This document shows positions 1 through 64,000 of a stretch of DNA of 64,000 nt, one piece after another. Both the position numbers and the translations under genes were made by a program. A model generated the notes under the pieces. The model ran no database searches. It saw only the letters and a list, made by a program, of their open reading frames with translations, and was not told the origin of the DNA. Source of the stretch: Gordonia sp. KTR9 (lineage in GTDB: Bacteria > Actinomycetota > Actinomycetes > Mycobacteriales > Mycobacteriaceae); the NCBI RefSeq assembly GCF_000143885.2, contig NC_018580.1, forward strand, positions 62,001 to 126,000, given 5' to 3'. Each line of letters starts with the position of its first letter. Within the stretch, counting starts at the first letter, position 1.

Positions 1-1293
1 CGCTACGACGAGGCCGTCAAGCACGCACGCACCCTCTACGAGAAGAAGTACCGCGACGAAGCAACGGGCAAGGTCGGCAAGACCTACGCCGCGGGCGGAA
101 AGGTGCTGCCCGTACCGAAGTTCGCAGTACCGAAGAAGATCACCGATGATTTCCTCGATAAGGCAACTCGCCTCGGACCCGACACCGTCGTGGAGAAGAT
201 CAGGGCGCAGTTGGTCCCTGCCCGGCTCGAGAGTCACCGCAAAACGCTCCTCGCTCGGTACCGTTCAGACCCCAGACTCGTCGAGGCCATGGGCCGCGGC
301 GTCTTGCGGTGCGAATGCGCCGCCTGCCAGGTGCAGTCCGAGCTCGGTATGGTGCCCGAACTGTCAGGGGCCGAAGCAGCCCGTCGGCGCGCGGCGGCCG
401 CCGCGCTACGCAAAGCCTCTGCCGAGCCCGTCGATCCCGCGACGAGCTTGGAGCAGCTCCGCAAAGCTGCGGGTCGACTGCGAGGGACCGACGCCGAGCA
501 GCCCGCGGCCCTCGGAGAGAGCAAGGATGCGATCAGGGCGCGGAAGGCGCTGGCGAAAACCGAAGCGAGGGCACGCAAACGCGAGGAAGCCGCCGCTGAG
601 GCAGCGCGTAAAGCGACGGTGCGGGAAGAGCGAGAGGCGTCGCGGACACGCGTCGCAGCCACTGACAGCGACCCGGCGGGAACTGACCAGCACGACGACG
701 CCGCCGCGCTGGCAGCCCTCCGGAGAAAGAAGAGCAAGGGCCATCTCGCGATCATCGGGGTAGCGACAGTCGTGAGTGTGATCGTGGTCGGCCTGGTGGT
801 GGCGATCGTCGTCGCCGCGGGACCCAGCGCCGACGAAGAACCCGGCATCACTCTGCCGGATGAAACCACGACGACACAGCCGATGAGTACGTCCAGCCAG
901 CCCACTTCGGCCAAACCTGTTGCGCCGCCGACCAATGGCGAAGCGGTAGGGGTCCCGATCGAGTTCGGTCCCGACGCCCGAGGTAGCCAGAAGGGTGGGG
1001 CCGCAGTCATCGCCGCATACGACTACGCCTATTACGTGCAGAGGTCGGGAGCCCAAGCGGTCGGCATGTATGCACCAGGGGCGCAGCCGAGCGCGACGTC
1101 GGCGCAGAACGCGATCGATGCCAATCCGGCGGGAACGCGGCATCGGTTGGTAGTCACCCCCGTGGTCGTCGGGCAGGAGTACGACGTACTGCTGAAGGTC
1201 ACCTGGCCAGGAATGGCAGAGCAGGAATTCAAGCAGAAGTTCTTTACTACATATTCCGATGGAAAGTACTACCTGCTTCGCCAAGCGACGTAA
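1..1293 (+). CDS. Membrane-anchored protein of the transfer module, 5' end outside window
   Basis: The frame is open from the first base, so the true start lies upstream; a GTG at 103 is only an internal candidate. The cytoplasmic part is rich in Ala, Arg and Glu, probably helical, and carries a Cys cluster (CECAAC) encoded near 310-330. One strong transmembrane helix is encoded at about 745-825. After it come a Thr/Ser/Pro linker and a compact C-terminal domain (about 960-1290) that starts near 'AAYDYAYYVQRSG'. This resembles an extracytoplasmic NTF2-like domain common in mycobacterial and corynebacterial proteins (recalled, not searched). Type II topology (N-in, C-out) is inferred. Its place ahead of a secreted protein and the coupling protein suggests a cell-envelope part of the conjugation apparatus, but no specific function can be named. 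Confidence 0.8.
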   Translation, partial: RYDEAVKHARTLYEKKYRDEATGKVGKTYAAGGKVLPVPKFAVPKKITDDFLDKATRLGPDTVVEKIRAQLVPARLESHRKTLLARYRSDPRLVEAMGRGVLRCECAACQVQSELGMVPELSGAEAARRRAAAAALRKASAEPVDPATSLEQLRKAAGRLRGTDAEQPAALGESKDAIRARKALAKTEARARKREEAAAEAARKATVREEREASRTRVAATDSDPAGTDQHDDAAALAALRRKKSKGHLAIIGVATVVSVIVVGLVVAIVVAAGPSADEEPGITLPDETTTTQPMSTSSQPTSAKPVAPPTNGEAVGVPIEFGPDARGSQKGGAAVIAAYDYAYYVQRSGAQAVGMYAPGAQPSATSAQNAIDANPAGTRHRLVVTPVVVGQEYDVLLKVTWPGMAEQEFKQKFFTTYSDGKYYLLRQAT

Positions 1294-1467
1294 ACCCTGC
1301 CTGAACAGGGGATACAGCTGGGACGACACAGCGAGTTTCGGTACGGCGTTATTTATTCACTGTGGTATTCTTGCCCGGAACCGGAGCGCGCGTGCGCACT
1401 CACAGCAGCAGATCACTTTCTCACCGAGGCAACCTGTCTCGGGATGCCATCGGGAGGACATCAGAAG

Positions 1468-3132
1468 ATGAAGGACGCAGGAAACGTCGGGGGACTGCCG
1501 AACCGCCGGGCTCGTCGAGCCGCCGGCCAGAGGGGCGCCCATCGAGCGGCCCCGTCGACCGCACCCAGCAAGACCGCACTGGGCGTCATCGGACTCGGAA
1601 CAGCACTGGCCGTGATGGCAGGGGTCGGCGGTGTCGCCGCAGCTGACCCCGAGTTCAATCCGTTGCCGCCCAGTGCAAGCAACCCGACGCCGAACACCTC
1701 GAACCCGACACCGCCCTCAGCTGATGTGGGCCCTGGCGCGATCATCGATCCGCCGAGCGAGTCGGGTTGGCGTTCCAACCCGTGGTCGGACAACGCGCCC
1801 GACTATGCGCCGATCCAGAACTGGACCCCGGCCGCCCCGACGTTCATCGGCCCGATCCAGTTGCCTCCGCCGCCGCCGATGATCATGCCCGAGCCGGGCA
1901 TGATCCGAGTCGGTAAGTACCAGGAGGTCAAACCGCCGTGGATGACCATGGCGGAGATGAACTCGATCAACCGCTGGTCGGCCTACATCGAGTCCCGCGT
2001 GGCGCAGTACTGGCTCAGCCAAGGCTTCTCGCAGGAGGAGGCTGACCGCCGAGCAGCGTCGATGACCGTGGGTGGGCTCGTCGGCGGTGCCGCCGGAGGC
2101 GCCGCAGGGTTCGCCATCGGCGTCGTTCCCGGCGCCGTAGTCGGTGGAGGCGTCGGCGCTCTGGCCGGCACCGCCATCGGCGCCGGTATCGCTGCGACCC
2201 TGGGTCTCCCGCTGAACTCACTGTTCCCCGTCGGCGGAACGGGTCTGTACGGCTCGTTCGTCGGAGTGGGTGCGGTCGCAGGTGCCGGAGCGGGCGCAGT
2301 CGGCGGGGCACTGGCCGGCGGTCTCATCGGCGGTGTGCTCGTCGGTGTGCCGGCGGCGGCGATCGGCGTGGGCCTCGGTTCGCTGTTCGGTGGCGGCGAC
2401 CCCAACGCAGAGATCGACCAGCCCTGGACCTACCGCGACGGACAGGGTTTGATCACGCCCAAGGACAACGTCCTGGAGTTCGACTGGAACGGGCCGGAGT
2501 CGAACAAGCTGCCTGGCGGTTGGGAACTGCCCGAAGAGGCGCACCTGAACTTCCAGGTGAAGGACGACAAGACCTACGTCGTCAAGCTCGGCGAGGAGCG
2601 GTGGCTTGGCGCCACCGAGCAGCAGCGCGACAAGCACTTCTACGGCGAAATGAACACTGCCGTACCGGGATTGGGCGATGCCGCCAAGGGATTCCTCGAA
2701 GACGAGGACGGTCAGTTCCAGAACACGATCCGGGGGCTCCTGGGTCAGATCGCCCGGGAGGATCCCGACAACGCTCAGTTCAACCCTCACGGTGACATCG
2801 CTGACCCCTCGGCACGTGCAGAGCGTGTCCCGTACCCGACGAGTTCGACCCCCGACCCGTGGGACGAGCCCAACCGGGAGGGCGTCGAGCGACAGAACGA
2901 AGAGAACCGTGGCACCGATCTGCCGGGGATGACGACCACGCCGGAGACCGGTCCGGCACCGACGCCGGCTGCACAGCCCACCGTGGCGCCATCTGTTGCT
3001 CCCCAGCAGATGGCCGTAGTACCGCAGCCGATCCAGGCTGCGGTGGATGCGGCCCCCGAACCGGTCCGCAAGGCCGTCAGCGACGCACAGAGCGCGCTCG
3101 GTCAACTGATTCCGGGGATGCTGGGCGCCTGA
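1468..3132 (+). CDS. Secreted glycine-zipper protein
   Basis: The start at 1468 is preferred over the ATG at 1444 because GGGAGGA (1452-1458) sits nine bases before it. The protein is 554 residues. It opens with a basic stretch, then a hydrophobic signal segment ending in an AAA-type site (GVAAADPEF), so export is likely. A Pro/Asn-rich region follows. The middle (encoded about 2070-2395) is a long run of GxxxG and alanine repeats, a glycine zipper that could insert in or oligomerise at a membrane. The C-terminal part is acidic, then Pro/Thr-rich, and ends in a short amphipathic helix. Similar actinobacterial proteins are sometimes called 'insoluble domain protein' (from memory). A role as an envelope channel or adhesin for mating is inference. 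A strong terminator follows directly. Confidence 0.8.
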   Translation: MKDAGNVGGLPNRRARRAAGQRGAHRAAPSTAPSKTALGVIGLGTALAVMAGVGGVAAADPEFNPLPPSASNPTPNTSNPTPPSADVGPGAIIDPPSESGWRSNPWSDNAPDYAPIQNWTPAAPTFIGPIQLPPPPPMIMPEPGMIRVGKYQEVKPPWMTMAEMNSINRWSAYIESRVAQYWLSQGFSQEEADRRAASMTVGGLVGGAAGGAAGFAIGVVPGAVVGGGVGALAGTAIGAGIAATLGLPLNSLFPVGGTGLYGSFVGVGAVAGAGAGAVGGALAGGLIGGVLVGVPAAAIGVGLGSLFGGGDPNAEIDQPWTYRDGQGLITPKDNVLEFDWNGPESNKLPGGWELPEEAHLNFQVKDDKTYVVKLGEERWLGATEQQRDKHFYGEMNTAVPGLGDAAKGFLEDEDGQFQNTIRGLLGQIAREDPDNAQFNPHGDIADPSARAERVPYPTSSTPDPWDEPNREGVERQNEENRGTDLPGMTTTPETGPAPTPAAQPTVAPSVAPQQMAVVPQPIQAAVDAAPEPVRKAVSDAQSALGQLIPGMLGA

Positions 3133-3150
3133 GTCACAACCGGAACTGAG

Positions 3151-3188
3151 AACACAGCCCCGCAGCGATCACGCTGCGGGGCTGTGTT
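3151..3188 (+). terminator. Intrinsic terminator after the glycine-zipper gene
   Basis: A perfect 17-bp inverted repeat (3151-3167 with 3172-3188) flanks the 4-base loop ATCA. The stem is GC-rich in its centre and a short T-containing tract follows (GTTTCAAC). It lies 18 bases after the stop at 3132, so it should end that transcript before the AAA+ gene. Confidence 0.9.
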
Positions 3189-3323
3189 GTTTCAACGCCG
3201 CAATAGTTTTCAAACAACAATTGTTCGCACACCCTCAGTAGGTTGTATTTATCCTGTTCAGAGGCAGTGTTATGGTTGTTTCGAGTATTGCCGCCTATAT
3301 GTGCACCGGAGAGTTGGGGGACA

Positions 3324-5117
3324 ATGGTTGAGGCCGACACTCCGAGTCGAATGATCGACTCGGAGGCGTATCCATTACTGGGCAAATACACTGCCGCCCT
3401 GTTGCCACCGGTCGGGCGGATCATTGGCCGCGAAAACGAGAGGCAGCAAGTACTCGCATCGCTCGCGCGACCGCGGCTGTCGAACATCCTTCTTCTGGCG
3501 CCGGCCGGGTCCGGAAAGACCGTCCTCGTTCAGGACACGATGATGCATGACCCCCAGCGGGTCTACCTGGAAGTCGACTTGGCACGCATGAACGGCGGGG
3601 TGGGCCTGGCCGACCACATGGCCGCCGAGATCAAAGCTCTCTTCGACGACGCCGAAGCGTACGCCCGGGCCGAAAGTATCGAGTTGGTCCTGTTCATCGA
3701 CGAGTTCCACCAGATCGTCCAGATGTCGCCGGCCGCGGTCGAAGCTCTCAAGCCGGTCCTGGCGGCGTCAGGAGCGCGCGGCCTGAAAATTGTCGCGGCC
3801 ACCACGTTCGAGGAATGGATCGAACACATCCGGCCCAACAAACCTCTCGATGAACGCCTGCAACGAGTGAATCTGACCCCCGCCACCCGCGATATGACCA
3901 TCGAGATTCTGCGCAGCTTCGCTGAGGAAGCAGGTGTGCTGGATCAGTTCGAGCGCAGCGACGGGCTGTTCGGTGAGATCCACGACGTCACCAACCGCTA
4001 CATCCCCTCGTCCGTGCAGCCACGAAAAGCCATCGGGATCCTCGACGGAATGATCGGCTGGCATCGCCAAACCGGAGAACCGATGTCCATGGCGCTGATG
4101 TCGAAAGTCCTGCGGCAGTCGACAGGGGTGAACCTGGAGTTCGCCATCGATGGGGCCTCGATCAAAGCCGAGCTTGACAAGAAGGTCTTCGCGCAGGACC
4201 TGGCAACGACGATCGTCTCTGACCAGCTGCAGCTGGTCGTCGCCGGCCTTCATGACCGGAAGCGACCCAAAGGTCGGTTCTTACTGACCGGCAGCACTGG
4301 TGTCGGTAAGACCGAGCTGACGAAACAGCTCGTGGACCTACTCTTCGCCGACGACCTCAACAGACTCATCCGGTTCGACATGTCCGAGTTCGCACTGGAC
4401 TCGTCGATGGACCTCTTTCGCTCAGAACTGACCAAGAAGGTCGTCTCGATGGGTGACGCGGTGATCCTGCTCGATGAAATCGAGAAGGCCTCACGCATGG
4501 TGCTGCGCTTGATGCTGCAAGTTCTCGATGATGGTCGACTCAGCGACGACTCCGGCCGGCAGGTCAGCTTCCTCGACTGCTACATCGTGCTCACCACCAA
4601 CGCCGGCAGCGAAGTATTCAACACGATCAGCGACTACGCCGCTGACGACACAGGCTCGGGCGAAGGACTCAAGGACTACATGAAGTCCATCGAGAACTCG
4701 ATCCGCAGCGCCAACGACTTTCCCCCCGAACTCCTCGGACGACTGGACCGGATCGTGCCTTTCCAACCGCTGTCTGATGCGACCAAACGCAAGATCCTGC
4801 AGCGAGGTCTCGACGACCTGCGCGACGACGTGTTGAACAAGCACGGGGTCCGGCTCGGCATTCATCCCCGGGTTATCGAGTACCTCGCTATCGACGTCGG
4901 CGAAGCGTCCGCTGACGCCGGCGGGGCGCGTGAGTCGATGCGCGCACTGCAAGGGCAAATCAAGGTAGAAGTCGCGAAATACATCAACGCGAACCCCAAC
5001 GACAAAATCCTGCTCCTGGAGATCGACGGCGAGATGCGCGCGGAGAACTTGGAACTCCGAAAGTCCAAGGCCAGACCGCGGGTTCGGGCAGAACGACGAC
5101 ACCGTCTGGTCGGGTAG
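3324..5117 (+). CDS. Two-domain Clp-family AAA+ ATPase
   Basis: The chosen start (597 residues) has GGAGAG ten bases upstream; the frame is open further back to 3243. The first AAA+ domain has Walker A APAGSGKT (K65) and Walker B FIDE (D126, E127). The second has GSTGVGKT (K329), then FDMSEF, and LLDEIEKA (D384, E385) followed by LQVLDDGRL, a signature shared with ClpA/ClpB/ClpX-type unfoldases. The aromatic pore-loop stretch usual between FDMSE and the second Walker B in ClpB (GYVGY type) is missing; that gap is short here. No ClpP-binding loop or ClpB middle domain is evident. It probably remodels a protein or complex of the transfer apparatus, but the target is unknown. It has its own upstream region after a terminator. 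Confidence 0.85.
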   Translation: MVEADTPSRMIDSEAYPLLGKYTAALLPPVGRIIGRENERQQVLASLARPRLSNILLLAPAGSGKTVLVQDTMMHDPQRVYLEVDLARMNGGVGLADHMAAEIKALFDDAEAYARAESIELVLFIDEFHQIVQMSPAAVEALKPVLAASGARGLKIVAATTFEEWIEHIRPNKPLDERLQRVNLTPATRDMTIEILRSFAEEAGVLDQFERSDGLFGEIHDVTNRYIPSSVQPRKAIGILDGMIGWHRQTGEPMSMALMSKVLRQSTGVNLEFAIDGASIKAELDKKVFAQDLATTIVSDQLQLVVAGLHDRKRPKGRFLLTGSTGVGKTELTKQLVDLLFADDLNRLIRFDMSEFALDSSMDLFRSELTKKVVSMGDAVILLDEIEKASRMVLRLMLQVLDDGRLSDDSGRQVSFLDCYIVLTTNAGSEVFNTISDYAADDTGSGEGLKDYMKSIENSIRSANDFPPELLGRLDRIVPFQPLSDATKRKILQRGLDDLRDDVLNKHGVRLGIHPRVIEYLAIDVGEASADAGGARESMRALQGQIKVEVAKYINANPNDKILLLEIDGEMRAENLELRKSKARPRVRAERRHRLVG

Positions 5118-5242
5118 CGCGATGAGACGCCATAGAGAAAGTGAGTCGGATCATCCGACATTCGGGGTAGTATTCCCGCATACGCCCGAGAGCGCATTCA
5201 CATGCGGAAACAGCGCCACAACATCAAACCGAAGGTTTATCA

Positions 5243-7843
5243 ATGGATGATGAAATCGACTTTTTCAGTGACGTCGATCCCGCGGATCTCAGCGATGTAG
5301 TCGTCGAAGAATCGGAGGCTGCCCAGGGGGGTGTCCGATCGAAGATCGACCGGGTCGTCGGCGGCGCACGGTTGCGGCTGTCCCGCGGCGATGGGTCCGG
5401 CGATCTGCTCAACGCTGACGCACGGCTGTCGTCAGTGGTCAGTGAGTCAACGCCGGGCGCCGCGCTGGAGCTCCTCCGGCTCAATACGCCGTTCACGTTC
5501 CCGGACTTGAATGCATCGGTGATGCTGGTGCTCCCGACGGTGGGCGACTTCGGCGGGCTCAGTCGGCGCAGCAAGGATGAAGCGCGAGGCACGATCATCA
5601 ATCTGATTGCCGCGGACAACATCCACGCGGTCGTGACGGCCGAGTTGCTGGCCGACGATGCTCTTGGGATCGTGCCCGATGTCGAGTCTCTGGCGCGCAT
5701 GGAAGAGATCTCGCTTCTCACCGATGCCCGCTACCTATATGCGGTGGCCTGTGAGGATGTCGAGACCGGTGAAGTCAAGGTGTTCTCGGTCCCACCGCGT
5801 TCGCAGGAAACAGCCGTCAGCGGCAAACTCTTCGAGCAAGCCCTCGCGATCTCACAGGGCCAGCTCGACGTGACCTCGGTGCTGGACAAGAACCTGATCG
5901 CCGCGATGCTCACGATCTATCGATCGGCAGAGAACACGTGGTCGGCGACAGAGGCCTTGAAGAAGGCCGAGGACATGAACATGGAGTACCTGGCGAACGC
6001 GTTTCGTCAGGGTAGCTACCCCACCGGTACCGAGTTGGTGGAGAATCTCGCGACTCAGTTCCCGGAACTGAACGACTACCGCAGTAGCGGGCAGCGAGTT
6101 GGCCGACACAGCGCTGCCGTCGTGCACGAATCGGCGGCGGCCGAGGGCGCCGACGTGGTGCAGAGTGAGGGCACAACCGATTCGTTCGAAACGGTTGACG
6201 CCGTCAACGATATTGACGTCCTCGAGGATGACGACGTCGTCTTCGACGATGATGTGGCTGCGTTTGGTGACGAACCTGATTTCAATCTCGAGATGCACGA
6301 CACCGGTGTGGACGACACCGATGATGCCGAGACCGAACCGGACTTCGCCGAAGCTGTCGGCGGTGCTGAATCGGCTGGCACCGATGAACCTGCCTTCTCT
6401 GGGCCTGATTTCGCGGACACACCCCCAACCGCTAACGCTGACACCGAGGCGGTCACAAAGGCTGTCATCGCCGCCACGAGCCCTCAGATCGAGGCGCTGC
6501 GTTCGGATCTGACGGGTCTGTTCGGTGAAATTCAGAAGACGCTCGCCCCGCCGCAACGAACGACAGAGGGTGGACACCCGATCGCCGACGGGGTTACGCG
6601 CAGCGCCGAGATCACTGTGGAACCCGGCTCGGAGTTCACCTACGACCAGGCTCTCGAAGCGGCCGGCCGGGTCTACGGCGACGACGATCTGGGGCTGGTC
6701 GTCGACCCCCAGCCATTCCGGGAGCGGCTGGTGTCGCCGCTTCCGCAGGTGCCTGTTCCCCGCGGTGCTCACACCCCTTGGCTCGGCGAGCAGGCGACCA
6801 CGATGGCCGATGTCCTCAACGAGCAGCTGCGGAAGCTACACGTCGACCACGAGCAACTTCTCTACCGGCAGTTCATGCACCTGGCCGACCTTGCCGCGAA
6901 GGAAATCAGCTGGGAGTTCGACCCGCAACGCAACCCTGATTCCCGGTGGGGACGGGTGTATGCGGCAATCGAGTCCGACCGGGAGAAGATCGCCGAGCGC
7001 GCGGCGCCGGCCAAACTTCGTGCCGAAGAGTCCGTGCGTGAAATGTGGGACGCCCGAGCAGAACTGTTCGTCTCCGACGCCGCCGCACGGGCCCGCCAAG
7101 AGTTCGAACATCGAAACGGCGCCCACATAGAAGCCGACATGCGCAAGGCAGGCGATCAGGTGATCGCCGACCTGGAAGCCATGGGCATGATGAATCTCGC
7201 CGAACTCAATGAGAGCAGAAGGATCTCCGCGCGGCTGCAGATGGACGAGAAGCTCTCCGACATCCTGCATTCGTTGGAGGGCAAGGCCGCCGACCAGCAG
7301 GCCAACGAGACGGCGGCGTTCGAGGCAGCGCTGGCCGCCGTGACCTCGTACATCGAGGAGCACCGCAAAGACGACCTCCTCCAGGCAGATGTGACCGCCC
7401 GGAAGCTGGAAACCGATGCGCGATACGAGCAACTGATGGCTGAAGCGCAGGCTCAGATCGCGGCTGCCCGATCCGAGGCGGATAACCGCATCGCGATGAT
7501 GCTCGAGGAGATGGATCGTCAGCGCGAGGCTCACCAGCGCGGTCTTGACTTGCGGACCACGAACTTCGAGTGGGAGCTGAGCGGGCAAGCGCAACGGCAG
7601 CAACAGCTGGAACGGCGACTCGAGCAGAGTTTTGCTGACTGGGAAAGCGAGCGGCGGGAGCTCCAGAGTAAGGCCGACGCTCGAGTTGAGATGGCGGAGA
7701 AAGCGCGGGACGAGGCCATCGCGGACAAGGAGACGATGCGAGAGCGCGATTCGCGCATGGCCACCGCGGCGATCGTCCTTGTTGTCCTCGGCGCGATCGT
7801 ATTGGTCAGCCTGGGCATCCTGGCCGGGGCGTTCCTGATCTGA
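5243..7843 (+). CDS. Tail-anchored coiled-coil protein
   Basis: This 866-residue protein has an acidic N-terminus (MDDEIDFFSDVD). A folded-looking first third (about residues 60-250) is followed by a very acidic linker (about 290-420) and then a long helical region rich in Glu, Arg, Gln and Ala (about 540-830) that should form a coiled coil. A single hydrophobic helix closes the chain (about 843-866), so it is probably a C-tail-anchored membrane protein facing the cytoplasm. GAAGG lies about ten bases before the ATG. It precedes the coupling-protein gene by 90 bases and may share its transcript. I recognise no family; a scaffold or docking role next to the coupling protein is inferred from position. 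Confidence 0.8.
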   Translation: MDDEIDFFSDVDPADLSDVVVEESEAAQGGVRSKIDRVVGGARLRLSRGDGSGDLLNADARLSSVVSESTPGAALELLRLNTPFTFPDLNASVMLVLPTVGDFGGLSRRSKDEARGTIINLIAADNIHAVVTAELLADDALGIVPDVESLARMEEISLLTDARYLYAVACEDVETGEVKVFSVPPRSQETAVSGKLFEQALAISQGQLDVTSVLDKNLIAAMLTIYRSAENTWSATEALKKAEDMNMEYLANAFRQGSYPTGTELVENLATQFPELNDYRSSGQRVGRHSAAVVHESAAAEGADVVQSEGTTDSFETVDAVNDIDVLEDDDVVFDDDVAAFGDEPDFNLEMHDTGVDDTDDAETEPDFAEAVGGAESAGTDEPAFSGPDFADTPPTANADTEAVTKAVIAATSPQIEALRSDLTGLFGEIQKTLAPPQRTTEGGHPIADGVTRSAEITVEPGSEFTYDQALEAAGRVYGDDDLGLVVDPQPFRERLVSPLPQVPVPRGAHTPWLGEQATTMADVLNEQLRKLHVDHEQLLYRQFMHLADLAAKEISWEFDPQRNPDSRWGRVYAAIESDREKIAERAAPAKLRAEESVREMWDARAELFVSDAAARARQEFEHRNGAHIEADMRKAGDQVIADLEAMGMMNLAELNESRRISARLQMDEKLSDILHSLEGKAADQQANETAAFEAALAAVTSYIEEHRKDDLLQADVTARKLETDARYEQLMAEAQAQIAAARSEADNRIAMMLEEMDRQREAHQRGLDLRTTNFEWELSGQAQRQQQLERRLEQSFADWESERRELQSKADARVEMAEKARDEAIADKETMRERDSRMATAAIVLVVLGAIVLVSLGILAGAFLI

Positions 7844-7933
7844 CATCGGATCGACTGGTCCAGGTCGGGCAGTCCTTGCAACAACTGGCGGTCGAGTGAG
7901 TCCCGCTGCAGAAGAAAGAGACGGAATCTGGCA

Positions 7934-10900
7934 ATGAACGCCATGAACAGGCTTGGCCGAAAGTCCGACATCGACAAAAGCCCGTCGAAGAAGTACAAGG
8001 CGGGCAAGGGCGGGGGCAAACTCGGCCCAAAAGCCTCGGCGTGGGACCGAATTCGTAATCAGAGCACCAACGACAGCATCGCCAATCGCGACGTTCACGG
8101 CGAGCAGGAACTCGAACGTGGTGAGCTCGGGCGGGTTCGCGGGGAGACTCTGCCCAAGGTAGCGGCCATCGTCATCGGCATCCTGGTCGCACTGGTCGTG
8201 TGGGTCGGCTGGGGTGTCGTCGGCGCGATCGCCGGCGGAGTAGGCAACGCGATGAACTCACAGGACTCGCTGGTCGAGGCCGAACTCAAGCAGGCCAAAG
8301 AGCTTGGCGTTCAACCGTATTTCCGGGTCGAGGAACGCCGCGCCGGGAACTCGTTGGGCAAGACCTGCTACCTCCTGCTGGGACCCGATGGCGAAGAGGT
8401 CGATGGCGAGTGCAACTCGAAACTCGGCTCCATCAAACGACCGCAGTGGCACATCGACGCGGCGAGAGCGGCCCGCGTGGATGCCGGCGCCCCCGAACCG
8501 CAGGCACAGATGCGAGACAGTTCCGTGTCCTCGTGGGTGGGCACCGGACACGTGAGTTTGCTGCGACTGCTGGTGACTGTCGCGGCCGCTGTGGCGGCCT
8601 GGAGCGGATCCAAGATGTGGATGTTGCGCAAGCTCGATGCGCAGAATCTCATGTACCAGACTGCCGACATCAACCAGTACGACGACGACCAGCACATCGC
8701 GGTCCCCGAGGAGGTGATCCGGCAGTACGGGATCTTCCCCGACGTGGGCGCACACTCCTACAGCGCGCCGTCGTCGTTACTCGGTCACGCCATGCTGTCC
8801 AGCCGTGGGGTCAAGAAGGTCCGGCTGCTGCGGCGATACGACGCCGACGTCCTTGACCAGGACGGCGAGGTCCTGCACTACAAGGGCGAAGTGATCCGCG
8901 ACGAGGACGGCACGGCCCAGTATGACCGCGTACCGATCTTGGATGAGAAGTTCGCGCACAAGCTCTTTGACGCCTCGGACCTCCCCGAGGAAAAGACGCT
9001 ACGCAAGTTCTTCAACCCGCAGAACATCCCATACAACCCAGGCGGACAGAACCGCGACAAACAGGGCAGCGAAGCGACGATCGCCGAGCGCATCGAGAAA
9101 GACTGGGTCTTCCCCGAATTCGAGCCACAGCGGCCGGCGGGTGTGTACTTCATCGACGAAGCCCCGGTGAACACGATGGTGCTGGCCATGACCCGCGCAG
9201 GTAAGGGTCAGACCTACATCGAACCGATGCTCGACATGTGGCAGCGCGAGCGTCGCCCCAACAACATGGTCATCAACGATCCGAAGGGCGAGCTGCTGGT
9301 CAAGAACTACGTGCGCGCCAGCGTTCGTGGATTCCAGGTCGTCCAGTTCAACCTGATCAACGTCCTCAAGACCGACATCTACAACCCGTTGGGCATGGCT
9401 GCCGAAGCCGCCCGCGAAGGCAACAGCACAGCGTGCGCGCTCTACGTGGAAAACATCGCCGAGGTGTTCTTTCCCGTCGACGGCGCCGACGACCCTGTGT
9501 GGCCGAACGCGGCGAACAACGCGTTCAAACGAACGGCCTACGGCATGATCGACTTCTACCTCGAAGAAGAACGACAGATGCGCAAGCGCGCCGCGGCCGA
9601 GGGATGGGACCAGAAGGTCCTCGAGACCAAGCTCGATGAGAGCTGGGGCAAGGTCACCCTCTACAACTGCTACCAGCTGTTCGTCCAGCTCTCGGCGAAA
9701 AAGCTGAAAGACCCCATCACCCGTCTCAACGAGGACGTGCAGGCCGGAAAGTACGGGGATCTCGAGAACGACCTCGACGCCCAGGCGCTGTTCAACGAGC
9801 ACCTGGCCGATGCCAAAGAGCGGATGCCGATGTGGAACGGCGAGCAAGAGGTCGACATGCTGACCTTGTTCTTCAACGCCACCGACAAACTGCCGGTCAA
9901 CTCGATGCGGACACTCGTCGGAAACTCCGACAAAGCGCTGCGCGCCATGGGTGGTGCCGAGAAGATGCTGGCGTCGGTCTATGGCATCGCCATCACCGCG
10001 ATGTCGTTCTTCGTCGACCCGACCATCTCCACACTGACCTCGGGAACGCTGAGCCAGAACATCGACCTCGGCGGCATGAGCTTCCCCCGCCGGTTCGGCG
10101 TACGGTTCGACCAGAACTACGTGCGCAGGTACAACCTCATCGGCATGCAAGCCCTATGGGATTCGTTCTCCGACCCCGGGTTCACCGAATCGCTCGGCAA
10201 GGACTTCGAGCACGAGGACACCGTGAGCCGGGAAGGCTGGGCACGAGCGTTCTTCGAGGGGATCTACCCGAACGACGTGGCATACCTGCGGTTACGGCTG
10301 TTCAACACCGATTCCAGCACCCTGGTCAAGACGTTCTACTTCCGGTTCACCAAGAGCTACCAGACCAACCTGAAGGGCCGCATCTACATCAAGGACCCCG
10401 TGCTGGGCACGAAGATCGTGAAGAACGGCCTTCTCGTCGAAATGGTACCGACCCGGGACCCGAAGAAGATGGGGCTGGGATCGACGACGTTCGAGCAGGA
10501 AGTCCTGAACATCGACCAGCTCACGCTGGACCAGATCAACTCGGGCAACAACGATCTGATCAAGAAGGTGAAGGGTCGCCGCAACGCTGTGCTGAGCACG
10601 CAGGTCCACTACTCGGAGAAGCCCAAGGCGGTGTTCCTGGTGACACCGCCGCACCTGATGAAGTACGCCAAGCTCATTTTGATCCTGCTCAAACAGCTGG
10701 TGGACCTCAACTTCGACAAGTCGTACATGACCAAGTCGACGCAGAAGCCGTTGTATAAGACGAGGTACATGCTCGACGAGCTCGGCAACCTGCAGTCCGA
10801 AGGTCACGGTATCTCCGGATTCGAGACGATGCTCTCGATCGGACTGGGTCAGGAGCAGCAGTTCACCCTCATCCTGCAGACACTGCAGCAGCTGCGCGAC

Positions 10901-12172
10901 GTGTACGGCGAATCGGTCGACAAGATCGTGCAGGGCAACGCCGCGAACCTGGTGTTTCTCAAGTCCACCGACGACTCGATGCTCGACACGCTGCAGAAGA
11001 TGAGCGGCGTCCGACACAAGGTCTACCGCGATTCGAAGTCGGTCACGAAAAACGCCGAGAAGGTCGCCTTCAAGACCGCGGGCACCGTCACCTACAACAT
11101 GACGGCCAAAGAGATCCCGGTCATCAGCTACAACGACCTGGCGTTCTTGCCGCCACGCAACTCGATTGTGTTCTCCGCCGGCACCCCGCCGATCTGGAAT
11201 CGCAACGAAACGATCCTGCCGATGAGCTTCGCGCTGTTCCGCAACAGCATCACTCAGCCAGGGAAGGACTACTCGTTGCAGACGATCCCGACGCTGAGTT
11301 CGGCGCGGGACTTCGATGTCCGGCTCAACCAGCCGAACTTCTTCCAGATGGTGGAGAAGCGGATGGCACAAGCCTCGGTGGCTCCCGCGGCAGAAGACTT
11401 GTATCGCAACGCATACGGCTACAGCGACTTCGACATGACCCGACTCGATCCGGACGTCTCCAGCAACGAGATCATGGACATCAACGACGTCATCCTGGGT
11501 CGCAAACTGCACGAGAAGGCGAAGGAACAGAAGGCGGCGAGCGACGTCTCGGCCCAGGCGGCCGAGCTTGAAGAGATCTTCGGCGGCATGGAGCCGCCGG
11601 CGCCGCCGGAGGAAGCAGTCTTCGGCTTCGACGAGCAGGAGGCAATGTTCGAGGCGGCCGCGGAGGAAACCGCGCGCAGTGCGACCGAGGACGACGAACT
11701 GGCCAATGAACGGGCGCGGCTCGCGGCCGTGCGCGCAGCCGGTGCGGAGAAGATCTACGCCGAGGGGTGGATCAGCCGAGACATGCTCATCGACCCCGAC
11801 GGCAACCGAGTTGTGAACAGCCTCGACAAGGAACTGGCGGCGGCGTTCTCCGAATGCTGGCGAGCCTTCGATCGAGACGACACCTTCGCGCTGTCGGGCG
11901 AGAGTCTCGTTCTCAGAAGCACTGGGGAACCGATGATCACGGCACGGAGCGAAACCGAAGCGATGCGTGAGGCAGCGGCAGCGGCAACCGACGCCGACAG
12001 CCGGGTCCACATGCCCGAGGAACCCGACCCCGACTCGATGTGGGCGCTGTCGATGTTCCGCATCCACCCGGGCTTCAAGCGGGTCCTGGCGTCGAAGAAC
12101 TCGTGGCTCGACATCGCCGAAGGCCGCTTCGACGCCGAGATGGCGACGCAAATGAGAACATCGGAGAATTAA
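7934..12172 (+). CDS. VirD4/TraG-type conjugative coupling protein (T4CP), very long
   Basis: This is the ATPase that delivers the DNA-protein substrate to a type IV secretion channel. Two transmembrane segments lie near residues 76-100 and 208-226. The Walker A motif is TRAGKGQT (K424), with the family signature NDPKGEL shortly after it. Walker B is MLDELGNL (D948, E949), followed by a conserved Gln-rich region (ILQTLQQL). These identify the TraG/VirD4 family. At 1412 residues it is roughly twice the usual length: 524 residues separate the two Walker motifs and an acidic C-terminal extension of about 350 residues follows the ATPase core. The extra parts may be substrate-recognition domains. 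It ends 20 bases before a strong terminator, so it closes a transcription unit with 5243-7843. Confidence 0.92.
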   Translation: MNAMNRLGRKSDIDKSPSKKYKAGKGGGKLGPKASAWDRIRNQSTNDSIANRDVHGEQELERGELGRVRGETLPKVAAIVIGILVALVVWVGWGVVGAIAGGVGNAMNSQDSLVEAELKQAKELGVQPYFRVEERRAGNSLGKTCYLLLGPDGEEVDGECNSKLGSIKRPQWHIDAARAARVDAGAPEPQAQMRDSSVSSWVGTGHVSLLRLLVTVAAAVAAWSGSKMWMLRKLDAQNLMYQTADINQYDDDQHIAVPEEVIRQYGIFPDVGAHSYSAPSSLLGHAMLSSRGVKKVRLLRRYDADVLDQDGEVLHYKGEVIRDEDGTAQYDRVPILDEKFAHKLFDASDLPEEKTLRKFFNPQNIPYNPGGQNRDKQGSEATIAERIEKDWVFPEFEPQRPAGVYFIDEAPVNTMVLAMTRAGKGQTYIEPMLDMWQRERRPNNMVINDPKGELLVKNYVRASVRGFQVVQFNLINVLKTDIYNPLGMAAEAAREGNSTACALYVENIAEVFFPVDGADDPVWPNAANNAFKRTAYGMIDFYLEEERQMRKRAAAEGWDQKVLETKLDESWGKVTLYNCYQLFVQLSAKKLKDPITRLNEDVQAGKYGDLENDLDAQALFNEHLADAKERMPMWNGEQEVDMLTLFFNATDKLPVNSMRTLVGNSDKALRAMGGAEKMLASVYGIAITAMSFFVDPTISTLTSGTLSQNIDLGGMSFPRRFGVRFDQNYVRRYNLIGMQALWDSFSDPGFTESLGKDFEHEDTVSREGWARAFFEGIYPNDVAYLRLRLFNTDSSTLVKTFYFRFTKSYQTNLKGRIYIKDPVLGTKIVKNGLLVEMVPTRDPKKMGLGSTTFEQEVLNIDQLTLDQINSGNNDLIKKVKGRRNAVLSTQVHYSEKPKAVFLVTPPHLMKYAKLILILLKQLVDLNFDKSYMTKSTQKPLYKTRYMLDELGNLQSEGHGISGFETMLSIGLGQEQQFTLILQTLQQLRDVYGESVDKIVQGNAANLVFLKSTDDSMLDTLQKMSGVRHKVYRDSKSVTKNAEKVAFKTAGTVTYNMTAKEIPVISYNDLAFLPPRNSIVFSAGTPPIWNRNETILPMSFALFRNSITQPGKDYSLQTIPTLSSARDFDVRLNQPNFFQMVEKRMAQASVAPAAEDLYRNAYGYSDFDMTRLDPDVSSNEIMDINDVILGRKLHEKAKEQKAASDVSAQAAELEEIFGGMEPPAPPEEAVFGFDEQEAMFEAAAEETARSATEDDELANERARLAAVRAAGAEKIYAEGWISRDMLIDPDGNRVVNSLDKELAAAFSECWRAFDRDDTFALSGESLVLRSTGEPMITARSETEAMREAAAAATDADSRVHMPEEPDPDSMWALSMFRIHPGFKRVLASKNSWLDIAEGRFDAEMATQMRTSEN

Positions 12173-12191
12173 GTTCGGAGTTTCTCTCAGA

Positions 12192-12226
12192 CAAACACCG
12201 GAGCAGCATCTCTGCTCCGGTGTTTG
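12192..12226 (+). terminator. Intrinsic terminator after the coupling-protein gene
   Basis: A perfect 15-bp stem (12192-12206 with 12212-12226) has the 5-base loop CATCT. The right arm ends in TTTG. It separates the coupling-protein unit from the RNA-polymerase-like gene downstream. Confidence 0.9.
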
Positions 12227-12270
12227 CACGTCCGGGGCAGTTCAGGGGCCACGTCAAGCGCTCCACGAGT

Positions 12271-12296
12271 TTGACGGCATGTACTACTATAAGAAT
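12271..12296 (+). promoter_or_regulatory. Candidate promoter of the RNA-polymerase-like gene
   Basis: TTGACG (12271-12276) is followed by an AT-rich stretch, TACTATAAGAAT (12285-12296), unusual in this GC-rich window. The spacing of the best -10-like hexamers is 11 to 14 bases, shorter than the usual 17, so the match to a housekeeping sigma promoter is only partial. Its position, 40 bases before the start codon and after a terminator, supports a promoter somewhere here. Confidence 0.3.
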
Positions 12297-12335
12297 AGAT
12301 CCAGTTGAACTGACCCGTTCAGCACACGCCATGAG

Positions 12336-15300
12336 ATGAGGTTCGGGGTGGACGTCAAAGCCCGCGGTATTGGTCGGTACTTGAACGAATACACATTCCA
12401 TAGGGCCCTCTCGGAGTACCCGAAGTGGCGCACCCGCCGTGGTGAAGACGTCCCTGCATTGCGCGCCAGCCAGGGGCGGGAAGCTCGGCGACGTCTCGAC
12501 GAAGCGCTCGCCCGACGCGGAGCCTCCATCGACCGACTCGGCGAGGGCGGACCCGCTGTCCTCATGGCGTCAATCGACGAAGCCCTGGGCTCGATGTTCG
12601 AGACCTACACCCCTCTGTTTCCCGACGCCGAGAAGGGCAACGAGCAAGCCAGCTACGCGAAGATCAAGGCCGCGTTCGGCCTCTACATCGGAGCGGGCGG
12701 CCAAAATCCTCCCGGGGGAGTTCGGTTGCCGGTCAGTCCCTTCGATCCCCGATGGGCCCGACGCGAGACGGTGCTCAACCATGGCACCGAGATGATGTCC
12801 ATCGTCGACGAGGATGTACGACACGAACTCGGTGACCAACAAGCCGGATACGACCGTCTCCATCGTCTCGCGCCGCAGGGCGCCTTCGCGCTATACGCCC
12901 TCAATCCTGAGGATGGACAGCACCAACCGGCCGAGATCGGAGCTTCGATCACCGAAGCCGACGTGACGGGACTCAGCGCACTACGGCCGTTTATGAGTGC
13001 AGCCGAGTACCGCGAGCTCGCACCGTGGGTGCTGGCCGGCGCGAGAGAGAAGGGCCCGATGGGTCCAGCGGCTCTGGAGCGCTCGCTGGCCATTCTGGAG
13101 CATCTCGGTGAGTCGGGGACGAACTACCGGATGGTCAAGGACCGCAACCCCGGACAGATCGCCGCCTCCATCGTGGGGACCAAGGCGGCGGTGCGTATCG
13201 CTGACGTTGCGCCCAACGACGTCTGGGTCGGTCGCGTATACGACGACGGTATCGCCACCTACTACTCCGACAAGAAGGGCAAGGGCGCAGCGATCTACGA
13301 GGCATCGCCCGCGGAGGCGGTGTCGCTGTTGCGTTTCGCCCTGGGTGAGCGAGTCGAACGGCTCGACGGGCAGGGAACAGTCGGCGTGGTGGGGGCGCGA
13401 GACCGGACCCAGCCACGTCAGCGCCAGCGCAGCTACCACGTCGGCTCGAAGAACGAAGCCATGCTCGAAACCCGGGACGGTTTGTGGATCCGGCGCGATG
13501 CGAAAGTCGTCAGCCAACGCACCACCTGGTTCGAGGGCCCTGACGCTGCCGAGGTCTACCTGCGAGCCGCAGTGGCCTCGGCTGCCGAGGGGGTCACCGC
13601 TGCCATCGACGTCGAAGGCTTGATCGAGGAGGCCGCTGCCAACATCGGTGATCCCAACCACGTGCCGGACTTCTCCGGCGCACCCGAAGAGATCGTCGCG
13701 CTCAAACAGGACTACTGGCGATTGCTCACCGACCCCGACTCCGGGGTTCTGCTGCTCAACCCCGGTGCATCCGCAGCCGACTACGCCTCGGCCATCGCAG
13801 CCGGTGACCACGCGGCCGCAGCCGCCGCCACATCGGCAATGGACGCAGGCCCGTACCCGCAAGACAAGATCCGAGCACACGCCCATCTGGTCGCACAGTC
13901 GATGATCGGTAGTTTCGAAGCTGACAGGGAGGGACTTCGGTTCGATCCGGTCCGTGTCGCACAGTTCATGGCCACCGAACACAACGTGTGGCGCAACAAC
14001 GACGACATCGTTGAGGCCTGCGCCAAAGCCGGGATCGTCGCTGATGAGCTGCGCGGCGACGGTTACTACAACAAGATGGTCGCCGACAACCTCATCAGTT
14101 TCGACCCCGCCACCGCGGTCGAGGTCAGCGAGCATCCGTCGCCACTGATGCGGGCGATGGGCGAGCGGGTCAAAGCCGCCATTGAGCGCGGTGCCGCTGA
14201 AGTGACGAGTGTTCAGGTCGACGACAACGGGATCATCGCGTGGCAGGCCGAACGGCGGGTCGGCGAAGACGACAACCGTTCGCTCGGGGCGACCGGCGAG
14301 GAAGCTAACCGCAAGAAGCGTTACGTCCGAGGCACTATCGGCCAGGTTCTCGACCGCGGCCCCAACAACGAGGTCGTCACGAAGTTCGCCGGCGGCGACA
14401 ACTTCCTGTTCATGCCGGGCTTCGAAGCCTCGGTGGTCTCCCAGAAACCTGGCGAGAACCTCACCCTGGAACAGCGCACCCGAGTCAAAGGCTACGAGCA
14501 GGTCCTGGGCGAAACGATTGAGTCGATCATCGCCAAGGACATCGCGAATCCACGCAGCGAGGTGGGACGGGCGACGTCGCTGAACTCCACCATCCGGCGG
14601 CTGGCAAGCAACCGACACCCTGTCGACTTCTACGAGCGTTCGGCCGAAGAAGGACTCTCGGACCAGTGGCGTGATGCGATCTTGTCCACCGAAGCCCGTC
14701 GTGTCCGTTACCCCACTGAGCTGGCAAAGGGTTCCAACGCGCTCAAGCACCGACAGGCACAGAACGACCCCACCTTCGACGAACTCAATGACAACGGTCG
14801 CGATCCGCTGATCCTCACAGGCATGCGGAACATGAGCGTGCTCGATCGCGATGCGGGACACGGGATCTTCGACCCGATGATGACCGGAATGGCCGAAAAC
14901 CAAGGGGTGGTGCGGTATCTGACCCCCGGGGTCGCAATCACCGCCGATGGAGCCATCGTCCCCAGCGCAACACCTGAGGCGCGAGTCCCCATCGCAGCGC
15001 ACGAGGATGCCTGGGCAATGGGATTCGACCCCCACGACCGACAGAACATGACCTACTCAAACGTCATGCAAGCGTCGGCGGTTGTCGCCGGTGTCAAGAC
15101 CGCGATGGCACAGATCGGAGGCTGGAACTTCGAAGACGGGATCGTCGTCTCGCGCCACTTCGCCGAGGAACACCTGATCCGCGACACCACCGGGCAGATG
15201 CGCCCGCTGACGGTGGGTGACAAGCTCAGCGACTTCCACGGCAACAAGGGCGTGATCAGCCTGATCGTCGACCGCGATATGGACGCTGACCAGGCACGCG

Positions 15301-18185
15301 ACTTGGGACTGTCCGAGCAGGTCGCGATGTTCGCCGCCAACCCCGAGCTCGAAGTGGTGATGAGTCCCTTCTCACCGATCAGTCGATTCAACGGCGGCAC
15401 AGCGCGCGAGATGATCGCCGCCGCGTCGGATCTGCAGGCTCCCGGTGACGACGGCCGCATGCAGACCGTACCCGCGGGTATGGGCGAACTGAGCCTGATC
15501 GTGACCCACATGGCTGTCGACGCCAAGACCAATGTCTACGACGCCGAAGCCATGGCCCAGGGCAAGGGGCGCAAGGCGTCCTCCCAGTTGGCGTGGGCGT
15601 TGCAGAGCCAGGGTGCCTACGAGGTGATGCGACAGTTCTACGGCGACAACACCTCTGGCCTGGCCGACGTGCGTGAGTACATGCTGGTACTCGGCCTCGA
15701 CGTCGAGCACGATGGATCGCTGCGTTCGCAACCGACACCGCAAGCACTGGCAGAACGTACGTTGTTCGAAATCCCGGCCCCGATCCGTTTCGCTCGCAGC
15801 AAGACGCTGCCTGAAGATCAGCTGCCCCGCATCAACCACGCGGCAATGGGAGAAGCCTTCGGCGAAGCGATCAGCCGCAGCGGTGGCCTGATGGAACTAC
15901 CGTTCGAACTCAAGCTCGCCGCTGGCGGCGCCACGCCGGCCTCGCCCGCTAACCCAGGACGGTGGGTGCTGCCCGTGCTGAGTTCACGATTGCGTAGCGA
16001 GCAGGACATGGTCGACGGCACCGTCAGCCGCCACGATCACACCAAGCGATACATGTCGATTTCAGAAAGCGCGACCGCCTTCGTCGAGGCGGAGAGGCTG
16101 CGCGATGAGGCGCGCGAGAAAGGCGATGCCGCCGCGGAGGCCCGCCACAACGAAGAGATGGCGGTACGTCAAGCCGAGGCGCAGCGGTCGTACAACTCGA
16201 TCAGCGCCGATGTGATCTCACGACGCATCGAATCCAAGAAGAACATGTTCAAGGAATCGATCATGTCCAACCGGCTCTCGCACTCGGCGACAGCGGTGTG
16301 GACTGGCGACCCACGCCTAGAGGTCGACCAGATCGCGATGAATTCGGCGATGGCCGTCGAACTGGGTGTACCGATGATGACCCGCGAGGACGCCGAGGAA
16401 GCTGGGGTCCCCTACGTTCCGGGAACCCCCCGCGACGACGGCTACGTTCTGGTCTGGCGTGACCCGGTGCTGCGCGACGGCGGCGTCCGCTATCTGCGAG
16501 TGAGCATTGATGACTCATTGACGGGTGTCGCGGTCAACCCGGTCTCGGTCAAGTCCATGGACGGCGACTTCGACGGGGACTCGGTGGGGCTGGTCGGCAA
16601 CCTGAGCCCATTCGCTCACTTCGAGGCCCTCGACAAGCTGACTGTCGAAGCCAACCTGCTCGACAAGGGCGCGCGCACAACGATCGGGGTCTGGGAACGC
16701 GACGCGCAAGGCGAGATGCAGCGAGTCGGTGAACGCGAGGTGTACCCGCTGAGCCTGCACACCTCACTCGACATCGAGGTCGCCTGCCACAACAACCCTG
16801 AACGCAGAGCCGATCTGGAGGGATTGATCGGCGAAGCCAATGACAACGAGTACGCGCGCCGCGCTGGGACGATGAGTGCAGAAGAATTTTGCGACGCCAA
16901 CCGTGCCGTGATGGCCGCATTGAGCGAGTCGATCTATAGCGAAGGCTTCACCGATACCGCGAACAGGGTTGTCCTGCGGTTCGGCGACCTCAGCGATCAT
17001 CTGGAATCAGTGAAAGGCTGCTACACGCGCGGCGGCAAGGGCAGCGTGAACAAACTGCTCGAGTACGCGCAGTACTTGGGCGCCGAACCGGAGTCGGTCA
17101 CCGAGGTCAGCGGCGAACGCATCGTTACGCAGTGGCGCGACGCCGGCATGCCCGATGCGGCTGCATTCGACGAGAAGTATCGAGGTTCGCAAGCAGCGAC
17201 CGCCTTCAAGTCTCAGATCACCGGCATCGCCGGATCGATCAGTCAAAGCGCGATCCAGTTGGCCAGGGCCCAAGGCTTGATCACCGCGGCCTGCGAGATC
17301 AGCTACCCGGCAACTCAATCGGTGCTACAAGCCAAACACGATCCGGTTGACGCGGCCTACCGCGCCGACATCATCAGCGGCGCGGCCAAAGACCTGTGGC
17401 GAGGCAACAAAATGACGGTCGCACCCGACGAGAACGGCCGTCACCGGTGGGACGTCGTCCGCGACGACCAGGGTCAGCCGGTACAAGCGACGTCGAAAGA
17501 GTGGACCGAGCAGTTCATGAGCATGTACGCCGACAAAGCCGGCATGGGCGTACCGATTGCACGTGAACACGTCGAAGCGATGGCTGCGGCGCTGAGCGAC
17601 TCAACAGGCACGATGTTCCAAACCGATCGCCAATCATGGGAAGACTGGCCCGATTACGCGCGACCACTGACCCTCGATGCCTTGGCCTACGGCGGCAAGT
17701 TCGACGACGTGTTGGCAGCAGCCGAAGCCGGCGGAAAACTGTTCGAAGGCGTGAACGCCTCGTTCGCGCCAACCACCGTGCTCGACAATCTCGCACTCGA
17801 CGAGCAGTTGAGGGCTACAGGTATCGACCGTTCAGATTCGATCGAATACACAGCGATCGGACGAACCGACACCTACGCAGCGCATCGCCCCAAGCTGAGG
17901 CGTTCGGAGTGGACCGCGCGCACCCGCAGCGCGAGTATGGGCAGTTCGTCGCGGCCAGATCCCTTCGAGAAGGCGCCCGCCACCAGGCCTGCCCGGGAGG
18001 CGGAACGAGTCTCGTTGCCGGCGGTCGCGGCCGCCGACACTTCTGTGCGCGCACCGGCCATGGCGGCGAACCAGGCAGGTGACCGCGGGGCGCCGACGGC
18101 GGCGTGGAATCGGTTGGCGGCTGAGGCGCAGGCGTTGGTGAGACCCGCAGACCGTACGTCTGAGAGCGAAGGGCTGGGGGCGTAG
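12336..18185 (+). CDS. Single-chain beta-beta' RNA polymerase
   Basis: One chain of 1949 residues carries hallmarks of both large subunits of multisubunit RNA polymerase in the order beta then beta'. Beta part: NFEDGIVVS (931-939), then GDKLSDFHGNKGVIS, with K963 and K971 spaced like the two active-site lysines of E. coli beta (1065, 1073). Beta' part: LPVLSSRLRS (from 1212), FKESIMSNRLSHSA (from 1305, matching the RxNLLGKRVDYSGR region), then GDFDGD, whose D1411, D1413 and D1415 match the metal-binding NADFDGD. A segment GGKGSVNKLLEYAQ (from 1566) resembles the bridge-helix start. PATQSVLQAKH (1658-1668) fits the trigger helix, keeping T, Q and the His ten residues after the Pro. Residues 1-700 and the low-complexity tail (after about 1790) are unassigned. 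The ATG has no clear Shine-Dalgarno; a GTG at 12348 with ATGAGG seven bases upstream is an alternative. A stand-alone RNA polymerase is inferred; other divergent examples known to me are phage YonO and a corynebacterial prophage protein. Confidence 0.9.
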   Translation: MRFGVDVKARGIGRYLNEYTFHRALSEYPKWRTRRGEDVPALRASQGREARRRLDEALARRGASIDRLGEGGPAVLMASIDEALGSMFETYTPLFPDAEKGNEQASYAKIKAAFGLYIGAGGQNPPGGVRLPVSPFDPRWARRETVLNHGTEMMSIVDEDVRHELGDQQAGYDRLHRLAPQGAFALYALNPEDGQHQPAEIGASITEADVTGLSALRPFMSAAEYRELAPWVLAGAREKGPMGPAALERSLAILEHLGESGTNYRMVKDRNPGQIAASIVGTKAAVRIADVAPNDVWVGRVYDDGIATYYSDKKGKGAAIYEASPAEAVSLLRFALGERVERLDGQGTVGVVGARDRTQPRQRQRSYHVGSKNEAMLETRDGLWIRRDAKVVSQRTTWFEGPDAAEVYLRAAVASAAEGVTAAIDVEGLIEEAAANIGDPNHVPDFSGAPEEIVALKQDYWRLLTDPDSGVLLLNPGASAADYASAIAAGDHAAAAAATSAMDAGPYPQDKIRAHAHLVAQSMIGSFEADREGLRFDPVRVAQFMATEHNVWRNNDDIVEACAKAGIVADELRGDGYYNKMVADNLISFDPATAVEVSEHPSPLMRAMGERVKAAIERGAAEVTSVQVDDNGIIAWQAERRVGEDDNRSLGATGEEANRKKRYVRGTIGQVLDRGPNNEVVTKFAGGDNFLFMPGFEASVVSQKPGENLTLEQRTRVKGYEQVLGETIESIIAKDIANPRSEVGRATSLNSTIRRLASNRHPVDFYERSAEEGLSDQWRDAILSTEARRVRYPTELAKGSNALKHRQAQNDPTFDELNDNGRDPLILTGMRNMSVLDRDAGHGIFDPMMTGMAENQGVVRYLTPGVAITADGAIVPSATPEARVPIAAHEDAWAMGFDPHDRQNMTYSNVMQASAVVAGVKTAMAQIGGWNFEDGIVVSRHFAEEHLIRDTTGQMRPLTVGDKLSDFHGNKGVISLIVDRDMDADQARDLGLSEQVAMFAANPELEVVMSPFSPISRFNGGTAREMIAAASDLQAPGDDGRMQTVPAGMGELSLIVTHMAVDAKTNVYDAEAMAQGKGRKASSQLAWALQSQGAYEVMRQFYGDNTSGLADVREYMLVLGLDVEHDGSLRSQPTPQALAERTLFEIPAPIRFARSKTLPEDQLPRINHAAMGEAFGEAISRSGGLMELPFELKLAAGGATPASPANPGRWVLPVLSSRLRSEQDMVDGTVSRHDHTKRYMSISESATAFVEAERLRDEAREKGDAAAEARHNEEMAVRQAEAQRSYNSISADVISRRIESKKNMFKESIMSNRLSHSATAVWTGDPRLEVDQIAMNSAMAVELGVPMMTREDAEEAGVPYVPGTPRDDGYVLVWRDPVLRDGGVRYLRVSIDDSLTGVAVNPVSVKSMDGDFDGDSVGLVGNLSPFAHFEALDKLTVEANLLDKGARTTIGVWERDAQGEMQRVGEREVYPLSLHTSLDIEVACHNNPERRADLEGLIGEANDNEYARRAGTMSAEEFCDANRAVMAALSESIYSEGFTDTANRVVLRFGDLSDHLESVKGCYTRGGKGSVNKLLEYAQYLGAEPESVTEVSGERIVTQWRDAGMPDAAAFDEKYRGSQAATAFKSQITGIAGSISQSAIQLARAQGLITAACEISYPATQSVLQAKHDPVDAAYRADIISGAAKDLWRGNKMTVAPDENGRHRWDVVRDDQGQPVQATSKEWTEQFMSMYADKAGMGVPIAREHVEAMAAALSDSTGTMFQTDRQSWEDWPDYARPLTLDALAYGGKFDDVLAAAEAGGKLFEGVNASFAPTTVLDNLALDEQLRATGIDRSDSIEYTAIGRTDTYAAHRPKLRRSEWTARTRSASMGSSSRPDPFEKAPATRPAREAERVSLPAVAAADTSVRAPAMAANQAGDRGAPTAAWNRLAAEAQALVRPADRTSESEGLGA

Positions 18186-18524
18186 ATGGGTGTCGACTTC
18201 AACGCCGAACCGAGTCCGGAAGGGCTGGCGCGGGTAGCAGAGTTGCGTCGTCAGCGTGCCGAACGTGACAAGGCGCTCGAGGACCGGATTGTTGCCGTGC
18301 AGATGCAGGACCCCGAGGCCGCTGGGCTCCACCAGCAACCGACAAGCACTCCGGTGGAGGCGTCCGTCGATGACGAGGTCGAGCGGGAGGAACCTGAGCA
18401 GGACCAGTCCCGCAAGCGCATCGGCGACACGATCCCCGCGCGCGAGAACACACCATCGCCCACGGCGCAGCTCGAGGCGCTTGCGTCGCTCTCGCGCGCA
18501 CGCAGCACCGACAGACAGCGTTGA
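18186..18524 (+). CDS. Small acidic/charged protein coupled to the RNA polymerase gene
   Basis: The ATG follows the stop of the RNA-polymerase-like gene with no gap (TAG then ATG), so translation is probably coupled and the two products are likely made together. The 112-residue product has a helical, highly charged first third (EGLARVAELRRQRAERDKAL) and a low-complexity acidic remainder. No family is recognised. The arrangement makes it a candidate accessory subunit or assembly partner of the polymerase (inference). Confidence 0.7.
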   Translation: MGVDFNAEPSPEGLARVAELRRQRAERDKALEDRIVAVQMQDPEAAGLHQQPTSTPVEASVDDEVEREEPEQDQSRKRIGDTIPARENTPSPTAQLEALASLSRARSTDRQR

Positions 18525-18589
18525 CCAGACCGCACGAACGATCGACACAGGGACGCACCGGTGTCCCCGTTGAGAATGGGGAGACAGTG

Positions 18590-20926
18590 ATGACAGCACC
18601 GACCGGGGCGCAAAGTCCGATCCAGAAGCAGCCCGCCGACCCCGTGCAGGCATCGGCGACAAAAAAGCGTCAACCTCGCGGGATCGAGAAGGGCCAGCCC
18701 GAACCGGCACCCTCGCCTATGCAAGAACCCGAGCTCGAGATCGAGATGACTGATGGTGTCGAACTCGGCGACAACGTATTCGCCGACGTGATTCCCGGAC
18801 CGCCGGCACCGAACACACAGCCGCCGACGGAAGCCTCGCGAGCGGCAGTAGCGCGCGAGGCCGTAGACCGCAGGCGGGCGATCAGGAAAGGGCTTCGCGA
18901 CCAGTCGGTGGGTAACCGGCTGTTCTCCGGCGAGAACGCCACACGCACGCCCAAGGAGCGGGCAGGACTGCTCAGTGCGCGTCACGATCAGTACACGCAG
19001 CTGATGGCGCTGAACTGCATCAAACCGCTGGCACAGGGAATAGACCTGAGCACACTGATCGAGTCAGTATCGAGCGCCGCAGTCATGTGGGCACTGAGCC
19101 CTCGTTTTCGTGAATTGACAGCCGACTACAACACGAAGATCAACGACGCGTTGCGCTTCATCCGAGCGAAGAACTTCGAGGACACCGCGAAGGTCCCGTT
19201 GGGTAGTAGTCGAGCGGTTGTCGAGCTGGCAAAGACCAAGGCCCAGCGGGCAGACAGAGAAATGCTCGATCAGGTTTCAGCAGTCCTGCAGGGGTCCGAG
19301 GAAGTTCCGTTCTCGACGGAATCGGCAGCAATGTCGTTGCTGCAGATCCACGAGGACGCCTACGTCGCGATTCGTGAGGGTGCTGATGAGGGGTACGTCC
19401 TGACAGCGCTGAGCGAGACCGTCGACGAGCTCACACAGGTGTGGAAGTCACAGAAACTCGACCCCCAGGTGGTGATAGCGACAGCACGCACGCTGACAGG
19501 ACACACAGAGGACGACGAGGACCTCAGGCTCGCACAATTTACCGAGACCGCTAGCGGCAGCCTTCGACCGAGCGCGCAAACCACGACGCCCGGTGCTGGG
19601 GGCGCAGCCACGCTCACCTGGGGTGGCCAATGGGCGCTGGCAACCGGCGGAATGCTCAACAGCGCCGAGTCCCCGTTCTTCACCGTGCGCAGTGTCCAGG
19701 ACGCGCGCAGCCATCAGGACGCCCTGGGCGCCCTCATTTTTCAGGACCTGCAGCTGGCCGCAAAGAGTGGACCGGCTGAGTTGCGCAAAGCAGTGATCGG
19801 TCACCTCGCGGCCTGGGAGCTGCGCGACACAAAACTCGACAACACCGGAGTCGGCGGAGCCTCACGAGATCGGGCCGCGGCATGCGCCCAGCGGAGCCGA
19901 GTAGCGTTCGCCGCGATGGCCGACGACGGTATCACCGAGGAAATTCGTCAGAAGGTCGCGGCCAACGCCTTGCTCAACGGCATGACTGCTTTTGAATCGT
20001 CGGAGCCCGAGGTCGTCGCGGCGATGGCCCGGGAGTTCGGAGAGAGCCACAACGAGGCTGTCGCAGAGATGGTCAAACGGGGCAAGGAGCGAGGTCGACC
20101 CGCACCCCTGAAGCCTGTTGTGTTCAACCCGAGCAATCCCACGCACGCCGCTCAGATGGCCGACTACACAGGACCGGGTAAAGAGCCTGAGGCTCCGCGC
20201 GATCTGGGAGTGCAGCAACCTCGCGCCACGGCGTTGGCCCCTTGGGGGCCACGGGCGCACCAGGCGGTGCTCGATGCGGAGAACGCGCGTGCGCGCGTCG
20301 TCGGCCGTGAGGGCGCCGGCCCGGCGCGGGTCGACACCATTGACCGTCCGCAGCCGGTCCGGCAAGGCGTTGACAAGCAGCAGCCCAGCGGGACGGAGTC
20401 CCGTCCGCCGACGCCGCCGCGCGCAGTGTGGCGGCTGGTCAGGCCAGAGGAAAACGTACAGCGGCGGGCCCGTGGTTATGAGACCGTCGAACGTGTGCCG
20501 CTGGGCATGAAGCCCGTACCTGCTGACTGGTCGGGGTATCAGGAGGAGATTGCCAAGCGGGCCGACATGGAAGCGGCTGAGGCACGGTTGAGTTCGGCCG
20601 GCTCCCGTCGAAGGTCTGGGCGAGAAGCCGGTGTGCCGCAGGCAACTCCGACAGTGGGGCGTGGAGGTCCACCGTCGGAAACCACGCCCCAGTCGTCGCA
20701 GAGTGCGGCTACGCCGAAGCGCGGGGGCGCCCAGAACGTCCCACCCAGTAGGCCGGCACAGCGGTGGGCGCCGGATCCGGTCAACACCGGATCAACCGGC
20801 CCGGCTCCTCAGCCTGTGCCAAGCCGACCCGCCGACAAGGTCCCGCCGATGCGCACTCGGCAACAGGTTCACGGGAATTCGCCTCGGAGTAGGGACCGGA
20901 GCACTGGGCCAGAACTCGGCGCTTGA
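18590..20926 (+). CDS. Unknown large protein in the RNA polymerase operon
   Basis: The ATG at 18590 is preferred (778 residues) because GGGGAG ends six bases upstream; the frame is open back to 18521. The first 80 residues are Pro/Ala-rich and probably disordered. Residues about 80-520 look mainly helical and globular, without a recognisable motif, signal peptide or membrane segment. The last 230 or so residues are rich in Pro, Arg, Ser and Gly (disordered). It lies 65 bases after the small coupled gene and is probably co-transcribed with the polymerase. It could be a relaxosome protein, a template-recognition factor or another transfer protein; the sequence alone does not decide. Confidence 0.75.
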   Translation: MTAPTGAQSPIQKQPADPVQASATKKRQPRGIEKGQPEPAPSPMQEPELEIEMTDGVELGDNVFADVIPGPPAPNTQPPTEASRAAVAREAVDRRRAIRKGLRDQSVGNRLFSGENATRTPKERAGLLSARHDQYTQLMALNCIKPLAQGIDLSTLIESVSSAAVMWALSPRFRELTADYNTKINDALRFIRAKNFEDTAKVPLGSSRAVVELAKTKAQRADREMLDQVSAVLQGSEEVPFSTESAAMSLLQIHEDAYVAIREGADEGYVLTALSETVDELTQVWKSQKLDPQVVIATARTLTGHTEDDEDLRLAQFTETASGSLRPSAQTTTPGAGGAATLTWGGQWALATGGMLNSAESPFFTVRSVQDARSHQDALGALIFQDLQLAAKSGPAELRKAVIGHLAAWELRDTKLDNTGVGGASRDRAAACAQRSRVAFAAMADDGITEEIRQKVAANALLNGMTAFESSEPEVVAAMAREFGESHNEAVAEMVKRGKERGRPAPLKPVVFNPSNPTHAAQMADYTGPGKEPEAPRDLGVQQPRATALAPWGPRAHQAVLDAENARARVVGREGAGPARVDTIDRPQPVRQGVDKQQPSGTESRPPTPPRAVWRLVRPEENVQRRARGYETVERVPLGMKPVPADWSGYQEEIAKRADMEAAEARLSSAGSRRRSGREAGVPQATPTVGRGGPPSETTPQSSQSAATPKRGGAQNVPPSRPAQRWAPDPVNTGSTGPAPQPVPSRPADKVPPMRTRQQVHGNSPRSRDRSTGPELGA

Positions 20927-21002
20927 GCCAGGGCTGATTACGGCGACATAGATTGACAATAAGAACTGATGTTCGATCACAATCAGATACGAGGTGAGAG
21001 CA

Positions 21003-21314
21003 ATGGGAATCTTGAGGAACATGATCTCGGAGAGCATGGGTACACCGAAGAATGAGGCCGAGACAGCGCGCCAGCAGCGCGCCGCCGCGGCGACAAAGCT
21101 CGGCGGTGACGGCATTGAGCGCGCGCTGGCGATGAAGGAGCGAACGCTCTCACAGCTCGAAGCGGCCGATCTTCGCGACAGCAGCCGCGATGCCCAGAAG
21201 GACGCAGAAGAGCGAGAGGGATCGGCCACCCCGGAAGCTCAGGTCACCTACAGCCTGAATCTGACAGGCAACAAGGCCGTCCAGCATGCGAGAGACAACG
21301 GCTACGAATTCTGA
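21003..21314 (+). CDS. Small helical protein
   Basis: Preferred start ATG 21003 (103 residues), preceded by GAGGTGAGAG; a GTG nine bases upstream in the same frame is possible. The product is charged and mostly helical (an Arg/Ala/Glu-rich central part), with a short C-terminal segment TYSLNLTGNKAVQHARDNGYEF-like in composition. No signal peptide or membrane segment and no recognised family. A TTGACA at about 20953 upstream could be a -35 box, but no convincing -10 was found at the right spacing. A strong terminator follows. Confidence 0.65.
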   Translation: MGILRNMISESMGTPKNEAETARQQRAAAATKLGGDGIERALAMKERTLSQLEAADLRDSSRDAQKDAEEREGSATPEAQVTYSLNLTGNKAVQHARDNGYEF

Positions 21315-21345
21315 ACCTCTAGCACCACAGAATCATCGCAAAGAG

Positions 21346-21377
21346 TAAGGCCCGCGACTAACAGGTCGCGGGCCTTA
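21346..21377 (+). terminator. Intrinsic terminator
   Basis: A perfect 13-bp GC-rich stem (21346-21358 with 21365-21377) has the loop TAACAG. It lies 31 bases after the stop of the small helical gene and before the cutinase-like gene. Confidence 0.85.
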
Positions 21378-21515
21378 TCGATTCTCCCGGAAAATATTGG
21401 CCGAGCCTGTCTTAGCAGGTACAGGCGATTATTTGGTAGGCTCGCAGATAGTCCAGCTGGGGTGGAATTTGTCGGGGGCGTTTGTCGGCAGACATAGATG
21501 AGGTGGGAGATGTCC

Positions 21516-23510
21516 ATGGCAGCGCTTGAACAACTGAAGCGTAGTGCGGTGCGAGTGGTAACGACGATGGTGGCCACGATCCTGGTGCTCGGCGGGACCG
21601 CGGTCAGCCTCCCCACTGCGGCTGCTGAGGGATTCGGAGACGGGTGCACCGAGTACATGGTGTACCTGGTTCCTGGAACCTCAGAGACTACGACGAACGC
21701 GAACCCGAGCAAGCCAGCGGGAATGTTGGCGAAGGTCGGCCAGGAGCTCGAGCGGGAGTTCGGCGAGAAGGTCACTGTGGTCTATGTGCCGTACTCGGCC
21801 AGCGCCTACAACAAGGGGTTGTCGTACAAGGGAAGTAAGAGCGAGGGTGTCCGCAAGACTGCGGGGCTGATGGCTAAGTGCCCTCGGTCGAAGGTCGGCT
21901 TGGCAGGCTACAGCCAAGGAGCCGAAGTGGCCGGCGACGTCGCATGGCACATCGGACACGGCGAGGGCCCCGTGCCCGCGGCAACAGTCCGGGCAGTGGC
22001 GCTGCTCGCCGACCCTAAGCGGGGCAACGAGAAACTGGTCGGAACCAAGGTCGACGGCGCAGGGGTCGCCGGCGAACGCAAGGGCGGGTACGGCTCGCTC
22101 GAGGGACGCATCAAATGGGTGTGCGACGAGCAGGATATGTACTGCAACACCAGTTCTGCGAACCCGTTCGTAGGGATCATCGGCAAAGCGGTCACTGGTG
22201 CAACCACCGATGAGGTGACACCTCTCAGCGGTGAGACACCGGCCGGGGAGAACGGCCTGGACAGTCTCGTCTCCGACTTCGGAGATACCGACCTGACTGC
22301 CATTGGAGACAAGGCGTCCGAACTCAAGAACCGCACCGCGGCACTGACTCGTGAAGGGGCCGACACTCCGTCGAAGGATCAGCTCAACAAGATCGGCGAG
22401 CTCGCAGCAAGCCTGAACAAGACCTACAGCTCAACGGCGGACATCAAGAATTTCGCCGACAAGAACGGCGCCCGAACACTTCTCACAGCCGAGAAGAACG
22501 GCACACCGGGAGCACAGACTGCCGACGTCCTCGACACACTCGACGGTGTCGACCTGGGCAGTCTCATTTCGAACACGGCATCAATTGCAGAGACCACCGC
22601 AGGTCTTGCTGGCGGCGATATGAGCAGCCTGAGCACCGGCGGCGAGGCATTGAAGAACCTAGCGTCGATGGGGCTCACCGTCGCATCCGAAAGTGAAGCG
22701 GTCAGCAGCACCGATCGCTCGAATCTCGCTGCAGCGACAGGTGTCCTCGGCAGCCTGAAAGTGTCGACGGTCATCGATACGTCACTGATGGCGCTCACGA
22801 CGGTGCTGTCGACCGATTACCAGGGCATTTTTGACAAGGTGGTTCTGCTCGGTTCGCAGCTGGCTGCGATGGACGCCAACGCGGCGCACACCAGCGCACG
22901 AGAACTCAATGTGCTGCTCGAACCGTGGGTGGACCTCGCGGCGAGCGCCAACACCGACATCATGCCGATGGCGGCGGACATGGTCGCGATGATCCCGGAC
23001 CCGTACGGGGTGTCGGCCATCGCATCACAGGTCATGCGGGTACTCGCACAGGTCGACATCAAGCGGCTGGCCGACAACGTCGGTCTTGCACAGGAAGTTG
23101 CCTGGTCCGTCGTCAAGGGCAACCCCGCCGAAGCCATCAAGCTGGTACCGATCGGATTGGACATCGGGTCGGTAGGAGTCCAGTCGGTGCTCGGTGGGCT
23201 CCTGGGTCGGCCGGTCGAGAAGACCGGGACCAGCGCCGTGAGCGGGGACCTGCTCAACATGACGTCCAAGCTTGCTCAGAGCGTAGGCGGCGTGCAGAAC
23301 ATGGAGGACCTCGGCCAGTTGGCTACCGACGCCGTCGATTTCAGCTCCTTCATCGCGAGCAACGTACACACAAGCGCCTACACGTCGAAGGACCTCGTCG
23401 GGAACCTGAACTCTGTGGAATACATGGCCAAGTACCTGATCGTTCAGCTCGGCGGCGGCCAGGCTGAGACGACTGAGACGACTGAGGCCACCGATCCCGG
23501 CGAACGATGA
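21516..23510 (+). CDS. Secreted cutinase-like protein with a long C-terminal extension
   Basis: Start chosen at 21516 (664 residues) because GGTGGGAG ends six bases upstream; ATGs at 21498 and 21510 are in the same frame. A signal peptide is clear (basic start, hydrophobic core, TAAAEGF cleavage region). Residues about 35-220 look like an alpha/beta-hydrolase of the cutinase family: GYSQGA holds the likely nucleophile (S133), LADPKR follows, and CDEQDMYC contains the likely acid (about D207) between two Cys. The expected catalytic His soon after the second Cys is not visible. The remaining 400 or so residues are Ser/Thr/Ala-rich and helical, with no recognised domain. In mycolic-acid bacteria such enzymes act on envelope esters, so a role in opening the envelope for mating is plausible; loss of activity is equally possible. 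Confidence 0.8.
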   Translation: MAALEQLKRSAVRVVTTMVATILVLGGTAVSLPTAAAEGFGDGCTEYMVYLVPGTSETTTNANPSKPAGMLAKVGQELEREFGEKVTVVYVPYSASAYNKGLSYKGSKSEGVRKTAGLMAKCPRSKVGLAGYSQGAEVAGDVAWHIGHGEGPVPAATVRAVALLADPKRGNEKLVGTKVDGAGVAGERKGGYGSLEGRIKWVCDEQDMYCNTSSANPFVGIIGKAVTGATTDEVTPLSGETPAGENGLDSLVSDFGDTDLTAIGDKASELKNRTAALTREGADTPSKDQLNKIGELAASLNKTYSSTADIKNFADKNGARTLLTAEKNGTPGAQTADVLDTLDGVDLGSLISNTASIAETTAGLAGGDMSSLSTGGEALKNLASMGLTVASESEAVSSTDRSNLAAATGVLGSLKVSTVIDTSLMALTTVLSTDYQGIFDKVVLLGSQLAAMDANAAHTSARELNVLLEPWVDLAASANTDIMPMAADMVAMIPDPYGVSAIASQVMRVLAQVDIKRLADNVGLAQEVAWSVVKGNPAEAIKLVPIGLDIGSVGVQSVLGGLLGRPVEKTGTSAVSGDLLNMTSKLAQSVGGVQNMEDLGQLATDAVDFSSFIASNVHTSAYTSKDLVGNLNSVEYMAKYLIVQLGGGQAETTETTEATDPGER

Positions 23511-23539
23511 CCACTCGTTGATTGAGGCCGCGCAGAAAA

Positions 23540-23582
23540 AGAATCCCGCCCCGCTCAAATATCCTGAGCGGGGCGGGATTCT
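23540..23582. terminator. Bidirectional terminator between convergent genes
   Basis: A perfect 18-bp stem (23540-23557 with 23565-23582) has a 7-base loop and a run of five A on the left side, which is a U-tract for leftward transcripts. It sits between the rightward cutinase-like gene and the leftward ssb gene. Confidence 0.9.
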
Positions 23583-23603
23583 GCTTGTCCGAGCTGAACT
23601 GGT

Positions 23604-24119
23604 TCAGAACGGAGGCTCGTCATTGTGGCCGCCGAACGAACTGCTGGCGGGTGCGCTGCCCCAGGGATCGTCGGCGACCTGCTGGTTCGAGTTCCCGCCG
23701 CCGCGGCTACCGCCGGCGCCACCGGACCCGAATCCGCCGCCACCACCGCCACCGCGCGAGGCGCGGTTGACCTTGGCGGTGGCATACCGCAGTGAGGGGC
23801 CGATCTCGTCGACCTCGAGTTCCACGACCGTGCGTCGTTCGCCCTCTTTGGTTTCGTAGGACCGCTGCTTGAGCCGTCCCTGCACGATCACCCGGGATCC
23901 CTTCGTCAGGCTCTCGGTCACGTTCTCCGCGGCGTCGCGCCAGATGTTGCAGCGGAGGAACAGCGCTTCGCCGTCCTTCCACTCATTGGTCTGGCGGTCG
24001 AAGGTGCGCGGAGTGGAAGCCACCGTGAAGTTGGCAACCGCTGCGCCGGACGGCGTGAACCGCAGTTCCGGGTCGGCGGTCAGATTGCCGATGACGGTGA
24101 TGACGGTATCGCCTGCCAT
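23604..24119 (-). CDS. ssb: Single-stranded DNA-binding protein
   Basis: The start at 24119 (171 residues) is set by AGGAGA a few bases upstream on the coding strand; the open frame extends further but that part is not SSB-like. The N-terminal OB-fold (about 1-110) has the usual landmarks ([54 protein letters not shown]). A glycine-rich linker follows and the chain ends NDEPPF, the acidic tip that recruits partner proteins. It coats single-stranded DNA; on a conjugative element it would protect the incoming strand and support replication. It heads a leftward gene series at the edge of the transfer module. Confidence 0.97.
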
Positions 24120-24334
24120 GCGTATCTCCTGAGTTATAAGTCGCGACTGTGGCTCGATCGTAGCTGGCGCGTAGCGGGTCGCCGTGTACCCGCTCCGTGA
24201 GATCGGGGATGAGCGCGCCATCACGTCGATAATCCGCAAGACAAACAGCCTGATCGGGTCGATCAGGAGCTCGCCCAGTTGAGAAGCCCGGAGGAAGATC
24301 AGGGCCTTTCAATACCAGTATCGCGCCGGGGAGA

Positions 24335-24640
24335 CTACAGCTCGTCGATGAAGCGAGGGGCGACTTCACGAAAGGCTCGATAGTCGGAGTTGGCGACGGC
24401 GATGACTTTGTGGGCCTGATCCGACAGGAGAGTGGCCACCCGCTCGGACCCTTCCATGCTCGTGAACAGGCCCCAGCCCTCAGCAGTCGCAGGGATCGAC
24501 GGTTCCGTGCCGGCCTGGAAGTCGTGAAGGATCTGGGCGAACGCGCCGCGAGGCTCGGTGTCCATTGCCCCAAAGCGGCTGTGTTTGCCCATGATTCGGA
24601 ACATCTGCTTGATCTCGTTGTGGATCAGTGTGTTGGACAT
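24335..24640 (-). CDS. Small hypothetical protein
   Basis: A 101-residue, mixed-charge protein (MSNTLIHNEIKQMFRIMGKH...) with AGGCAGG just upstream of the ATG. It has no signal peptide, membrane segment or recognised motif. It lies 14 bases downstream of the rarA stop on the same strand, so the two are probably co-transcribed, with rarA first. About 215 bases separate it from ssb; that gap holds no obvious gene. Confidence 0.7.
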   Translation of the reverse strand: MSNTLIHNEIKQMFRIMGKHSRFGAMDTEPRGAFAQILHDFQAGTEPSIPATAEGWGLFTSMEGSERVATLLSDQAHKVIAVANSDYRAFREVAPRFIDEL

Positions 24641-24654
24641 TGCCTGCCTTTCAG

Positions 24655-25974
24655 TTAGGTGAGGTCGGGGTTGGTATCGGAATGTGGGGGATGGCGTAGA
24701 TGGGCCACAACCGACATCGCATGAGCCACCGCAGCCTCTGAACCGTGGCTGGTCGGGGAGTAGTAGTTCAGTTCAAGGCCGTCCGGGCCGTACTGCTGTG
24801 ACGGACCCACACCATGCGGGTAGTCGTGGGGATAGAGATACCCGCGACCGTGCCCCAGGGCCTGGGCACCCGGATAGTGGGCGTCACGAAGATGAGCGGG
24901 GACCGGCCCAGTGCGGCCGGCCTCAACGTCGGCCATAGCTGCATCGATCGCAGCAATCACTGAGTTCGATTTGCGGGCGGTGCTGAGGTGGATGACGGCC
25001 TGGGCCAGATTAATTCGTGCCTCTGGTAGGCCGATCGTTGCGACCGCATAACTCGCAGCGTGGGCGACCATGATGGCGGTGGGGTCAGCCATCCCGACGT
25101 CCTCGGAGGCGTGGATGAGAATTCGCCGGGCGATGAAACGAGGGTCCTCGCCGGAGGCGATCAGCCGAGCCAGCCAGTGCAACGCGGCGTCGGGATCCGA
25201 GCCACGCATAGCCTTGATCAGCGCAGAGACGATGTCGTAGTGCTGATCGCCGCCGCGGTCGTAGCGCAGTAGCGCCGCGGGCGCGATGCTCTCGACGTCG
25301 CCGGCGCACAGCGATCGGCGACTGTCGGCGCGCGCAGCCGCGGCGGCGAGCTCGAGGACGGTCAGGGCTTGCCGGGCGTCTCCGGGGGAGAGTCCGGCGA
25401 TGAGGAGGGCCAGGTCGTCGGGAAGCTCGACCGACGAATTGAGGCCCCGCGGGCTGTCGACGGCCGCGGTCAAGATGGACACGATGCTCGTCTGCGATAG
25501 CGGTTTCAGGCGCAGCAAGATCGCCCTGCTACGCAGAGCCGGGTTCACAGAGAAGCTGGGATTTTCAGTGGTCGCGCCGATCAACGACACTGTGCCTGAC
25601 TCCACCGCCGGCAGGAGAATATCCTGCTGGGCTTTCGAGAACCGGTGGATCTCGTCGATGAAGAGCACGGTACTCACAGGCGGATCTGCGGCCAGGCCTG
25701 CCTGGGCTTCGGTAACAGCAGACCGAACTTCTTTGACGCCTGCGCTTGTCGCCGAGAGCTCGACGAAGCGGCTCTCGGTGTTCTCCGCGATGATGCGGGC
25801 TGTGCTCGTCTTACCGGTCGCCGGCGGCGCCCACAAAAGAACAGAGGGTGCGGCGATTGATCCTGAGATGAGTTGCTGCAATGGCGAACCCGGCGTGGTC
25901 AGATGGTCTTGCCCGACCAGATCGTCGAGTGTTTTGGGTCGCATCCGTGCAGCGAGCGGTTCGTGATTCGTCAC
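24655..25974 (-). CDS. rarA: RarA/MgsA-type replication-associated AAA+ ATPase
   Basis: The 439-residue protein follows the RarA (MgsA/WRNIP1) plan: MRPKTLDDLVGQDHL near the start, Walker A APPATGKT (K55), Walker B FIDEIHRF, sensor 1 GATTENPSFSVNPAL, then arginine-finger and lid regions. The C-terminal tetramerisation part includes IASGEDPRFIARR, ASEDVGMADP and YLYPHDY, all typical. RarA acts at stalled forks and binds SSB; chromosomal copies are about 430-450 residues, so this one is full length. Carriage on a mobile element next to ssb suggests plasmid-borne support for replication after transfer, or that the chromosomal copy is elsewhere. It lies 35 bases after the next upstream gene on the same strand. 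Confidence 0.95.
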   Translation of the reverse strand: MTNHEPLAARMRPKTLDDLVGQDHLTTPGSPLQQLISGSIAAPSVLLWAPPATGKTSTARIIAENTESRFVELSATSAGVKEVRSAVTEAQAGLAADPPVSTVLFIDEIHRFSKAQQDILLPAVESGTVSLIGATTENPSFSVNPALRSRAILLRLKPLSQTSIVSILTAAVDSPRGLNSSVELPDDLALLIAGLSPGDARQALTVLELAAAAARADSRRSLCAGDVESIAPAALLRYDRGGDQHYDIVSALIKAMRGSDPDAALHWLARLIASGEDPRFIARRILIHASEDVGMADPTAIMVAHAASYAVATIGLPEARINLAQAVIHLSTARKSNSVIAAIDAAMADVEAGRTGPVPAHLRDAHYPGAQALGHGRGYLYPHDYPHGVGPSQQYGPDGLELNYYSPTSHGSEAAVAHAMSVVAHLRHPPHSDTNPDLT

Positions 25975-26009
25975 GGTGAAGGGCTTTCGGTAGGGCGCGA
26001 CGTCGATGT

Positions 26010-26510
26010 CTACCTCTGGTGTCCTGCGGCGGCGGGTATGCGCTCGATTGCCATCTCAGGTTCGGTTGTGGAGAAGGCCTCGATGGCGCGACGGATCAGA
26101 GCGTTGATGTAATCGACGACGGCTGTCAGTACAACGGCCACGCCGAGAGCAGCGGTGTCTGGAGCAAGGGGGAGATCGCGGACATCGTTGATCCCAGAAT
26201 CCATGATCAACGGTGCTCGGCCGAGCATCACCGACAGCGACAGATGGTTGTCGTTGGTGATGTCGCCGTCCTCGTCGCAATGGAAGTCGGCGAAGATGTA
26301 GACCATCGTCGACGGAGACTCGGCGAGCTGCAGCACTCGGCTGTGAGCCGGGGCGTGCAGGCTCTCGATGAGTTCGCGGACCAGAGCCATCAGCGCTGGC
26401 TGGTTGGCCGACACCGTGTGGTCCAGGGTGCGGAATCGTTGATCCAGTTCGATCCACTGGGGAGTTGCGAGGGGTTGTCTCGCATCAAGATTCAGCGTGA
26501 TGTGGTGCAT
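26010..26510 (-). CDS. Hypothetical protein
   Basis: Start chosen at 26510 (166 residues, MHHITLNLDARQP); the frame is open upstream but turns Arg/Ser-rich and non-native. The product is acidic, with alternating strand and helix-like segments and a hydrophobic stretch near residues 115-140 (AALGVAVVLTAVVDYINAL) that looks more like a buried helix than a membrane anchor. It ends 35 bases before rarA on the same strand. No family recognised. Confidence 0.65.
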   Translation of the reverse strand: MHHITLNLDARQPLATPQWIELDQRFRTLDHTVSANQPALMALVRELIESLHAPAHSRVLQLAESPSTMVYIFADFHCDEDGDITNDNHLSLSVMLGRAPLIMDSGINDVRDLPLAPDTAALGVAVVLTAVVDYINALIRRAIEAFSTTEPEMAIERIPAAAGHQR

Positions 26511-26701
26511 AGAGGGAGTTCTTTCTCGGGTCTGGAGGTGCGCGGACGGACTACGCGTGGTCCTCGATCGTTCAGAAGGGTGGAGAGCACCACCCCTCAG
26601 TGCGGCAACGCGGCTGAGGGGTGGGCTGCTGAAGGGTTGCACGTCACAGTGCGGCCTGGCCGTTGTCGGTAGTGCCTGGGGTTGGAGTGCGGACCGCGAG
26701 G

Positions 26702-27016
26702 TCAGAACGGCGGTTCTTCTCCAGAGATGTCCGCGCGGGCGGCGGCCATAGAGTTGTGAGACTGAACGATCTCATCGATGCGCTCCTCACGGGTTAAGGA
26801 GTTCCACCAGTCGACATGCTCGCAGTTGTCGCTGAAGCTTTCACAGGCATCGCAGTTCACACCAAGTATCTCGAGGGAGTACGAGATGCCGCCGGCGCCT
26901 TCTCGGATGGAGGTGCAAGAACAGCGCGACGGTTGCCATTCCTCGTGTGACTTATCAGCCAGAAGGGCTTCGGGTACGTCGGCTGCGGTGATGAAAGCAG
27001 AAGGGTCGAGGGTCAT
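26702..27016 (-). CDS. Small Cys-rich protein ending in an SSB-like tail
   Basis: A 104-residue protein with five Cys (CSC, then CDAC, then a single C followed by EH) that could bind a metal ion. It ends DISGEEPPF, which mirrors the acidic PF-ending tip of SSB (the window's own SSB ends NDEPPF). In SSB that peptide binds RecQ, RecO, RarA and others; a small protein with such a tip could compete for or recruit the same partners (inference). GAGAGG precedes the ATG at 27016. Its neighbours are other tiny leftward genes downstream of the divergent promoter region at 28.3-28.5 kb. Confidence 0.7.
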   Translation of the reverse strand: MTLDPSAFITAADVPEALLADKSHEEWQPSRCSCTSIREGAGGISYSLEILGVNCDACESFSDNCEHVDWWNSLTREERIDEIVQSHNSMAAARADISGEEPPF

Positions 27017-27146
27017 GAAACGTCGCCTCTCTCAGGTAGTGGGCTTCGTGGCATGGAGCCGATCCGGGCGGTCAGCAGGGAGCGTGTGTGCAGCGCGAGG
27101 ACACGGCGATGAGTCGAAATTGGAGGCAGCACAATGGCACACACAA

Positions 27147-27344
27147 TCAGTCGTTGTCGACGCAGCCTTCGCAGCCGTCGAGGCCGTGCTCGCTCGCTCT
27201 GCAGTCCCCACACACCTCACCGACGTAGACGTGGGGGTCGTCGGGGTAATGGGCCGCCAGGGTCGCAAGTGCTTCGTCGCGGGACCACATGTCCTGCTCG
27301 AGGATGCCTTCGTCGTTGAAGACTCCGTACTCGGTTGCGGACAC
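27147..27344 (-). CDS. Mini zinc-ribbon-like protein
   Basis: GTG start at 27344, one base after a TGA in another frame (TGACGTG), gives 65 residues (MSATEYGVFNDEGILEQD...). Near the C-terminus CGDC and CEGC form two CxxC pairs about 12 residues apart, as in small zinc ribbons. The same frame is open back to an ATG at 27461, but the intervening part (TRPPSSSGRTPQTR) looks like a wrong-frame reading. Function unknown. Confidence 0.55.
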   Translation of the reverse strand: MSATEYGVFNDEGILEQDMWSRDEALATLAAHYPDDPHVYVGEVCGDCRASEHGLDGCEGCVDND

Positions 27345-27345
27345 G

Positions 27346-27461
27346 TCAGCAGACCTCGTCTGCGGCGTTCTGCCAGAACTCGATGGCGGCCTCGTCTTGA
27401 TCGACGAAACTGGGTGCGCTCCAGTCGTTTCGATCTGCGCAGCGATGTCTGTGATGTCCAT
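27346..27461 (-). pseudogene. Possible frameshifted small gene
   Basis: ATG at 27461 with GGGAGAG upstream overlaps the preceding gene's stop (TGACATG) and starts well (MDITDIAAQIE). The more natural continuation is in another frame, which reads FVDQDEAAIEFWQNAADEVC and then stops at 27346-27348 with high GC at third positions. The two halves need a one-base shift to join. Either the gene is broken, there is a sequencing error, or only the in-frame 104-residue product to 27147 is made. Confidence 0.35.
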
Positions 27462-27462
27462 G

Positions 27463-27615
27463 TCAGTTCTCTCCCTCGGTCCAGCCGACGACGTCCATGT
27501 CCTCGCCGGTGTCGGGGTCGATGAGACTGCCCGAGTCGACGACGTCATTCCAGTGCTGGGTGTGTTGCTCGCCGCGTCCGTCGATGTACACGAGCCACAT
27601 GTCAGATGTGTTCAC
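27463..27615 (-). CDS. Tiny acidic protein
   Basis: GTG start at 27615 with GGAGG six bases upstream gives 50 residues (MNTSDMWLVYIDGRGEQHTQHW...), ending GWTEGEN. It is acidic, with one strand-like start and no motif. It overlaps the next gene's start by the TGACATG arrangement, so these small genes look like one operon. Function unknown. Confidence 0.6.
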   Translation of the reverse strand: MNTSDMWLVYIDGRGEQHTQHWNDVVDSGSLIDPDTGEDMDVVGWTEGEN

Positions 27616-27731
27616 TTTGGCCTCCAGTCGTGGCCGCCGGCCTTCGCCGATGCGGACCGAAGTTTGTCGTTTCTGCTGCAGGGACGGAGATCCCAGATGC
27701 TGTGGCACCCGCAAGCAGGCGTTTGACGTGA

Positions 27732-27860
27732 CTACTTGCGAGCCTCGATGTGGTATCCGGCCGAGCGCATGATGTCTGCGATGGTCTCGAGGGTGTCCGG
27801 TGTCCAGATCACCCCATCCATGAGGTCTTGAATCGCCAGTAGTGCATCCGTCGCGTCCAT
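27732..27860 (-). CDS. Tiny helical protein, 42 residues
   Basis: ATG at 27860 with GAGGA upstream gives a 42-residue product, MDATDALLAIQDLMDGVIWT followed by a second amphipathic helix and ending EARK. Start, ribosome site and composition are those of a real short gene in the same direction and series as its neighbours. No function recognised; its two-helix form suits a small regulator or anti-restriction-like protein, but that is only a guess. Confidence 0.5.
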   Translation of the reverse strand: MDATDALLAIQDLMDGVIWTPDTLETIADIMRSAGYHIEARK

Positions 27861-27908
27861 GTATGTCCTCGCGATTGTGTTGTGGGAGGGAGGTATTCGA
27901 GTGGCCGG

Positions 27909-28280
27909 TCAGTCTGCGATCAGAGCAATGACGGTTGCGATCGGCCAGGTGCGAAGGCTTTTGTGTTCGTCAGCGAACTGAACGACCTGATCGGTGACGC
28001 CGACGACGACACCTGAGATCGCTGTGATTGGGCGCTGGTGGGCAGCGAAGATCGTCGCTGTCGTCGCCCCGTTGCCGTCGGCAAGGCGAGATCGAATCAA
28101 CTCAGCGATGCGTTCAGGGTTCCGGTGTCCGTTCACGGCCTTCGAGATGGGCGCCGTCGACGAGACGATGCGGTCGACGGCCTCATCGACCGAGATCGCG
28201 GTGATCGAGAGCGGCCCGAACGCGGGGGTGGCGTCGCCGGTAACGAGGTCGGTGGTGGACGGGGTCATGAGTAGTCCCAT
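27909..28280 (-). CDS. Hypothetical protein, first gene of the leftward series
   Basis: Start at 28280 (123 residues, MGLLMTPSTTDLVTG...) with AGGAG upstream of the ATG. The product is a mixed alpha/beta-looking protein with several Val/Ile/Ala segments (ITAISGVVVGVTDQVVQF) and no signal peptide. No family recognised. It is the first gene leftward of the 28.3-28.5 kb divergent intergenic region, so its promoter probably drives the small-gene cluster. Confidence 0.65.
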   Translation of the reverse strand: MGLLMTPSTTDLVTGDATPAFGPLSITAISVDEAVDRIVSSTAPISKAVNGHRNPERIAELIRSRLADGNGATTATIFAAHQRPITAISGVVVGVTDQVVQFADEHKSLRTWPIATVIALIAD

Positions 28281-28538
28281 GGAGGTCTCCTTGACTACGG
28301 CCGGCAGGCCAACAGAGGGCTGCGATCGCACGCACTCCCGGTGAGGTTGTCACCCACGTTTCCGGCCGGGGCCTTGCCCCGGCAGATGTCTTCACGACCG
28401 GGGCAGCGGTATCGCAGCAGTTCAATACCTGTAACGTTTCGGGTCAATGTGTGTTACCTTGTGTCTCCGCCGGAAAGGTAGTCCCTGATCGCAATCGAGC
28501 GATCGAGCCTCCGGCGGTCAAGCCCCGAAGGATGAGTC
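28281..28538. promoter_or_regulatory. Divergent intergenic region
   Basis: 258 bases separate the leftward 27909-28280 gene from the rightward 28539-29150 gene and must contain promoters for both. A GC-rich 8-bp hairpin (28365-28383) and an AT-richer stretch around 28420-28460 are visible; on the - strand TTGACC (near 28449-28444) is a possible -35. GTAAC and GTTAC arms (28431-28455) could be an operator. None is decisive. Confidence 0.35.
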
Positions 28539-29150
28539 ATGGGTTTCGCCCTCAGCACGACACAGTCGGCCCAGTTCCTGGCCGAGCACCTCGCCACCCG
28601 CGGCGGCGCGCCGACAGTCACCAGTAAGAAGGTCTTCGAACTCGTGAAAGCCAATCTCTTTCATGACATCGGGGCAGGGGTACAGGTTCGCATCGACAGT
28701 GACGAGCTGACAGCATTCGTCGCGAGGACCCGTTTTGTTGCCGATCCGGCAGAACTGGGAGACACAGTCTTCCGAGTCAGCTGTCTGGCCCGAAAGCTGC
28801 GGAGCGATCGCATCGTGGAACGTGGCACAGGGAAGGTCCTGAGCACCCACATGGGTGTGGACTACGCCCAGCCATACCAGCTCGACGGCATCGAGGGCGT
28901 CTGGTCGGTGTCCGACGTGAACTGCCGCCACATCGTGGACAGAACGTGCCTGCTCTTGGCGACCTGCAAGGGGTATGTCCACCCCGAGCATGTCCGGTCA
29001 GTCATGGACTGGACCCGTATCGAGGCAAGCAAGCGCAAGTATTTCCACACCGAAGCAGCATCTGAAACGGTGAAACAGGTCGTAGGGACTGGCATCTGGG
29101 TCAATGTCCCGCCGGTACGCGAGTCGGATTTCCTGACCAAGAGTTGGTGA
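28539..29150 (+). CDS. Hypothetical protein, possible DNA-binding regulator
   Basis: ATG at 28539 with GAAGGATG upstream gives 203 residues. The N-terminus (TTQSAQFLAEHL...PTVTSKKVFELVKANLF) could hold a helix-turn-helix, but this is a weak reading. A basic middle part and several Cys in the second half (VSDVNCRHIVDRTCLLLATCKGY) follow. Divergent transcription from the small-gene cluster is typical of a regulator. A strong bidirectional hairpin follows. Confidence 0.65.
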   Translation: MGFALSTTQSAQFLAEHLATRGGAPTVTSKKVFELVKANLFHDIGAGVQVRIDSDELTAFVARTRFVADPAELGDTVFRVSCLARKLRSDRIVERGTGKVLSTHMGVDYAQPYQLDGIEGVWSVSDVNCRHIVDRTCLLLATCKGYVHPEHVRSVMDWTRIEASKRKYFHTEAASETVKQVVGTGIWVNVPPVRESDFLTKSW

Positions 29151-29165
29151 TCGAGACGGTCCACA

Positions 29166-29203
29166 GCGAGTCCCTGGCTCACGTCAATCGGCCAGGGACT
29201 CGC
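29166..29203. terminator. Bidirectional terminator-like hairpin
   Basis: A perfect 13-bp stem (29166-29178 with 29191-29203) has a 12-base loop. It lies between convergent genes ending at 29150 (+) and 29214 (-), and T-runs are short. The position supports a shared terminator. Confidence 0.75.
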
Positions 29204-29213
29204 CGTTTCCGGT

Positions 29214-30212
29214 TCAGAGTTGGCCGTCGAGGACGGCGAGTAGTTTCTCCATGATCTCGTCGGCCCGATCTTCGACATCGTCGAGGACATCAACGACATC
29301 GGTCAGGGAAGCCTGGGCCGTCCGACGTGCTTGCAGGCCGCGATCGTAGTAGCCGTCGTCGAGAACAGTCTCGGGGTACGTCGGCGGTTGGTACGGCTCG
29401 GGCACGTCGTCGTGACGAACTCGAGGACGGTACTGCCGGTGGGTAGGCGAACGCCCCGACAGATGAGTAGCCACGATCCCGGCAATCGAGTGCGCTGACA
29501 ACGCGGATCGATCGAAGGGAGTGTGCCCCCACCGGTCGATGGGAGTGAAGATCGGGGCCGATTGCTGTTGTGCGAGAGCCCTATCAGTCAATGAGCGCGG
29601 AGAGAACTCGGTGGGTAGGCGGTCGGCGTCGAGCCTGTTGGCCAGCAGCCGGGTGGATGGGGCCCGGTCCTGGAAGTCGAGAATCTGGGCCCACCGCCGG
29701 TACACCTGGGCTGGAGAGACACTGCCCGGATATGGCGGTGCGGTGAGGATGATCCGGTGGCGTTCGATGACAAGGGTGTCGCCGGCCGCGCTCAAGTCAG
29801 CTCGTCGCAGAGCGCTGATCTGCTCAAAGCTCAACCCGGCGGCCGCCAACAGCAACAGGAGACCATCGCGGCGACCGAACAGTCCAGCGGTCCACCCAGC
29901 GGCGGGTAGGCGGTCGATGACACCGGCGACGTCTGCCGTCAGCCGCGCCAGTCGTTCGGCGCGCGTCTGGTTGACCATTTGTCGGACAGTCTCGGCGTCC
30001 CCGGGCGCCGGATGTTCGGTAGTGCGATGCACCGAGTTGATGACGGTGATCCTGCGACGCTGCGTCGACGCAGCGGCAGGATTCTCGGTGATGAAGCGTG
30101 CGAGGGTGTCCGGTGTGGCGGGGAGAGCCAGCCGATCACTGCCGGCGCACCAGTCGTCGAAGAGAGACCACACGGCACGATCACGTGCGGCGAGAGTCGG
30201 TGCGGCGTTCAT
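29214..30212 (-). CDS. Catalytically degenerate tyrosine-recombinase-like protein
   Basis: The start codon overlaps the stop of the upstream recombinase gene (TGATG at 30214-30210), so translation is coupled. The 332-residue product keeps the fold layout of a tyrosine recombinase: an N-terminal helical domain (DDWCAGSDRLALPATPDTLARFI is core-binding-like), then LLLLLAAAGLSFEQISALRRADL, which aligns with the first catalytic-Arg region (GLRxSELxxLxxxD), and AHSIAGIVATHLSG, which aligns with HxLR. In both places the catalytic Arg is replaced, and no GH...Y end is seen. A partner or regulatory subunit for the active recombinase is the likely role (inference). The C-terminal 60 residues are acidic and helical. 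Confidence 0.65.
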   Translation of the reverse strand: MNAAPTLAARDRAVWSLFDDWCAGSDRLALPATPDTLARFITENPAAASTQRRRITVINSVHRTTEHPAPGDAETVRQMVNQTRAERLARLTADVAGVIDRLPAAGWTAGLFGRRDGLLLLLAAAGLSFEQISALRRADLSAAGDTLVIERHRIILTAPPYPGSVSPAQVYRRWAQILDFQDRAPSTRLLANRLDADRLPTEFSPRSLTDRALAQQQSAPIFTPIDRWGHTPFDRSALSAHSIAGIVATHLSGRSPTHRQYRPRVRHDDVPEPYQPPTYPETVLDDGYYDRGLQARRTAQASLTDVVDVLDDVEDRADEIMEKLLAVLDGQL

Positions 30213-31375
30213 CAGAGGCCGATGTCCGATACGGCGTTACCCATCAGCGGGGCGTATTCGCGGGCATAGACCTCGAGCATCCCGGTCGACTTGTGACCGG
30301 TCTGGCGCATGATGGCGTGAGCGTCTGCGCCATTGCGGAAAGCTTGAGTCACGAAACCTGCTCGCAGAGAGTGGCCTCCGAGTGAAGCGACGAGGCCTTC
30401 GTCGTAGCCGGCAGCGCCCGCGCGGCGCCGGACCGCAGCGTGCACTGCAGCACCCGAGAGCGCTGCGGTTGACAGATTCCCGTTCTTGGCAATGGCGCGA
30501 AAGAACGGCGTGGACTGGGGAACTCGCGGCAAGCTGTTCCTGCACACATGATCAGTGAAATCGGGTGCGGTGCGCAGGAGGCGGATCACCGCGGCGCGGC
30601 CGCCGCGCTCATGGGCGGCTACGACTTCCCACCAGCGCACAGCCGCACAGGGCGGACAGCTGGCGTGCGACACCGTGAACGGCAGCGCCCGGACAGCGCC
30701 GTGGCCCACCTGGTCTGTCTTGGACTTGCGCAGGTGAATATGTAGACCGTCGAGTCGATGAACGGCGACATCACCGCATCGCAGCCTGACCATCTCGCTT
30801 CGACGGAACGCACCGGCGAAACCCATGAGAAGCAGAGCACTGTCTCGCCGCTCGAGGACCTCGCTGGCCCATCCGGTGACCGCCTCGCGGCCGACGTTGA
30901 CCATCGTCACGATGTCGACGACCAGGAGCGGAGCCATCTGTTTGCGCGGACGCTCACCGGCCGCGGCATACGTGCGCCGGATCCCCGCCAGTGTCGAACG
31001 CACAGCTTCGTGATCAGTGGGGCTGATATAGCCGCCACTGCGGTGGATGTGTGCGATCGAGGCGACCCACTTGGACATCGTGGCCGGCGCGTACGCGCGT
31101 TCACCGTTGTCACCCAGCGTCTCGGCCGCCTCGACGAGATAGGCAGCCACAGTCGCTGGGTGCGCAGGAAGAGCGGTGTGACCACCGACCTCGCACCACT
31201 GATCGAACCGACGCCAGGCCGAGGCATAAGCCTTCAGCGTGCTCTCCGAGCGCGATGCGGCCATCGATTGCGTGATCTTGGCGGCGGTGGCGTCACTGAG
31301 CTTGGGGGCCGGCGCGGCCGAGGACACCTCAGCGGTCCAGGTGACGGGTAGCGATCGATCTCCGAGTGTGGCCAT
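30212..31375 (-). CDS. Tyrosine recombinase (integrase/resolvase type)
   Basis: Start taken at 31375 (387 residues, MATLGDRSLPV); no clear Shine-Dalgarno is seen, and translation from a leaderless transcript is possible. The N-terminal SAM-like core-binding domain (SESTLKAYASAWRRFDQWC) is followed by a catalytic domain with every expected element: GAFRRSEMVRL (first Arg), a Lys in LRKSKTDQ, HSLRAGFVTQA (His and second Arg), TGHKSTGMLEVY (His and nucleophile Tyr). It may resolve multimers or integrate the element. Coupled to the degenerate paralogue downstream. Its upstream region was entered by the Tn7-like transposon 170 bases from the start codon, so its native promoter may be displaced. 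Confidence 0.9.
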   Translation of the reverse strand: MATLGDRSLPVTWTAEVSSAAPAPKLSDATAAKITQSMAASRSESTLKAYASAWRRFDQWCEVGGHTALPAHPATVAAYLVEAAETLGDNGERAYAPATMSKWVASIAHIHRSGGYISPTDHEAVRSTLAGIRRTYAAAGERPRKQMAPLLVVDIVTMVNVGREAVTGWASEVLERRDSALLLMGFAGAFRRSEMVRLRCGDVAVHRLDGLHIHLRKSKTDQVGHGAVRALPFTVSHASCPPCAAVRWWEVVAAHERGGRAAVIRLLRTAPDFTDHVCRNSLPRVPQSTPFFRAIAKNGNLSTAALSGAAVHAAVRRRAGAAGYDEGLVASLGGHSLRAGFVTQAFRNGADAHAIMRQTGHKSTGMLEVYAREYAPLMGNAVSDIGL

Positions 31376-31540
31376 ACAGCCAGCGTACAAGGCAGATACG
31401 ACAGCGTCGCAACCGTAAAAGTGTGTTGAGGTGGCCTTTTGCCCGAGACGCTGCGAGAAAGCGAATTCTCGTGGCCAACCGCGCATAGATCATAAGCGAC
31501 AAGATGGCGGAGTAGAGAGCGACCGACGACGTGCGGCTTT

Positions 31541-31545
31541 CGATG
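31541..31545. repeat. Target-site duplication CGATG (left copy)
   Basis: CGATG directly precedes the TGT end of the transposon, and the same five bases follow its ACA end at 56912-56916. A 5-bp duplication is the hallmark of Tn7-family insertion. Confidence 0.92.
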
Positions 31546-31572
31546 TGTCGAGATGCAGCGAAGATTAACAAG
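31546..31572 (+). repeat. Transposon terminal inverted repeat, tnsA-side end
   Basis: Begins TGTCGAGATGCAGCGAAGAT and ends AACAAG. It matches the other end in 26 of 27 positions when inverted. Further AACAAG/CTTGTT copies just inside (to 31594) may be TnsB binding sites. The remaining interval to 31808 (about 210 bases) shows no gene; it contains several short repeats that suit a Tn7-type end. Confidence 0.92.
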
Positions 31573-31808
31573 GTGGTCCAGCTTGTTTAACAAGCCTGAT
31601 CACGGCGTAAGAACCGCCCTGACTAGGGCAAACATGGTCGGTCGAGCGTTGCCCGTAGCCCGCGTTTTCGCGTGATTTCCTGCTAATTTTGCCGGGCAAT
31701 CTATGCCTGGGAATCGCCGATTGCGCGGTGAAACCGGGCGACGAAGGGTCTGAAGTGACCGGCGTCTGGCGGCCGGCCATCGGCGATTGGCCAGTGGGAT
31801 GAGCTCGT

Positions 31809-32627
31809 CTAATTCGCAGATGACGTTGGCGCTGGTTTTGGGGATGTGCTCGGCGGATTCGGCGCTTGTGTGGTGACTCCGTGACCGGGCTTGGTCAGCG
31901 GAAGGGTTGCGAGGTGCTTCTGGAGCCGCTTCGACATCGGCATGAACGTGACGAAGGTCAGGCTTCCCGAGACAACCGCTCCTACCAGCGGCACGACCTT
32001 GGCTGCGCTCTTGGCGAAGACCTGCTTGGTCATCTGAATGCCCAGGAGCCCTGCAACCTTCTTGACCACCGGATATATCGCACCCTTGGTGAGAGCCTTC
32101 TGCGGCAGCTTCCTGGCCACTTCACTTGCGATCAACTTCGAGACTTGCGCCACGCTGGCCTGGGCCGCGTTCACGCCAAACATCACGCCGATGAACAGCG
32201 TGAGCATGCTTTCGGTCGCGGAGTCCATTCCGTCGGCGTTGTCGTCGAAGAGCTCCGGCCAGCTGTAGATGTAGGCGAGTTTCTGGACGACGCGAAGAAG
32301 GTAGCCATAGTACTGTGCGATATCGGCCGGGACCGTGCCGATCGCTGCGAGGCCTCCGGGGATGCCAGCTGCCGTGGAAAGTGTCGTCACCTTGCCGGTC
32401 TCGTACTTGATCACGCTGTTGGCGATCTTGTCGATCACTTGAGGTGTTACGCCTGCTTCGGCCGGTGTTGTGGCGATAGCGAGTTTGATCTGCTCGTCGG
32501 TGCAGTATCGCTTCAGCTCTCTGCGGAGGAAGGCCTCCCGGTTGATCTGCACACCCGGCAGTTGAGCCGATGCCCGCAGCGTCTGCTCGAACTTCGTCGA
32601 CGGCGCGACCTGATCGCCTTTGGCCAT
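31809..32627 (-). CDS. EcsC-like membrane-associated protein
   Basis: The 272-residue protein contains a block typical of the EcsC family: TLSTAAGIPGGLAAIGTVPADIAQYYG followed by a region of amphipathic or buried helices and QKLAYIYSWPE (quoted in short pieces, residues about 80-125). The second half has hydrophobic segments (VVPLVGAVVSGSLTFVTF) and a Pro/Ser/Thr-rich tail. ATG at 32627; Shine-Dalgarno weak. It lies between the tnsA-side end and tnsA, transcribed outward, so it is transposon cargo. EcsC proteins are poorly understood; a membrane or stress-related role is possible. Family call from memory of the motif. Confidence 0.6.
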   Translation of the reverse strand: MAKGDQVAPSTKFEQTLRASAQLPGVQINREAFLRRELKRYCTDEQIKLAIATTPAEAGVTPQVIDKIANSVIKYETGKVTTLSTAAGIPGGLAAIGTVPADIAQYYGYLLRVVQKLAYIYSWPELFDDNADGMDSATESMLTLFIGVMFGVNAAQASVAQVSKLIASEVARKLPQKALTKGAIYPVVKKVAGLLGIQMTKQVFAKSAAKVVPLVGAVVSGSLTFVTFMPMSKRLQKHLATLPLTKPGHGVTTQAPNPPSTSPKPAPTSSAN

Positions 32628-32799
32628 GGGAGCAACCTATAGCAACCTTCCGACACGGACCGCTGATGGGGCGGAGGAGACGTCGGCCTATCACGCGAAA
32701 TGCCTCGCTGACCGTTTGTCGACTTCCTCCCTTAGCGGCTCTCCGACCTCGATTTCTTGCTAGATTTGCTGCTAATTCCTGCCGAAGCGGAGGTGTCAC

Positions 32800-33528
32800 T
32801 TGACCGAGAGTTCCGGCGCGGCGGTGACTTGGCGGTTCCGATTCGCTGGCGACAAGGTGTCCCGTGTGTGGAACTGGCAGTCTGACGGTCCGCCGGATCT
32901 TGCACGTGTAGTTCCGATTCGCAAGCCTCGATCGTCGGAGCGACAACGGCACATACCGGTCACTGCGTATTCACTGACCATGCGCGACCACCTTGAACTC
33001 GAGTCGGGCCTCGAGCATGACCTCTTGCGACGCCTGGACCGGCTCCACGATGTCGTCGCGCTGGTACCGCAACCGTGTCAGCTGAAGCGGGGCGGATCGT
33101 CCTCGGCGAAAAACACGCCCGACTTACTCAGCCTTGACGACACCGGGTCGGTAACGCTCTGGAATGCACGCCTGCCGCACAAGATGGACGACAAATTCAA
33201 GCTTCAGGTCGCAATGGTCGAGGCCGCCTGCGCGAATGTGGGATGGCGCCACGAGGTATTCAACGGGCTCGACCGCGTAGAACGCCTAAACCTTCTGTGG
33301 CTGCACGGCTACCGCCGAAGGCCTTCCTGGTATGACCAGGTGGCTGGCGAGATCGGGAAGGAAGCAAGTAACGACGCCGCGACTCTGGGCTCCCTATTTC
33401 GTCTGGATACCGGAAACGGGGAGGCCATCGCCGTGGTCTGGCACATGGTCTGGTCCGGCGAACTGGATACCAACCTCTCGAAGCGATTGACGATGGAAAC
33501 GCCAGTGCGCGCAGGACTGGTGGCGTAA
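32800..33528 (+). CDS. tnsA: TnsA-like endonuclease of the Tn7-like element
   Basis: TTG start at 32800 with GCGGAGG six bases upstream; 242 residues. TnsA is the restriction-enzyme-fold nuclease that cuts the 5' strands so that Tn7 moves by cut-and-paste. The N-terminal pattern LELESGLEHDLLRRLD (E66/E68/E72 candidates) and NTPDLLSL (D108) fit the family. Where Tn7 TnsA has Q-x-K, this protein has N122-A-R124 (LWNARLP), so the last catalytic pair is changed. Its stop overlaps the tnsB start (TAATG at 33526-33530), showing translational coupling. Confidence 0.85.
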   Translation: MTESSGAAVTWRFRFAGDKVSRVWNWQSDGPPDLARVVPIRKPRSSERQRHIPVTAYSLTMRDHLELESGLEHDLLRRLDRLHDVVALVPQPCQLKRGGSSSAKNTPDLLSLDDTGSVTLWNARLPHKMDDKFKLQVAMVEAACANVGWRHEVFNGLDRVERLNLLWLHGYRRRPSWYDQVAGEIGKEASNDAATLGSLFRLDTGNGEAIAVVWHMVWSGELDTNLSKRLTMETPVRAGLVA

Positions 33529-34163
33529 TGGACACAAGTCGCACAGTGGTTGAGGTCGGTGGCCGACTTCTGACTGAGTGGGGAACCGGTCTGGTGACAG
33601 CGGTATCAGCGGCCGGCGTAGACCTCCGCACCAGCGTCGGCGATTCCTTGCACGTCGATTGGCCCGAACTCGCCGAGGTGCGACTCGTGGTCGATGGCGA
33701 TGTAGCGCCAATCAGACCGGCGCTCCGCCCGTACTGGGATGGCCTGTCTGAGGAAACGCGCCGAGCCGCCCTCGACAAACTTGAAATCGTGCAAGAGATA
33801 CTGACCGGCTACCGGGACGGTCACGCCGAACTCGCGCGCGACGGCGAACCGCGCCCACCCTTCGGTGAAGGCTTCGGCGTCTCCGAGGCGGCGCGCTGTC
33901 GCGCGATGGCGGTCGCGTTGCAGCAAGAAGCTGCGGGAGATCGTGCCCTACAACGCCGCATCGCGAACGGTGAGATCAAGCGATCGGCTCCGGTCGACAG
34001 CACCATCCGCAACTGGGTGCGTGCTTGGAAACGCGACGGACTACTCGGGCTCCTCGATGCCAGATCCCTGCGTCGCGAACAGACGTGGGAGCGAATCGAT
34101 GAGCGCTATCGGACTGTTGCTGAGTTGGTCTTCGCCACCCTGGACGGAGATCGGGCGGACTGA
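33528..34163 (+). pseudogene. tnsB: tnsB 5' segment, cut by an IS3-family insertion
   Basis: First 211 codons of the DDE transposase TnsB (N-terminal DNA-binding part, including RNWVRAWKRDGLLGLLD). The frame is ended at 34161-34163 by TGA from the first bases of the IS. The 3' part resumes at 35409. Joining 34160 to 35413 (removing the IS and one GGAC copy) restores an unbroken 730-residue protein reading ...GDRAD-VNISELDRR... Confidence 0.93.
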
Positions 34164-34189
34164 GGGGGACCCATTCGATGGTCCAGTCG

Positions 34190-35017
34190 CTATGCGGCTT
34201 GAGGTTGGTGGGTCGTGGTCCACTGTAGGGCGAACTCGGCGGGGGTGAGTCCGTGGTGGGCCGAATGGGGTCGGTTGGCGTTGTAGTCGATCCTCCAGTC
34301 TTCGATGATGACCCGGGCTTCGCGCAGGGAGTCAAAGCGCCAGGAGTTGAGCAGCTCGTCGCGCAGGCGGCCGTTGAACGATTCGATCCAGGCGTTCTGC
34401 CACGGGGAGCCGGGGTCGATGAATAGTGATCCGGTGCCGTTGAATCGGCACCAGTCGTTGACGGCGTGAGCGACGAATTCCGGTCCGTTGTCGAACCGCA
34501 CGTAGCACGGTGGACCATGTATCAGGGCCAGGCGGTCGAGAACGTCAACCACGCCATCGGCGTTGATGACGCGGTCGACGTGGATCACCAGGGCTTCGCG
34601 GGTGAACTCGTCGATCACGTTGAGCATTTTGATGGTTCGGCCGTCGGCGGTGGTGTCGAATTGGAAGTCCATCGCCCAGATCACGTTCGGCCGGATTGGG
34701 CACATCGCCCCAACCGCGGTCCCGATTCCGGTGAGCCGTTTCTTCCTGCGGCGCTGGGGAACTCGCAGCCCCTCCTCACGCCACAGGCGGCGGATGCGTT
34801 TGTTGTTGACCGTGAAGCCCGCTTTGCGCGCGGCGATCGCGGCGCGTCGCCAGCCCCAGCGGGGCCGGTCGGTGGAAAACCCACGTAGCCAGGACCGCAG
34901 CTCGGCTTCCTCCGCGGTGATCGGCGCTGGGTGCAGTCGCATCGTGGAGCGGTGGATGCCCACCACAGCACATGCTCGCCGCTCAGATACCCCGAACCGC
35001 TCACGCAGCATCGTCAC
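34190..35017 (-). CDS. IS3-family transposase OrfB (DDE catalytic domain)
   Basis: A 275-residue open frame with the HTH_21-like start (MLRERFGVSERRACAVVGIHRST in short form) and an rve-type DDE core: IWAMDFQFD (first Asp), VRFDNGPEF (second Asp) and AWIESFNGRLRDE (Glu), then NANRPHSAHHGLTPAEF. In IS3 elements the full transposase is an OrfAB fusion made by a -1 ribosomal frameshift; OrfA ends 23 bases upstream and OrfB's frame is open across the junction, which fits. The stop lies next to the left inverted repeat. Confidence 0.93.
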   Translation of the reverse strand: MTMLRERFGVSERRACAVVGIHRSTMRLHPAPITAEEAELRSWLRGFSTDRPRWGWRRAAIAARKAGFTVNNKRIRRLWREEGLRVPQRRRKKRLTGIGTAVGAMCPIRPNVIWAMDFQFDTTADGRTIKMLNVIDEFTREALVIHVDRVINADGVVDVLDRLALIHGPPCYVRFDNGPEFVAHAVNDWCRFNGTGSLFIDPGSPWQNAWIESFNGRLRDELLNSWRFDSLREARVIIEDWRIDYNANRPHSAHHGLTPAEFALQWTTTHQPQAA

Positions 35018-35040
35018 GGCGCTGCGCTTGCGGTTCGGGG

Positions 35041-35328
35041 TCAGAAGTTTCCCGACGAAATCTCCTTGAGCATGTCGATATCGAGGGCCTGGTTGGCGAC
35101 CAACTTCTTGAGCCGAGCGTTCTCAGCTTCGAGTTCTTTGAGGCGTTTGACGTCATTGGCCTTCATGCCCCCGTACTGGGCCACCCAGCGATGCCAGGTC
35201 GACTCTGTGACCTCCAGATGCCGGCACACCTCAGCCAACTCCTGCCCGGTCCCGAGGAGCTTGTTGCCCTCGGCCAGCTTGCGGATGATCTGATCCGGCG
35301 TATGCCGCCGGCGCTTGCTACCTGCCAT
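35041..35328 (-). CDS. IS3-family OrfA (helix-turn-helix and leucine zipper)
   Basis: A 95-residue protein starting MAGSKRRRHTPDQIIRKLAE, with a helix-turn-helix (TGQELAEVCRHLEVTESTWHRW region) that binds the IS ends and a C-terminal zipper (LKELEAENARLKKLVANQAL). It ends EISSGNF just before OrfB. It regulates transposition and supplies the N-terminus of the OrfAB fusion. Confidence 0.9.
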   Translation of the reverse strand: MAGSKRRRHTPDQIIRKLAEGNKLLGTGQELAEVCRHLEVTESTWHRWVAQYGGMKANDVKRLKELEAENARLKKLVANQALDIDMLKEISSGNF

Positions 35329-35408
35329 GTCGTCGTCGATTCTTCCTGCCCAAACACTCGGGCAACAGAGTCGCACAACAACTGGACCACTACGAAGGGC
35401 CCACCTCA

Positions 35409-36972
35409 GGACGTCAACATCAGCGAGCTTGATCGGCGGATCAAGGTTGAGCTCAAGCGTGCAGGGCACGTGAATGTCTCCACGCCGCAGCGCCTGACGG
35501 CAGAGTATCTCGCGCACCTCAAACGGGGCGCGGGCGCAACAACCCGCACCCAGAGAAGCCGGTCGCTACAGCGCGTATCGGGCAAAGAGCACTTCCCCGC
35601 AATCAGGCCTGGGCAAATAGTCGCCATCGACGCCACGAGGGCGGATAACCTCGTATATGACCCGCTTCTCGGGCGACCCTTCAGCGTCGAAATCCTCACT
35701 GCGATCGACGTCGCCACCAGAGTGATCCTCGCACTGCGCGTGGTGCCGAAGAGCGCCGATGGAATCGATGCCGGGCTACTTCTTTACGACATCTGCCGCC
35801 CGTTCTCGATGATGGTGGAGGGCACCACCATCAGTCACTGGCGCTGGGCCGGTTTGCCCCAAGTCGTCGACGCTTCTGATGTCGCGGTCAAGGTTGGGCG
35901 CAGAAGTGTTGCACCCGATTTCACTACGCTTCAAGGAGAGCACCACATCCCTGGCGTCATGCCGGACGCGATCCGCGCCGACCACGGTTCGATCTTCGTG
36001 TCCGATCACTTCCGCGCGATTCTGCGTGACTTCGGGATTGACTTGTTGCTCAGTCGCGGGAAAAAGCCAACGGACAACCCCCACGTTGAACGCTGGCACG
36101 AGACGCTACAGCGGGCCGTTCAACAGCTCCCTGGCTACAAAGGTCGCAATACCTCGGAGCGCGGCCGATTGGTCGCCGAGGAGGCATTGGTCACGGCCGC
36201 CGAACTGGAAGAACACCTTCGGCGATTCGTCGCCTTGGACTACCACCGGTCGTGGCACACAGGCTTGGTTATCGGTGGTGAGCCCACCGCTCGCACCAGT
36301 CCTTTGGAGCTCTGGGACATCATGCTCGACGTCACCGGCCGTATCGACGTACCGCAGCGTGCAGACATGATCTATCAGATGCTTCCGGTCAAGTGGGGCA
36401 CAGTCGGAGTCGCAGGTGTCGAGTTTGCTGAGATGGTCTACGACGGCAAGCTACTCGATGATTTCCGGAATGTCGCACGGGGCCAGTTCAGGGACGACGA
36501 CAACAAGGTTCCCTTTCTTGTCGACCCGCACGACTTGTCGAGCATCTGGTTCCCGCACCCCGAGACCGGCCGTGTACGCCCCGTTGCGTGGCGAGGATCT
36601 TTCTTCACTGACGCGCCGATGACCGATACGATCGTTCAGGCTGTTAGGCGGCGCGTCCGCGAACGCGGCGGCAACCACATTCTGAGTCGGGGCTCAGCGC
36701 AGCGGCAGATCCTCGACGAGCTCACGGAACTCACCTCTGGGCCCGTTCCAACTGACTGGACTGCCAAACTGTCAGCCGCGCACCGCAGAGTTGAACAATC
36801 GCGCAAAGACCACGAAGAAGCTCAGGCAGCCCAAGGTGCAACCCGCGACGAAGCCACTCAGTCGGGCGGCAACGAAGCACGCACCAAGACGCCCCATACC
36901 GATTCACCCCAGGACGACGTTCCCTTGGACATCCTCGACGTCCCGTGGCCGACGATGCGGGCCGACTCCTGA
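35409..36972 (+). pseudogene. tnsB: tnsB 3' segment with the DDE catalytic core
   Basis: This is the remainder of tnsB after the IS. In restored numbering the catalytic residues are D284 (VAIDATRAD), D401 (IRADHGSIF) and E437 (NPHVERWHE), giving the classic 35-residue D-to-E spacing. The C-terminal part has a beta-barrel-like domain and an acidic tail (PQDDVPLDILDVPW) that in Tn7 TnsB contacts TnsC. The stop overlaps the tnsC start (TGATG at 36970). Without the 5' part it lacks end-binding domains, so transposition should need complementation or loss of the IS. Confidence 0.92.
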
Positions 36973-38027
36973 TGGACTCCCTCGCTTGGCATTTGGCTTG
37001 CACCAAACCGGAGTTGCCAGAACCACCTCTGTACACGTCGGCTGGTTGGGACAGGATGACATCCGAGGACCGCGCGCGGGCGGTCGATGCGCTGCGTCAA
37101 TGGATGAATGGACTCTACGTCGAAACGGCCGAGACCCGCGCAGTCGCAGACCGACTCACTGAGATCGTGCAGGAGAATTCTGAAACGGGCCCCGGTGCGA
37201 AGGCAATAGCGTCGGTCACAGGTGCAAGCACGCTCGGGAAGAGCACGGCGGTCCGCCGCTGGGCCACAAGGAAATACGTGGAATGGATCGTAGGCGCACC
37301 GAAAGGCCCTGCAGAACTGCCCACGTGGAACCCTCAGCCAACGATCGACGCAGACCTATGCCCCGTCGTTTGGGTCAACCTGCAATCTGGCTCGATGGTC
37401 AAAGGATTCAACTCCCAAGTCCTTGACTTCTTCCGCTTATCCGCCAGCGGCGCCGCCCACCAGACGTCAACCGCCGCGGTCAGGGCATTGGCACGCCACG
37501 GCGTGCGCACCCTTCTCATCGACGACTTCCATCTACTGCGTACCAACTGGAAGGGCGGCCGGGAGGTCCTCGATCACGTGAAGTACATGAACACCGAGCT
37601 CGGCGAATTCAACGCCAGCTTAATTCTGGTTGGGACAGACCTCGAATCCAGTGAAGCCATGAGCGATGCCCAGCTTATCGGCCGCCTCCAGCCAATGAGC
37701 TTCAGTCCGTACGGAATCGAGACTTCGGAGGAGCAACACGCGTGGCAGCAACTGCTCTACGGGCTGGAAGGTTATCTCCTTCCGCATCTCCCTCGGGCAA
37801 GCGAAGGGCTTCTCACTTCACAGCTCGCGGGGCCCATCTGGAAGCGATCTCAGGGCTACGTCGGTGACGCGACACGCCTCCTCCGCATTGCGACACTTGC
37901 AGCGATCGCCGACGGCACGCACACGATCAACCCAGAACACCTGAAGGAAGTCCGCCTCAGTAAACGAGCGCACGCAGCAGAGGCGGAAATCGATCTTCGG
38001 CGCCGCAGCAAGCAGAGCAGGGTGTGA
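36972..38027 (+). CDS. tnsC: TnsC-like AAA+ regulator
   Basis: ATG at 36972 overlaps the tnsB stop; 351 residues. Walker A is GASTLGKST (K90) and Walker B LLIDDFH (D184, D185), followed by a sensor region ILVGTDLES and an Arg-containing IGRLQPMSF. TnsC forms a ring on DNA that links the TniQ target selector to the TnsAB transposase. The N-terminal 40 residues (PELPEPPLYTSAGW) resemble the TnsB-interaction extensions of TniB/TnsC proteins. It is followed immediately by tniQ. Confidence 0.92.
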   Translation: MDSLAWHLACTKPELPEPPLYTSAGWDRMTSEDRARAVDALRQWMNGLYVETAETRAVADRLTEIVQENSETGPGAKAIASVTGASTLGKSTAVRRWATRKYVEWIVGAPKGPAELPTWNPQPTIDADLCPVVWVNLQSGSMVKGFNSQVLDFFRLSASGAAHQTSTAAVRALARHGVRTLLIDDFHLLRTNWKGGREVLDHVKYMNTELGEFNASLILVGTDLESSEAMSDAQLIGRLQPMSFSPYGIETSEEQHAWQQLLYGLEGYLLPHLPRASEGLLTSQLAGPIWKRSQGYVGDATRLLRIATLAAIADGTHTINPEHLKEVRLSKRAHAAEAEIDLRRRSKQSRV

Positions 38028-38059
38028 TGTCACCGGCAGACAACGGAAGGGGGCTATCC

Positions 38060-39589
38060 ATGCGAGAGCCTCGTATCGGCTATCTGCCTGCTCGACCGAT
38101 TCCAGCCGACGATGAATCGCTGGAGTCCTTCGTATCGCGCGCGGCGACGGCGAATTGCACCACCGTCACCAAGATCCTTGGTCGAAGTCAGTTACCGCGA
38201 TCAGCGTCTGACTACGAGCCGATTCTGCGGCACCTGGCCACGCTGACGCGCCAGCCATTCTCGCGCATTTCGGCGATGACCCTTGATGACTGCCATAGTC
38301 GAGTGCTCGCGAAGGAAGGCTGGCTGGCAAGTGAGTGGGGTCAGCATTGCCGTTGCGCACCAAACGGAGTGGCACGGCGAGAGTGGGCGTTGGCTTTGTC
38401 TCCGGTCTGCTTCTACTGCGGGCACCTCATCGGCATGCCCGGTAGCGGCACTGCGCAGCTGACCAGAGTTCCCGACCGGATTCTGTCGGTCTGCAAGGAG
38501 GTCTCGTCCGCTGCGCACAGATCTGCGAATGACTTCGATGCACTCGACCGACTTGAGTGTCTCCGCGCGGAACTACCCTCGGTGGCTCGTCGGCTCAGTC
38601 GAGGATCTGCACACTGGATCCCAGCGGATGCTCAGTTGGTGACCACTGCGACGGCAGATCTTGCGACGAGTCACGAGTCCGAGGAAGAGCTACCGCGATC
38701 TCCTGCCGTTCGTGCACTGGCCATCGCAATGGCCTGGGAAGAACAGCGAACGTGGCTGACACCACGAGTATCTCCACATCCACGTCCCACTCCTGTCCGA
38801 CCAGAGAATTCTGAAATACCCGATTCGCAGGTCTTCACTCGACGGGTACTCCGCACAGGCGCGAAGACTGTCAAGACCATGCGGTTACCGAAGAGCTCAG
38901 TCCGCCATCCACGCGGCGAAGATCTGATCCGGCTGGCGCTTGGCCATACGCAATTGACGCTTGACCACATCCCAGGGATCTACCGGCAAGAAGGCGAACC
39001 GTTCGTGCTCGACCCCGCCCAGTGGTTGTGGCGTTCCAGAGTCGCGCTACTTCTCAGTCAATGTGTTCGGTTGCGCGATCATTGGAGCCTTGCCGACGAG
39101 CCGACCTACCGTCTGACGAAAGCTGGTAGCTACTCGATTTGCATAGGGGCGTGGCCGAAATGGACTCCGATCTTCCACCGCGAGAGCGACATTGCCCATG
39201 CGATGAATCTGGCGCGAGCCCTATGCCTCGATGAGCTCGTCAACTACCGTGAGCGCCGCGACGCGTTAAGAAGGATTGAAGCCGCCCCGCCGGACCTGGT
39301 CGGCACCCTGCCCGCAGCCGCCCGGAACTTCGATGGCTGCGCCCGGCTCGCCGCATCTTGGATGTGGTTCGATGCAACCTGTGATAGCCCGCGTACACGG
39401 CCAGACGCCGAACACCTGAAAGCATTTGACGCTGCGCTCAACCCTGAAGGCCGTCTCATCCTTCGCAGTGCCGCCGAAGCGATCTGCGTCGCCGACGAAG
39501 ATCTTGTGCGTCAGGTTGGGAGTGGAGACTTCGGTGTGGTGGATTCGGACCGAGTCTCAGAAGAGGACCGGACTCGTGTGGGCGCGTGA
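38060..39589 (+). CDS. tniQ: TniQ/TnsD-family target selector 1
   Basis: Start set at 38060 (509 residues) by GGAAGGGGG six bases upstream; an ATG at 38027 overlapping the tnsC stop is in frame. The TniQ opening LPARPIPADDESLESFVSRAA is followed by a zinc-binding pattern (HCRC...CFYCGHLI near residues 105-140). The C-terminal 300 residues have no clear motif and would hold the DNA-reading part. TniQ/TnsD proteins direct Tn7-like elements to fixed sites. A 63-base gap separates it from a second family member. Confidence 0.88.
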   Translation: MREPRIGYLPARPIPADDESLESFVSRAATANCTTVTKILGRSQLPRSASDYEPILRHLATLTRQPFSRISAMTLDDCHSRVLAKEGWLASEWGQHCRCAPNGVARREWALALSPVCFYCGHLIGMPGSGTAQLTRVPDRILSVCKEVSSAAHRSANDFDALDRLECLRAELPSVARRLSRGSAHWIPADAQLVTTATADLATSHESEEELPRSPAVRALAIAMAWEEQRTWLTPRVSPHPRPTPVRPENSEIPDSQVFTRRVLRTGAKTVKTMRLPKSSVRHPRGEDLIRLALGHTQLTLDHIPGIYRQEGEPFVLDPAQWLWRSRVALLLSQCVRLRDHWSLADEPTYRLTKAGSYSICIGAWPKWTPIFHRESDIAHAMNLARALCLDELVNYRERRDALRRIEAAPPDLVGTLPAAARNFDGCARLAASWMWFDATCDSPRTRPDAEHLKAFDAALNPEGRLILRSAAEAICVADEDLVRQVGSGDFGVVDSDRVSEEDRTRVGA

Positions 39590-39652
39590 CTTCCAGTCGC
39601 TCGCCGACTGCGGGCGCTACCAAACCGCGACGGCGACGGAGCCGCTGAGCTA

Positions 39653-41311
39653 ATGCTCCCCGCTCGAGTTGCAATCGATCCACGCGAGTCGCTTGATTCG
39701 TACCTCGAGCGGATTGCACTTGTGAACGATCTGACGACCAAGAGTCTTGTCCGCATGCTCAAGGAGAACCGGGACGGATCGTCGGTCTCGACGGCTTTCA
39801 TGCTGGTCCGGCCTAGCGATGAGCTCGTCGGCCGAATAGTGGATCTCACTGGGCTGGGGGCATCGGCCGTCGAGAATTCGACCTTGTTGCGTTACGACGG
39901 AGGCGCGCCACTCAACCTCGACGGCTTCGACCCGCTCGATCGGGCGAGCTACCGCGCCATCGTTTGCCAGGGGTGGTTCCCGCAGCATGGGACGCAACTA
40001 TGCCCACTCTGCCTATCGCACGACGGAATCTGGCAGCTGTCGTGGAAGCTACCGGTGTCGACAGTGTGTCCCGACCACGGCGTCTACCTGGTCGCTGAGT
40101 GTTCAAGCTGTGGCCGGCGCTTTCGAACGCGACACCACAGTCCGCTGCGTCCTCGGCTCGATGAACACCAGCCGTGCGGAAATCCGCTCGGATTCTCGGC
40201 TCCCTGCCGACACTCCATCCTGAGAGAGAAACCGACGGCTGCATCCGAAGGTGCAATTCGGACCGCAAAGCGGGTTACGGCCGCTATCGAAGGCGAAGAA
40301 ACGAGCGTTCTCGATGGCGCTCTCGCGCCCCCCGCGTACCTCGCAGAAGTCCGAAACTTAACCACTCTTCTGCTTCACCTCGCATCCCGGGCTCGCGCAA
40401 GGGGTTTCGTCGAATGGGCCGGAGAGCTCCAAGCCGAAGCCGCTGGTCGCACAACTGAGCTTCGAGGGCCTCGGTGGGGTATTCAGCCGCCGACAAGTGC
40501 AGTCACCCGCGGTGAAGCACTGGCGGAGGCGGATGGGATTCTGTCCAGTCCGAAGAGTGCGGACGCCGTCGCACGGTTGGCCGAGTGGTTCGATCTGATC
40601 CCGGACGTCCCGGGCGGCCCGAGAGGATGGATCGTCAATCGCGCGGCAAAGAGTCCGGTGTTGAGCTGGCTGGTGGTCCAGGTGCTTTCAGCCCGCCGCC
40701 ATGTCGGCCTGCAGATCGATCATCACGACGCGTTGATCGATCTGCCGCTGTCAGCGATCCCTCAACTTCTCGATGAGCACACCTACCGTCGTCATTTCGC
40801 TGGGATGCTAACAACGCAGGAAAGCACGGGGCGGCTGTATGCCTCCCTGTGTATTGCGCGCGCACAACGGCCAGGGTCGACGTGGTCCACCGCTGCAGCG
40901 AGTATCGAACTCGACCCGGACATTGGCAGACGGACATCGCGAGCGGCGAGCACGCGACTGGCCGCGAGTCCTTCAGAGATCGCGGCAGCCGCCAACGCGG
41001 CAGCGAGTGAACTATCGCGTCGACGGGATTATCGGGCGCTCGAGCGACGAGTCATCGAGCTCGCGAGTACGCCCGACACGTGGTTTACCGATTGGGCGCG
41101 GTCGGCGAGTCCGAGGAGGCGCGCGGCCGCACTCCCGTACGCGGTGACATGGATGTGGTGCGAGGTTGCTCAGGGGTGGTTGGACACCAGCCCGGCGTGG
41201 CCGCCGCCGGTGACCCGACAATCGAAGGCGGCTTATCGGGTGTTTCGTGACACGCTTCCGGAGGAGTTGGGGCGAGCATTGCGCGAACTCGCCGATGGGA
41301 ATTCGAGGTGA
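39653..41311 (+). CDS. TniQ/TnsD-family target selector 2
   Basis: 552 residues from ATG 39653. It opens LPARVAIDPRESLDSYLERIA, the TniQ start, and has HGTQLCPLC...STVCPDHG...ECSSCGRRF, a richer zinc-finger set that is typical of TnsD/TniQ. The C-terminal half (residues about 200-550) is helical and Arg-rich, as expected for site-specific DNA binding. Two selectors in one element imply two targeting modes, or a TniQ adaptor working with a DNA-reading TnsD; which one acts on the site found here is not determined. Confidence 0.88.
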   Translation: MLPARVAIDPRESLDSYLERIALVNDLTTKSLVRMLKENRDGSSVSTAFMLVRPSDELVGRIVDLTGLGASAVENSTLLRYDGGAPLNLDGFDPLDRASYRAIVCQGWFPQHGTQLCPLCLSHDGIWQLSWKLPVSTVCPDHGVYLVAECSSCGRRFRTRHHSPLRPRLDEHQPCGNPLGFSAPCRHSILREKPTAASEGAIRTAKRVTAAIEGEETSVLDGALAPPAYLAEVRNLTTLLLHLASRARARGFVEWAGELQAEAAGRTTELRGPRWGIQPPTSAVTRGEALAEADGILSSPKSADAVARLAEWFDLIPDVPGGPRGWIVNRAAKSPVLSWLVVQVLSARRHVGLQIDHHDALIDLPLSAIPQLLDEHTYRRHFAGMLTTQESTGRLYASLCIARAQRPGSTWSTAAASIELDPDIGRRTSRAASTRLAASPSEIAAAANAAASELSRRRDYRALERRVIELASTPDTWFTDWARSASPRRRAAALPYAVTWMWCEVAQGWLDTSPAWPPPVTRQSKAAYRVFRDTLPEELGRALRELADGNSR

Positions 41312-41473
41312 CGGGCGTCGGGTGGCACCTCAGCGAAGTCTTCGACAGCTTCTCAGCAAGCGTTCGAAGGCCTGGCAATGCCACTCGGTTTGGTCTCGTT
41401 GAATTCCCGGCGATGGCGAACCTGTCAGTGTTGACGGGTAGCGTTCGAGAGCTGTCAATGAGGAGGTCCACAC

Positions 41474-44400
41474 GTGCAGCTTGAAGAGTTGAAGCCCGGT
41501 CTGCGAATCGAGGGTCTCATTCCCGCAGAGGTGATCACCGTCATCGCTGCCCAGTGGCATGGCACGGACGCACTCGCACTCACCTACCAGAACGCCTCAG
41601 GTGGCCTCGGCCAACGGGTTGTGTTCCGCAAGGACCAAGACAACCTCAGCGTCGCGGCCAGCGGGAGCCGCGCGTTCGACGCAACCGCCAGTGACTTCAA
41701 GCTCGTCGCCGAGGCCCAGCGCATCTCGCTAGCTGGGCTGTTCGATCCGATGTTGGCTGTCGCGACGAGCGACGTGCAGCCGTTGCCGCACCAGATTCGT
41801 GCGGTATACGGGGAGCTCTTGCCGCGGACTCCGCTGCGGTTCCTCCTCGCCGACGACCCAGGGGCCGGCAAGACGATCATGGCTGGCCTCTACGTCAAGG
41901 AGCTGTTGCTCCGCGACGACGTCAAGCAGTGCCTGATCATCGCTCCCGGTGGACTGGTCGAGCAGTGGCAGGACGAACTGTTTTTCAAGTTCGGGCTGCG
42001 GTTCGATCTGCTGACCAATCAGCTCATCGACGCCAACATCAACCTCAACGTCTTCGAAACCAACCCGCTGCTGATCGCACGCATGGACCAGCTCTCCCGC
42101 AACGAGGCACTCCAAGCCCAGCTCAAGGAGACCGAGTGGGATCTGATCATCGTCGACGAGGCACACCGAATGGGTGCGCACTACTTCGGCGGCAAGCTGG
42201 AGAAGACCAAACGCTTCCTGCTCGGGGAACTGCTCGGCCAGATCACCCGCCACCTCCTGCTGATGACCGCGACCCCACATTCGGGCAAGGAAGAAGACTT
42301 CCAGCTCTTCCTCACCCTGCTCGACCGCGACCGGTTCGAGGGCAAACAGAAGAAGTCTGTCGATGTCACCGGAATCATGCGGCGCATGGTCAAGGAAGAC
42401 CTGCTGACGTTCGAAGGCAAGAAGCTCTTCCCCGAACGCATCGCCGAAACCGTGCCCTACGAATTGACCGAGGGGGAAAAGGACCTCTACGAGGACGTCA
42501 CTCGCTATGTTCGCGAGGGCATGAACCGCGCCGACAGGCTCGGCGGCAAACGTAAGAACACGGTCGGCTTCGCCCTGACCGTTCTCCAGCGGCGACTCGC
42601 CTCCAGCCCTGAGGCGATCTACAAGAGTCTCGTCCGACGCTCCGAACGGCTGGAGCGCAAGAAGACCGAGATTCTTAACGGCACCTACAAGGAACCCGAC
42701 GACGTCATCGGCTCAGGTGACTTCGACGAAGATGAATACAACGCCGAAGAGCTGGAGCAACTTGAGGAAGACGTGATGGACGCGGCCACCGCCGCCCAGA
42801 CCGTCGAGGAGCTCAACGCAGAACTTGTCGAACTCGCTGATCTGATTGCGACCGCCAAGAAGGTCCGCGAGGCTGGCACCGACCGCAAGTGGACCGAACT
42901 CTCCACGATCCTTCAGGACAATGCACTGGTCACCGATTCCAACGGTTGGCCCCGGAAGTTCATCATCTTCACCGAGCACCGCGACACCCTTGACTACCTC
43001 CAGTCCAAGATAGGCTCCCTGCTCGGCAAGCCCGACTCGGTCAAGGCGATCCACGGCGGCGTCCGCCGAGGCGAGCGGCGCGTGATCACCGAGGAGTTCA
43101 CCAAGAACCGCGACGTCCAAATCCTGATCGCGACCGACGCCGCCGGGGAAGGCCTTAACCTTCAGGCCGCGCATCTGATGGTCAATTACGACCTGCCGTG
43201 GAACCCTAACCGCATCGAGCAGCGCTTCGGTCGCATCCACCGCATAGGCCAGGAAGAGGTCTGCCGACTCTGGAACCTTGTAGCCTCCAACACCCGCGAG
43301 GGTGAAGTCTTCACCCGCCTGCTGGAGAAGCTCGACCAGATGCGCCAGACATACGGCGGCAGAGTCTTCGACGTCCTCGGCGAGGCCTTCACCGAAACCC
43401 CGCTACGCAACCTTCTACTCGATGCCATCCAGTACGGCGAGCGCCCCGACGTCAAGGCCAAGATGCACGAGGTCATCGACGCTTCGGTCGGGGATGGACT
43501 CAAGGACCTTCTCGATGAACGGGCACTGGCGTCGGAGAACCTGGCCGAGGCCGACCTGTATGCACTGCGCGCGGCAATGGACGAGGCACGCGCCCGCAGG
43601 CTTCAACCGCACTATATCGAGATGGCGTTCAAGGCCGCGTTCTCTCGCCTCGGTGGCCGCATCGTGAAGCGCGAACGGGGCCGCTACGAGATTGCAAACG
43701 TGCCCCAGCAGATCCGCGCCGCCGGAAAAGGGCCAATAGCCACAAAATACGACCGAGTCACGTTCGACCTCGGCAAAGTCCACGCAGAGGAGCTCAGCCG
43801 CGCCGACCTGCTTGCCCCAGGTCATCCTCTGCACGACGCGGTCATGGAAGAGTCCGTGCGCCAGTTCGGCGGCTCCCTCAACCGAGGCACGGTTTTGGTT
43901 TCCTCGACGCTGGAGGAGACACACCTGCTCGTGGGCGTGATCGAAGAGGTCGCCGATGCGACCGGAGAGTCCGTCGCACGTCGCTTCGGCTACGCCTACG
44001 TCGACAGCTTCGGTACCGTGACGCCTGCTGGCCCCGCGCCCTACCTGGACTGCGTGGCGGCACCCGAGAACGCCGTCACCGATTCAGCCCGCACCCTTCC
44101 GTGGCTGGCCGATGCTGAAGACAAAGCCACGAGCTGGATCATCGCCAACCAACTCCCCGACTACCTCGCCGACGTTCAGCCGAGGCGCCTTGCCGAGTTG
44201 AGTAAGGCACGTGACCTGGTCATCAAGAGGCTCGAAGGTGAACGCGATCGCCTCATCCTCGATGCCGCCGTCGCGGCGGAAAAGGAACGCGCCGGTGAGA
44301 AGCCGAAAGAATCTTCGGAGAGCCTGAATCGTAAGGCCGTCGAACTCGACGCCCGTCTACGCAAGAGGCTCGCACTGCTTGACCAGCAGCAGCTCATGTC

Positions 44401-44884
44401 GACCAAGCCACCACGCATCGTCACCGCAGCACTGGTAATCCCCATCGGGATGTTGGAGGCAGACCTTCCCGCGACCGCGCCGATCCACGCCAAGGAGACC
44501 AAGGAGGTCGAACGCCGCGGCGTCGACCTGGTCTTGGCCCGTGAGCGTGAACTCGGTCGTAAGCCCGTCGAGCAGGCTTTCAACAACCCCGGTTTCGACA
44601 TCCTCTCCACCGACGCCAAGGGCGACACCTACCGCATCGAGGTCAAAGCGCGTATTGAAGGAGCGACCGACTTCTTCGTCACCCATAACGAGGTGATGGT
44701 CGGCAAGAACGCCGTCCCGCGCTACCGCCTCGCCCTCGTCCGCGTCGACTCACGCGGCGCCCAGCACGACGAGGTCCACTACCTCGACAACCCATTCGCC
44801 ACCACCGACCTCGGTGACTTCAACGCCACCGGCATCCGAGGCGATTGGTCCAAGCAGTGGGCAAAAGGGAAGGCACCGTTTTGA
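41474..44884 (+). CDS. SNF2/DEAH helicase with C-terminal DUF3883 (DrmD-like)
   Basis: GTG at 41474 with AGGAGG seven bases upstream; 1136 residues. Superfamily 2 motifs are complete: Walker A DDPGAGKT (K133), DEAH (228-231), TATPHSGKEEDF, and QRFGRIHRIGQ near residue 580. The C-terminal region (about 1030-1110) reads NPGFDILSTDAKGDTYRIEVKA and is a DUF3883-type nuclease-fold domain with the E-x-K core. Such helicases occur with DUF1156 methylases and DUF499 ATPases in anti-phage islands and resemble DISARM DrmD (from memory). It presumably translocates on foreign DNA. First gene of the cargo; its stop overlaps the next start (TGATG at 44882). Confidence 0.9.
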   Translation: MQLEELKPGLRIEGLIPAEVITVIAAQWHGTDALALTYQNASGGLGQRVVFRKDQDNLSVAASGSRAFDATASDFKLVAEAQRISLAGLFDPMLAVATSDVQPLPHQIRAVYGELLPRTPLRFLLADDPGAGKTIMAGLYVKELLLRDDVKQCLIIAPGGLVEQWQDELFFKFGLRFDLLTNQLIDANINLNVFETNPLLIARMDQLSRNEALQAQLKETEWDLIIVDEAHRMGAHYFGGKLEKTKRFLLGELLGQITRHLLLMTATPHSGKEEDFQLFLTLLDRDRFEGKQKKSVDVTGIMRRMVKEDLLTFEGKKLFPERIAETVPYELTEGEKDLYEDVTRYVREGMNRADRLGGKRKNTVGFALTVLQRRLASSPEAIYKSLVRRSERLERKKTEILNGTYKEPDDVIGSGDFDEDEYNAEELEQLEEDVMDAATAAQTVEELNAELVELADLIATAKKVREAGTDRKWTELSTILQDNALVTDSNGWPRKFIIFTEHRDTLDYLQSKIGSLLGKPDSVKAIHGGVRRGERRVITEEFTKNRDVQILIATDAAGEGLNLQAAHLMVNYDLPWNPNRIEQRFGRIHRIGQEEVCRLWNLVASNTREGEVFTRLLEKLDQMRQTYGGRVFDVLGEAFTETPLRNLLLDAIQYGERPDVKAKMHEVIDASVGDGLKDLLDERALASENLAEADLYALRAAMDEARARRLQPHYIEMAFKAAFSRLGGRIVKRERGRYEIANVPQQIRAAGKGPIATKYDRVTFDLGKVHAEELSRADLLAPGHPLHDAVMEESVRQFGGSLNRGTVLVSSTLEETHLLVGVIEEVADATGESVARRFGYAYVDSFGTVTPAGPAPYLDCVAAPENAVTDSARTLPWLADAEDKATSWIIANQLPDYLADVQPRRLAELSKARDLVIKRLEGERDRLILDAAVAAEKERAGEKPKESSESLNRKAVELDARLRKRLALLDQQQLMSTKPPRIVTAALVIPIGMLEADLPATAPIHAKETKEVERRGVDLVLARERELGRKPVEQAFNNPGFDILSTDAKGDTYRIEVKARIEGATDFFVTHNEVMVGKNAVPRYRLALVRVDSRGAQHDEVHYLDNPFATTDLGDFNATGIRGDWSKQWAKGKAPF

Positions 44885-47343
44885 TGGCATCCAAGTCCTC
44901 CCGAAAACGGCGGAACAAGAAGCGCCGCCAGGACGCCAAAGCCTGGCACGCGGACCAACACGTTCGGGTAGCGCTGGACCGTGCCCTTGATACTGCTGAG
45001 TTGCTTTCAGAGGTCTTGAAAGCGACCGATCCTGCGGTGGAAGTTGAGCAGCGTATCGACGATGCGGCGACGCAGTTCGTCGAGGGATTCGCTGGCTACG
45101 ACCCTCTGGGGACGCTTGAGGCCATTCGCATGATGACATTGCCGTTCGCCCCGGCGGGCGTCTCGCCGCCCGCCAGTGCGCAGAGCGGCCCAGCTGTCGC
45201 AGAGGTCTTGGCCGTTGTGCTCCGGTGTGCGGAGTCAGAGATGGATTCCGGTGTCGAACCCAAGCGCGTCGATCAAGACCTTTGCGGTGCTATCAGCGAG
45301 CGATTCATCCCTCTTGCTCAGGAGCTCCTCAACCTCGGCGCCGTCCGCGACATCCTGTCAGCTCAGAAGTTCGACGCCATGTCGCAGGTGGCCGCGTCTG
45401 TACGTGGCAACGGGCGCATGATGCGTGGAACTTCATACCCCGAGATGCAAAATGAGACGCTTCGAGGTCTGTTTGGCGCGCCGGTCGAAGCTGGGCTAAG
45501 AGCACTCCTCGGATTCGGCGTCGAGGACGCGCTGTCATTCCTCAACACCTGCGACCAGATGCAGATGGAACAGTTCAACGCGCGAGGTCAAGCTCTCGCC
45601 GATGCATTCAATGCGCTCGACGTGAGCGAGGAACGAACGCCCACAGATGACGAGAAGCGCATCGCACTCGAAGGACTCACCGGCATCTTCAATCCAAGTG
45701 CTACTCACGCGGCCGTCCCTGTCGCTGACGTGGCTGACCGAGCTGGACTATCGGCCGAGATGGGGACAAAGATTGCAACCTTCTTCGCACCACCTAGCCC
45801 GACCGAAACCGCAGGCACCGCGTTGCGGGCATACCTGGATGGCAACTCACCAGTGCGCTCTCATCCAATTGTTCTCCGAGATGACTTGGTGATGACCATC
45901 CACCCAGCGCTCATCGCGGACGCGGTGAAGCCGGCATTCGAAGACGCTCTGAAAAACTCAGTTCACTGGGAGATCTACGCGGCCCATCGTGGGAAGTATC
46001 TGGAAGACCGAGTCGCGCAGCTTTTCAACACGCTTGTCCCGGGGGTTACCTCGCACCATGGGATCGAGTACCTCGTACCCGCCAACGAGGCCGAGGAAGC
46101 CGGCGATCCCGTCGGCTACACGAAGTTGGTAGAGGGCGACCACTTGTTCATCCTTCACGACGTCGCGTTCATCGTGGAGGACAAGGCCATTCCTCTCAGC
46201 GATCGCTCGCGGACCGGTGAGCTGAACCCACTGCGCAGGAACCTTGCTACCGCCATCACGAAGGGGGCCGAGCAGGCAGGACGGATGAAGCAGCGGATAG
46301 TCGCGGACCACGGTCTTCGTCTCCGAGACGGGAGTTGGCTCGACCTTGCTGATATTCGCGAGATCCACTCCGTTGTCACAAGTCTGGACGACATGCCAGG
46401 AATCGCCACCGCGACCGCGAAGCTGATTGGTGCGGGGCTCCTATCGCCAGACAACATTCCCTGGACTGTCTCCCTCAACGACCTCGACCTCATCGCCCAA
46501 CTCGTCGACCGCGCCGCGGAGTTCCTGCTGTATGTGCGGCGGCGGACCGAATCCAAGGCCACCGAAATGTTCATGGCGGTTGACGAGTTGGACCTCTTCT
46601 TACTGTTCTTCCGGATGGGCCTTTACGTCGAGCCCGATCCCGAAACGGCCTGGCGCGAGATGCCCTGGCGGGGCAAGCCGCGCACAGCGGACGTGCGCCG
46701 ATTCAAGAAGCAGGTTCCCGGACTGGTCACCAGCCAGACAGATGAGCTCGATGCGTGGTTCTCCTCGAAGCACCCTCCAGCCGGTGCGGCGCAACCCGAT
46801 GCAGTCGCGCCCAAGCCGCGCATGATTCCCTCCCCACTGGCCCCTCTCATCGACTGGCTCCAAGCGAACGCAATCTTTGGATGGTTGAGCATCGGAGCAA
46901 GCCTCCTGGATGGCTCGTCGGACGCCCAGCGGCAACTCGCGAGATACCCGATTGACCTGATCAACAACCCTGATCCCGACGGCAAACCGAGAAGCATCGG
47001 CCTCCCTTCGGGGCTCACCAAGGAGGATGGCTGGCTGCTCGTATGGATGACGCGACCGGCGGCGATGGACGTCGCGCAGGTAGTCCGCCGAGCGCACGCC
47101 TACATGTTGGCGAAGAAACACCAACTCGGGTATCGCCGCGGAGCGTCGTTTGTGTACGACGAACCCAGCGGCCAACCCATCGGCGCCTCGTACGACTCAG
47201 GTCAGACGGAGGTCGAACCCGAGGTCCTCGCCGAGGTGGTCGCGTCGCTGAGACCGCCCGGCAGCATCGAAACACCAGCGCAGATGACGCAACGTCGTCG
47301 AGCAGAAAGACGTGCCGCCAAGCGAAAGAAGCGTCGACGATGA
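44884..47343 (+). CDS. PD-(D/E)XK nuclease-like cargo protein
   Basis: ATG overlaps the helicase stop, so the two are translated together; 819 residues. The N-terminus is strongly basic (SSRKRRNKKRR) and the C-terminus also (RRRAERRAAKRKKRRR), framing a helical first half. In the middle YLEDRVAQLF...EGDHLFILHDVAFIVEDKA fits a restriction-endonuclease fold: D419, then E432-D-K434. The rest has no named domain. Together with the helicase it may recognise and cut DNA that lacks the cognate modification; direct evidence is limited to the motif. Confidence 0.75.
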   Translation: MASKSSRKRRNKKRRQDAKAWHADQHVRVALDRALDTAELLSEVLKATDPAVEVEQRIDDAATQFVEGFAGYDPLGTLEAIRMMTLPFAPAGVSPPASAQSGPAVAEVLAVVLRCAESEMDSGVEPKRVDQDLCGAISERFIPLAQELLNLGAVRDILSAQKFDAMSQVAASVRGNGRMMRGTSYPEMQNETLRGLFGAPVEAGLRALLGFGVEDALSFLNTCDQMQMEQFNARGQALADAFNALDVSEERTPTDDEKRIALEGLTGIFNPSATHAAVPVADVADRAGLSAEMGTKIATFFAPPSPTETAGTALRAYLDGNSPVRSHPIVLRDDLVMTIHPALIADAVKPAFEDALKNSVHWEIYAAHRGKYLEDRVAQLFNTLVPGVTSHHGIEYLVPANEAEEAGDPVGYTKLVEGDHLFILHDVAFIVEDKAIPLSDRSRTGELNPLRRNLATAITKGAEQAGRMKQRIVADHGLRLRDGSWLDLADIREIHSVVTSLDDMPGIATATAKLIGAGLLSPDNIPWTVSLNDLDLIAQLVDRAAEFLLYVRRRTESKATEMFMAVDELDLFLLFFRMGLYVEPDPETAWREMPWRGKPRTADVRRFKKQVPGLVTSQTDELDAWFSSKHPPAGAAQPDAVAPKPRMIPSPLAPLIDWLQANAIFGWLSIGASLLDGSSDAQRQLARYPIDLINNPDPDGKPRSIGLPSGLTKEDGWLLVWMTRPAAMDVAQVVRRAHAYMLAKKHQLGYRRGASFVYDEPSGQPIGASYDSGQTEVEPEVLAEVVASLRPPGSIETPAQMTQRRRAERRAAKRKKRRR

Positions 47344-47525
47344 GGTCGACCGTCTCCGCTGCCCCCTGAGGCCGCCTTCGACGAGGGCTGTCGGTGGCAA
47401 GCAAACGTGGTGCGACGTGGACGTTGCCTGAGTTTTCGTCGGGCTTGGCCGATAGGTTTAGATGTGCGGGCTTCACGGCGTAGGTCGCCGTTCAGCTTTG
47501 CCAAAGGGTGAGTAGAGGGGTCGAT

Positions 47526-50300
47526 TTGGTTCAGAAGCGCAAGCTGATCGAGGTGGCACTGCCACTGGAAGCGATCAACCGAGAATCCGCGCGTGAGAAG
47601 TCGATCAAGCACGGACACCCGTCCACTTTGCACATGTGGTGGGCGCGCCGACCTCACACTGCGGCTAGGGCTGTTATCTTTGCGCAGCTTGTTGATGACC
47701 CGTCGGCGCGCCCTGACGAGTTTCCAACGGAGGAGTCGCAGCGGCTCGAGCGTGAACGCCTACACCGCTTGATCGAAAGACTCGCGAGCTGGGACAACAG
47801 TAGCGACCGCCGTCTCTTCGCGGAGGCCCTCGACGAGATCCGAAGGTCGTCAGGTGGCGAGCTACCCTCGATTCTTGATCCTTTCGCGGGTGGCGGAACT
47901 ATTCCCCTCGAAGCGCAGCGGCTGGGCTTGGACGCCACGGGTTCAGACCTGAATCCTGTAGCTGTCCTGATTAATAGGGCCCTTCTCGAGCTGCCCGCTG
48001 CAGCGCGGGGATGCCCCCCTTTGTTCCCCGGTGCCATCGACGCCGAGATTCGGTCCTGGCGCGGGCTAGAGGGGCTCGCCGCGGACATTCGAGCATACGG
48101 CGAATGGATGAGGGAACGTGCATTCGAGCGTCTTGCGCACATGTACCCGGCTGCAACGACAACCGATGGGCGACGACTGAAAGTCGTGGCCTGGATGTGG
48201 GCGCGCACGGTGACCTGCCCCAACCCCGCATGTGCGATCGAAATGCCGCTGACACGGTCGTGGTGGCTTCGAAACAAGAAGGGCAATGAGAGGTATGTGG
48301 TGCCGCAGATCGTTGCGGCTCCTGACCACCCATCTGGGCAGCGGGTGGAGTACACAATAGGGGAGGGCGCGACGGGGGCGCCGACTGCGCAGACCGATGG
48401 CACAGTCGGGCGCCGCGGCGCGGTGTGCATCGCGTGTAAGTCCCCGGTTGACCTAAAGTATGTCCGCGCCGAGGGGCAAGCTGGACGGTTGTCGCAACAG
48501 TTGATGGCCATCGTCGCCGAGGGAAACCGGCAGCGCGAGTACCTCGCCCCGGACTCCGCCCACATCGAAGCCTCGGACGTTCCGGAGCCCGATGATGTTC
48601 CGTCACAGGCCATGCCTGACCACAGCGTGAGCCCTTCGACCCACCAGACAATTAAGATTTACGGCTTTGACACGTGGTCGGACCTGTTCACCAATCGGCA
48701 ACTGTGGGCACTTTCGACTTTCAGCGATCTCGTGAAGTCCGTGCACGAGCAGGTCGTCTGCGACGGTGGTACGCGTGAGTACGCGGATGCTGTTGCCACC
48801 TACCTTGCGATGGCGATTTCGAAGCTCGCGGACCGAGGGTCAACAATCGTCACTTGGTTCTTGGGCCGAGAAAGCACACGCAACACTTTCGCCCGCCAGG
48901 CCCTGCCGATGACCTGGGACTTCGTCGAGCCGAATCAGTTCGCCGACGGCACCGGGAGTTGGCGGGGCGCCGTTTCCTGGACCGCAGAAGCCCTGTCCGG
49001 CCTTCCATCCAACGGAGTCGCGGGGCATGCCGAGACGGCCGATGCCGCGACGCGGACATACGAGGGCTTCGTCGTTAGTACGGACCCTCCGTACTACGAC
49101 AACATCGGATACTCCGACCTCTCGGATTTCTTCTATGTTTGGCTGCGCAGGTCGCTTCGGGATATCCATCCAGCGCTTATGTCAACGATGCTCGTGCCAA
49201 AGGCCGAGGAACTCGTCGCGAATCCGTACCGCCACGATGGGCGGGACGGCGCCAGAACCTTCTTCGAGGACGGCTTCCGGGAAGTATTCGCGCGGGTGCG
49301 AGAGTCCGCGTCTGACCGTTATCCAATCACCGTCTGGTACGCCTTCAAGCAGAGCGATAGCGATGAGTCAGGAGCGGCATCAACGGGCTGGGAGACCCTC
49401 CTCGAAGGCATGATTCGGAGCGGTTGGGAGATTACCTCGACTTGGCCAAGTCGTTCGGAACTCAGCAACAGGATGATCGCGAGTGGCAAGAACGCTCTCG
49501 CTTCCTCGATAGTTCTGTCCCTCCGTCCAAGGAGCGACGAGGCGCTTACCACCGATCGCAGAGGGTTTGTTGCTGCGCTAGTTGCGGAGCTTCCAGACGC
49601 CCTCCGCAAGCTACAGCAAGGTCAGATCGCGCCGGTGGACCTCCCGCAGGCCGCCATTGGCCCAGGTATGGCCGTGTTCAGCCGGTACGCCGCGGTTCTT
49701 GAGCCAGACGGATCGAAAATGTCTGTCCGGTCGGCCCTGGCTAGGATCAATGAGATCCTCGACCGAGTGCTTAATGAGCAGGAGGGCGACTTCGACTCGC
49801 CGACTCGCTTCGCAATCGCTTGGTACCGGCAGCACGGGTATGACGTCGGTGCGTTCGGTGACGCGAACAACCTCGCCAACGCTCGCAACACCACCGTCGA
49901 CGTCATGGACCGCGCCGGGATCCTCTCCAGCCGGGCTGGCAAGGTGCAGCTCATCAAGGCTTCCGATCTGAGTTGGGACTATGACCCTGTTGCCGATCTC
50001 CACACGAGCAACTGGGAAGCACTTCACCACCTCATCAAGGTGTTGGAGCGGGATGGCATCGCACCCGCTGGTGACTTTCTTCAGGTCGCGCTGAGCCGGC
50101 CCGATGGGGCAGTCGATGCCGACCTGGTGAAGGAGCTCGCGCACCTGCTCTTCCGAGTTGCTGAAGCTAATGGGTGGACGAAGGATGCTCTCTCCTTCAA
50201 CAGCCTTGTGACGAGTTGGCCTGAGATTCTCGAAGTTGCCCGCTCCGCGAGGAAACCGACCCAGGCGCAAGGCGCGTTCGACTTCGATGAGGACAACTGA
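47526..50300 (+). CDS. DUF1156-type DNA methyltransferase
   Basis: TTG at 47526 with AGAGGGG five bases upstream is the preferred start (924 residues) because the family begins close to KRKLIEVALPLEAIN; GTG at 47508 is the alternative. The DUF1156 start (SAREKSIKHGHPSTLHMWWA) is followed by the SAM-binding motif DPFAGGGTIP (from residue 118) and the amino-methylase motif DPPYYD (520-525). Cys pairs (CPNPAC, CIACKSP) suggest a zinc knuckle. It probably methylates adenine or cytosine N4 in host DNA to mark self. 182 bases separate it from the nuclease gene, so it may have its own promoter. Confidence 0.92.
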   Translation: MVQKRKLIEVALPLEAINRESAREKSIKHGHPSTLHMWWARRPHTAARAVIFAQLVDDPSARPDEFPTEESQRLERERLHRLIERLASWDNSSDRRLFAEALDEIRRSSGGELPSILDPFAGGGTIPLEAQRLGLDATGSDLNPVAVLINRALLELPAAARGCPPLFPGAIDAEIRSWRGLEGLAADIRAYGEWMRERAFERLAHMYPAATTTDGRRLKVVAWMWARTVTCPNPACAIEMPLTRSWWLRNKKGNERYVVPQIVAAPDHPSGQRVEYTIGEGATGAPTAQTDGTVGRRGAVCIACKSPVDLKYVRAEGQAGRLSQQLMAIVAEGNRQREYLAPDSAHIEASDVPEPDDVPSQAMPDHSVSPSTHQTIKIYGFDTWSDLFTNRQLWALSTFSDLVKSVHEQVVCDGGTREYADAVATYLAMAISKLADRGSTIVTWFLGRESTRNTFARQALPMTWDFVEPNQFADGTGSWRGAVSWTAEALSGLPSNGVAGHAETADAATRTYEGFVVSTDPPYYDNIGYSDLSDFFYVWLRRSLRDIHPALMSTMLVPKAEELVANPYRHDGRDGARTFFEDGFREVFARVRESASDRYPITVWYAFKQSDSDESGAASTGWETLLEGMIRSGWEITSTWPSRSELSNRMIASGKNALASSIVLSLRPRSDEALTTDRRGFVAALVAELPDALRKLQQGQIAPVDLPQAAIGPGMAVFSRYAAVLEPDGSKMSVRSALARINEILDRVLNEQEGDFDSPTRFAIAWYRQHGYDVGAFGDANNLANARNTTVDVMDRAGILSSRAGKVQLIKASDLSWDYDPVADLHTSNWEALHHLIKVLERDGIAPAGDFLQVALSRPDGAVDADLVKELAHLLFRVAEANGWTKDALSFNSLVTSWPEILEVARSARKPTQAQGAFDFDEDN

Positions 50301-50301
50301 C

Positions 50302-53300
50302 ATGGCACTGAGTAACCGCGACCGCGTCGGCAGAATGTTCGAGGCCATCGCCCCGGCACTGGATGACTACATCTCCTCGGTGATCGGCGCAGTAGATCCC
50401 AGTGCAGGCGCGAACTGGGTCCAACTCGTCGCGGCCAAAGACAAACACACTGGGAAGGTCTATGACCCTCTCGATCCACAGGTGCAGCTGCGGATGCTCA
50501 CGGAGTCGGCGATCACAACCAACGTCAAGCCTCGCTGGTATCCGTTCTCCGACACACTCGGTCGAGTGGGCGAAGCGTTCGCGACGGAGCTCAAGAACGC
50601 CCGAAACACCTGGGCCCACAACGGTTCTTTCACCGATGACGATGCCTACCGCGTCCTTGACACCGCGGAGCGGTTGATGCGTCTGCTTGCCAAGCCGGGT
50701 GAGGGTGACCTGATCAAGGGCATTCGTCTCAATCTCCGCCGCGTGACCGCCGACCGCGACGACAAGCGAGTCTTGAAGGCGGCGGTCGACAATCCCGAGG
50801 CCGTCGGGGGGCTGAAGCCTTGGCGAGAGGTTCTTCAGCCTCATGATGATGTGGCGACGGGCAACTTCCATGCCTCTGAGTTCGCGGCTGATCTGTATAA
50901 GGTTGCGACGGGAGGCGAGGTCGACTCGGACTATTCCGATCCTGTCGAGTTCTTCCGCCGCACGTATCTAACCGAGGGCCTCAGCGACTTGATCGGTCGG
51001 GCGGTGCGGCGTCTTGCCGGAGATGACAACGTCTCTCCAGTCATCAACCTTCAGACTAACTTCGGTGGCGGCAAGACGCACTCGATGCTCTCTCTGTGGC
51101 ATATTGCCGCCGGGCTACCGGTGGGCGAGTTCCCGCAGGCAACCCAGGAGTTACTGATCGCAAGCGGCTACCAGGGAGACAAGGTCAATCGCGTCGCCAT
51201 TGTCGGTAACCACTTCAGCCCGTCCGGGGTGGTCAAGGACGACGGTACTCAGGTCAACACGATTTGGGGTGAGCTTGCGTGGCAGCTCGGCGGCGCCGAG
51301 GCGTTCGCCCTCGTCGCTCGCTCCGACGCTGACCGCACACACCCCGGCGAGAAGCTCCACGAGTTGCTGAGCACTTACGCTCCCGCTGTCATTCTGATCG
51401 ACGAGTGGGTGGCCTACGCCCGATCACTCGTCGGCCGCGATGATCTCGCCGGCGGCACGTTCGACGACCAGTTCACCTTTGCTCAGTCGCTGACCGAGGC
51501 AGCCAAGGGCACTTCGGGTGTCCTGCTGGCGATTTCGATCCCTGCCTCCGAAAATGGCGACAGCGGGGACAAGACCGTTGCTGGAAACGCCGAGGAGGTC
51601 GGTGGTGCCCATGGCTTGGAGGCGTTGAAACGACTCCAGAACGTGGTACGTCGCGTGGCTGACCAGTGGCGGCCGGCGTCGTCGGATGAGGCGTACCACA
51701 TCGTCAAGCAGCGGCTGTTTAAAGACGCTGACGCCGCCGCGCTCGCTTCCATCGGTGCGACTGCGCGAACCTACGTCGAGATGTACCGCAAGTACACCGA
51801 CGACTTCCCGCGCGAAGCACGCGACACCGCGTATGAAGACCGCATCAAGCGGACCTATCCGATCCACCCGGAGATGTTCGACACTCTCTACGAGGAGTGG
51901 TCGTCCCTTGAACGCTTCCAGCGCACGCGTGGTGTGCTGCGCCTGATGAGCACTGTCATTCACGCCCTCTGGACGGGTGAGGATGCATCGCCACTGATCA
52001 TGCCCGGATCGATTCCGCTCGCCACGGCGAATGTGAATGCCGAACTGACACAGTATCTTCAGGACTCCTGGAAGACGATCATCGACGCCGATGTCGACGG
52101 GCCTAACTCTGAGCCAGGACGCATCGACAAAGAGAAGCCGCTGTTCGGGCAGCGTGCCCTCACCAAGCGGCTCGCGCGCACCGTGTTCTTCGGTGCGGCG
52201 CCGACCATCGCGCCGGGTTCGACCCACAAGGGCATCGGTACTCAGCGCGTGTTCCTTGGCACCGCGGTACCTGGGGATGTGCCTGGCAACTTCCATGCCG
52301 CGCTGACGCAGCTCGGTGATCGAGCGACGTACTTTTACTCGGGGTCGGGAAAGTACTGGTATGACTTGCAGCCCAACATCACCCGTACCGCAAAGGATCA
52401 GGCGGAGCGTCTGCACAAGGAGGACGTCTGGGCGGAGATCGTCCGCCGCCTCCAGAGTCAGGGCCGCACCCGCGGCGAGTTTGCTGGCGTCCACGTCTGC
52501 CCCGAAAGCAACGCCGATATCCCCGACACCGACGAGGCGCGGCTGGTAATCCTTCACCCAAAGGTTGCCCACAAGGGCAAAACGGAATCTGACGCAAAGG
52601 CGTTCGCGCAGAAGGCCACTGAGCAGCGGGGCAGCGCCAACCGGACCAATCGCAACATGGTCGTCTACCTGGCCGCGGATGAGGCTCGTCTCGAAGAACT
52701 CGACTCCGCGACCAGGGACTTCCTCGGCTGGAAGCATGTCTTGGACAACGAGGCCGACCTCGACCTGACACAGAACCAGAGGAACCAAGCGGCGCAACGT
52801 CGCGATCAGGCCGACCAGACAGTGACCGCGCGCCTGCTACAGACGTTCACCTGGGCGCTGGTGCCGACGCAGCCGGAACCCAGCTCGCCGTTCCTGATCC
52901 GTGAGACCAGAGTCGAGGGCCAGTCGGAGTCACTGGCCGAGCGCGTTTCGCGTCGACTTGGCAACGACGGCGATCTCTCAACCCGACAGGCAGCTGCGAC
53001 GATCCGGTTGGCGATCAACAAGGTTCCGCAGATCTGGAAGGACGGGCACATCTCGCTGGGTGCCCTGTGGGGGCTCTACGCGCAGTATCCGTACATGCCT
53101 CGGCTCCGGGATCGGAAGGTACTCGACGAAGGCATTGTCGACCTGCCGATGATTTGGTCGACCGATGGGTTCGCACTCGCTACCGATTACGACCAGGCGG
53201 CTGGCCGCTACATCGGTCTGTGGACGCCCGAGGACAAGGGCGCTGCGCCTGTTGCCACCGACACATTGCTACTCGTTCGACCCGACGTTGCTGAGAAGCA

Positions 53301-53649
53301 GCGCTCGGCAGAACCTGGCCCCGGTCCGAAGCCGGGACCTGGCCCTGTGCCGCCGGGCCCGGGACCCGGACCGACCCCGCCGCCCGGCCCCAGCCCTAGG
53401 GTGGACATCGTTTGGCCGACACGCTTTTACGGGGTGAAGACACTCAACTCCGACAAGATTGCGCTCGAGTTCAAGAACGTAGCCGAGGAGGTGCTTGCAC
53501 ATCTCCGTTCGGGGGCGAACACCAACGTGACAGTACGGATTGAGATAGAGGCGACTGACTCCGACGGCTTCAACGAGAACCGGGTTCGAACCGTCTCTGA
53601 GAATGCCAGGACGCTCAAGTTCGACCAGTCGGGTTTCGAGGAAAGCTAG
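50302..53649 (+). CDS. DUF499-type ATPase
   Basis: ATG one base after the methylase stop; 1115 residues. Helical N-terminal domain (RDRVGRMFEAIAPALDDYISS, Swt1/HEPN-like by eye), then an ATPase with Walker A NFGGGKTHSM (K258) and Walker B VILIDEWVAYA. The middle is typical of DUF499 proteins. A Pro/Gly repeat linker (encoded 53315-53400) joins a small C-terminal domain. DUF499 ATPases accompany DUF1156 methylases in defence islands; they are thought to couple nucleotide hydrolysis to DNA sensing. Tight spacing shows it is made with the methylase. Confidence 0.9.
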   Translation: MALSNRDRVGRMFEAIAPALDDYISSVIGAVDPSAGANWVQLVAAKDKHTGKVYDPLDPQVQLRMLTESAITTNVKPRWYPFSDTLGRVGEAFATELKNARNTWAHNGSFTDDDAYRVLDTAERLMRLLAKPGEGDLIKGIRLNLRRVTADRDDKRVLKAAVDNPEAVGGLKPWREVLQPHDDVATGNFHASEFAADLYKVATGGEVDSDYSDPVEFFRRTYLTEGLSDLIGRAVRRLAGDDNVSPVINLQTNFGGGKTHSMLSLWHIAAGLPVGEFPQATQELLIASGYQGDKVNRVAIVGNHFSPSGVVKDDGTQVNTIWGELAWQLGGAEAFALVARSDADRTHPGEKLHELLSTYAPAVILIDEWVAYARSLVGRDDLAGGTFDDQFTFAQSLTEAAKGTSGVLLAISIPASENGDSGDKTVAGNAEEVGGAHGLEALKRLQNVVRRVADQWRPASSDEAYHIVKQRLFKDADAAALASIGATARTYVEMYRKYTDDFPREARDTAYEDRIKRTYPIHPEMFDTLYEEWSSLERFQRTRGVLRLMSTVIHALWTGEDASPLIMPGSIPLATANVNAELTQYLQDSWKTIIDADVDGPNSEPGRIDKEKPLFGQRALTKRLARTVFFGAAPTIAPGSTHKGIGTQRVFLGTAVPGDVPGNFHAALTQLGDRATYFYSGSGKYWYDLQPNITRTAKDQAERLHKEDVWAEIVRRLQSQGRTRGEFAGVHVCPESNADIPDTDEARLVILHPKVAHKGKTESDAKAFAQKATEQRGSANRTNRNMVVYLAADEARLEELDSATRDFLGWKHVLDNEADLDLTQNQRNQAAQRRDQADQTVTARLLQTFTWALVPTQPEPSSPFLIRETRVEGQSESLAERVSRRLGNDGDLSTRQAAATIRLAINKVPQIWKDGHISLGALWGLYAQYPYMPRLRDRKVLDEGIVDLPMIWSTDGFALATDYDQAAGRYIGLWTPEDKGAAPVATDTLLLVRPDVAEKQRSAEPGPGPKPGPGPVPPGPGPGPTPPPGPSPRVDIVWPTRFYGVKTLNSDKIALEFKNVAEEVLAHLRSGANTNVTVRIEIEATDSDGFNENRVRTVSENARTLKFDQSGFEES

Positions 53650-53671
53650 TTCAGAGGATAGGGAGCAGTCT

Positions 53672-56600
53672 GTGACCGACAGTGAGGGCGATCAGGAGGA
53701 TATGCAGGTAAGCAACGAACTGCTCGCCATCCCCGTTGACGACCCGATCCGCCAGCAAGCAAGCAATGTGGTCGAACCGCCCGTCGATCCCCAGCTTGAG
53801 TTGCTTCCTACAAACTTGATGGATTGGGAGGACTTCGAGCGACTCCTGTTAGATCTCGGACGGCACGAACTGGGGCTGCGTTCACTGAGTTACTTCGGGA
53901 AGCGAGGGCAAGCTCAGAAGGGGCTCGACGTTGTCGGCACAAATGCCCACGGAAAGTGCGAGGGCATCCAGTCGAAGCGCTACCAGAAGTTCACAGTCGC
54001 GCATTTGGACTCCGCGGTGGAAAAATACACGCGATCCGATGTGCCTTTCACACTCGTCCGACTCGTCGTTGGTGTCAGCGCCAAGGTAGATGATCGCGCC
54101 GTGGTGGAGCGCAAAGCGGTTCTTAACGAGCAACATCATCCTGTAGACATCGATGTTTGGGATCAGTCACGGATATCGGAGATGCTGCGGGATAAACCCG
54201 AGATCGTGATCAAGTACTTTGGGCTTCGCGCTGCTGAGCGCTTCTGTATTCCACACGTGCTCGTCCCCGTCGAGATTCCGGGGGCTGATGCTGTAGCAAC
54301 GGCAGACGCCGTTCTGCTCGGGCCGCTAGTAAGTACCGATGCCCAAAGACTTGTCGATAGAGCAAACGATATCGCCAACGATGATCCTGGTGCGGCACTT
54401 GAGCTCTACCAGGAGGTGCAGAAGCGACTAGCAGCGGCGGGGTTTCCCGGCCACGCAGCAGAATTTGATGACACAGTGGTGGCGCTGTCTATTCGAACAG
54501 ACCAGGCCGAGACTGCAATACGGCCGCTGATGGACGCACTGTGGGTGGCGGAGGGTAAAGGTGACTCGCTTGGCGTTGACCGAGTTGGTCGCAGGTTACG
54601 CGATCTCGCCGACCTCCCTGAGTTCGGACCTACGCGCAACAAAGTGCCTCGAACGCCAAGACTTGGTGCTGCGTTCGAGATTGCAGACTTCGTTTCGGAT
54701 CAGATGCATACGCCGATCCCGACGCGTATCGAGATTCCGGCAGAAGCAATTGCGCTCTCCGAACTCGGAGACCGGGCCCGTGCGATTGCCTTCGCTGCTG
54801 AACGCGCGCTAGGCAACGACGATCTGACTTGGCTCGTTGAGCACCAGCAGCAGATCGAGTCGACCGCAGCCGAGATAGACGTCAGCAACATCGAGTTGGC
54901 AGTCCGGCTACGTTTAGCGATAGCCGACGCGACCGGAGAGTGGACCGACTTAGTGCATACTGCGAGGACGCGGATGCGTCGCGACCTCAAAGCTCTAACG
55001 CTTGCACGATTTGCCCGTCACCGGCTGCTTCAGGCGGCTCCGGCAGAGGCAGACAGCGAGTGGCGCGACGCCATCGGTGAGGCGTGCTTAGCGCAGCGAC
55101 ACGCGGACGCAGCGGACTGGCTCTATAGTCAGCGCTTCGTCGCGAATCGCTACCGTGGATTCGTCGAAGACACGTGGCACCCTCTTGCGCAAGCGCTATC
55201 CGACTTGCCCTCGCGGCCAAGAATCGTCACAACTGCGACTAACGCGCGGGAGCGCGCATTCGCAGCGATGCATTACGACGAGCCGAGAGTTGCTGTGATC
55301 AATCTCCGGAGGCTGCTCCTCGACGGGATTAGATCGGCGTCTTTCCACGACGAACGTGAAGCTCGTCGGCTGCTCGGCGAGACCTACCGCAGCACGGATA
55401 ATCTGGAGTTGGCGGCTTACTACACAATCGGGGCAGGTGATCCGAAAGCGGCGCGCGCAGTCGCCGCAGCATTTGGTGACGTTTACCACGATGTCACCGA
55501 ATGGATGAGGAGTCCGCTGTCATGGGTGGCAGCGTCCGCCCTGCAGTTCGCCACCGAACAGGCTGACCTCATACCCGACGAAGATGTCGATACCGTTGCT
55601 GAGCTAGCACTAAGCGCGATCAACGAATCCGCGGCAGGTACGCGCCTCGACTCTCCAATGTTGAGTCCGCAGATCTATCTGTCGGCCTATGGTCTGCTCG
55701 CCGAGCTAGCAGAGCGTCTCGCAGCACGTCACGCCCAAACGCTGCTCGAAATGCTTGCTGACGCGGTTGTCGTGAAGGAACATCACTACCGGCGCACGGA
55801 TGAAAGCCATGTCGAGATCGCGGCAGGCGTAGCCCGGGCCCACAACGGTGAACTTCGGGATACTGCTCTCGAACAGCTGGTCGGACTGTATGCACGCGAG
55901 GCGCACCCATTTAGAGCTTCTGCTCGCAATGTCCTAGTAGACAACCTGGACCAAGTTCGCGATCGCCTGCAAGAGATGGCTAACAACGGCCGCCGTGACG
56001 CTGGTGCACTGCTCGGATATAGCGATCCCGAACACGTATCGGCGGAAGCGGCCAAGGCCGCAGCGGAGCAATTATGCACACAAACGACGAACGGACCCAA
56101 TAGGTTTGGGACGGGGACACGAGCTGTGGACGACTCGCTCGTCGCAGCCGTACTACCAGTGGAGCAGCGTGTTGTCTGCATAAAGGTGCTTTTGGCGAAC
56201 GCGTCTTCGCCCTGGGAGCCGTCATCGAACCGGGACAGCTACTTCATCGCAGCAAGCAATTTAGTCGACGGCCTCGATCAGGAGCATCGCGCTCAATTCT
56301 TCAGCACCACAATGAATTTTGTCTCCAGCCCACCTACTTCTCAGGCAGATGCGTTCAACGCGTCCATGAGCAATCCGCTTGGCGCGATGCGCGTCAACGA
56401 CCGAAGTGACAGCCGTCCGGCAGCAGCGTTTCTTGCAGGTAGGCTTGCTGAATCTGCTGGCGAGAAGCGACTTGTGCGCGATGCAGCGCTGCGCCTCATC
56501 GGCGTCGGCTCGGATGATGACTATCGAATCGCCACCGCCCTCCAACTCGTTCAATCTGAGCTCGGCGACAGCATCGGCCTGTTGGCGCAAGGCAGCTGGA

Positions 56601-56836
56601 CACTCCGAAGTCTGGCGGCCATCTTGTGGGCCGAATCGGCTGACATGCCGGACGACTTGGGGCGTGTACTGAGCCAAGATCGTGATGTTCGTGTCCGACG
56701 TGCGCTGGCACGTGCGTTGGCTGCGGCAGAACATCGGCAGGCCTCAAGCGCCCGAGGCATTCTTCTACGCGACCCGCGGTGGTCCGTCCGCTCACTCGTG
56801 GATGCAACCGTACAGACAAGCGACAGTGAAGATTGA
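53672..56836 (+). CDS. Mrr-like nuclease with long helical-repeat C-terminus
   Basis: GTG at 53672 with GGGAG upstream gives 1054 residues; the frame is open to 53603 inside the ATPase gene. The N-terminal domain (about 50-200) matches Mrr-type PD-(D/E)XK nucleases: WEDFERLLLDLG, GLDVVG (D86), then EGIQSKRY (E97, Q100, K102). From about 230 on the chain is Ala/Leu/Arg-rich with repeating helical pairs, as in TPR or HEAT-like solenoids. It is the likely effector nuclease of the cargo system, with the solenoid as sensor or scaffold (inference). It ends 48 bases before the transposon's terminal repeat. Confidence 0.82.
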   Translation: MTDSEGDQEDMQVSNELLAIPVDDPIRQQASNVVEPPVDPQLELLPTNLMDWEDFERLLLDLGRHELGLRSLSYFGKRGQAQKGLDVVGTNAHGKCEGIQSKRYQKFTVAHLDSAVEKYTRSDVPFTLVRLVVGVSAKVDDRAVVERKAVLNEQHHPVDIDVWDQSRISEMLRDKPEIVIKYFGLRAAERFCIPHVLVPVEIPGADAVATADAVLLGPLVSTDAQRLVDRANDIANDDPGAALELYQEVQKRLAAAGFPGHAAEFDDTVVALSIRTDQAETAIRPLMDALWVAEGKGDSLGVDRVGRRLRDLADLPEFGPTRNKVPRTPRLGAAFEIADFVSDQMHTPIPTRIEIPAEAIALSELGDRARAIAFAAERALGNDDLTWLVEHQQQIESTAAEIDVSNIELAVRLRLAIADATGEWTDLVHTARTRMRRDLKALTLARFARHRLLQAAPAEADSEWRDAIGEACLAQRHADAADWLYSQRFVANRYRGFVEDTWHPLAQALSDLPSRPRIVTTATNARERAFAAMHYDEPRVAVINLRRLLLDGIRSASFHDEREARRLLGETYRSTDNLELAAYYTIGAGDPKAARAVAAAFGDVYHDVTEWMRSPLSWVAASALQFATEQADLIPDEDVDTVAELALSAINESAAGTRLDSPMLSPQIYLSAYGLLAELAERLAARHAQTLLEMLADAVVVKEHHYRRTDESHVEIAAGVARAHNGELRDTALEQLVGLYAREAHPFRASARNVLVDNLDQVRDRLQEMANNGRRDAGALLGYSDPEHVSAEAAKAAAEQLCTQTTNGPNRFGTGTRAVDDSLVAAVLPVEQRVVCIKVLLANASSPWEPSSNRDSYFIAASNLVDGLDQEHRAQFFSTTMNFVSSPPTSQADAFNASMSNPLGAMRVNDRSDSRPAAAFLAGRLAESAGEKRLVRDAALRLIGVGSDDDYRIATALQLVQSELGDSIGLLAQGSWTLRSLAAILWAESADMPDDLGRVLSQDRDVRVRRALARALAAAEHRQASSARGILLRDPRWSVRSLVDATVQTSDSED

Positions 56837-56884
56837 CAGTGCATGCCGACACTCGGTGAAGTTGTCGAAGTACCCCCCACGATT

Positions 56885-56911
56885 CTTGTCAATCTTCGCT
56901 GCATCTCGACA
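56885..56911 (-). repeat. Transposon terminal inverted repeat, cargo-side end
   Basis: Reads CTTGTCAATC...CATCTCGACA, the complement of the tnsA-side end with one mismatch. Inside it (56828-56884) are further GAAGATTGACA and TTGTCGAAG sequences that resemble end-binding sites. Confidence 0.92.
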
Positions 56912-56916
56912 CGATG
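56912..56916. repeat. Target-site duplication CGATG (right copy)
   Basis: Identical to 31541-31545. It is followed after two bases by a second, older transposon-like end. Confidence 0.92.
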
Positions 56917-56918
56917 AT

Positions 56919-56938
56919 TGTCGAGATGTCGGCGAAGA
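56919..56938 (+). repeat. End of an older, related Tn7-like element
   Basis: TGTCGAGATGTCGGCGAAGA shares the first ten bases with the intact element's end and then GCGAAGA after a one-base length difference. Its TGT starts two bases after the CGATG duplication and it points rightward, like the tnsA-side end of the intact element. A tnsB fragment follows within 40 bases. The partner end was not found by eye further right. Confidence 0.75.
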
Positions 56939-56957
56939 GATCTGAGAACCAAGCTTC

Positions 56958-57222
56958 GAAGAGTCCTCGCACGTCATTGGGTCAGAACTCGCCGAGGTTC
57001 AAGCTGCCGTCGATGGCGATGTAGCGGCCGATCAGACCTGCACTTTGCTCGTACTGGGATGGCTCGTCTGAGCAAACGCGTCTAGCCGTACTCGGCAAAC
57101 TTGAGACCGTGCAGGCTGTTGACCGGCTTCCGTGAGGGTGCGCCGAACTTGCGCGCGACGGTGAGCCACCGCGGTTCGGTGAAGGCTTCGGTGTCTCCGA
57201 GGCGGCACGCTACCGCGCTATA
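56958..57222 (+). pseudogene. Decayed tnsB fragment of the older element
   Basis: About 265 bases align by eye with 33640-33903 of the intact tnsB: both share ACTCGCCGAGGT, GTCGATGGCGATGTAGC, GTACTGGGATGG, TCGGTGAAGGCTTCGG and GTCTCCGAGGCGGC. The copy has diverged at many positions, has at least one single-base length change (near 57040-57055) and in-frame stops. Only this N-terminal part survives, directly inside the older element's end, so its tnsA and most of tnsB were deleted. Confidence 0.85.
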
Positions 57223-57223
57223 A

Positions 57224-57409
57224 GTGACCGATGCACAGCAGTCCTTCGATCCCGATGTTGCGATCGAGTCGGCACACCTGATCCGAACGGAAGAGGTGGC
57301 GGCGTCCTCGGAAGACGTTGACGCGCAGTGGCTGGCCCGTGCTGACAAGGTAGCGCTCACCCACCGGCGCTGCTATACACGCGGTAGTCGAAAGTGTAGG
57401 GGGCAATAA
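57224..57409 (+). CDS. Small hypothetical protein upstream of the membrane protein
   Basis: GTG at 57224 gives 61 residues (MTDAQQSFDPDVAIESAHLI...). Its TAA overlaps the ATG of the next gene (TAATG), the usual sign of coupled translation, which is the main support. No good Shine-Dalgarno is visible, and it starts right where the tnsB remnant ends, so it may be the tail of a truncated gene. No family recognised. Confidence 0.45.
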   Translation: MTDAQQSFDPDVAIESAHLIRTEEVAASSEDVDAQWLARADKVALTHRRCYTRGSRKCRGQ

Positions 57410-57879
57410 TGGCAGACCAGGATGTCGTACAAGAGATGGTTGAGGTCGACGTTGCCGACCTAGCCTCGGTCGAGGAACTCGCCGCAATCGAGGGTGTGAC
57501 GATTGAACGAGTAGTTACTCGAGGGCTTGATCCCATCACAGGCACAACCTTGCTTCTCATAGGGACGACAGCCGCAGTCGGCGCAGTGGTCTATATGCTA
57601 GAGCGCCGAAAAGGCGGCCAAGTAATTGATCTTCGCCCGGGCGTTACCGATCTTCTTTACCGGGATAAGTCGTTGATGTATGGATTGGTCGTGATAATCA
57701 CGGCAGATGGCAGCGTTTCGGTCGAAGTTAAGGAGCCAAAGGGGCTGCTGGGACAAGTGGTCAGCGAACTTATCTCAGCGACAGCAGAGATCGCGGGGGA
57801 CATCACAACAGAGGCCGTGGCCAAGAAGGTCAGCGAATCGCTCGGAAATGAGGTCAGCTTCAGAGTCGAGATGGGATAG
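57409..57879 (+). CDS. Small membrane protein, possibly partner of the metallopeptidase
   Basis: 156 residues from ATG 57409, preceded by AGGGGG. An acidic N-terminal domain (VEVDVADLASVEELAAIEGV) is followed by a hydrophobic helix (TGTTLLLIGTTAAVGAVVYML, about 45-65), then RRKGGQVIDLRPG and a strand-rich part (YGLVVIITADGSVSVEVKEP). The layout suggests a single-pass membrane protein with a C-terminal beta domain. Similar short proteins sit next to enzymatic effectors in actinobacterial conflict systems (recollection, unverified). It lies 49 bases before the peptidase gene. Confidence 0.65.
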   Translation: MADQDVVQEMVEVDVADLASVEELAAIEGVTIERVVTRGLDPITGTTLLLIGTTAAVGAVVYMLERRKGGQVIDLRPGVTDLLYRDKSLMYGLVVIITADGSVSVEVKEPKGLLGQVVSELISATAEIAGDITTEAVAKKVSESLGNEVSFRVEMG

Positions 57880-57928
57880 CGAGCCACGGAGCGTCACAGT
57901 ATATTGCAAAGTTGCCAGAAAGTAGAAG

Positions 57929-59416
57929 ATGGGCGAATCTGAGCGATCAAGAGTCCCCGGCAAGAATCTCTATGAGACAGTTCTTAGGATCGAGCTCACG
58001 CGTCAAGGTATACCGCGGTCTGTGTTTGCAGAACTTGACGATTCTTTCGGGTCCATCTTTGATTGGGGGATAATCGACGAGTCAAATATTCTGCGCGGCG
58101 ATTATCCCCCAACGCTAAGTATGACGACTCTGCTCAATTCCTGGATGCTTGAAATTTTGCAGGCGGCATGGGCACTGAAGGCGACGCATCCTGAGATCCC
58201 TATCGACCCAGAAGCCTGGATGTCGCGGGATCATTGTCAGATCTACTGCGGACTGTGGCCGGACAACACGGTCAACGCGAGATGTCAGAAGATCGGTGAC
58301 GTAGCTCTGGTATTGGTGAATACCGGCTTGCTCAGATTGCTTCATCGTGTTAGCCGGATCGTCTGTGGCACTCTGGGATTTATCGATGAAAGCCATGAAT
58401 ACCACCCACCGAGCCTGAGTGATCAGGATGCCCGAGATTACTACAGGAAGGCATTCACTGACAGTTTAGAACGAGGAAGTATCTCGGAACCAGCGTTTGA
58501 GCTTGCGCTCGAGAATGAACGAAGCGCGCTGAGATACTATTCATGGGGTTTACGGTTCGTTTTGGCGCACGAGTTGGCTCATATTCTGCTTGGCCACCTC
58601 ACATTTCAATTTGCTCACGAATTTGCGCCTGGTTATGAGGCACCCGCGGATCTGGCTTCCCGTCTCGATGAACACAATGCAGACGTCTACTCGAGCATCC
58701 TCCAGCATATTTGCTTTGAGCAGCCCGACGATCGATCGTTCTTTGGTCAAATCTTTTTCTTTGAGATCTCCGATGCTCTTTGGATGCAGTCGCGGGGCCT
58801 TGGTTTGATAGCTCTGAATGATGACCGGCGTGTTGCACAGCTGCTCGAGCGACGGAGGGAAAGCCACCCCCATCCTGCAATGAGACGCGCGCAGTGCATC
58901 GAGGCCACCGCAAGAATTGCAGGAATCGATGAATTCCCACACTCTGACGGATTGATAGAAACGTTCTCATTTCTCAGTGGCTACCAAGAGATAAATCGGG
59001 ACCCAGTCAGCGTTGCGACGATTGTAAAGCATGCCGGAGAAGGGGACGCAGAGACTTTTCTGCGGATATTCGTACCTGAGACGTTTCCAAATGGGTTGCG
59101 ACGCCTGTCGCGCAAATTTTGGAACGAGTTCTCGACAAGCTTTGAGGAAGCACGCGGCCTTTTGTCCTTGGCCGCAGTGAGCTACCTGTCGCACGAGCAG
59201 ACGCATCGTATGGCGATTTCGGAGCAGTCTCAATATGTGCTCACAAACGCATATTCCGCCTTTCAAAGAGGTCAGATGATCGAGGCAGATGAGGATAGAT
59301 ACCGGCGAGCAGCTGAATTCATGGTGACTGTTAGATCCGCAATCCCCGAGTTAGAGAGGGTACTTCTGTTTGGTTTGCAGGTTTCCGCCTCTTACCCGGA
59401 CGCACCTCAAGAATAA
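57929..59416 (+). CDS. HExxH metallopeptidase-like protein
   Basis: 495 residues; ATG at 57929 with AGAAAGTAGAAG upstream. LAHELAHILLGHL gives the zinc-binding HExxH (H214, E215, H218) and DEHNAD about 30 residues later supplies a likely third ligand (E248), a layout shared with gluzincin-type peptidases such as M48 and M78. The rest is helical without named domains or signal peptide, so it probably acts in the cytoplasm. By eye the codons are richer in A/T than most of the window, which hints at separate acquisition. Probably paired with the upstream membrane protein; may be cargo of the older Tn7-like element. Confidence 0.75.
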   Translation: MGESERSRVPGKNLYETVLRIELTRQGIPRSVFAELDDSFGSIFDWGIIDESNILRGDYPPTLSMTTLLNSWMLEILQAAWALKATHPEIPIDPEAWMSRDHCQIYCGLWPDNTVNARCQKIGDVALVLVNTGLLRLLHRVSRIVCGTLGFIDESHEYHPPSLSDQDARDYYRKAFTDSLERGSISEPAFELALENERSALRYYSWGLRFVLAHELAHILLGHLTFQFAHEFAPGYEAPADLASRLDEHNADVYSSILQHICFEQPDDRSFFGQIFFFEISDALWMQSRGLGLIALNDDRRVAQLLERRRESHPHPAMRRAQCIEATARIAGIDEFPHSDGLIETFSFLSGYQEINRDPVSVATIVKHAGEGDAETFLRIFVPETFPNGLRRLSRKFWNEFSTSFEEARGLLSLAAVSYLSHEQTHRMAISEQSQYVLTNAYSAFQRGQMIEADEDRYRRAAEFMVTVRSAIPELERVLLFGLQVSASYPDAPQE

Positions 59417-59560
59417 TTGCCGTCGGTGATAGCACGTGACGTACGTGAGCACGCGCAGAGCACATGAACTTCACCGGATAGTATGGGGCCTTTCGATCCC
59501 CGGGCGGCTGGCGATGGCAGCATGTGGGAAGCCACCCCGGAGGGGGTTCTGGTCAGCCCG

Positions 59561-60040
59561 TCACTCGGGGGGTGAGCTGGTCACGCGACTGATTTGTGCG
59601 TCGCGAGCCATCTCTTCGAGAGCTGTCGTGTGCAATTCGCCCAGGGCTCGAGCTTGAGCGGGCTCGTCAAGGGTGTTCGGCAGGTTCAACAGCGAGCGCA
59701 CGTCGTGCGGAGTGAAGCGTGCGACACCGTCGGCGTCGCAGTCTTTGTCGAAAAGTCCCAGTTCAGGAGTGAACCGAAACAGTCGTCCCATCCATTCGTA
59801 CTTGGGGTCCTCCCAGCATTCCCAGGAGGCCCCCGGCGCGCGTTCTTGCAGGCTCGTGGCGATGTCCTCTGCCGAACCGCAACGGACTTCCGGGCCGAGA
59901 TAGGTAGTACCAATCACCAGCACACCATCGGCGGCGTCTTCGCAGCCCAGGTCGTATGCGTCGATGATGTCAAGGATCTCGGAGACCTCGCTGGCAGGGC
60001 AGTGGGCAACACGTAGCTGAAAGCACGTTCGGTCGGCCAT
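59561..60040 (-). CDS. Hypothetical acidic protein
   Basis: Start set at 60040 (159 residues, MADRTCFQLRVAHCP) by GGAGAAGAA upstream; the open frame further back is Ser/Arg-rich and non-native. The product is acidic, with strand-helix alternation (EVSEILDIIDAYDLG, GVLVIGTTYLGPEV) and several Trp (WECWEDPKYEWMG). No signal peptide, membrane helix or recognised family. It is transcribed leftward alone, about 340 bases from the next - strand gene. Confidence 0.65.
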   Translation of the reverse strand: MADRTCFQLRVAHCPASEVSEILDIIDAYDLGCEDAADGVLVIGTTYLGPEVRCGSAEDIATSLQERAPGASWECWEDPKYEWMGRLFRFTPELGLFDKDCDADGVARFTPHDVRSLLNLPNTLDEPAQARALGELHTTALEEMARDAQISRVTSSPPE

Positions 60041-60333
60041 GGCGTTCTTCTCCTTCAGGTGGGTTCGGATGTCAGATCTGCTGACTACTAGGGCGTGGTC
60101 AGCGGTAGAGCGAGATGATCTAACCGATGCGCTGGTCACCGTGCGCTCGCTACGCGAGCGCGAGAAGTCTCGGAGCAGTGGGTGTGAGGTGGCCGAGAAC
60201 CGGCCCGATAGCGGCGCGGCCAATGATTCACCGAAGGCGCCCGAGGAAGGACGCGACAGAGCGTTCCAGATTGCTCGTGGGCGATCTCACCCTCCGAGCA
60301 TTAGTCGAGTTCGTCAACTGTTGAACAGACTAG
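60041..60333. other. Intergenic region without a visible gene
   Basis: About 290 bases upstream of the acidic-protein gene. It should contain that gene's promoter; nothing clearly matching a -35/-10 pair was found. The frames across it are open only because of high GC. Confidence 0.4.
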
Positions 60334-60367
60334 AAACGCCGCCCCGTAGGTGTACGGGGCGGCGTTT
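60334..60367. terminator. Terminator after the small exported protein gene
   Basis: A perfect 15-bp stem (60334-60348 with 60353-60367) has the loop GGTG, a GC-rich core and A/T ends (AAA...TTT), so it can act in both directions. It lies 12 bases downstream of the stop of the leftward gene 60380-60730. Confidence 0.88.
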
Positions 60368-60379
60368 CGGGTGAGAGGG

Positions 60380-60730
60380 TCAGCGGCGTGGAGTGAGGGT
60401 GCTGTGGCCGATGACGACAGGGCCGAAGAAGGTGCGGCCATTCAGGAAGTACCGCTGCCCCTGACCCGAGTCGATGTAGCCGCTGCGCGGCGTGTTGTGG
60501 ATTCTGTAGTGGATCGGGCCGGTCGGTCCGTAGACGGTCAGCACCTTGCCCCGAACGGTGGCCGGCGCGGACGACGGAATGCCGAACGACGTCGTCGTGA
60601 AGGTGTATTTGCCCGGGTTGACTGCAGCAGAAGCGACGGGAGCGGTGGCGCTCACTCCGACGGCGGCCGCGAACGTCGTGACGACGGCGGCTGCTCCCAC
60701 AGCGATACGGCGCTGGAGTTTGTTCTTCAT
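60380..60730 (-). CDS. Small exported protein
   Basis: 116 residues; GGGAGGA nine or so bases before the ATG. A classic signal peptide (MKNKLQRRIAVGAAAVVTTF region, ending VASAAV) should yield a mature product of about 80 residues that is rich in Gly, Thr, Pro and aromatic residues (GKYTFTTTSFGIP, GQRYFLNGRTFFGPVVIGH). No Cys and no recognised domain. It is a monocistronic gene between two strong terminators; a surface or secreted role is all that can be said. Confidence 0.75.
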   Translation of the reverse strand: MKNKLQRRIAVGAAAVVTTFAAAVGVSATAPVASAAVNPGKYTFTTTSFGIPSSAPATVRGKVLTVYGPTGPIHYRIHNTPRSGYIDSGQGQRYFLNGRTFFGPVVIGHSTLTPRR

Positions 60731-60867
60731 GACGTTGGTGTCCTCCCGACATCCCGCGTCGCCGAATGGCGACGACTTTTGTAACGAGATTATACGGAAG
60801 TTCTGGCATGTCGGAGCCGGGGAACGGCGCAGTTCAACGTCGGTACTGTTACGTGACGGCGAAAAGA

Positions 60868-60897
60868 CAAGAGCCGCGGCAATTGCCGCGGCTCTTG
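60868..60897 (-). terminator. Terminator after the toxin-like gene
   Basis: A 30-base perfect palindrome (CAAGAGCCGCGG centred on AATT) directly follows the stop of 60899-61402 on the - strand, with TTTTC after it in that direction. Confidence 0.85.
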
Positions 60898-60898
60898 G

Positions 60899-61402
60899 TC
60901 ACCCACCGAACTCGGGGGAGTCCTTCTTCGAGGGGCCGGAAGGTTGTCTGTCTGATAACGAGGCGACTTTCGCAGCAATTTCGGTGCGCTCCGACTCGAG
61001 GAGCTCCTCAAGACTGACGCCGGCAGGACGGCCAAGGCGCTGTCCAGCTAGGTGGTAGACCGAGCCGAGCTCCCGAGTGCCTAGCTGGATGACCTGTCGG
61101 ACAGGCCGACCGCAGGGTTCGCCCGCTGGCAACTCACGCCATACCAGCCGGTACTTGGGCCTGTCGTTGGGATCGGTCTGTATGTAGACCTTGTTGCAGT
61201 CGGACAAATCCGGGTAGGTGCTCATCTGATCGAGTCGGCGCTCGGGGATCGTGCCATCACGGATGGCCTCCAGAGCGTTCAACGTGACCATGAGTAGGCG
61301 ACGCGACTCGCCTGTCGGGTTGCGACCTGCGTCTGCCGCGAGACTCTGTAGGTCTCGTTCAAACTCCGGATGCAGAGACAGGTCGTACGGCGCACCCGCC
61401 AT
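60899..61402 (-). CDS. RelE/ParE-like toxin candidate
   Basis: 167 residues, starting two bases after the stop of the antitoxin-like gene (TGAGCATG), so the pair is co-translated. The first 110 residues have the RelE-superfamily feel: LHPEFERDLQSLA, an Arg-rich helix, then DRPKYRLVWRELP and VRQVIQLGTRELGSVYHLA. The C-terminal 50 residues are an extra charged extension. RelE/ParE toxins cut mRNA on the ribosome or poison gyrase; which one is not decidable here. The pair would stabilise the element. Confidence 0.65.
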   Translation of the reverse strand: MAGAPYDLSLHPEFERDLQSLAADAGRNPTGESRRLLMVTLNALEAIRDGTIPERRLDQMSTYPDLSDCNKVYIQTDPNDRPKYRLVWRELPAGEPCGRPVRQVIQLGTRELGSVYHLAGQRLGRPAGVSLEELLESERTEIAAKVASLSDRQPSGPSKKDSPEFGG

Positions 61403-61404
61403 GC

Positions 61405-61764
61405 TCAGTCCTTATCGGCGCTGGAGCGCCGGCTTGCCCACTGCTCACCGAGTGGGCCAAGAGACCTTGCGAAAGCGTCGAGATCGGTCTCCTCGATCTC
61501 TGTCGTATCGGCGTTGTGAAGCCGGTGGTGAAGCTCGGAGTAGAACGAGTCCTCCGCGTCCAGGGCCCGGCTGTCGTACTCACGCAGCCGAAGGAGATCG
61601 GCGATCGGGATCAAGGCTGCTACGGGTTGACCGGACGCACCGATGACCATCGGTTCGGGGAGACCTTCGGCGAAACGTGCAATCATTCGAAGGACCAGGC
61701 CGGGCGCTTGCTCCAGGGGAATGAGATTGAAGGAACCGTCGTTCTGGTTGTTGGTGTCGGGCAT
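61405..61764 (-). CDS. Phd/YefM-like antitoxin candidate
   Basis: Start at 61764 (119 residues, MPDTNNQNDGSF) with AAGGAAC upstream. The segment EPMVIGASGQPVAALIPIADLLRLRE matches the Phd/YefM core (EPVxITxxGxPVAVLI...), which binds DNA and represses the operon; the acidic C-terminal part (DAEDSFYSELHHRL...EIEETDLDAF) would wrap the toxin. Gene order antitoxin then toxin is usual. Confidence 0.7.
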   Translation of the reverse strand: MPDTNNQNDGSFNLIPLEQAPGLVLRMIARFAEGLPEPMVIGASGQPVAALIPIADLLRLREYDSRALDAEDSFYSELHHRLHNADTTEIEETDLDAFARSLGPLGEQWASRRSSADKD

Positions 61765-61841
61765 GGTGTTCCTTTCTGGATAGAGGAAGCCTGGGCGTTC
61801 CTCGAACGAGGCTTCTATGAATGCAGGCACTTCACTGCGGG

Positions 61842-62621
61842 TCATCTCACCGGCTCCGACGCCCTGAACATGGCGACCCGGTTTCTACGCTCGACCTCCA
61901 CGTTCTTGAAGTGTTCCCGAAGGTCTTGTCGCAGACCTTGTTCGGTGTCGCGCCTGTTGCCAAACACTCCAAGTGCATTACAGCCCCGCATGAGCGCACG
62001 GCCGAGATAGTTGTGTTGGGCCTCGCCCAGAACCGTTGCACCGAAGAGCGTCCCGCGGTCATCGGTCAGATGAGCCAGGTTCGCGATTGCTTCTCGCTTG
62101 CTGTCGCGATCGTCTGGCAAACAGTGCAGAACGTAGTTTGCCGCGACCGAACGGAACCGACGGTTTGGAAGCGACGTGCGTACGAGGATGTCGGCCACAT
62201 GAGAGGTTGGACTCGAGGAGCTCAACCTTTTGGCGACGTATTCGAGCGCGGAAGGATTCGGATCGATCAAGTTCAGATCAGTCCACGTGGTAGTCCGCTG
62301 CTCAGCGGCGAGAAAATACCCCGAGCCGACTCCGACTTCGACGTGGTTCGCACTGATGTTCTTCCGATACATCGCGCGCAGTTCGTCAGCGGTACAGCCC
62401 CACGCGTACGGAGACGTGAACCGCAAGACGAAATAGTCGTATAAGCGCAGGTTGATGCCGCGATATGCGGCTGCGCTACGGGGGAGAGATACAGGATCAG
62501 AAACCGGCACGACACTCTTTTCGGCAGCAGGAAACGATGAAGCAGGTACGAGCCCAAAAGGCTCTCTACTTCCTTCGCTCCCACCAAGCGGGGTCGTCAA
62601 CCGGGCGGAATCTACCAACAT
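61842..62621 (-). CDS. Class I SAM-dependent methyltransferase
   Basis: Up to 259 residues; the true start may be downstream of 62621, since the first 40 residues are variable. The Rossmann core is clear: HVEVGVGSGYFLA (motif I), LNLIDPNPSALEYV (acidic loop), FRSVAANYVLHCLP (motif IV) and RGTLFGATVLGEA. The sequence LRLYDYFVLRFTSPYAWGC before motif I is typical of small-molecule methylases of this group. The substrate is unknown; it may modify a metabolite or lipid. It lies upstream of the toxin-antitoxin pair on the same strand, with a 77-base gap. Confidence 0.82.
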   Translation of the reverse strand: MLVDSARLTTPLGGSEGSREPFGLVPASSFPAAEKSVVPVSDPVSLPRSAAAYRGINLRLYDYFVLRFTSPYAWGCTADELRAMYRKNISANHVEVGVGSGYFLAAEQRTTTWTDLNLIDPNPSALEYVAKRLSSSSPTSHVADILVRTSLPNRRFRSVAANYVLHCLPDDRDSKREAIANLAHLTDDRGTLFGATVLGEAQHNYLGRALMRGCNALGVFGNRRDTEQGLRQDLREHFKNVEVERRNRVAMFRASEPVR

Positions 62622-62667
62622 TCGTTGGTAGAGCGTGTGCGACCCTACCGGCGGTCGGCCGTGAGCG

Positions 62668-63699
62668 TCAACTCGGACTTGTCGGACGAATCGAGACAGT
62701 GGCGGCTAGTTTTGTCGCACCGGATAGCCGCGAGGCATTGACGTCATAGCAGCGGAATGTCCCGCTGGTGGTCAGCAGGCTGAGACGTCCAGACGTCGTT
62801 TCTGCGCCGGACAAGATGTCGCGCACCATCCCCGCTGCCACTCCCTTGCTGGACTCATGAGGGACTGCCTTGTGGGTGTCAGGATCAATGAGGATCTCGG
62901 GTGGCCTCTTCCCCATGATCCCGACGACCGCGATCGGCCACCAGTACGCCGTGACAACCCACACGCCGTCGGCGGCCACTGCCCGGGCTGCCGCCGCGGC
63001 CGGTGAATCCACGGGCGGCGCCGAGGCCGTCACATCCCATGTCACCCCACGCCACTCCTTGCGGTCCTCGTTCACCACCACCTGGGTCATTGCGCGAAAC
63101 GCGTAACGCTCGTCTTCCCGCAGTACTGTCGGCCGCAATTCGATCTGCTCGCCATCGCGCGGACTGAGGATCATGTGCGCGACGCGGTCAATGTCGATGT
63201 CATCCATCGCCATCAGCCCGGTGATCGTCTCGAACTCGTACTCGACGCCGTCGACCAGGTCTAGGCCGTAGAGGTCGCCTACCCCTGGGCCGTACATCGC
63301 TACGGGCGGGCTCGAGGCGATGTTCCAGCTCCAACCGGCGCTCATTGGAGGGGACGTCGGGACTTCGCCCTCGTGCCCAGTCCACAGCCAGACCGCGAAT
63401 ACCTCGCCACGACCCGACAGCACCGGAGAGCCGATGCTGAGGTAGCGCTGACCTCGTACGGGGATAGCTTCACTGACGACGGGGCGCTGCTCCGCAATGG
63501 CGCGGCGTACCGTTCGACGCGCGAGATCGACCAGCGGTTTGCGCGGTTTCCCTAGAGCTCTGTGCAGCTGTTGCCCGTAGACTGACTCGCCATTCCCTGT
63601 CACGATGATCTCGTCCGGCGCGCGACTAGTCGTCATCACGCGGTCAATCTCGCCACGAAACGTCGTGACCAGCAACCATTCAGGTGTCGGCATATCCAT
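62668..63699 (-). CDS. GAF/PAS-like sensory protein
   Basis: Start set at 63699 (343 residues, MDMPTPEWLLVTTF); the longer open frame is Arg/Cys-rich and non-native. The first half resembles a GAF or PAS fold (YGQQLHRAL, RYLSIGSPVLSGRGEVFAVWLWTG), then a second alpha/beta region (GVEYEFETITGLMAMDD) and a C-terminal part with a GVAAGMVRDILSG helix. Proteins of this layout are common in Gordonia and Rhodococcus, but I cannot name the family with certainty. It follows the partial gene below by 11 bases, so they form one operon. Confidence 0.6.
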   Translation of the reverse strand: MDMPTPEWLLVTTFRGEIDRVMTTSRAPDEIIVTGNGESVYGQQLHRALGKPRKPLVDLARRTVRRAIAEQRPVVSEAIPVRGQRYLSIGSPVLSGRGEVFAVWLWTGHEGEVPTSPPMSAGWSWNIASSPPVAMYGPGVGDLYGLDLVDGVEYEFETITGLMAMDDIDIDRVAHMILSPRDGEQIELRPTVLREDERYAFRAMTQVVVNEDRKEWRGVTWDVTASAPPVDSPAAAAARAVAADGVWVVTAYWWPIAVVGIMGKRPPEILIDPDTHKAVPHESSKGVAAGMVRDILSGAETTSGRLSLLTTSGTFRCYDVNASRLSGATKLAATVSIRPTSPS

Positions 63700-63710
63700 T
63701 GGAACAGCCG

Positions 63711-64000
63711 CTAGTTGCCAGACGACGCGGCGCGCGCCGTTGCGACGATGAAAGCATGATCTGTGTCGAACGGGCCGCCGAACGCTTCGCGTCTGCTGGC
63801 AGCTTCGGGACTCAGCGGAGGGATTGCACGCAGCTCGTCCTGTCGTGCGAACTCGGTCATCACAGCAGAGAACGATCCTGGCTGCATTGACCGGTCGAAC
63901 ACCAGTTCGCGAGTTCGACCGACCATCTTCCAAACCCTGACCTGCAGATTCGCTTCAGGAAACGTCGGCTGATTCTCAGCGAGCGCAAGGGCAGCCTGTA
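63711..64000 (-). CDS. Partial protein upstream of the GAF-like gene
   Basis: The frame is open to the last base of the window, so the N-terminus lies outside; an internal ATG at 63926 is not the likely start. About 95 residues are visible, with NLQVRVWKMVGRTRELVFD and EFARQDELRAIPPLSPEAASRREAFGG, ending ARAASSGN. Strand-rich then helical; no motif recognised. Coupled to the GAF-like gene by a short gap. Confidence 0.6.
   Translation of the reverse strand, partial: QAALALAENQPTFPEANLQVRVWKMVGRTRELVFDRSMQPGSFSAVMTEFARQDELRAIPPLSPEAASRREAFGGPFDTDHAFIVATARAASSGN

Follow-up and report, generated by a model that had tools for sequence, protein, structure and literature searches.

A single-chain β-β′ RNA polymerase homologue encoded beside a conjugative coupling protein, with candidate hairpin promoters in staphylococcal relatives

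Phages of the P23-45 and jumbo groups own RNA polymerases (RNAPs) of the multisubunit type, and virion forms of such enzymes are injected with the DNA. The promoters of another virion enzyme, the RNAP of phage N4, are hairpins with short stems and 3-nt loops that lie before early genes. Virion forms of the P23-45 and jumbo-phage RNAPs are on record (PMC10770324, PMC7598289), YonO of SPβ is a proven single-chain phage polymerase (PMC5467207), and fused polymerases of mobile elements have already been named in print (PMC7824862). Cellular β carries in its barrel an inserted flap domain that binds sigma or TFIIB, and passages of PMC7824862 describe this insert as missing in YonO and in the NCGL1702-like enzymes. 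Within the parts of the literature searched, no paper shows a polymerase tied to a conjugation module. The sequence-only reading of the DNA studied here had held the link of a fused polymerase to a coupling protein to be, as far as it knew, undescribed; the link to the coupling protein stands, but the novelty is narrower than was stated, because fused polymerases of mobile elements were already in print (PMC7824862).

The window, by which we mean the whole stretch of 64,000 nucleotides that was analyzed, covers bases 62001-126000 of a contig of 182,454 bases in a genome of 5.89 Mb and four contigs. A frame that looks ParA-like opens the contig, whose two ends do not overlap; the contig is likely a plasmid. 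The polymerase gene had been claimed to encode one chain of 1949 residues, and its frame is open for 1949 codons on the plus strand (Table); a search of the genome's contigs returned this ORF as the single match. Two protein searches with the polymerase gave at least 53 and at least 57 matches, which are lower bounds because about 8,000 candidates were scored in each, and ordinary RNAP subunits stood among the last rows of the second. The closest named relatives came from Rhodococcus, and the named sources as a whole were Rhodococcus, Streptomyces, Actinomadura, Amycolatopsis, Arthrobacter, Kribbella, and Staphylococcus. None of the phage records matched the protein by tblastn; in IMG/VR, six contigs matched, one of them over nearly the whole query. 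Over 1943 codons aligned with the homologue on pGS01, dN was 0.114 and dS 1.17: the gene is under strong purifying selection and is maintained.

All the catalytic and substrate-contact motifs proposed at the outset were found at their residues: GDK with K963, HGNKG with K971, LPVLSSRLRS, FKESIMSNRLSHSA, the aspartates D1411/D1413/D1415, the bridge-helix-like GGKGSVNKLL, and PATQSVLQAKH at 1658-1668. In an 80-row alignment of the window fragment with 79 relatives, K963, N970, K971, R1375, P1377, D1411, D1413, D1415, K1568, G1569, Q1661, and K1667 were invariant, and residue 1668 was His in 74 rows, Lys in five, and Gln in one. The resemblance goes beyond chance: the Pfam family RNA_pol_Rpb2_6 scored above its cut-off on residues 949-980 (28.4 against 23.4 bits), and Rpb1_2 scored below its own on residues 1366-1431 (20.8 against 25.3). 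Searched against the PDB, the profile of the polymerase family matched β′ chains at an E value of 1.7e-20, with DFDGD aligned to DFDGD and GAKGS to GARGS. The β′-type half thus aligned holds the DxDxD metal-binding triad of the two-barrel RNAP superfamily, and the β-type half holds its two basic residues, K963 and K971. Profile searches placed these lysines, the triad, and the bridge helix at their RNAP positions as had been predicted; the match of the PATQ..H segment to the trigger helix has motif and conservation as its basis.

The predicted structure bears out the proposed order of β followed by β′, with the modeled core aligning first with RpoB and then with a largest RNAP subunit; each half, aligned on its own, has the predicted fold of its RNAP counterpart. 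As far as the tools reach, neither fold nor alignment spoke against the proposed homology to both cellular subunits, and we regard the gene product as a supported single-chain β-β′ RNAP. The best fold match of residues 1-600, the DNA-binding domain of T4 MotA, lay under the noise line. We read V918 as part of the first half of the β barrel; only 45 residues separate it from K963. In the model, two long helices (615-642 and 646-679) form a pair at the place of the β′ clamp helices, and we read this pair as their likely counterpart. A second, different single-chain β-β′ fusion of 2069 aa was seen at L105:12163-18372, on a 4.88-Mb contig from a genome of the same order, and the 19 kb read there gave no other match to reference conjugation proteins. 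Twelve Clostridioides difficile plasmid records (about 97-150 kb) also match the β lysine region, and in 11 of the 12 the matching site is annotated as an RNAP β subunit.

We found the polymerase gene embedded in a conjugation module (Table). The gene upstream, taken from the start for a type IV secretion coupling protein, indeed reads as VirD4-like. On pGS01 and on the Streptomyces plasmid the module runs in the order MobL relaxase, AAA+ ATPase, large protein, VirD4, polymerase, and further module protein; on the window's contig, a relaxase-like gene close to the pGS01 MobL lies ∼5 kb upstream of the window and matches NCBIfam MobP2 at E 9e-17, below the cut-off of that family. With an HMM derived from 40 such coupling proteins, we detected VirD4 directly upstream of the polymerase in 37 of 45 loci in named genomes; two of the remaining loci start inside or at the gene, and six have no VirD4 in 2.4 to 8.8 kb of upstream DNA. 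Several of the 45 sit in contigs of several megabases and are therefore likely integrated elements. In the two staphylococcal plasmids tested, VirD4 lies a few kilobases upstream of the polymerase with two genes between, and the same HMM did not find it near the polymerase gene of Lactococcus pJM4A. Conversely, the polymerase is encoded in every one of the seven plasmid records that match this VirD4 (E up to 1e-30). These neighborhoods uphold the proposed tie between polymerase and conjugation in both Actinomycetota and Bacillota.

Table. Features of the polymerase locus and its surroundings (nucleotide positions in the window unless residues are given)
Feature	Position	Strand	Remarks
Module protein	1444..3132	+	conserved in pGS01
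Clp-like double AAA+ ATPase of module	3243..5117	+	
6-bp hairpin, 3-nt loop	5145..5159	+	upstream of 5243
866-aa module protein	5243..7843	+	without Pfam family
VirD4-like T4SS coupling protein, 1412 aa	7934..12172	+	directly upstream of polymerase; adjacency conserved
Gap before polymerase gene	12173..12335	+	terminator-like hairpin 12193-12225; block 12279-12302 conserved with pGS01
Single-chain β-β′ RNA polymerase gene	12336..18185	+	1949 aa, ATG to stop, uninterrupted ORF
Polymerase, N-terminal part	residues 1-600		without secure known fold
Polymerase, β-like part	residues 620-1105		
Polymerase, β′-like part	residues 1125-1815		
Polymerase, tail	residues 1816-1949		beyond modeled part
112-aa ORF between polymerase and next module gene	18186..18524	+	
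Module protein downstream of polymerase	18521..20926	+	Streptomyces relative in same place, 24% identity, E 3e-26
Single-strand DNA-binding protein (SSB)	23604..24239	-	opposite strand to transfer genes, as in staphylococcal plasmids
HmaA	41474-44884		
HmaB	47508-50300		
HmaC	50236-53649		

Several further features of these modules were seen in passing. The module ATPase of the Streptomyces plasmid (L003:9123-13418) likely contains inteins, since it has domains of homing endonucleases and matches Hint weakly. The copy in Arthrobacter sp. Hiyo8 (L047) looks decayed or badly sequenced, its module genes being broken up into several frames. More AAA+ ATPases akin to the staphylococcal module ATPase occur on the minus strand near L016, L031, L039, L048, and L011 and also on the window's contig. 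Elsewhere in the window, Tni/Tn7-like transposition genes (TnsB-like, TniB, and two TniQ) at 34972-41311 lie beside an Hma defence system at 41474-53649.

The staphylococcal plasmids offered the clearest candidate signals. Upstream regions of SAP020A repeat the pattern GTGGTTGC-NNN-GCAACCAC-TTAGA; next come A-rich sequence, the ribosome-binding site, and the start codon of the gene, so that the N4-type feature of a short-stem hairpin with a 3-nt loop before genes is present in these relatives. Four plasmids hold 31 gene-side copies: 10 in SAP020A, five in TUM20888, seven in pAYP1020 (in 46,075 of its 59,661 bases), and nine in pHD75-1_1. All 31 lie on the strand that carries the SSB/ParA block, whereas the transfer genes are on the other strand. 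The annotated start codon follows within 60 nt in 25 of the 31 copies and at 34-41 nt in 19; six copies are farther from an annotated start or have none. SSB is the gene behind one hairpin in each plasmid, at 38, 35, 39, and 40 nt. Each plasmid also has one extra hairpin, oppositely oriented, close to the relaxase region; a terminator-like hairpin lies a short distance beyond it.

The stem covaries. Among the 26 copies aligned, 94.9% of cells are paired and six of nine pairs change on both sides; these double-sided changes fill 14 cells against 2.4 in shuffles, a value reached by none of 500 shuffles, and slid controls gave 0 to 2. The loop is free to vary, and a conserved consensus exists on one side only, downstream. 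Hairpins of this shape precede YTAG 13, 4, 10, and 9 times in the four plasmids, against null means of 1.55, 0.55, 0.8, and 1.15 from 20 resamplings per plasmid; for TUM20888 the maximum of the null was likewise four. Folding five copies as single-stranded DNA gave z scores of -3.1 or lower for four of them and of -1.5 for the fifth, which has a mismatch. The hairpin at SAP020A 59503 directly adjoins the upstream gene, so that a further promoter would not fit into this gap.

When 72,556 plasmid records were searched with a motif query from SAP020A, 50 of them matched at E values up to 10. The five staphylococcal polymerase records rank first by coverage and identity, with four to 11 places each; two of the five, both from S. 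aureus, agree in length and scores, and two S. simulans records have a better E value than the S. epidermidis polymerase record. Four S. simulans records in all carry the motif, at one or two places each, and have no polymerase match; the other records among the matches listed have E values of 0.08 or more. One of these S. simulans plasmids, pACK1, gave no polymerase match and has neither relaxase nor transfer genes annotated; the stretch read contains three hairpin copies, and the plasmid shares the conserved gap element that we take for a candidate oriT. This would suit a plasmid that hitch-hikes on a helper and relies on the helper's polymerase, but also a regulon that has nothing to do with the enzyme. 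A conserved 106-nt element with two inverted repeats (L067:19270-19375), possibly a mimic of an origin of transfer, occurs in 234 of the 72,556 plasmid records, 233 of them from Staphylococcus, and is found even on a 2.7-kb plasmid.

We saw no hairpin family of the staphylococcal type in the window's contig, nor in what was read of pGS01 (45,844 of 270,326 bases), of the Streptomyces plasmid (45,271 of 639,479 bases), and of Lactococcus pJM4A (85,839 of 90,767 bases). One 6-bp hairpin (Table) is a weak candidate for an analogous signal in the window's plasmid; it has an identical second copy on the contig, and loop variants occur inside the VirD4 gene and in pGS01. The gap before the polymerase gene is likely its promoter or operator, and a once-per-locus motif occupies the same position in most other actinobacterial loci.

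Judged by its sequence, the protein is very probably an active RNAP that serves its own element; RNA polymerization as such we infer from homology. We think it fairly probable that this intact single-chain enzyme, encoded beside a coupling protein, acts at dedicated promoters to transcribe genes of the element that carries it, with its extra N-terminal 600 residues perhaps recognizing DNA instead of a host sigma. As first proposed, it may work without alpha, omega, or sigma from the host. An inactive relic that serves as a structural part of the relaxosome or of the transfer channel would agree with a gene that adjoins that of the coupling protein, but it is very improbable given catalytic residues unchanged in 80 of 80 rows and the strong purifying selection. 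The hairpins make the strongest promoter candidates in staphylococci because they are one-sided, covary, keep mostly to a set distance, stand before SSB, and coincide with the polymerase. That they are promoters of the polymerase is accordingly our favored reading, held with some reserve. It competes with the view that they are duplex operators or 5′-leader RNA elements of a host-transcribed regulon, the polymerase having its targets elsewhere. The hairpins are palindromic, and a palindromic duplex operator would covary too; four S. simulans records carry them without a detected polymerase; and sigma-type matches upstream of the hairpin genes score neither better nor worse than in shuffled sequence, so that host-type promoters are neither enriched nor depleted and may well serve these genes. 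Such a regulon is possible but doubtful, since the consensus is conserved on one side, the loop varies freely, the spacing to the start codon is kept in 19 of 31 copies, and polymerase records lead the motif search.

Other uses of an active enzyme sit less well with the hairpins. It could read the transfer operon from duplex DNA with the hairpins unrelated, much as YonO, on the account of PMC5467207, transcribes one late operon of SPβ. The actinobacterial gene does sit inside the transfer module, where terminator-like hairpins separate several genes and might be ignored by a dedicated processive enzyme. We consider this unlikely, because actinobacteria show -10-like host signals at the polymerase gene and a neighbor, and because the best-ranked hairpin records are those with the staphylococcal polymerase. 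The enzyme might instead chiefly supply the RNA primers from which the complementary strand of transferred DNA is made, the task that host RNAP performs at Frpo, and the relaxase-region hairpin with its following terminator-like hairpin in all four plasmids would suit that role; this seems quite improbable when 31 further copies are gene-side, 25 of them close to an annotated start. If the hairpins are initiation sites for the polymerase, as we prefer, transcription could start on single strands that fold during transfer or on hairpins extruded from duplex DNA, and SSB and other establishment genes would thereby be made early. A single-stranded template in the recipient is a tentative part of this proposal, well short of an even chance. 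More speculative still is a fuller scenario, in which a Gram-positive conjugative lineage would bring its own sigma-free RNAP, either made or delivered along with the transferred strand, and hairpin promoters on the incoming single strand would switch on SSB and establishment genes before second-strand synthesis.

If true, this would make transcription of a conjugative element independent of the RNA polymerase and sigma factors of the recipient, which would help explain its spread between phyla. It would also open to testing the long-standing question of how Gram-positive bacteria express establishment genes while the transferred DNA is single-stranded, and it would offer a one-chain model of cellular RNAP that has the trigger helix missing in YonO (PMC5467207).

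Like YonO of Bacillus phage SPβ (PMC5467207), the polymerase is one chain, has the catalytic aspartate triad, and is carried by a mobile element. However, YonO has 839 aa (about 100 kDa) against 1949 aa here, and its trigger loop is described as undetectable (PMC5467207), whereas PATQ..KH is kept here. We found no sequence similarity between the two by hhalign (probability 0.2%), and BLASTP aligned them only around the DGD region (E 0.069); membership among YonO-like enzymes was rejected on similarity, size, and trigger loop. The NCGL1702-like enzymes, likened here by description only, are also mobile-element polymerases without the β-barrel insert (PMC7824862), and the passages of that source on them mention neither conjugation modules nor hairpins. 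The multisubunit-type RNAPs of P23-45 and jumbo phages are likewise homologues of cellular RNAP owned by mobile elements (PMC10770324, PMC7598289), but they are phage genes, and the polymerase here matched no phage record. The staphylococcal hairpins resemble the N4 promoters in their short stem, 3-nt loop, and place before genes, although the N4 virion RNAP has a T7-type polymerase module (PMC5512222) and the enzyme here is a two-barrel RNAP homologue. Frpo elements of leading regions are also folded promoters before SSB and establishment genes (PMC11541004), but they are read by host RNAP through -35 and -10 elements in a duplex-mimicking fold, whereas the staphylococcal signal is a bare 9-bp stem. 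By analogy with these systems, an element-borne RNAP of this kind might, as a tentative suggestion, be the conjugative counterpart of the injected phage polymerase.
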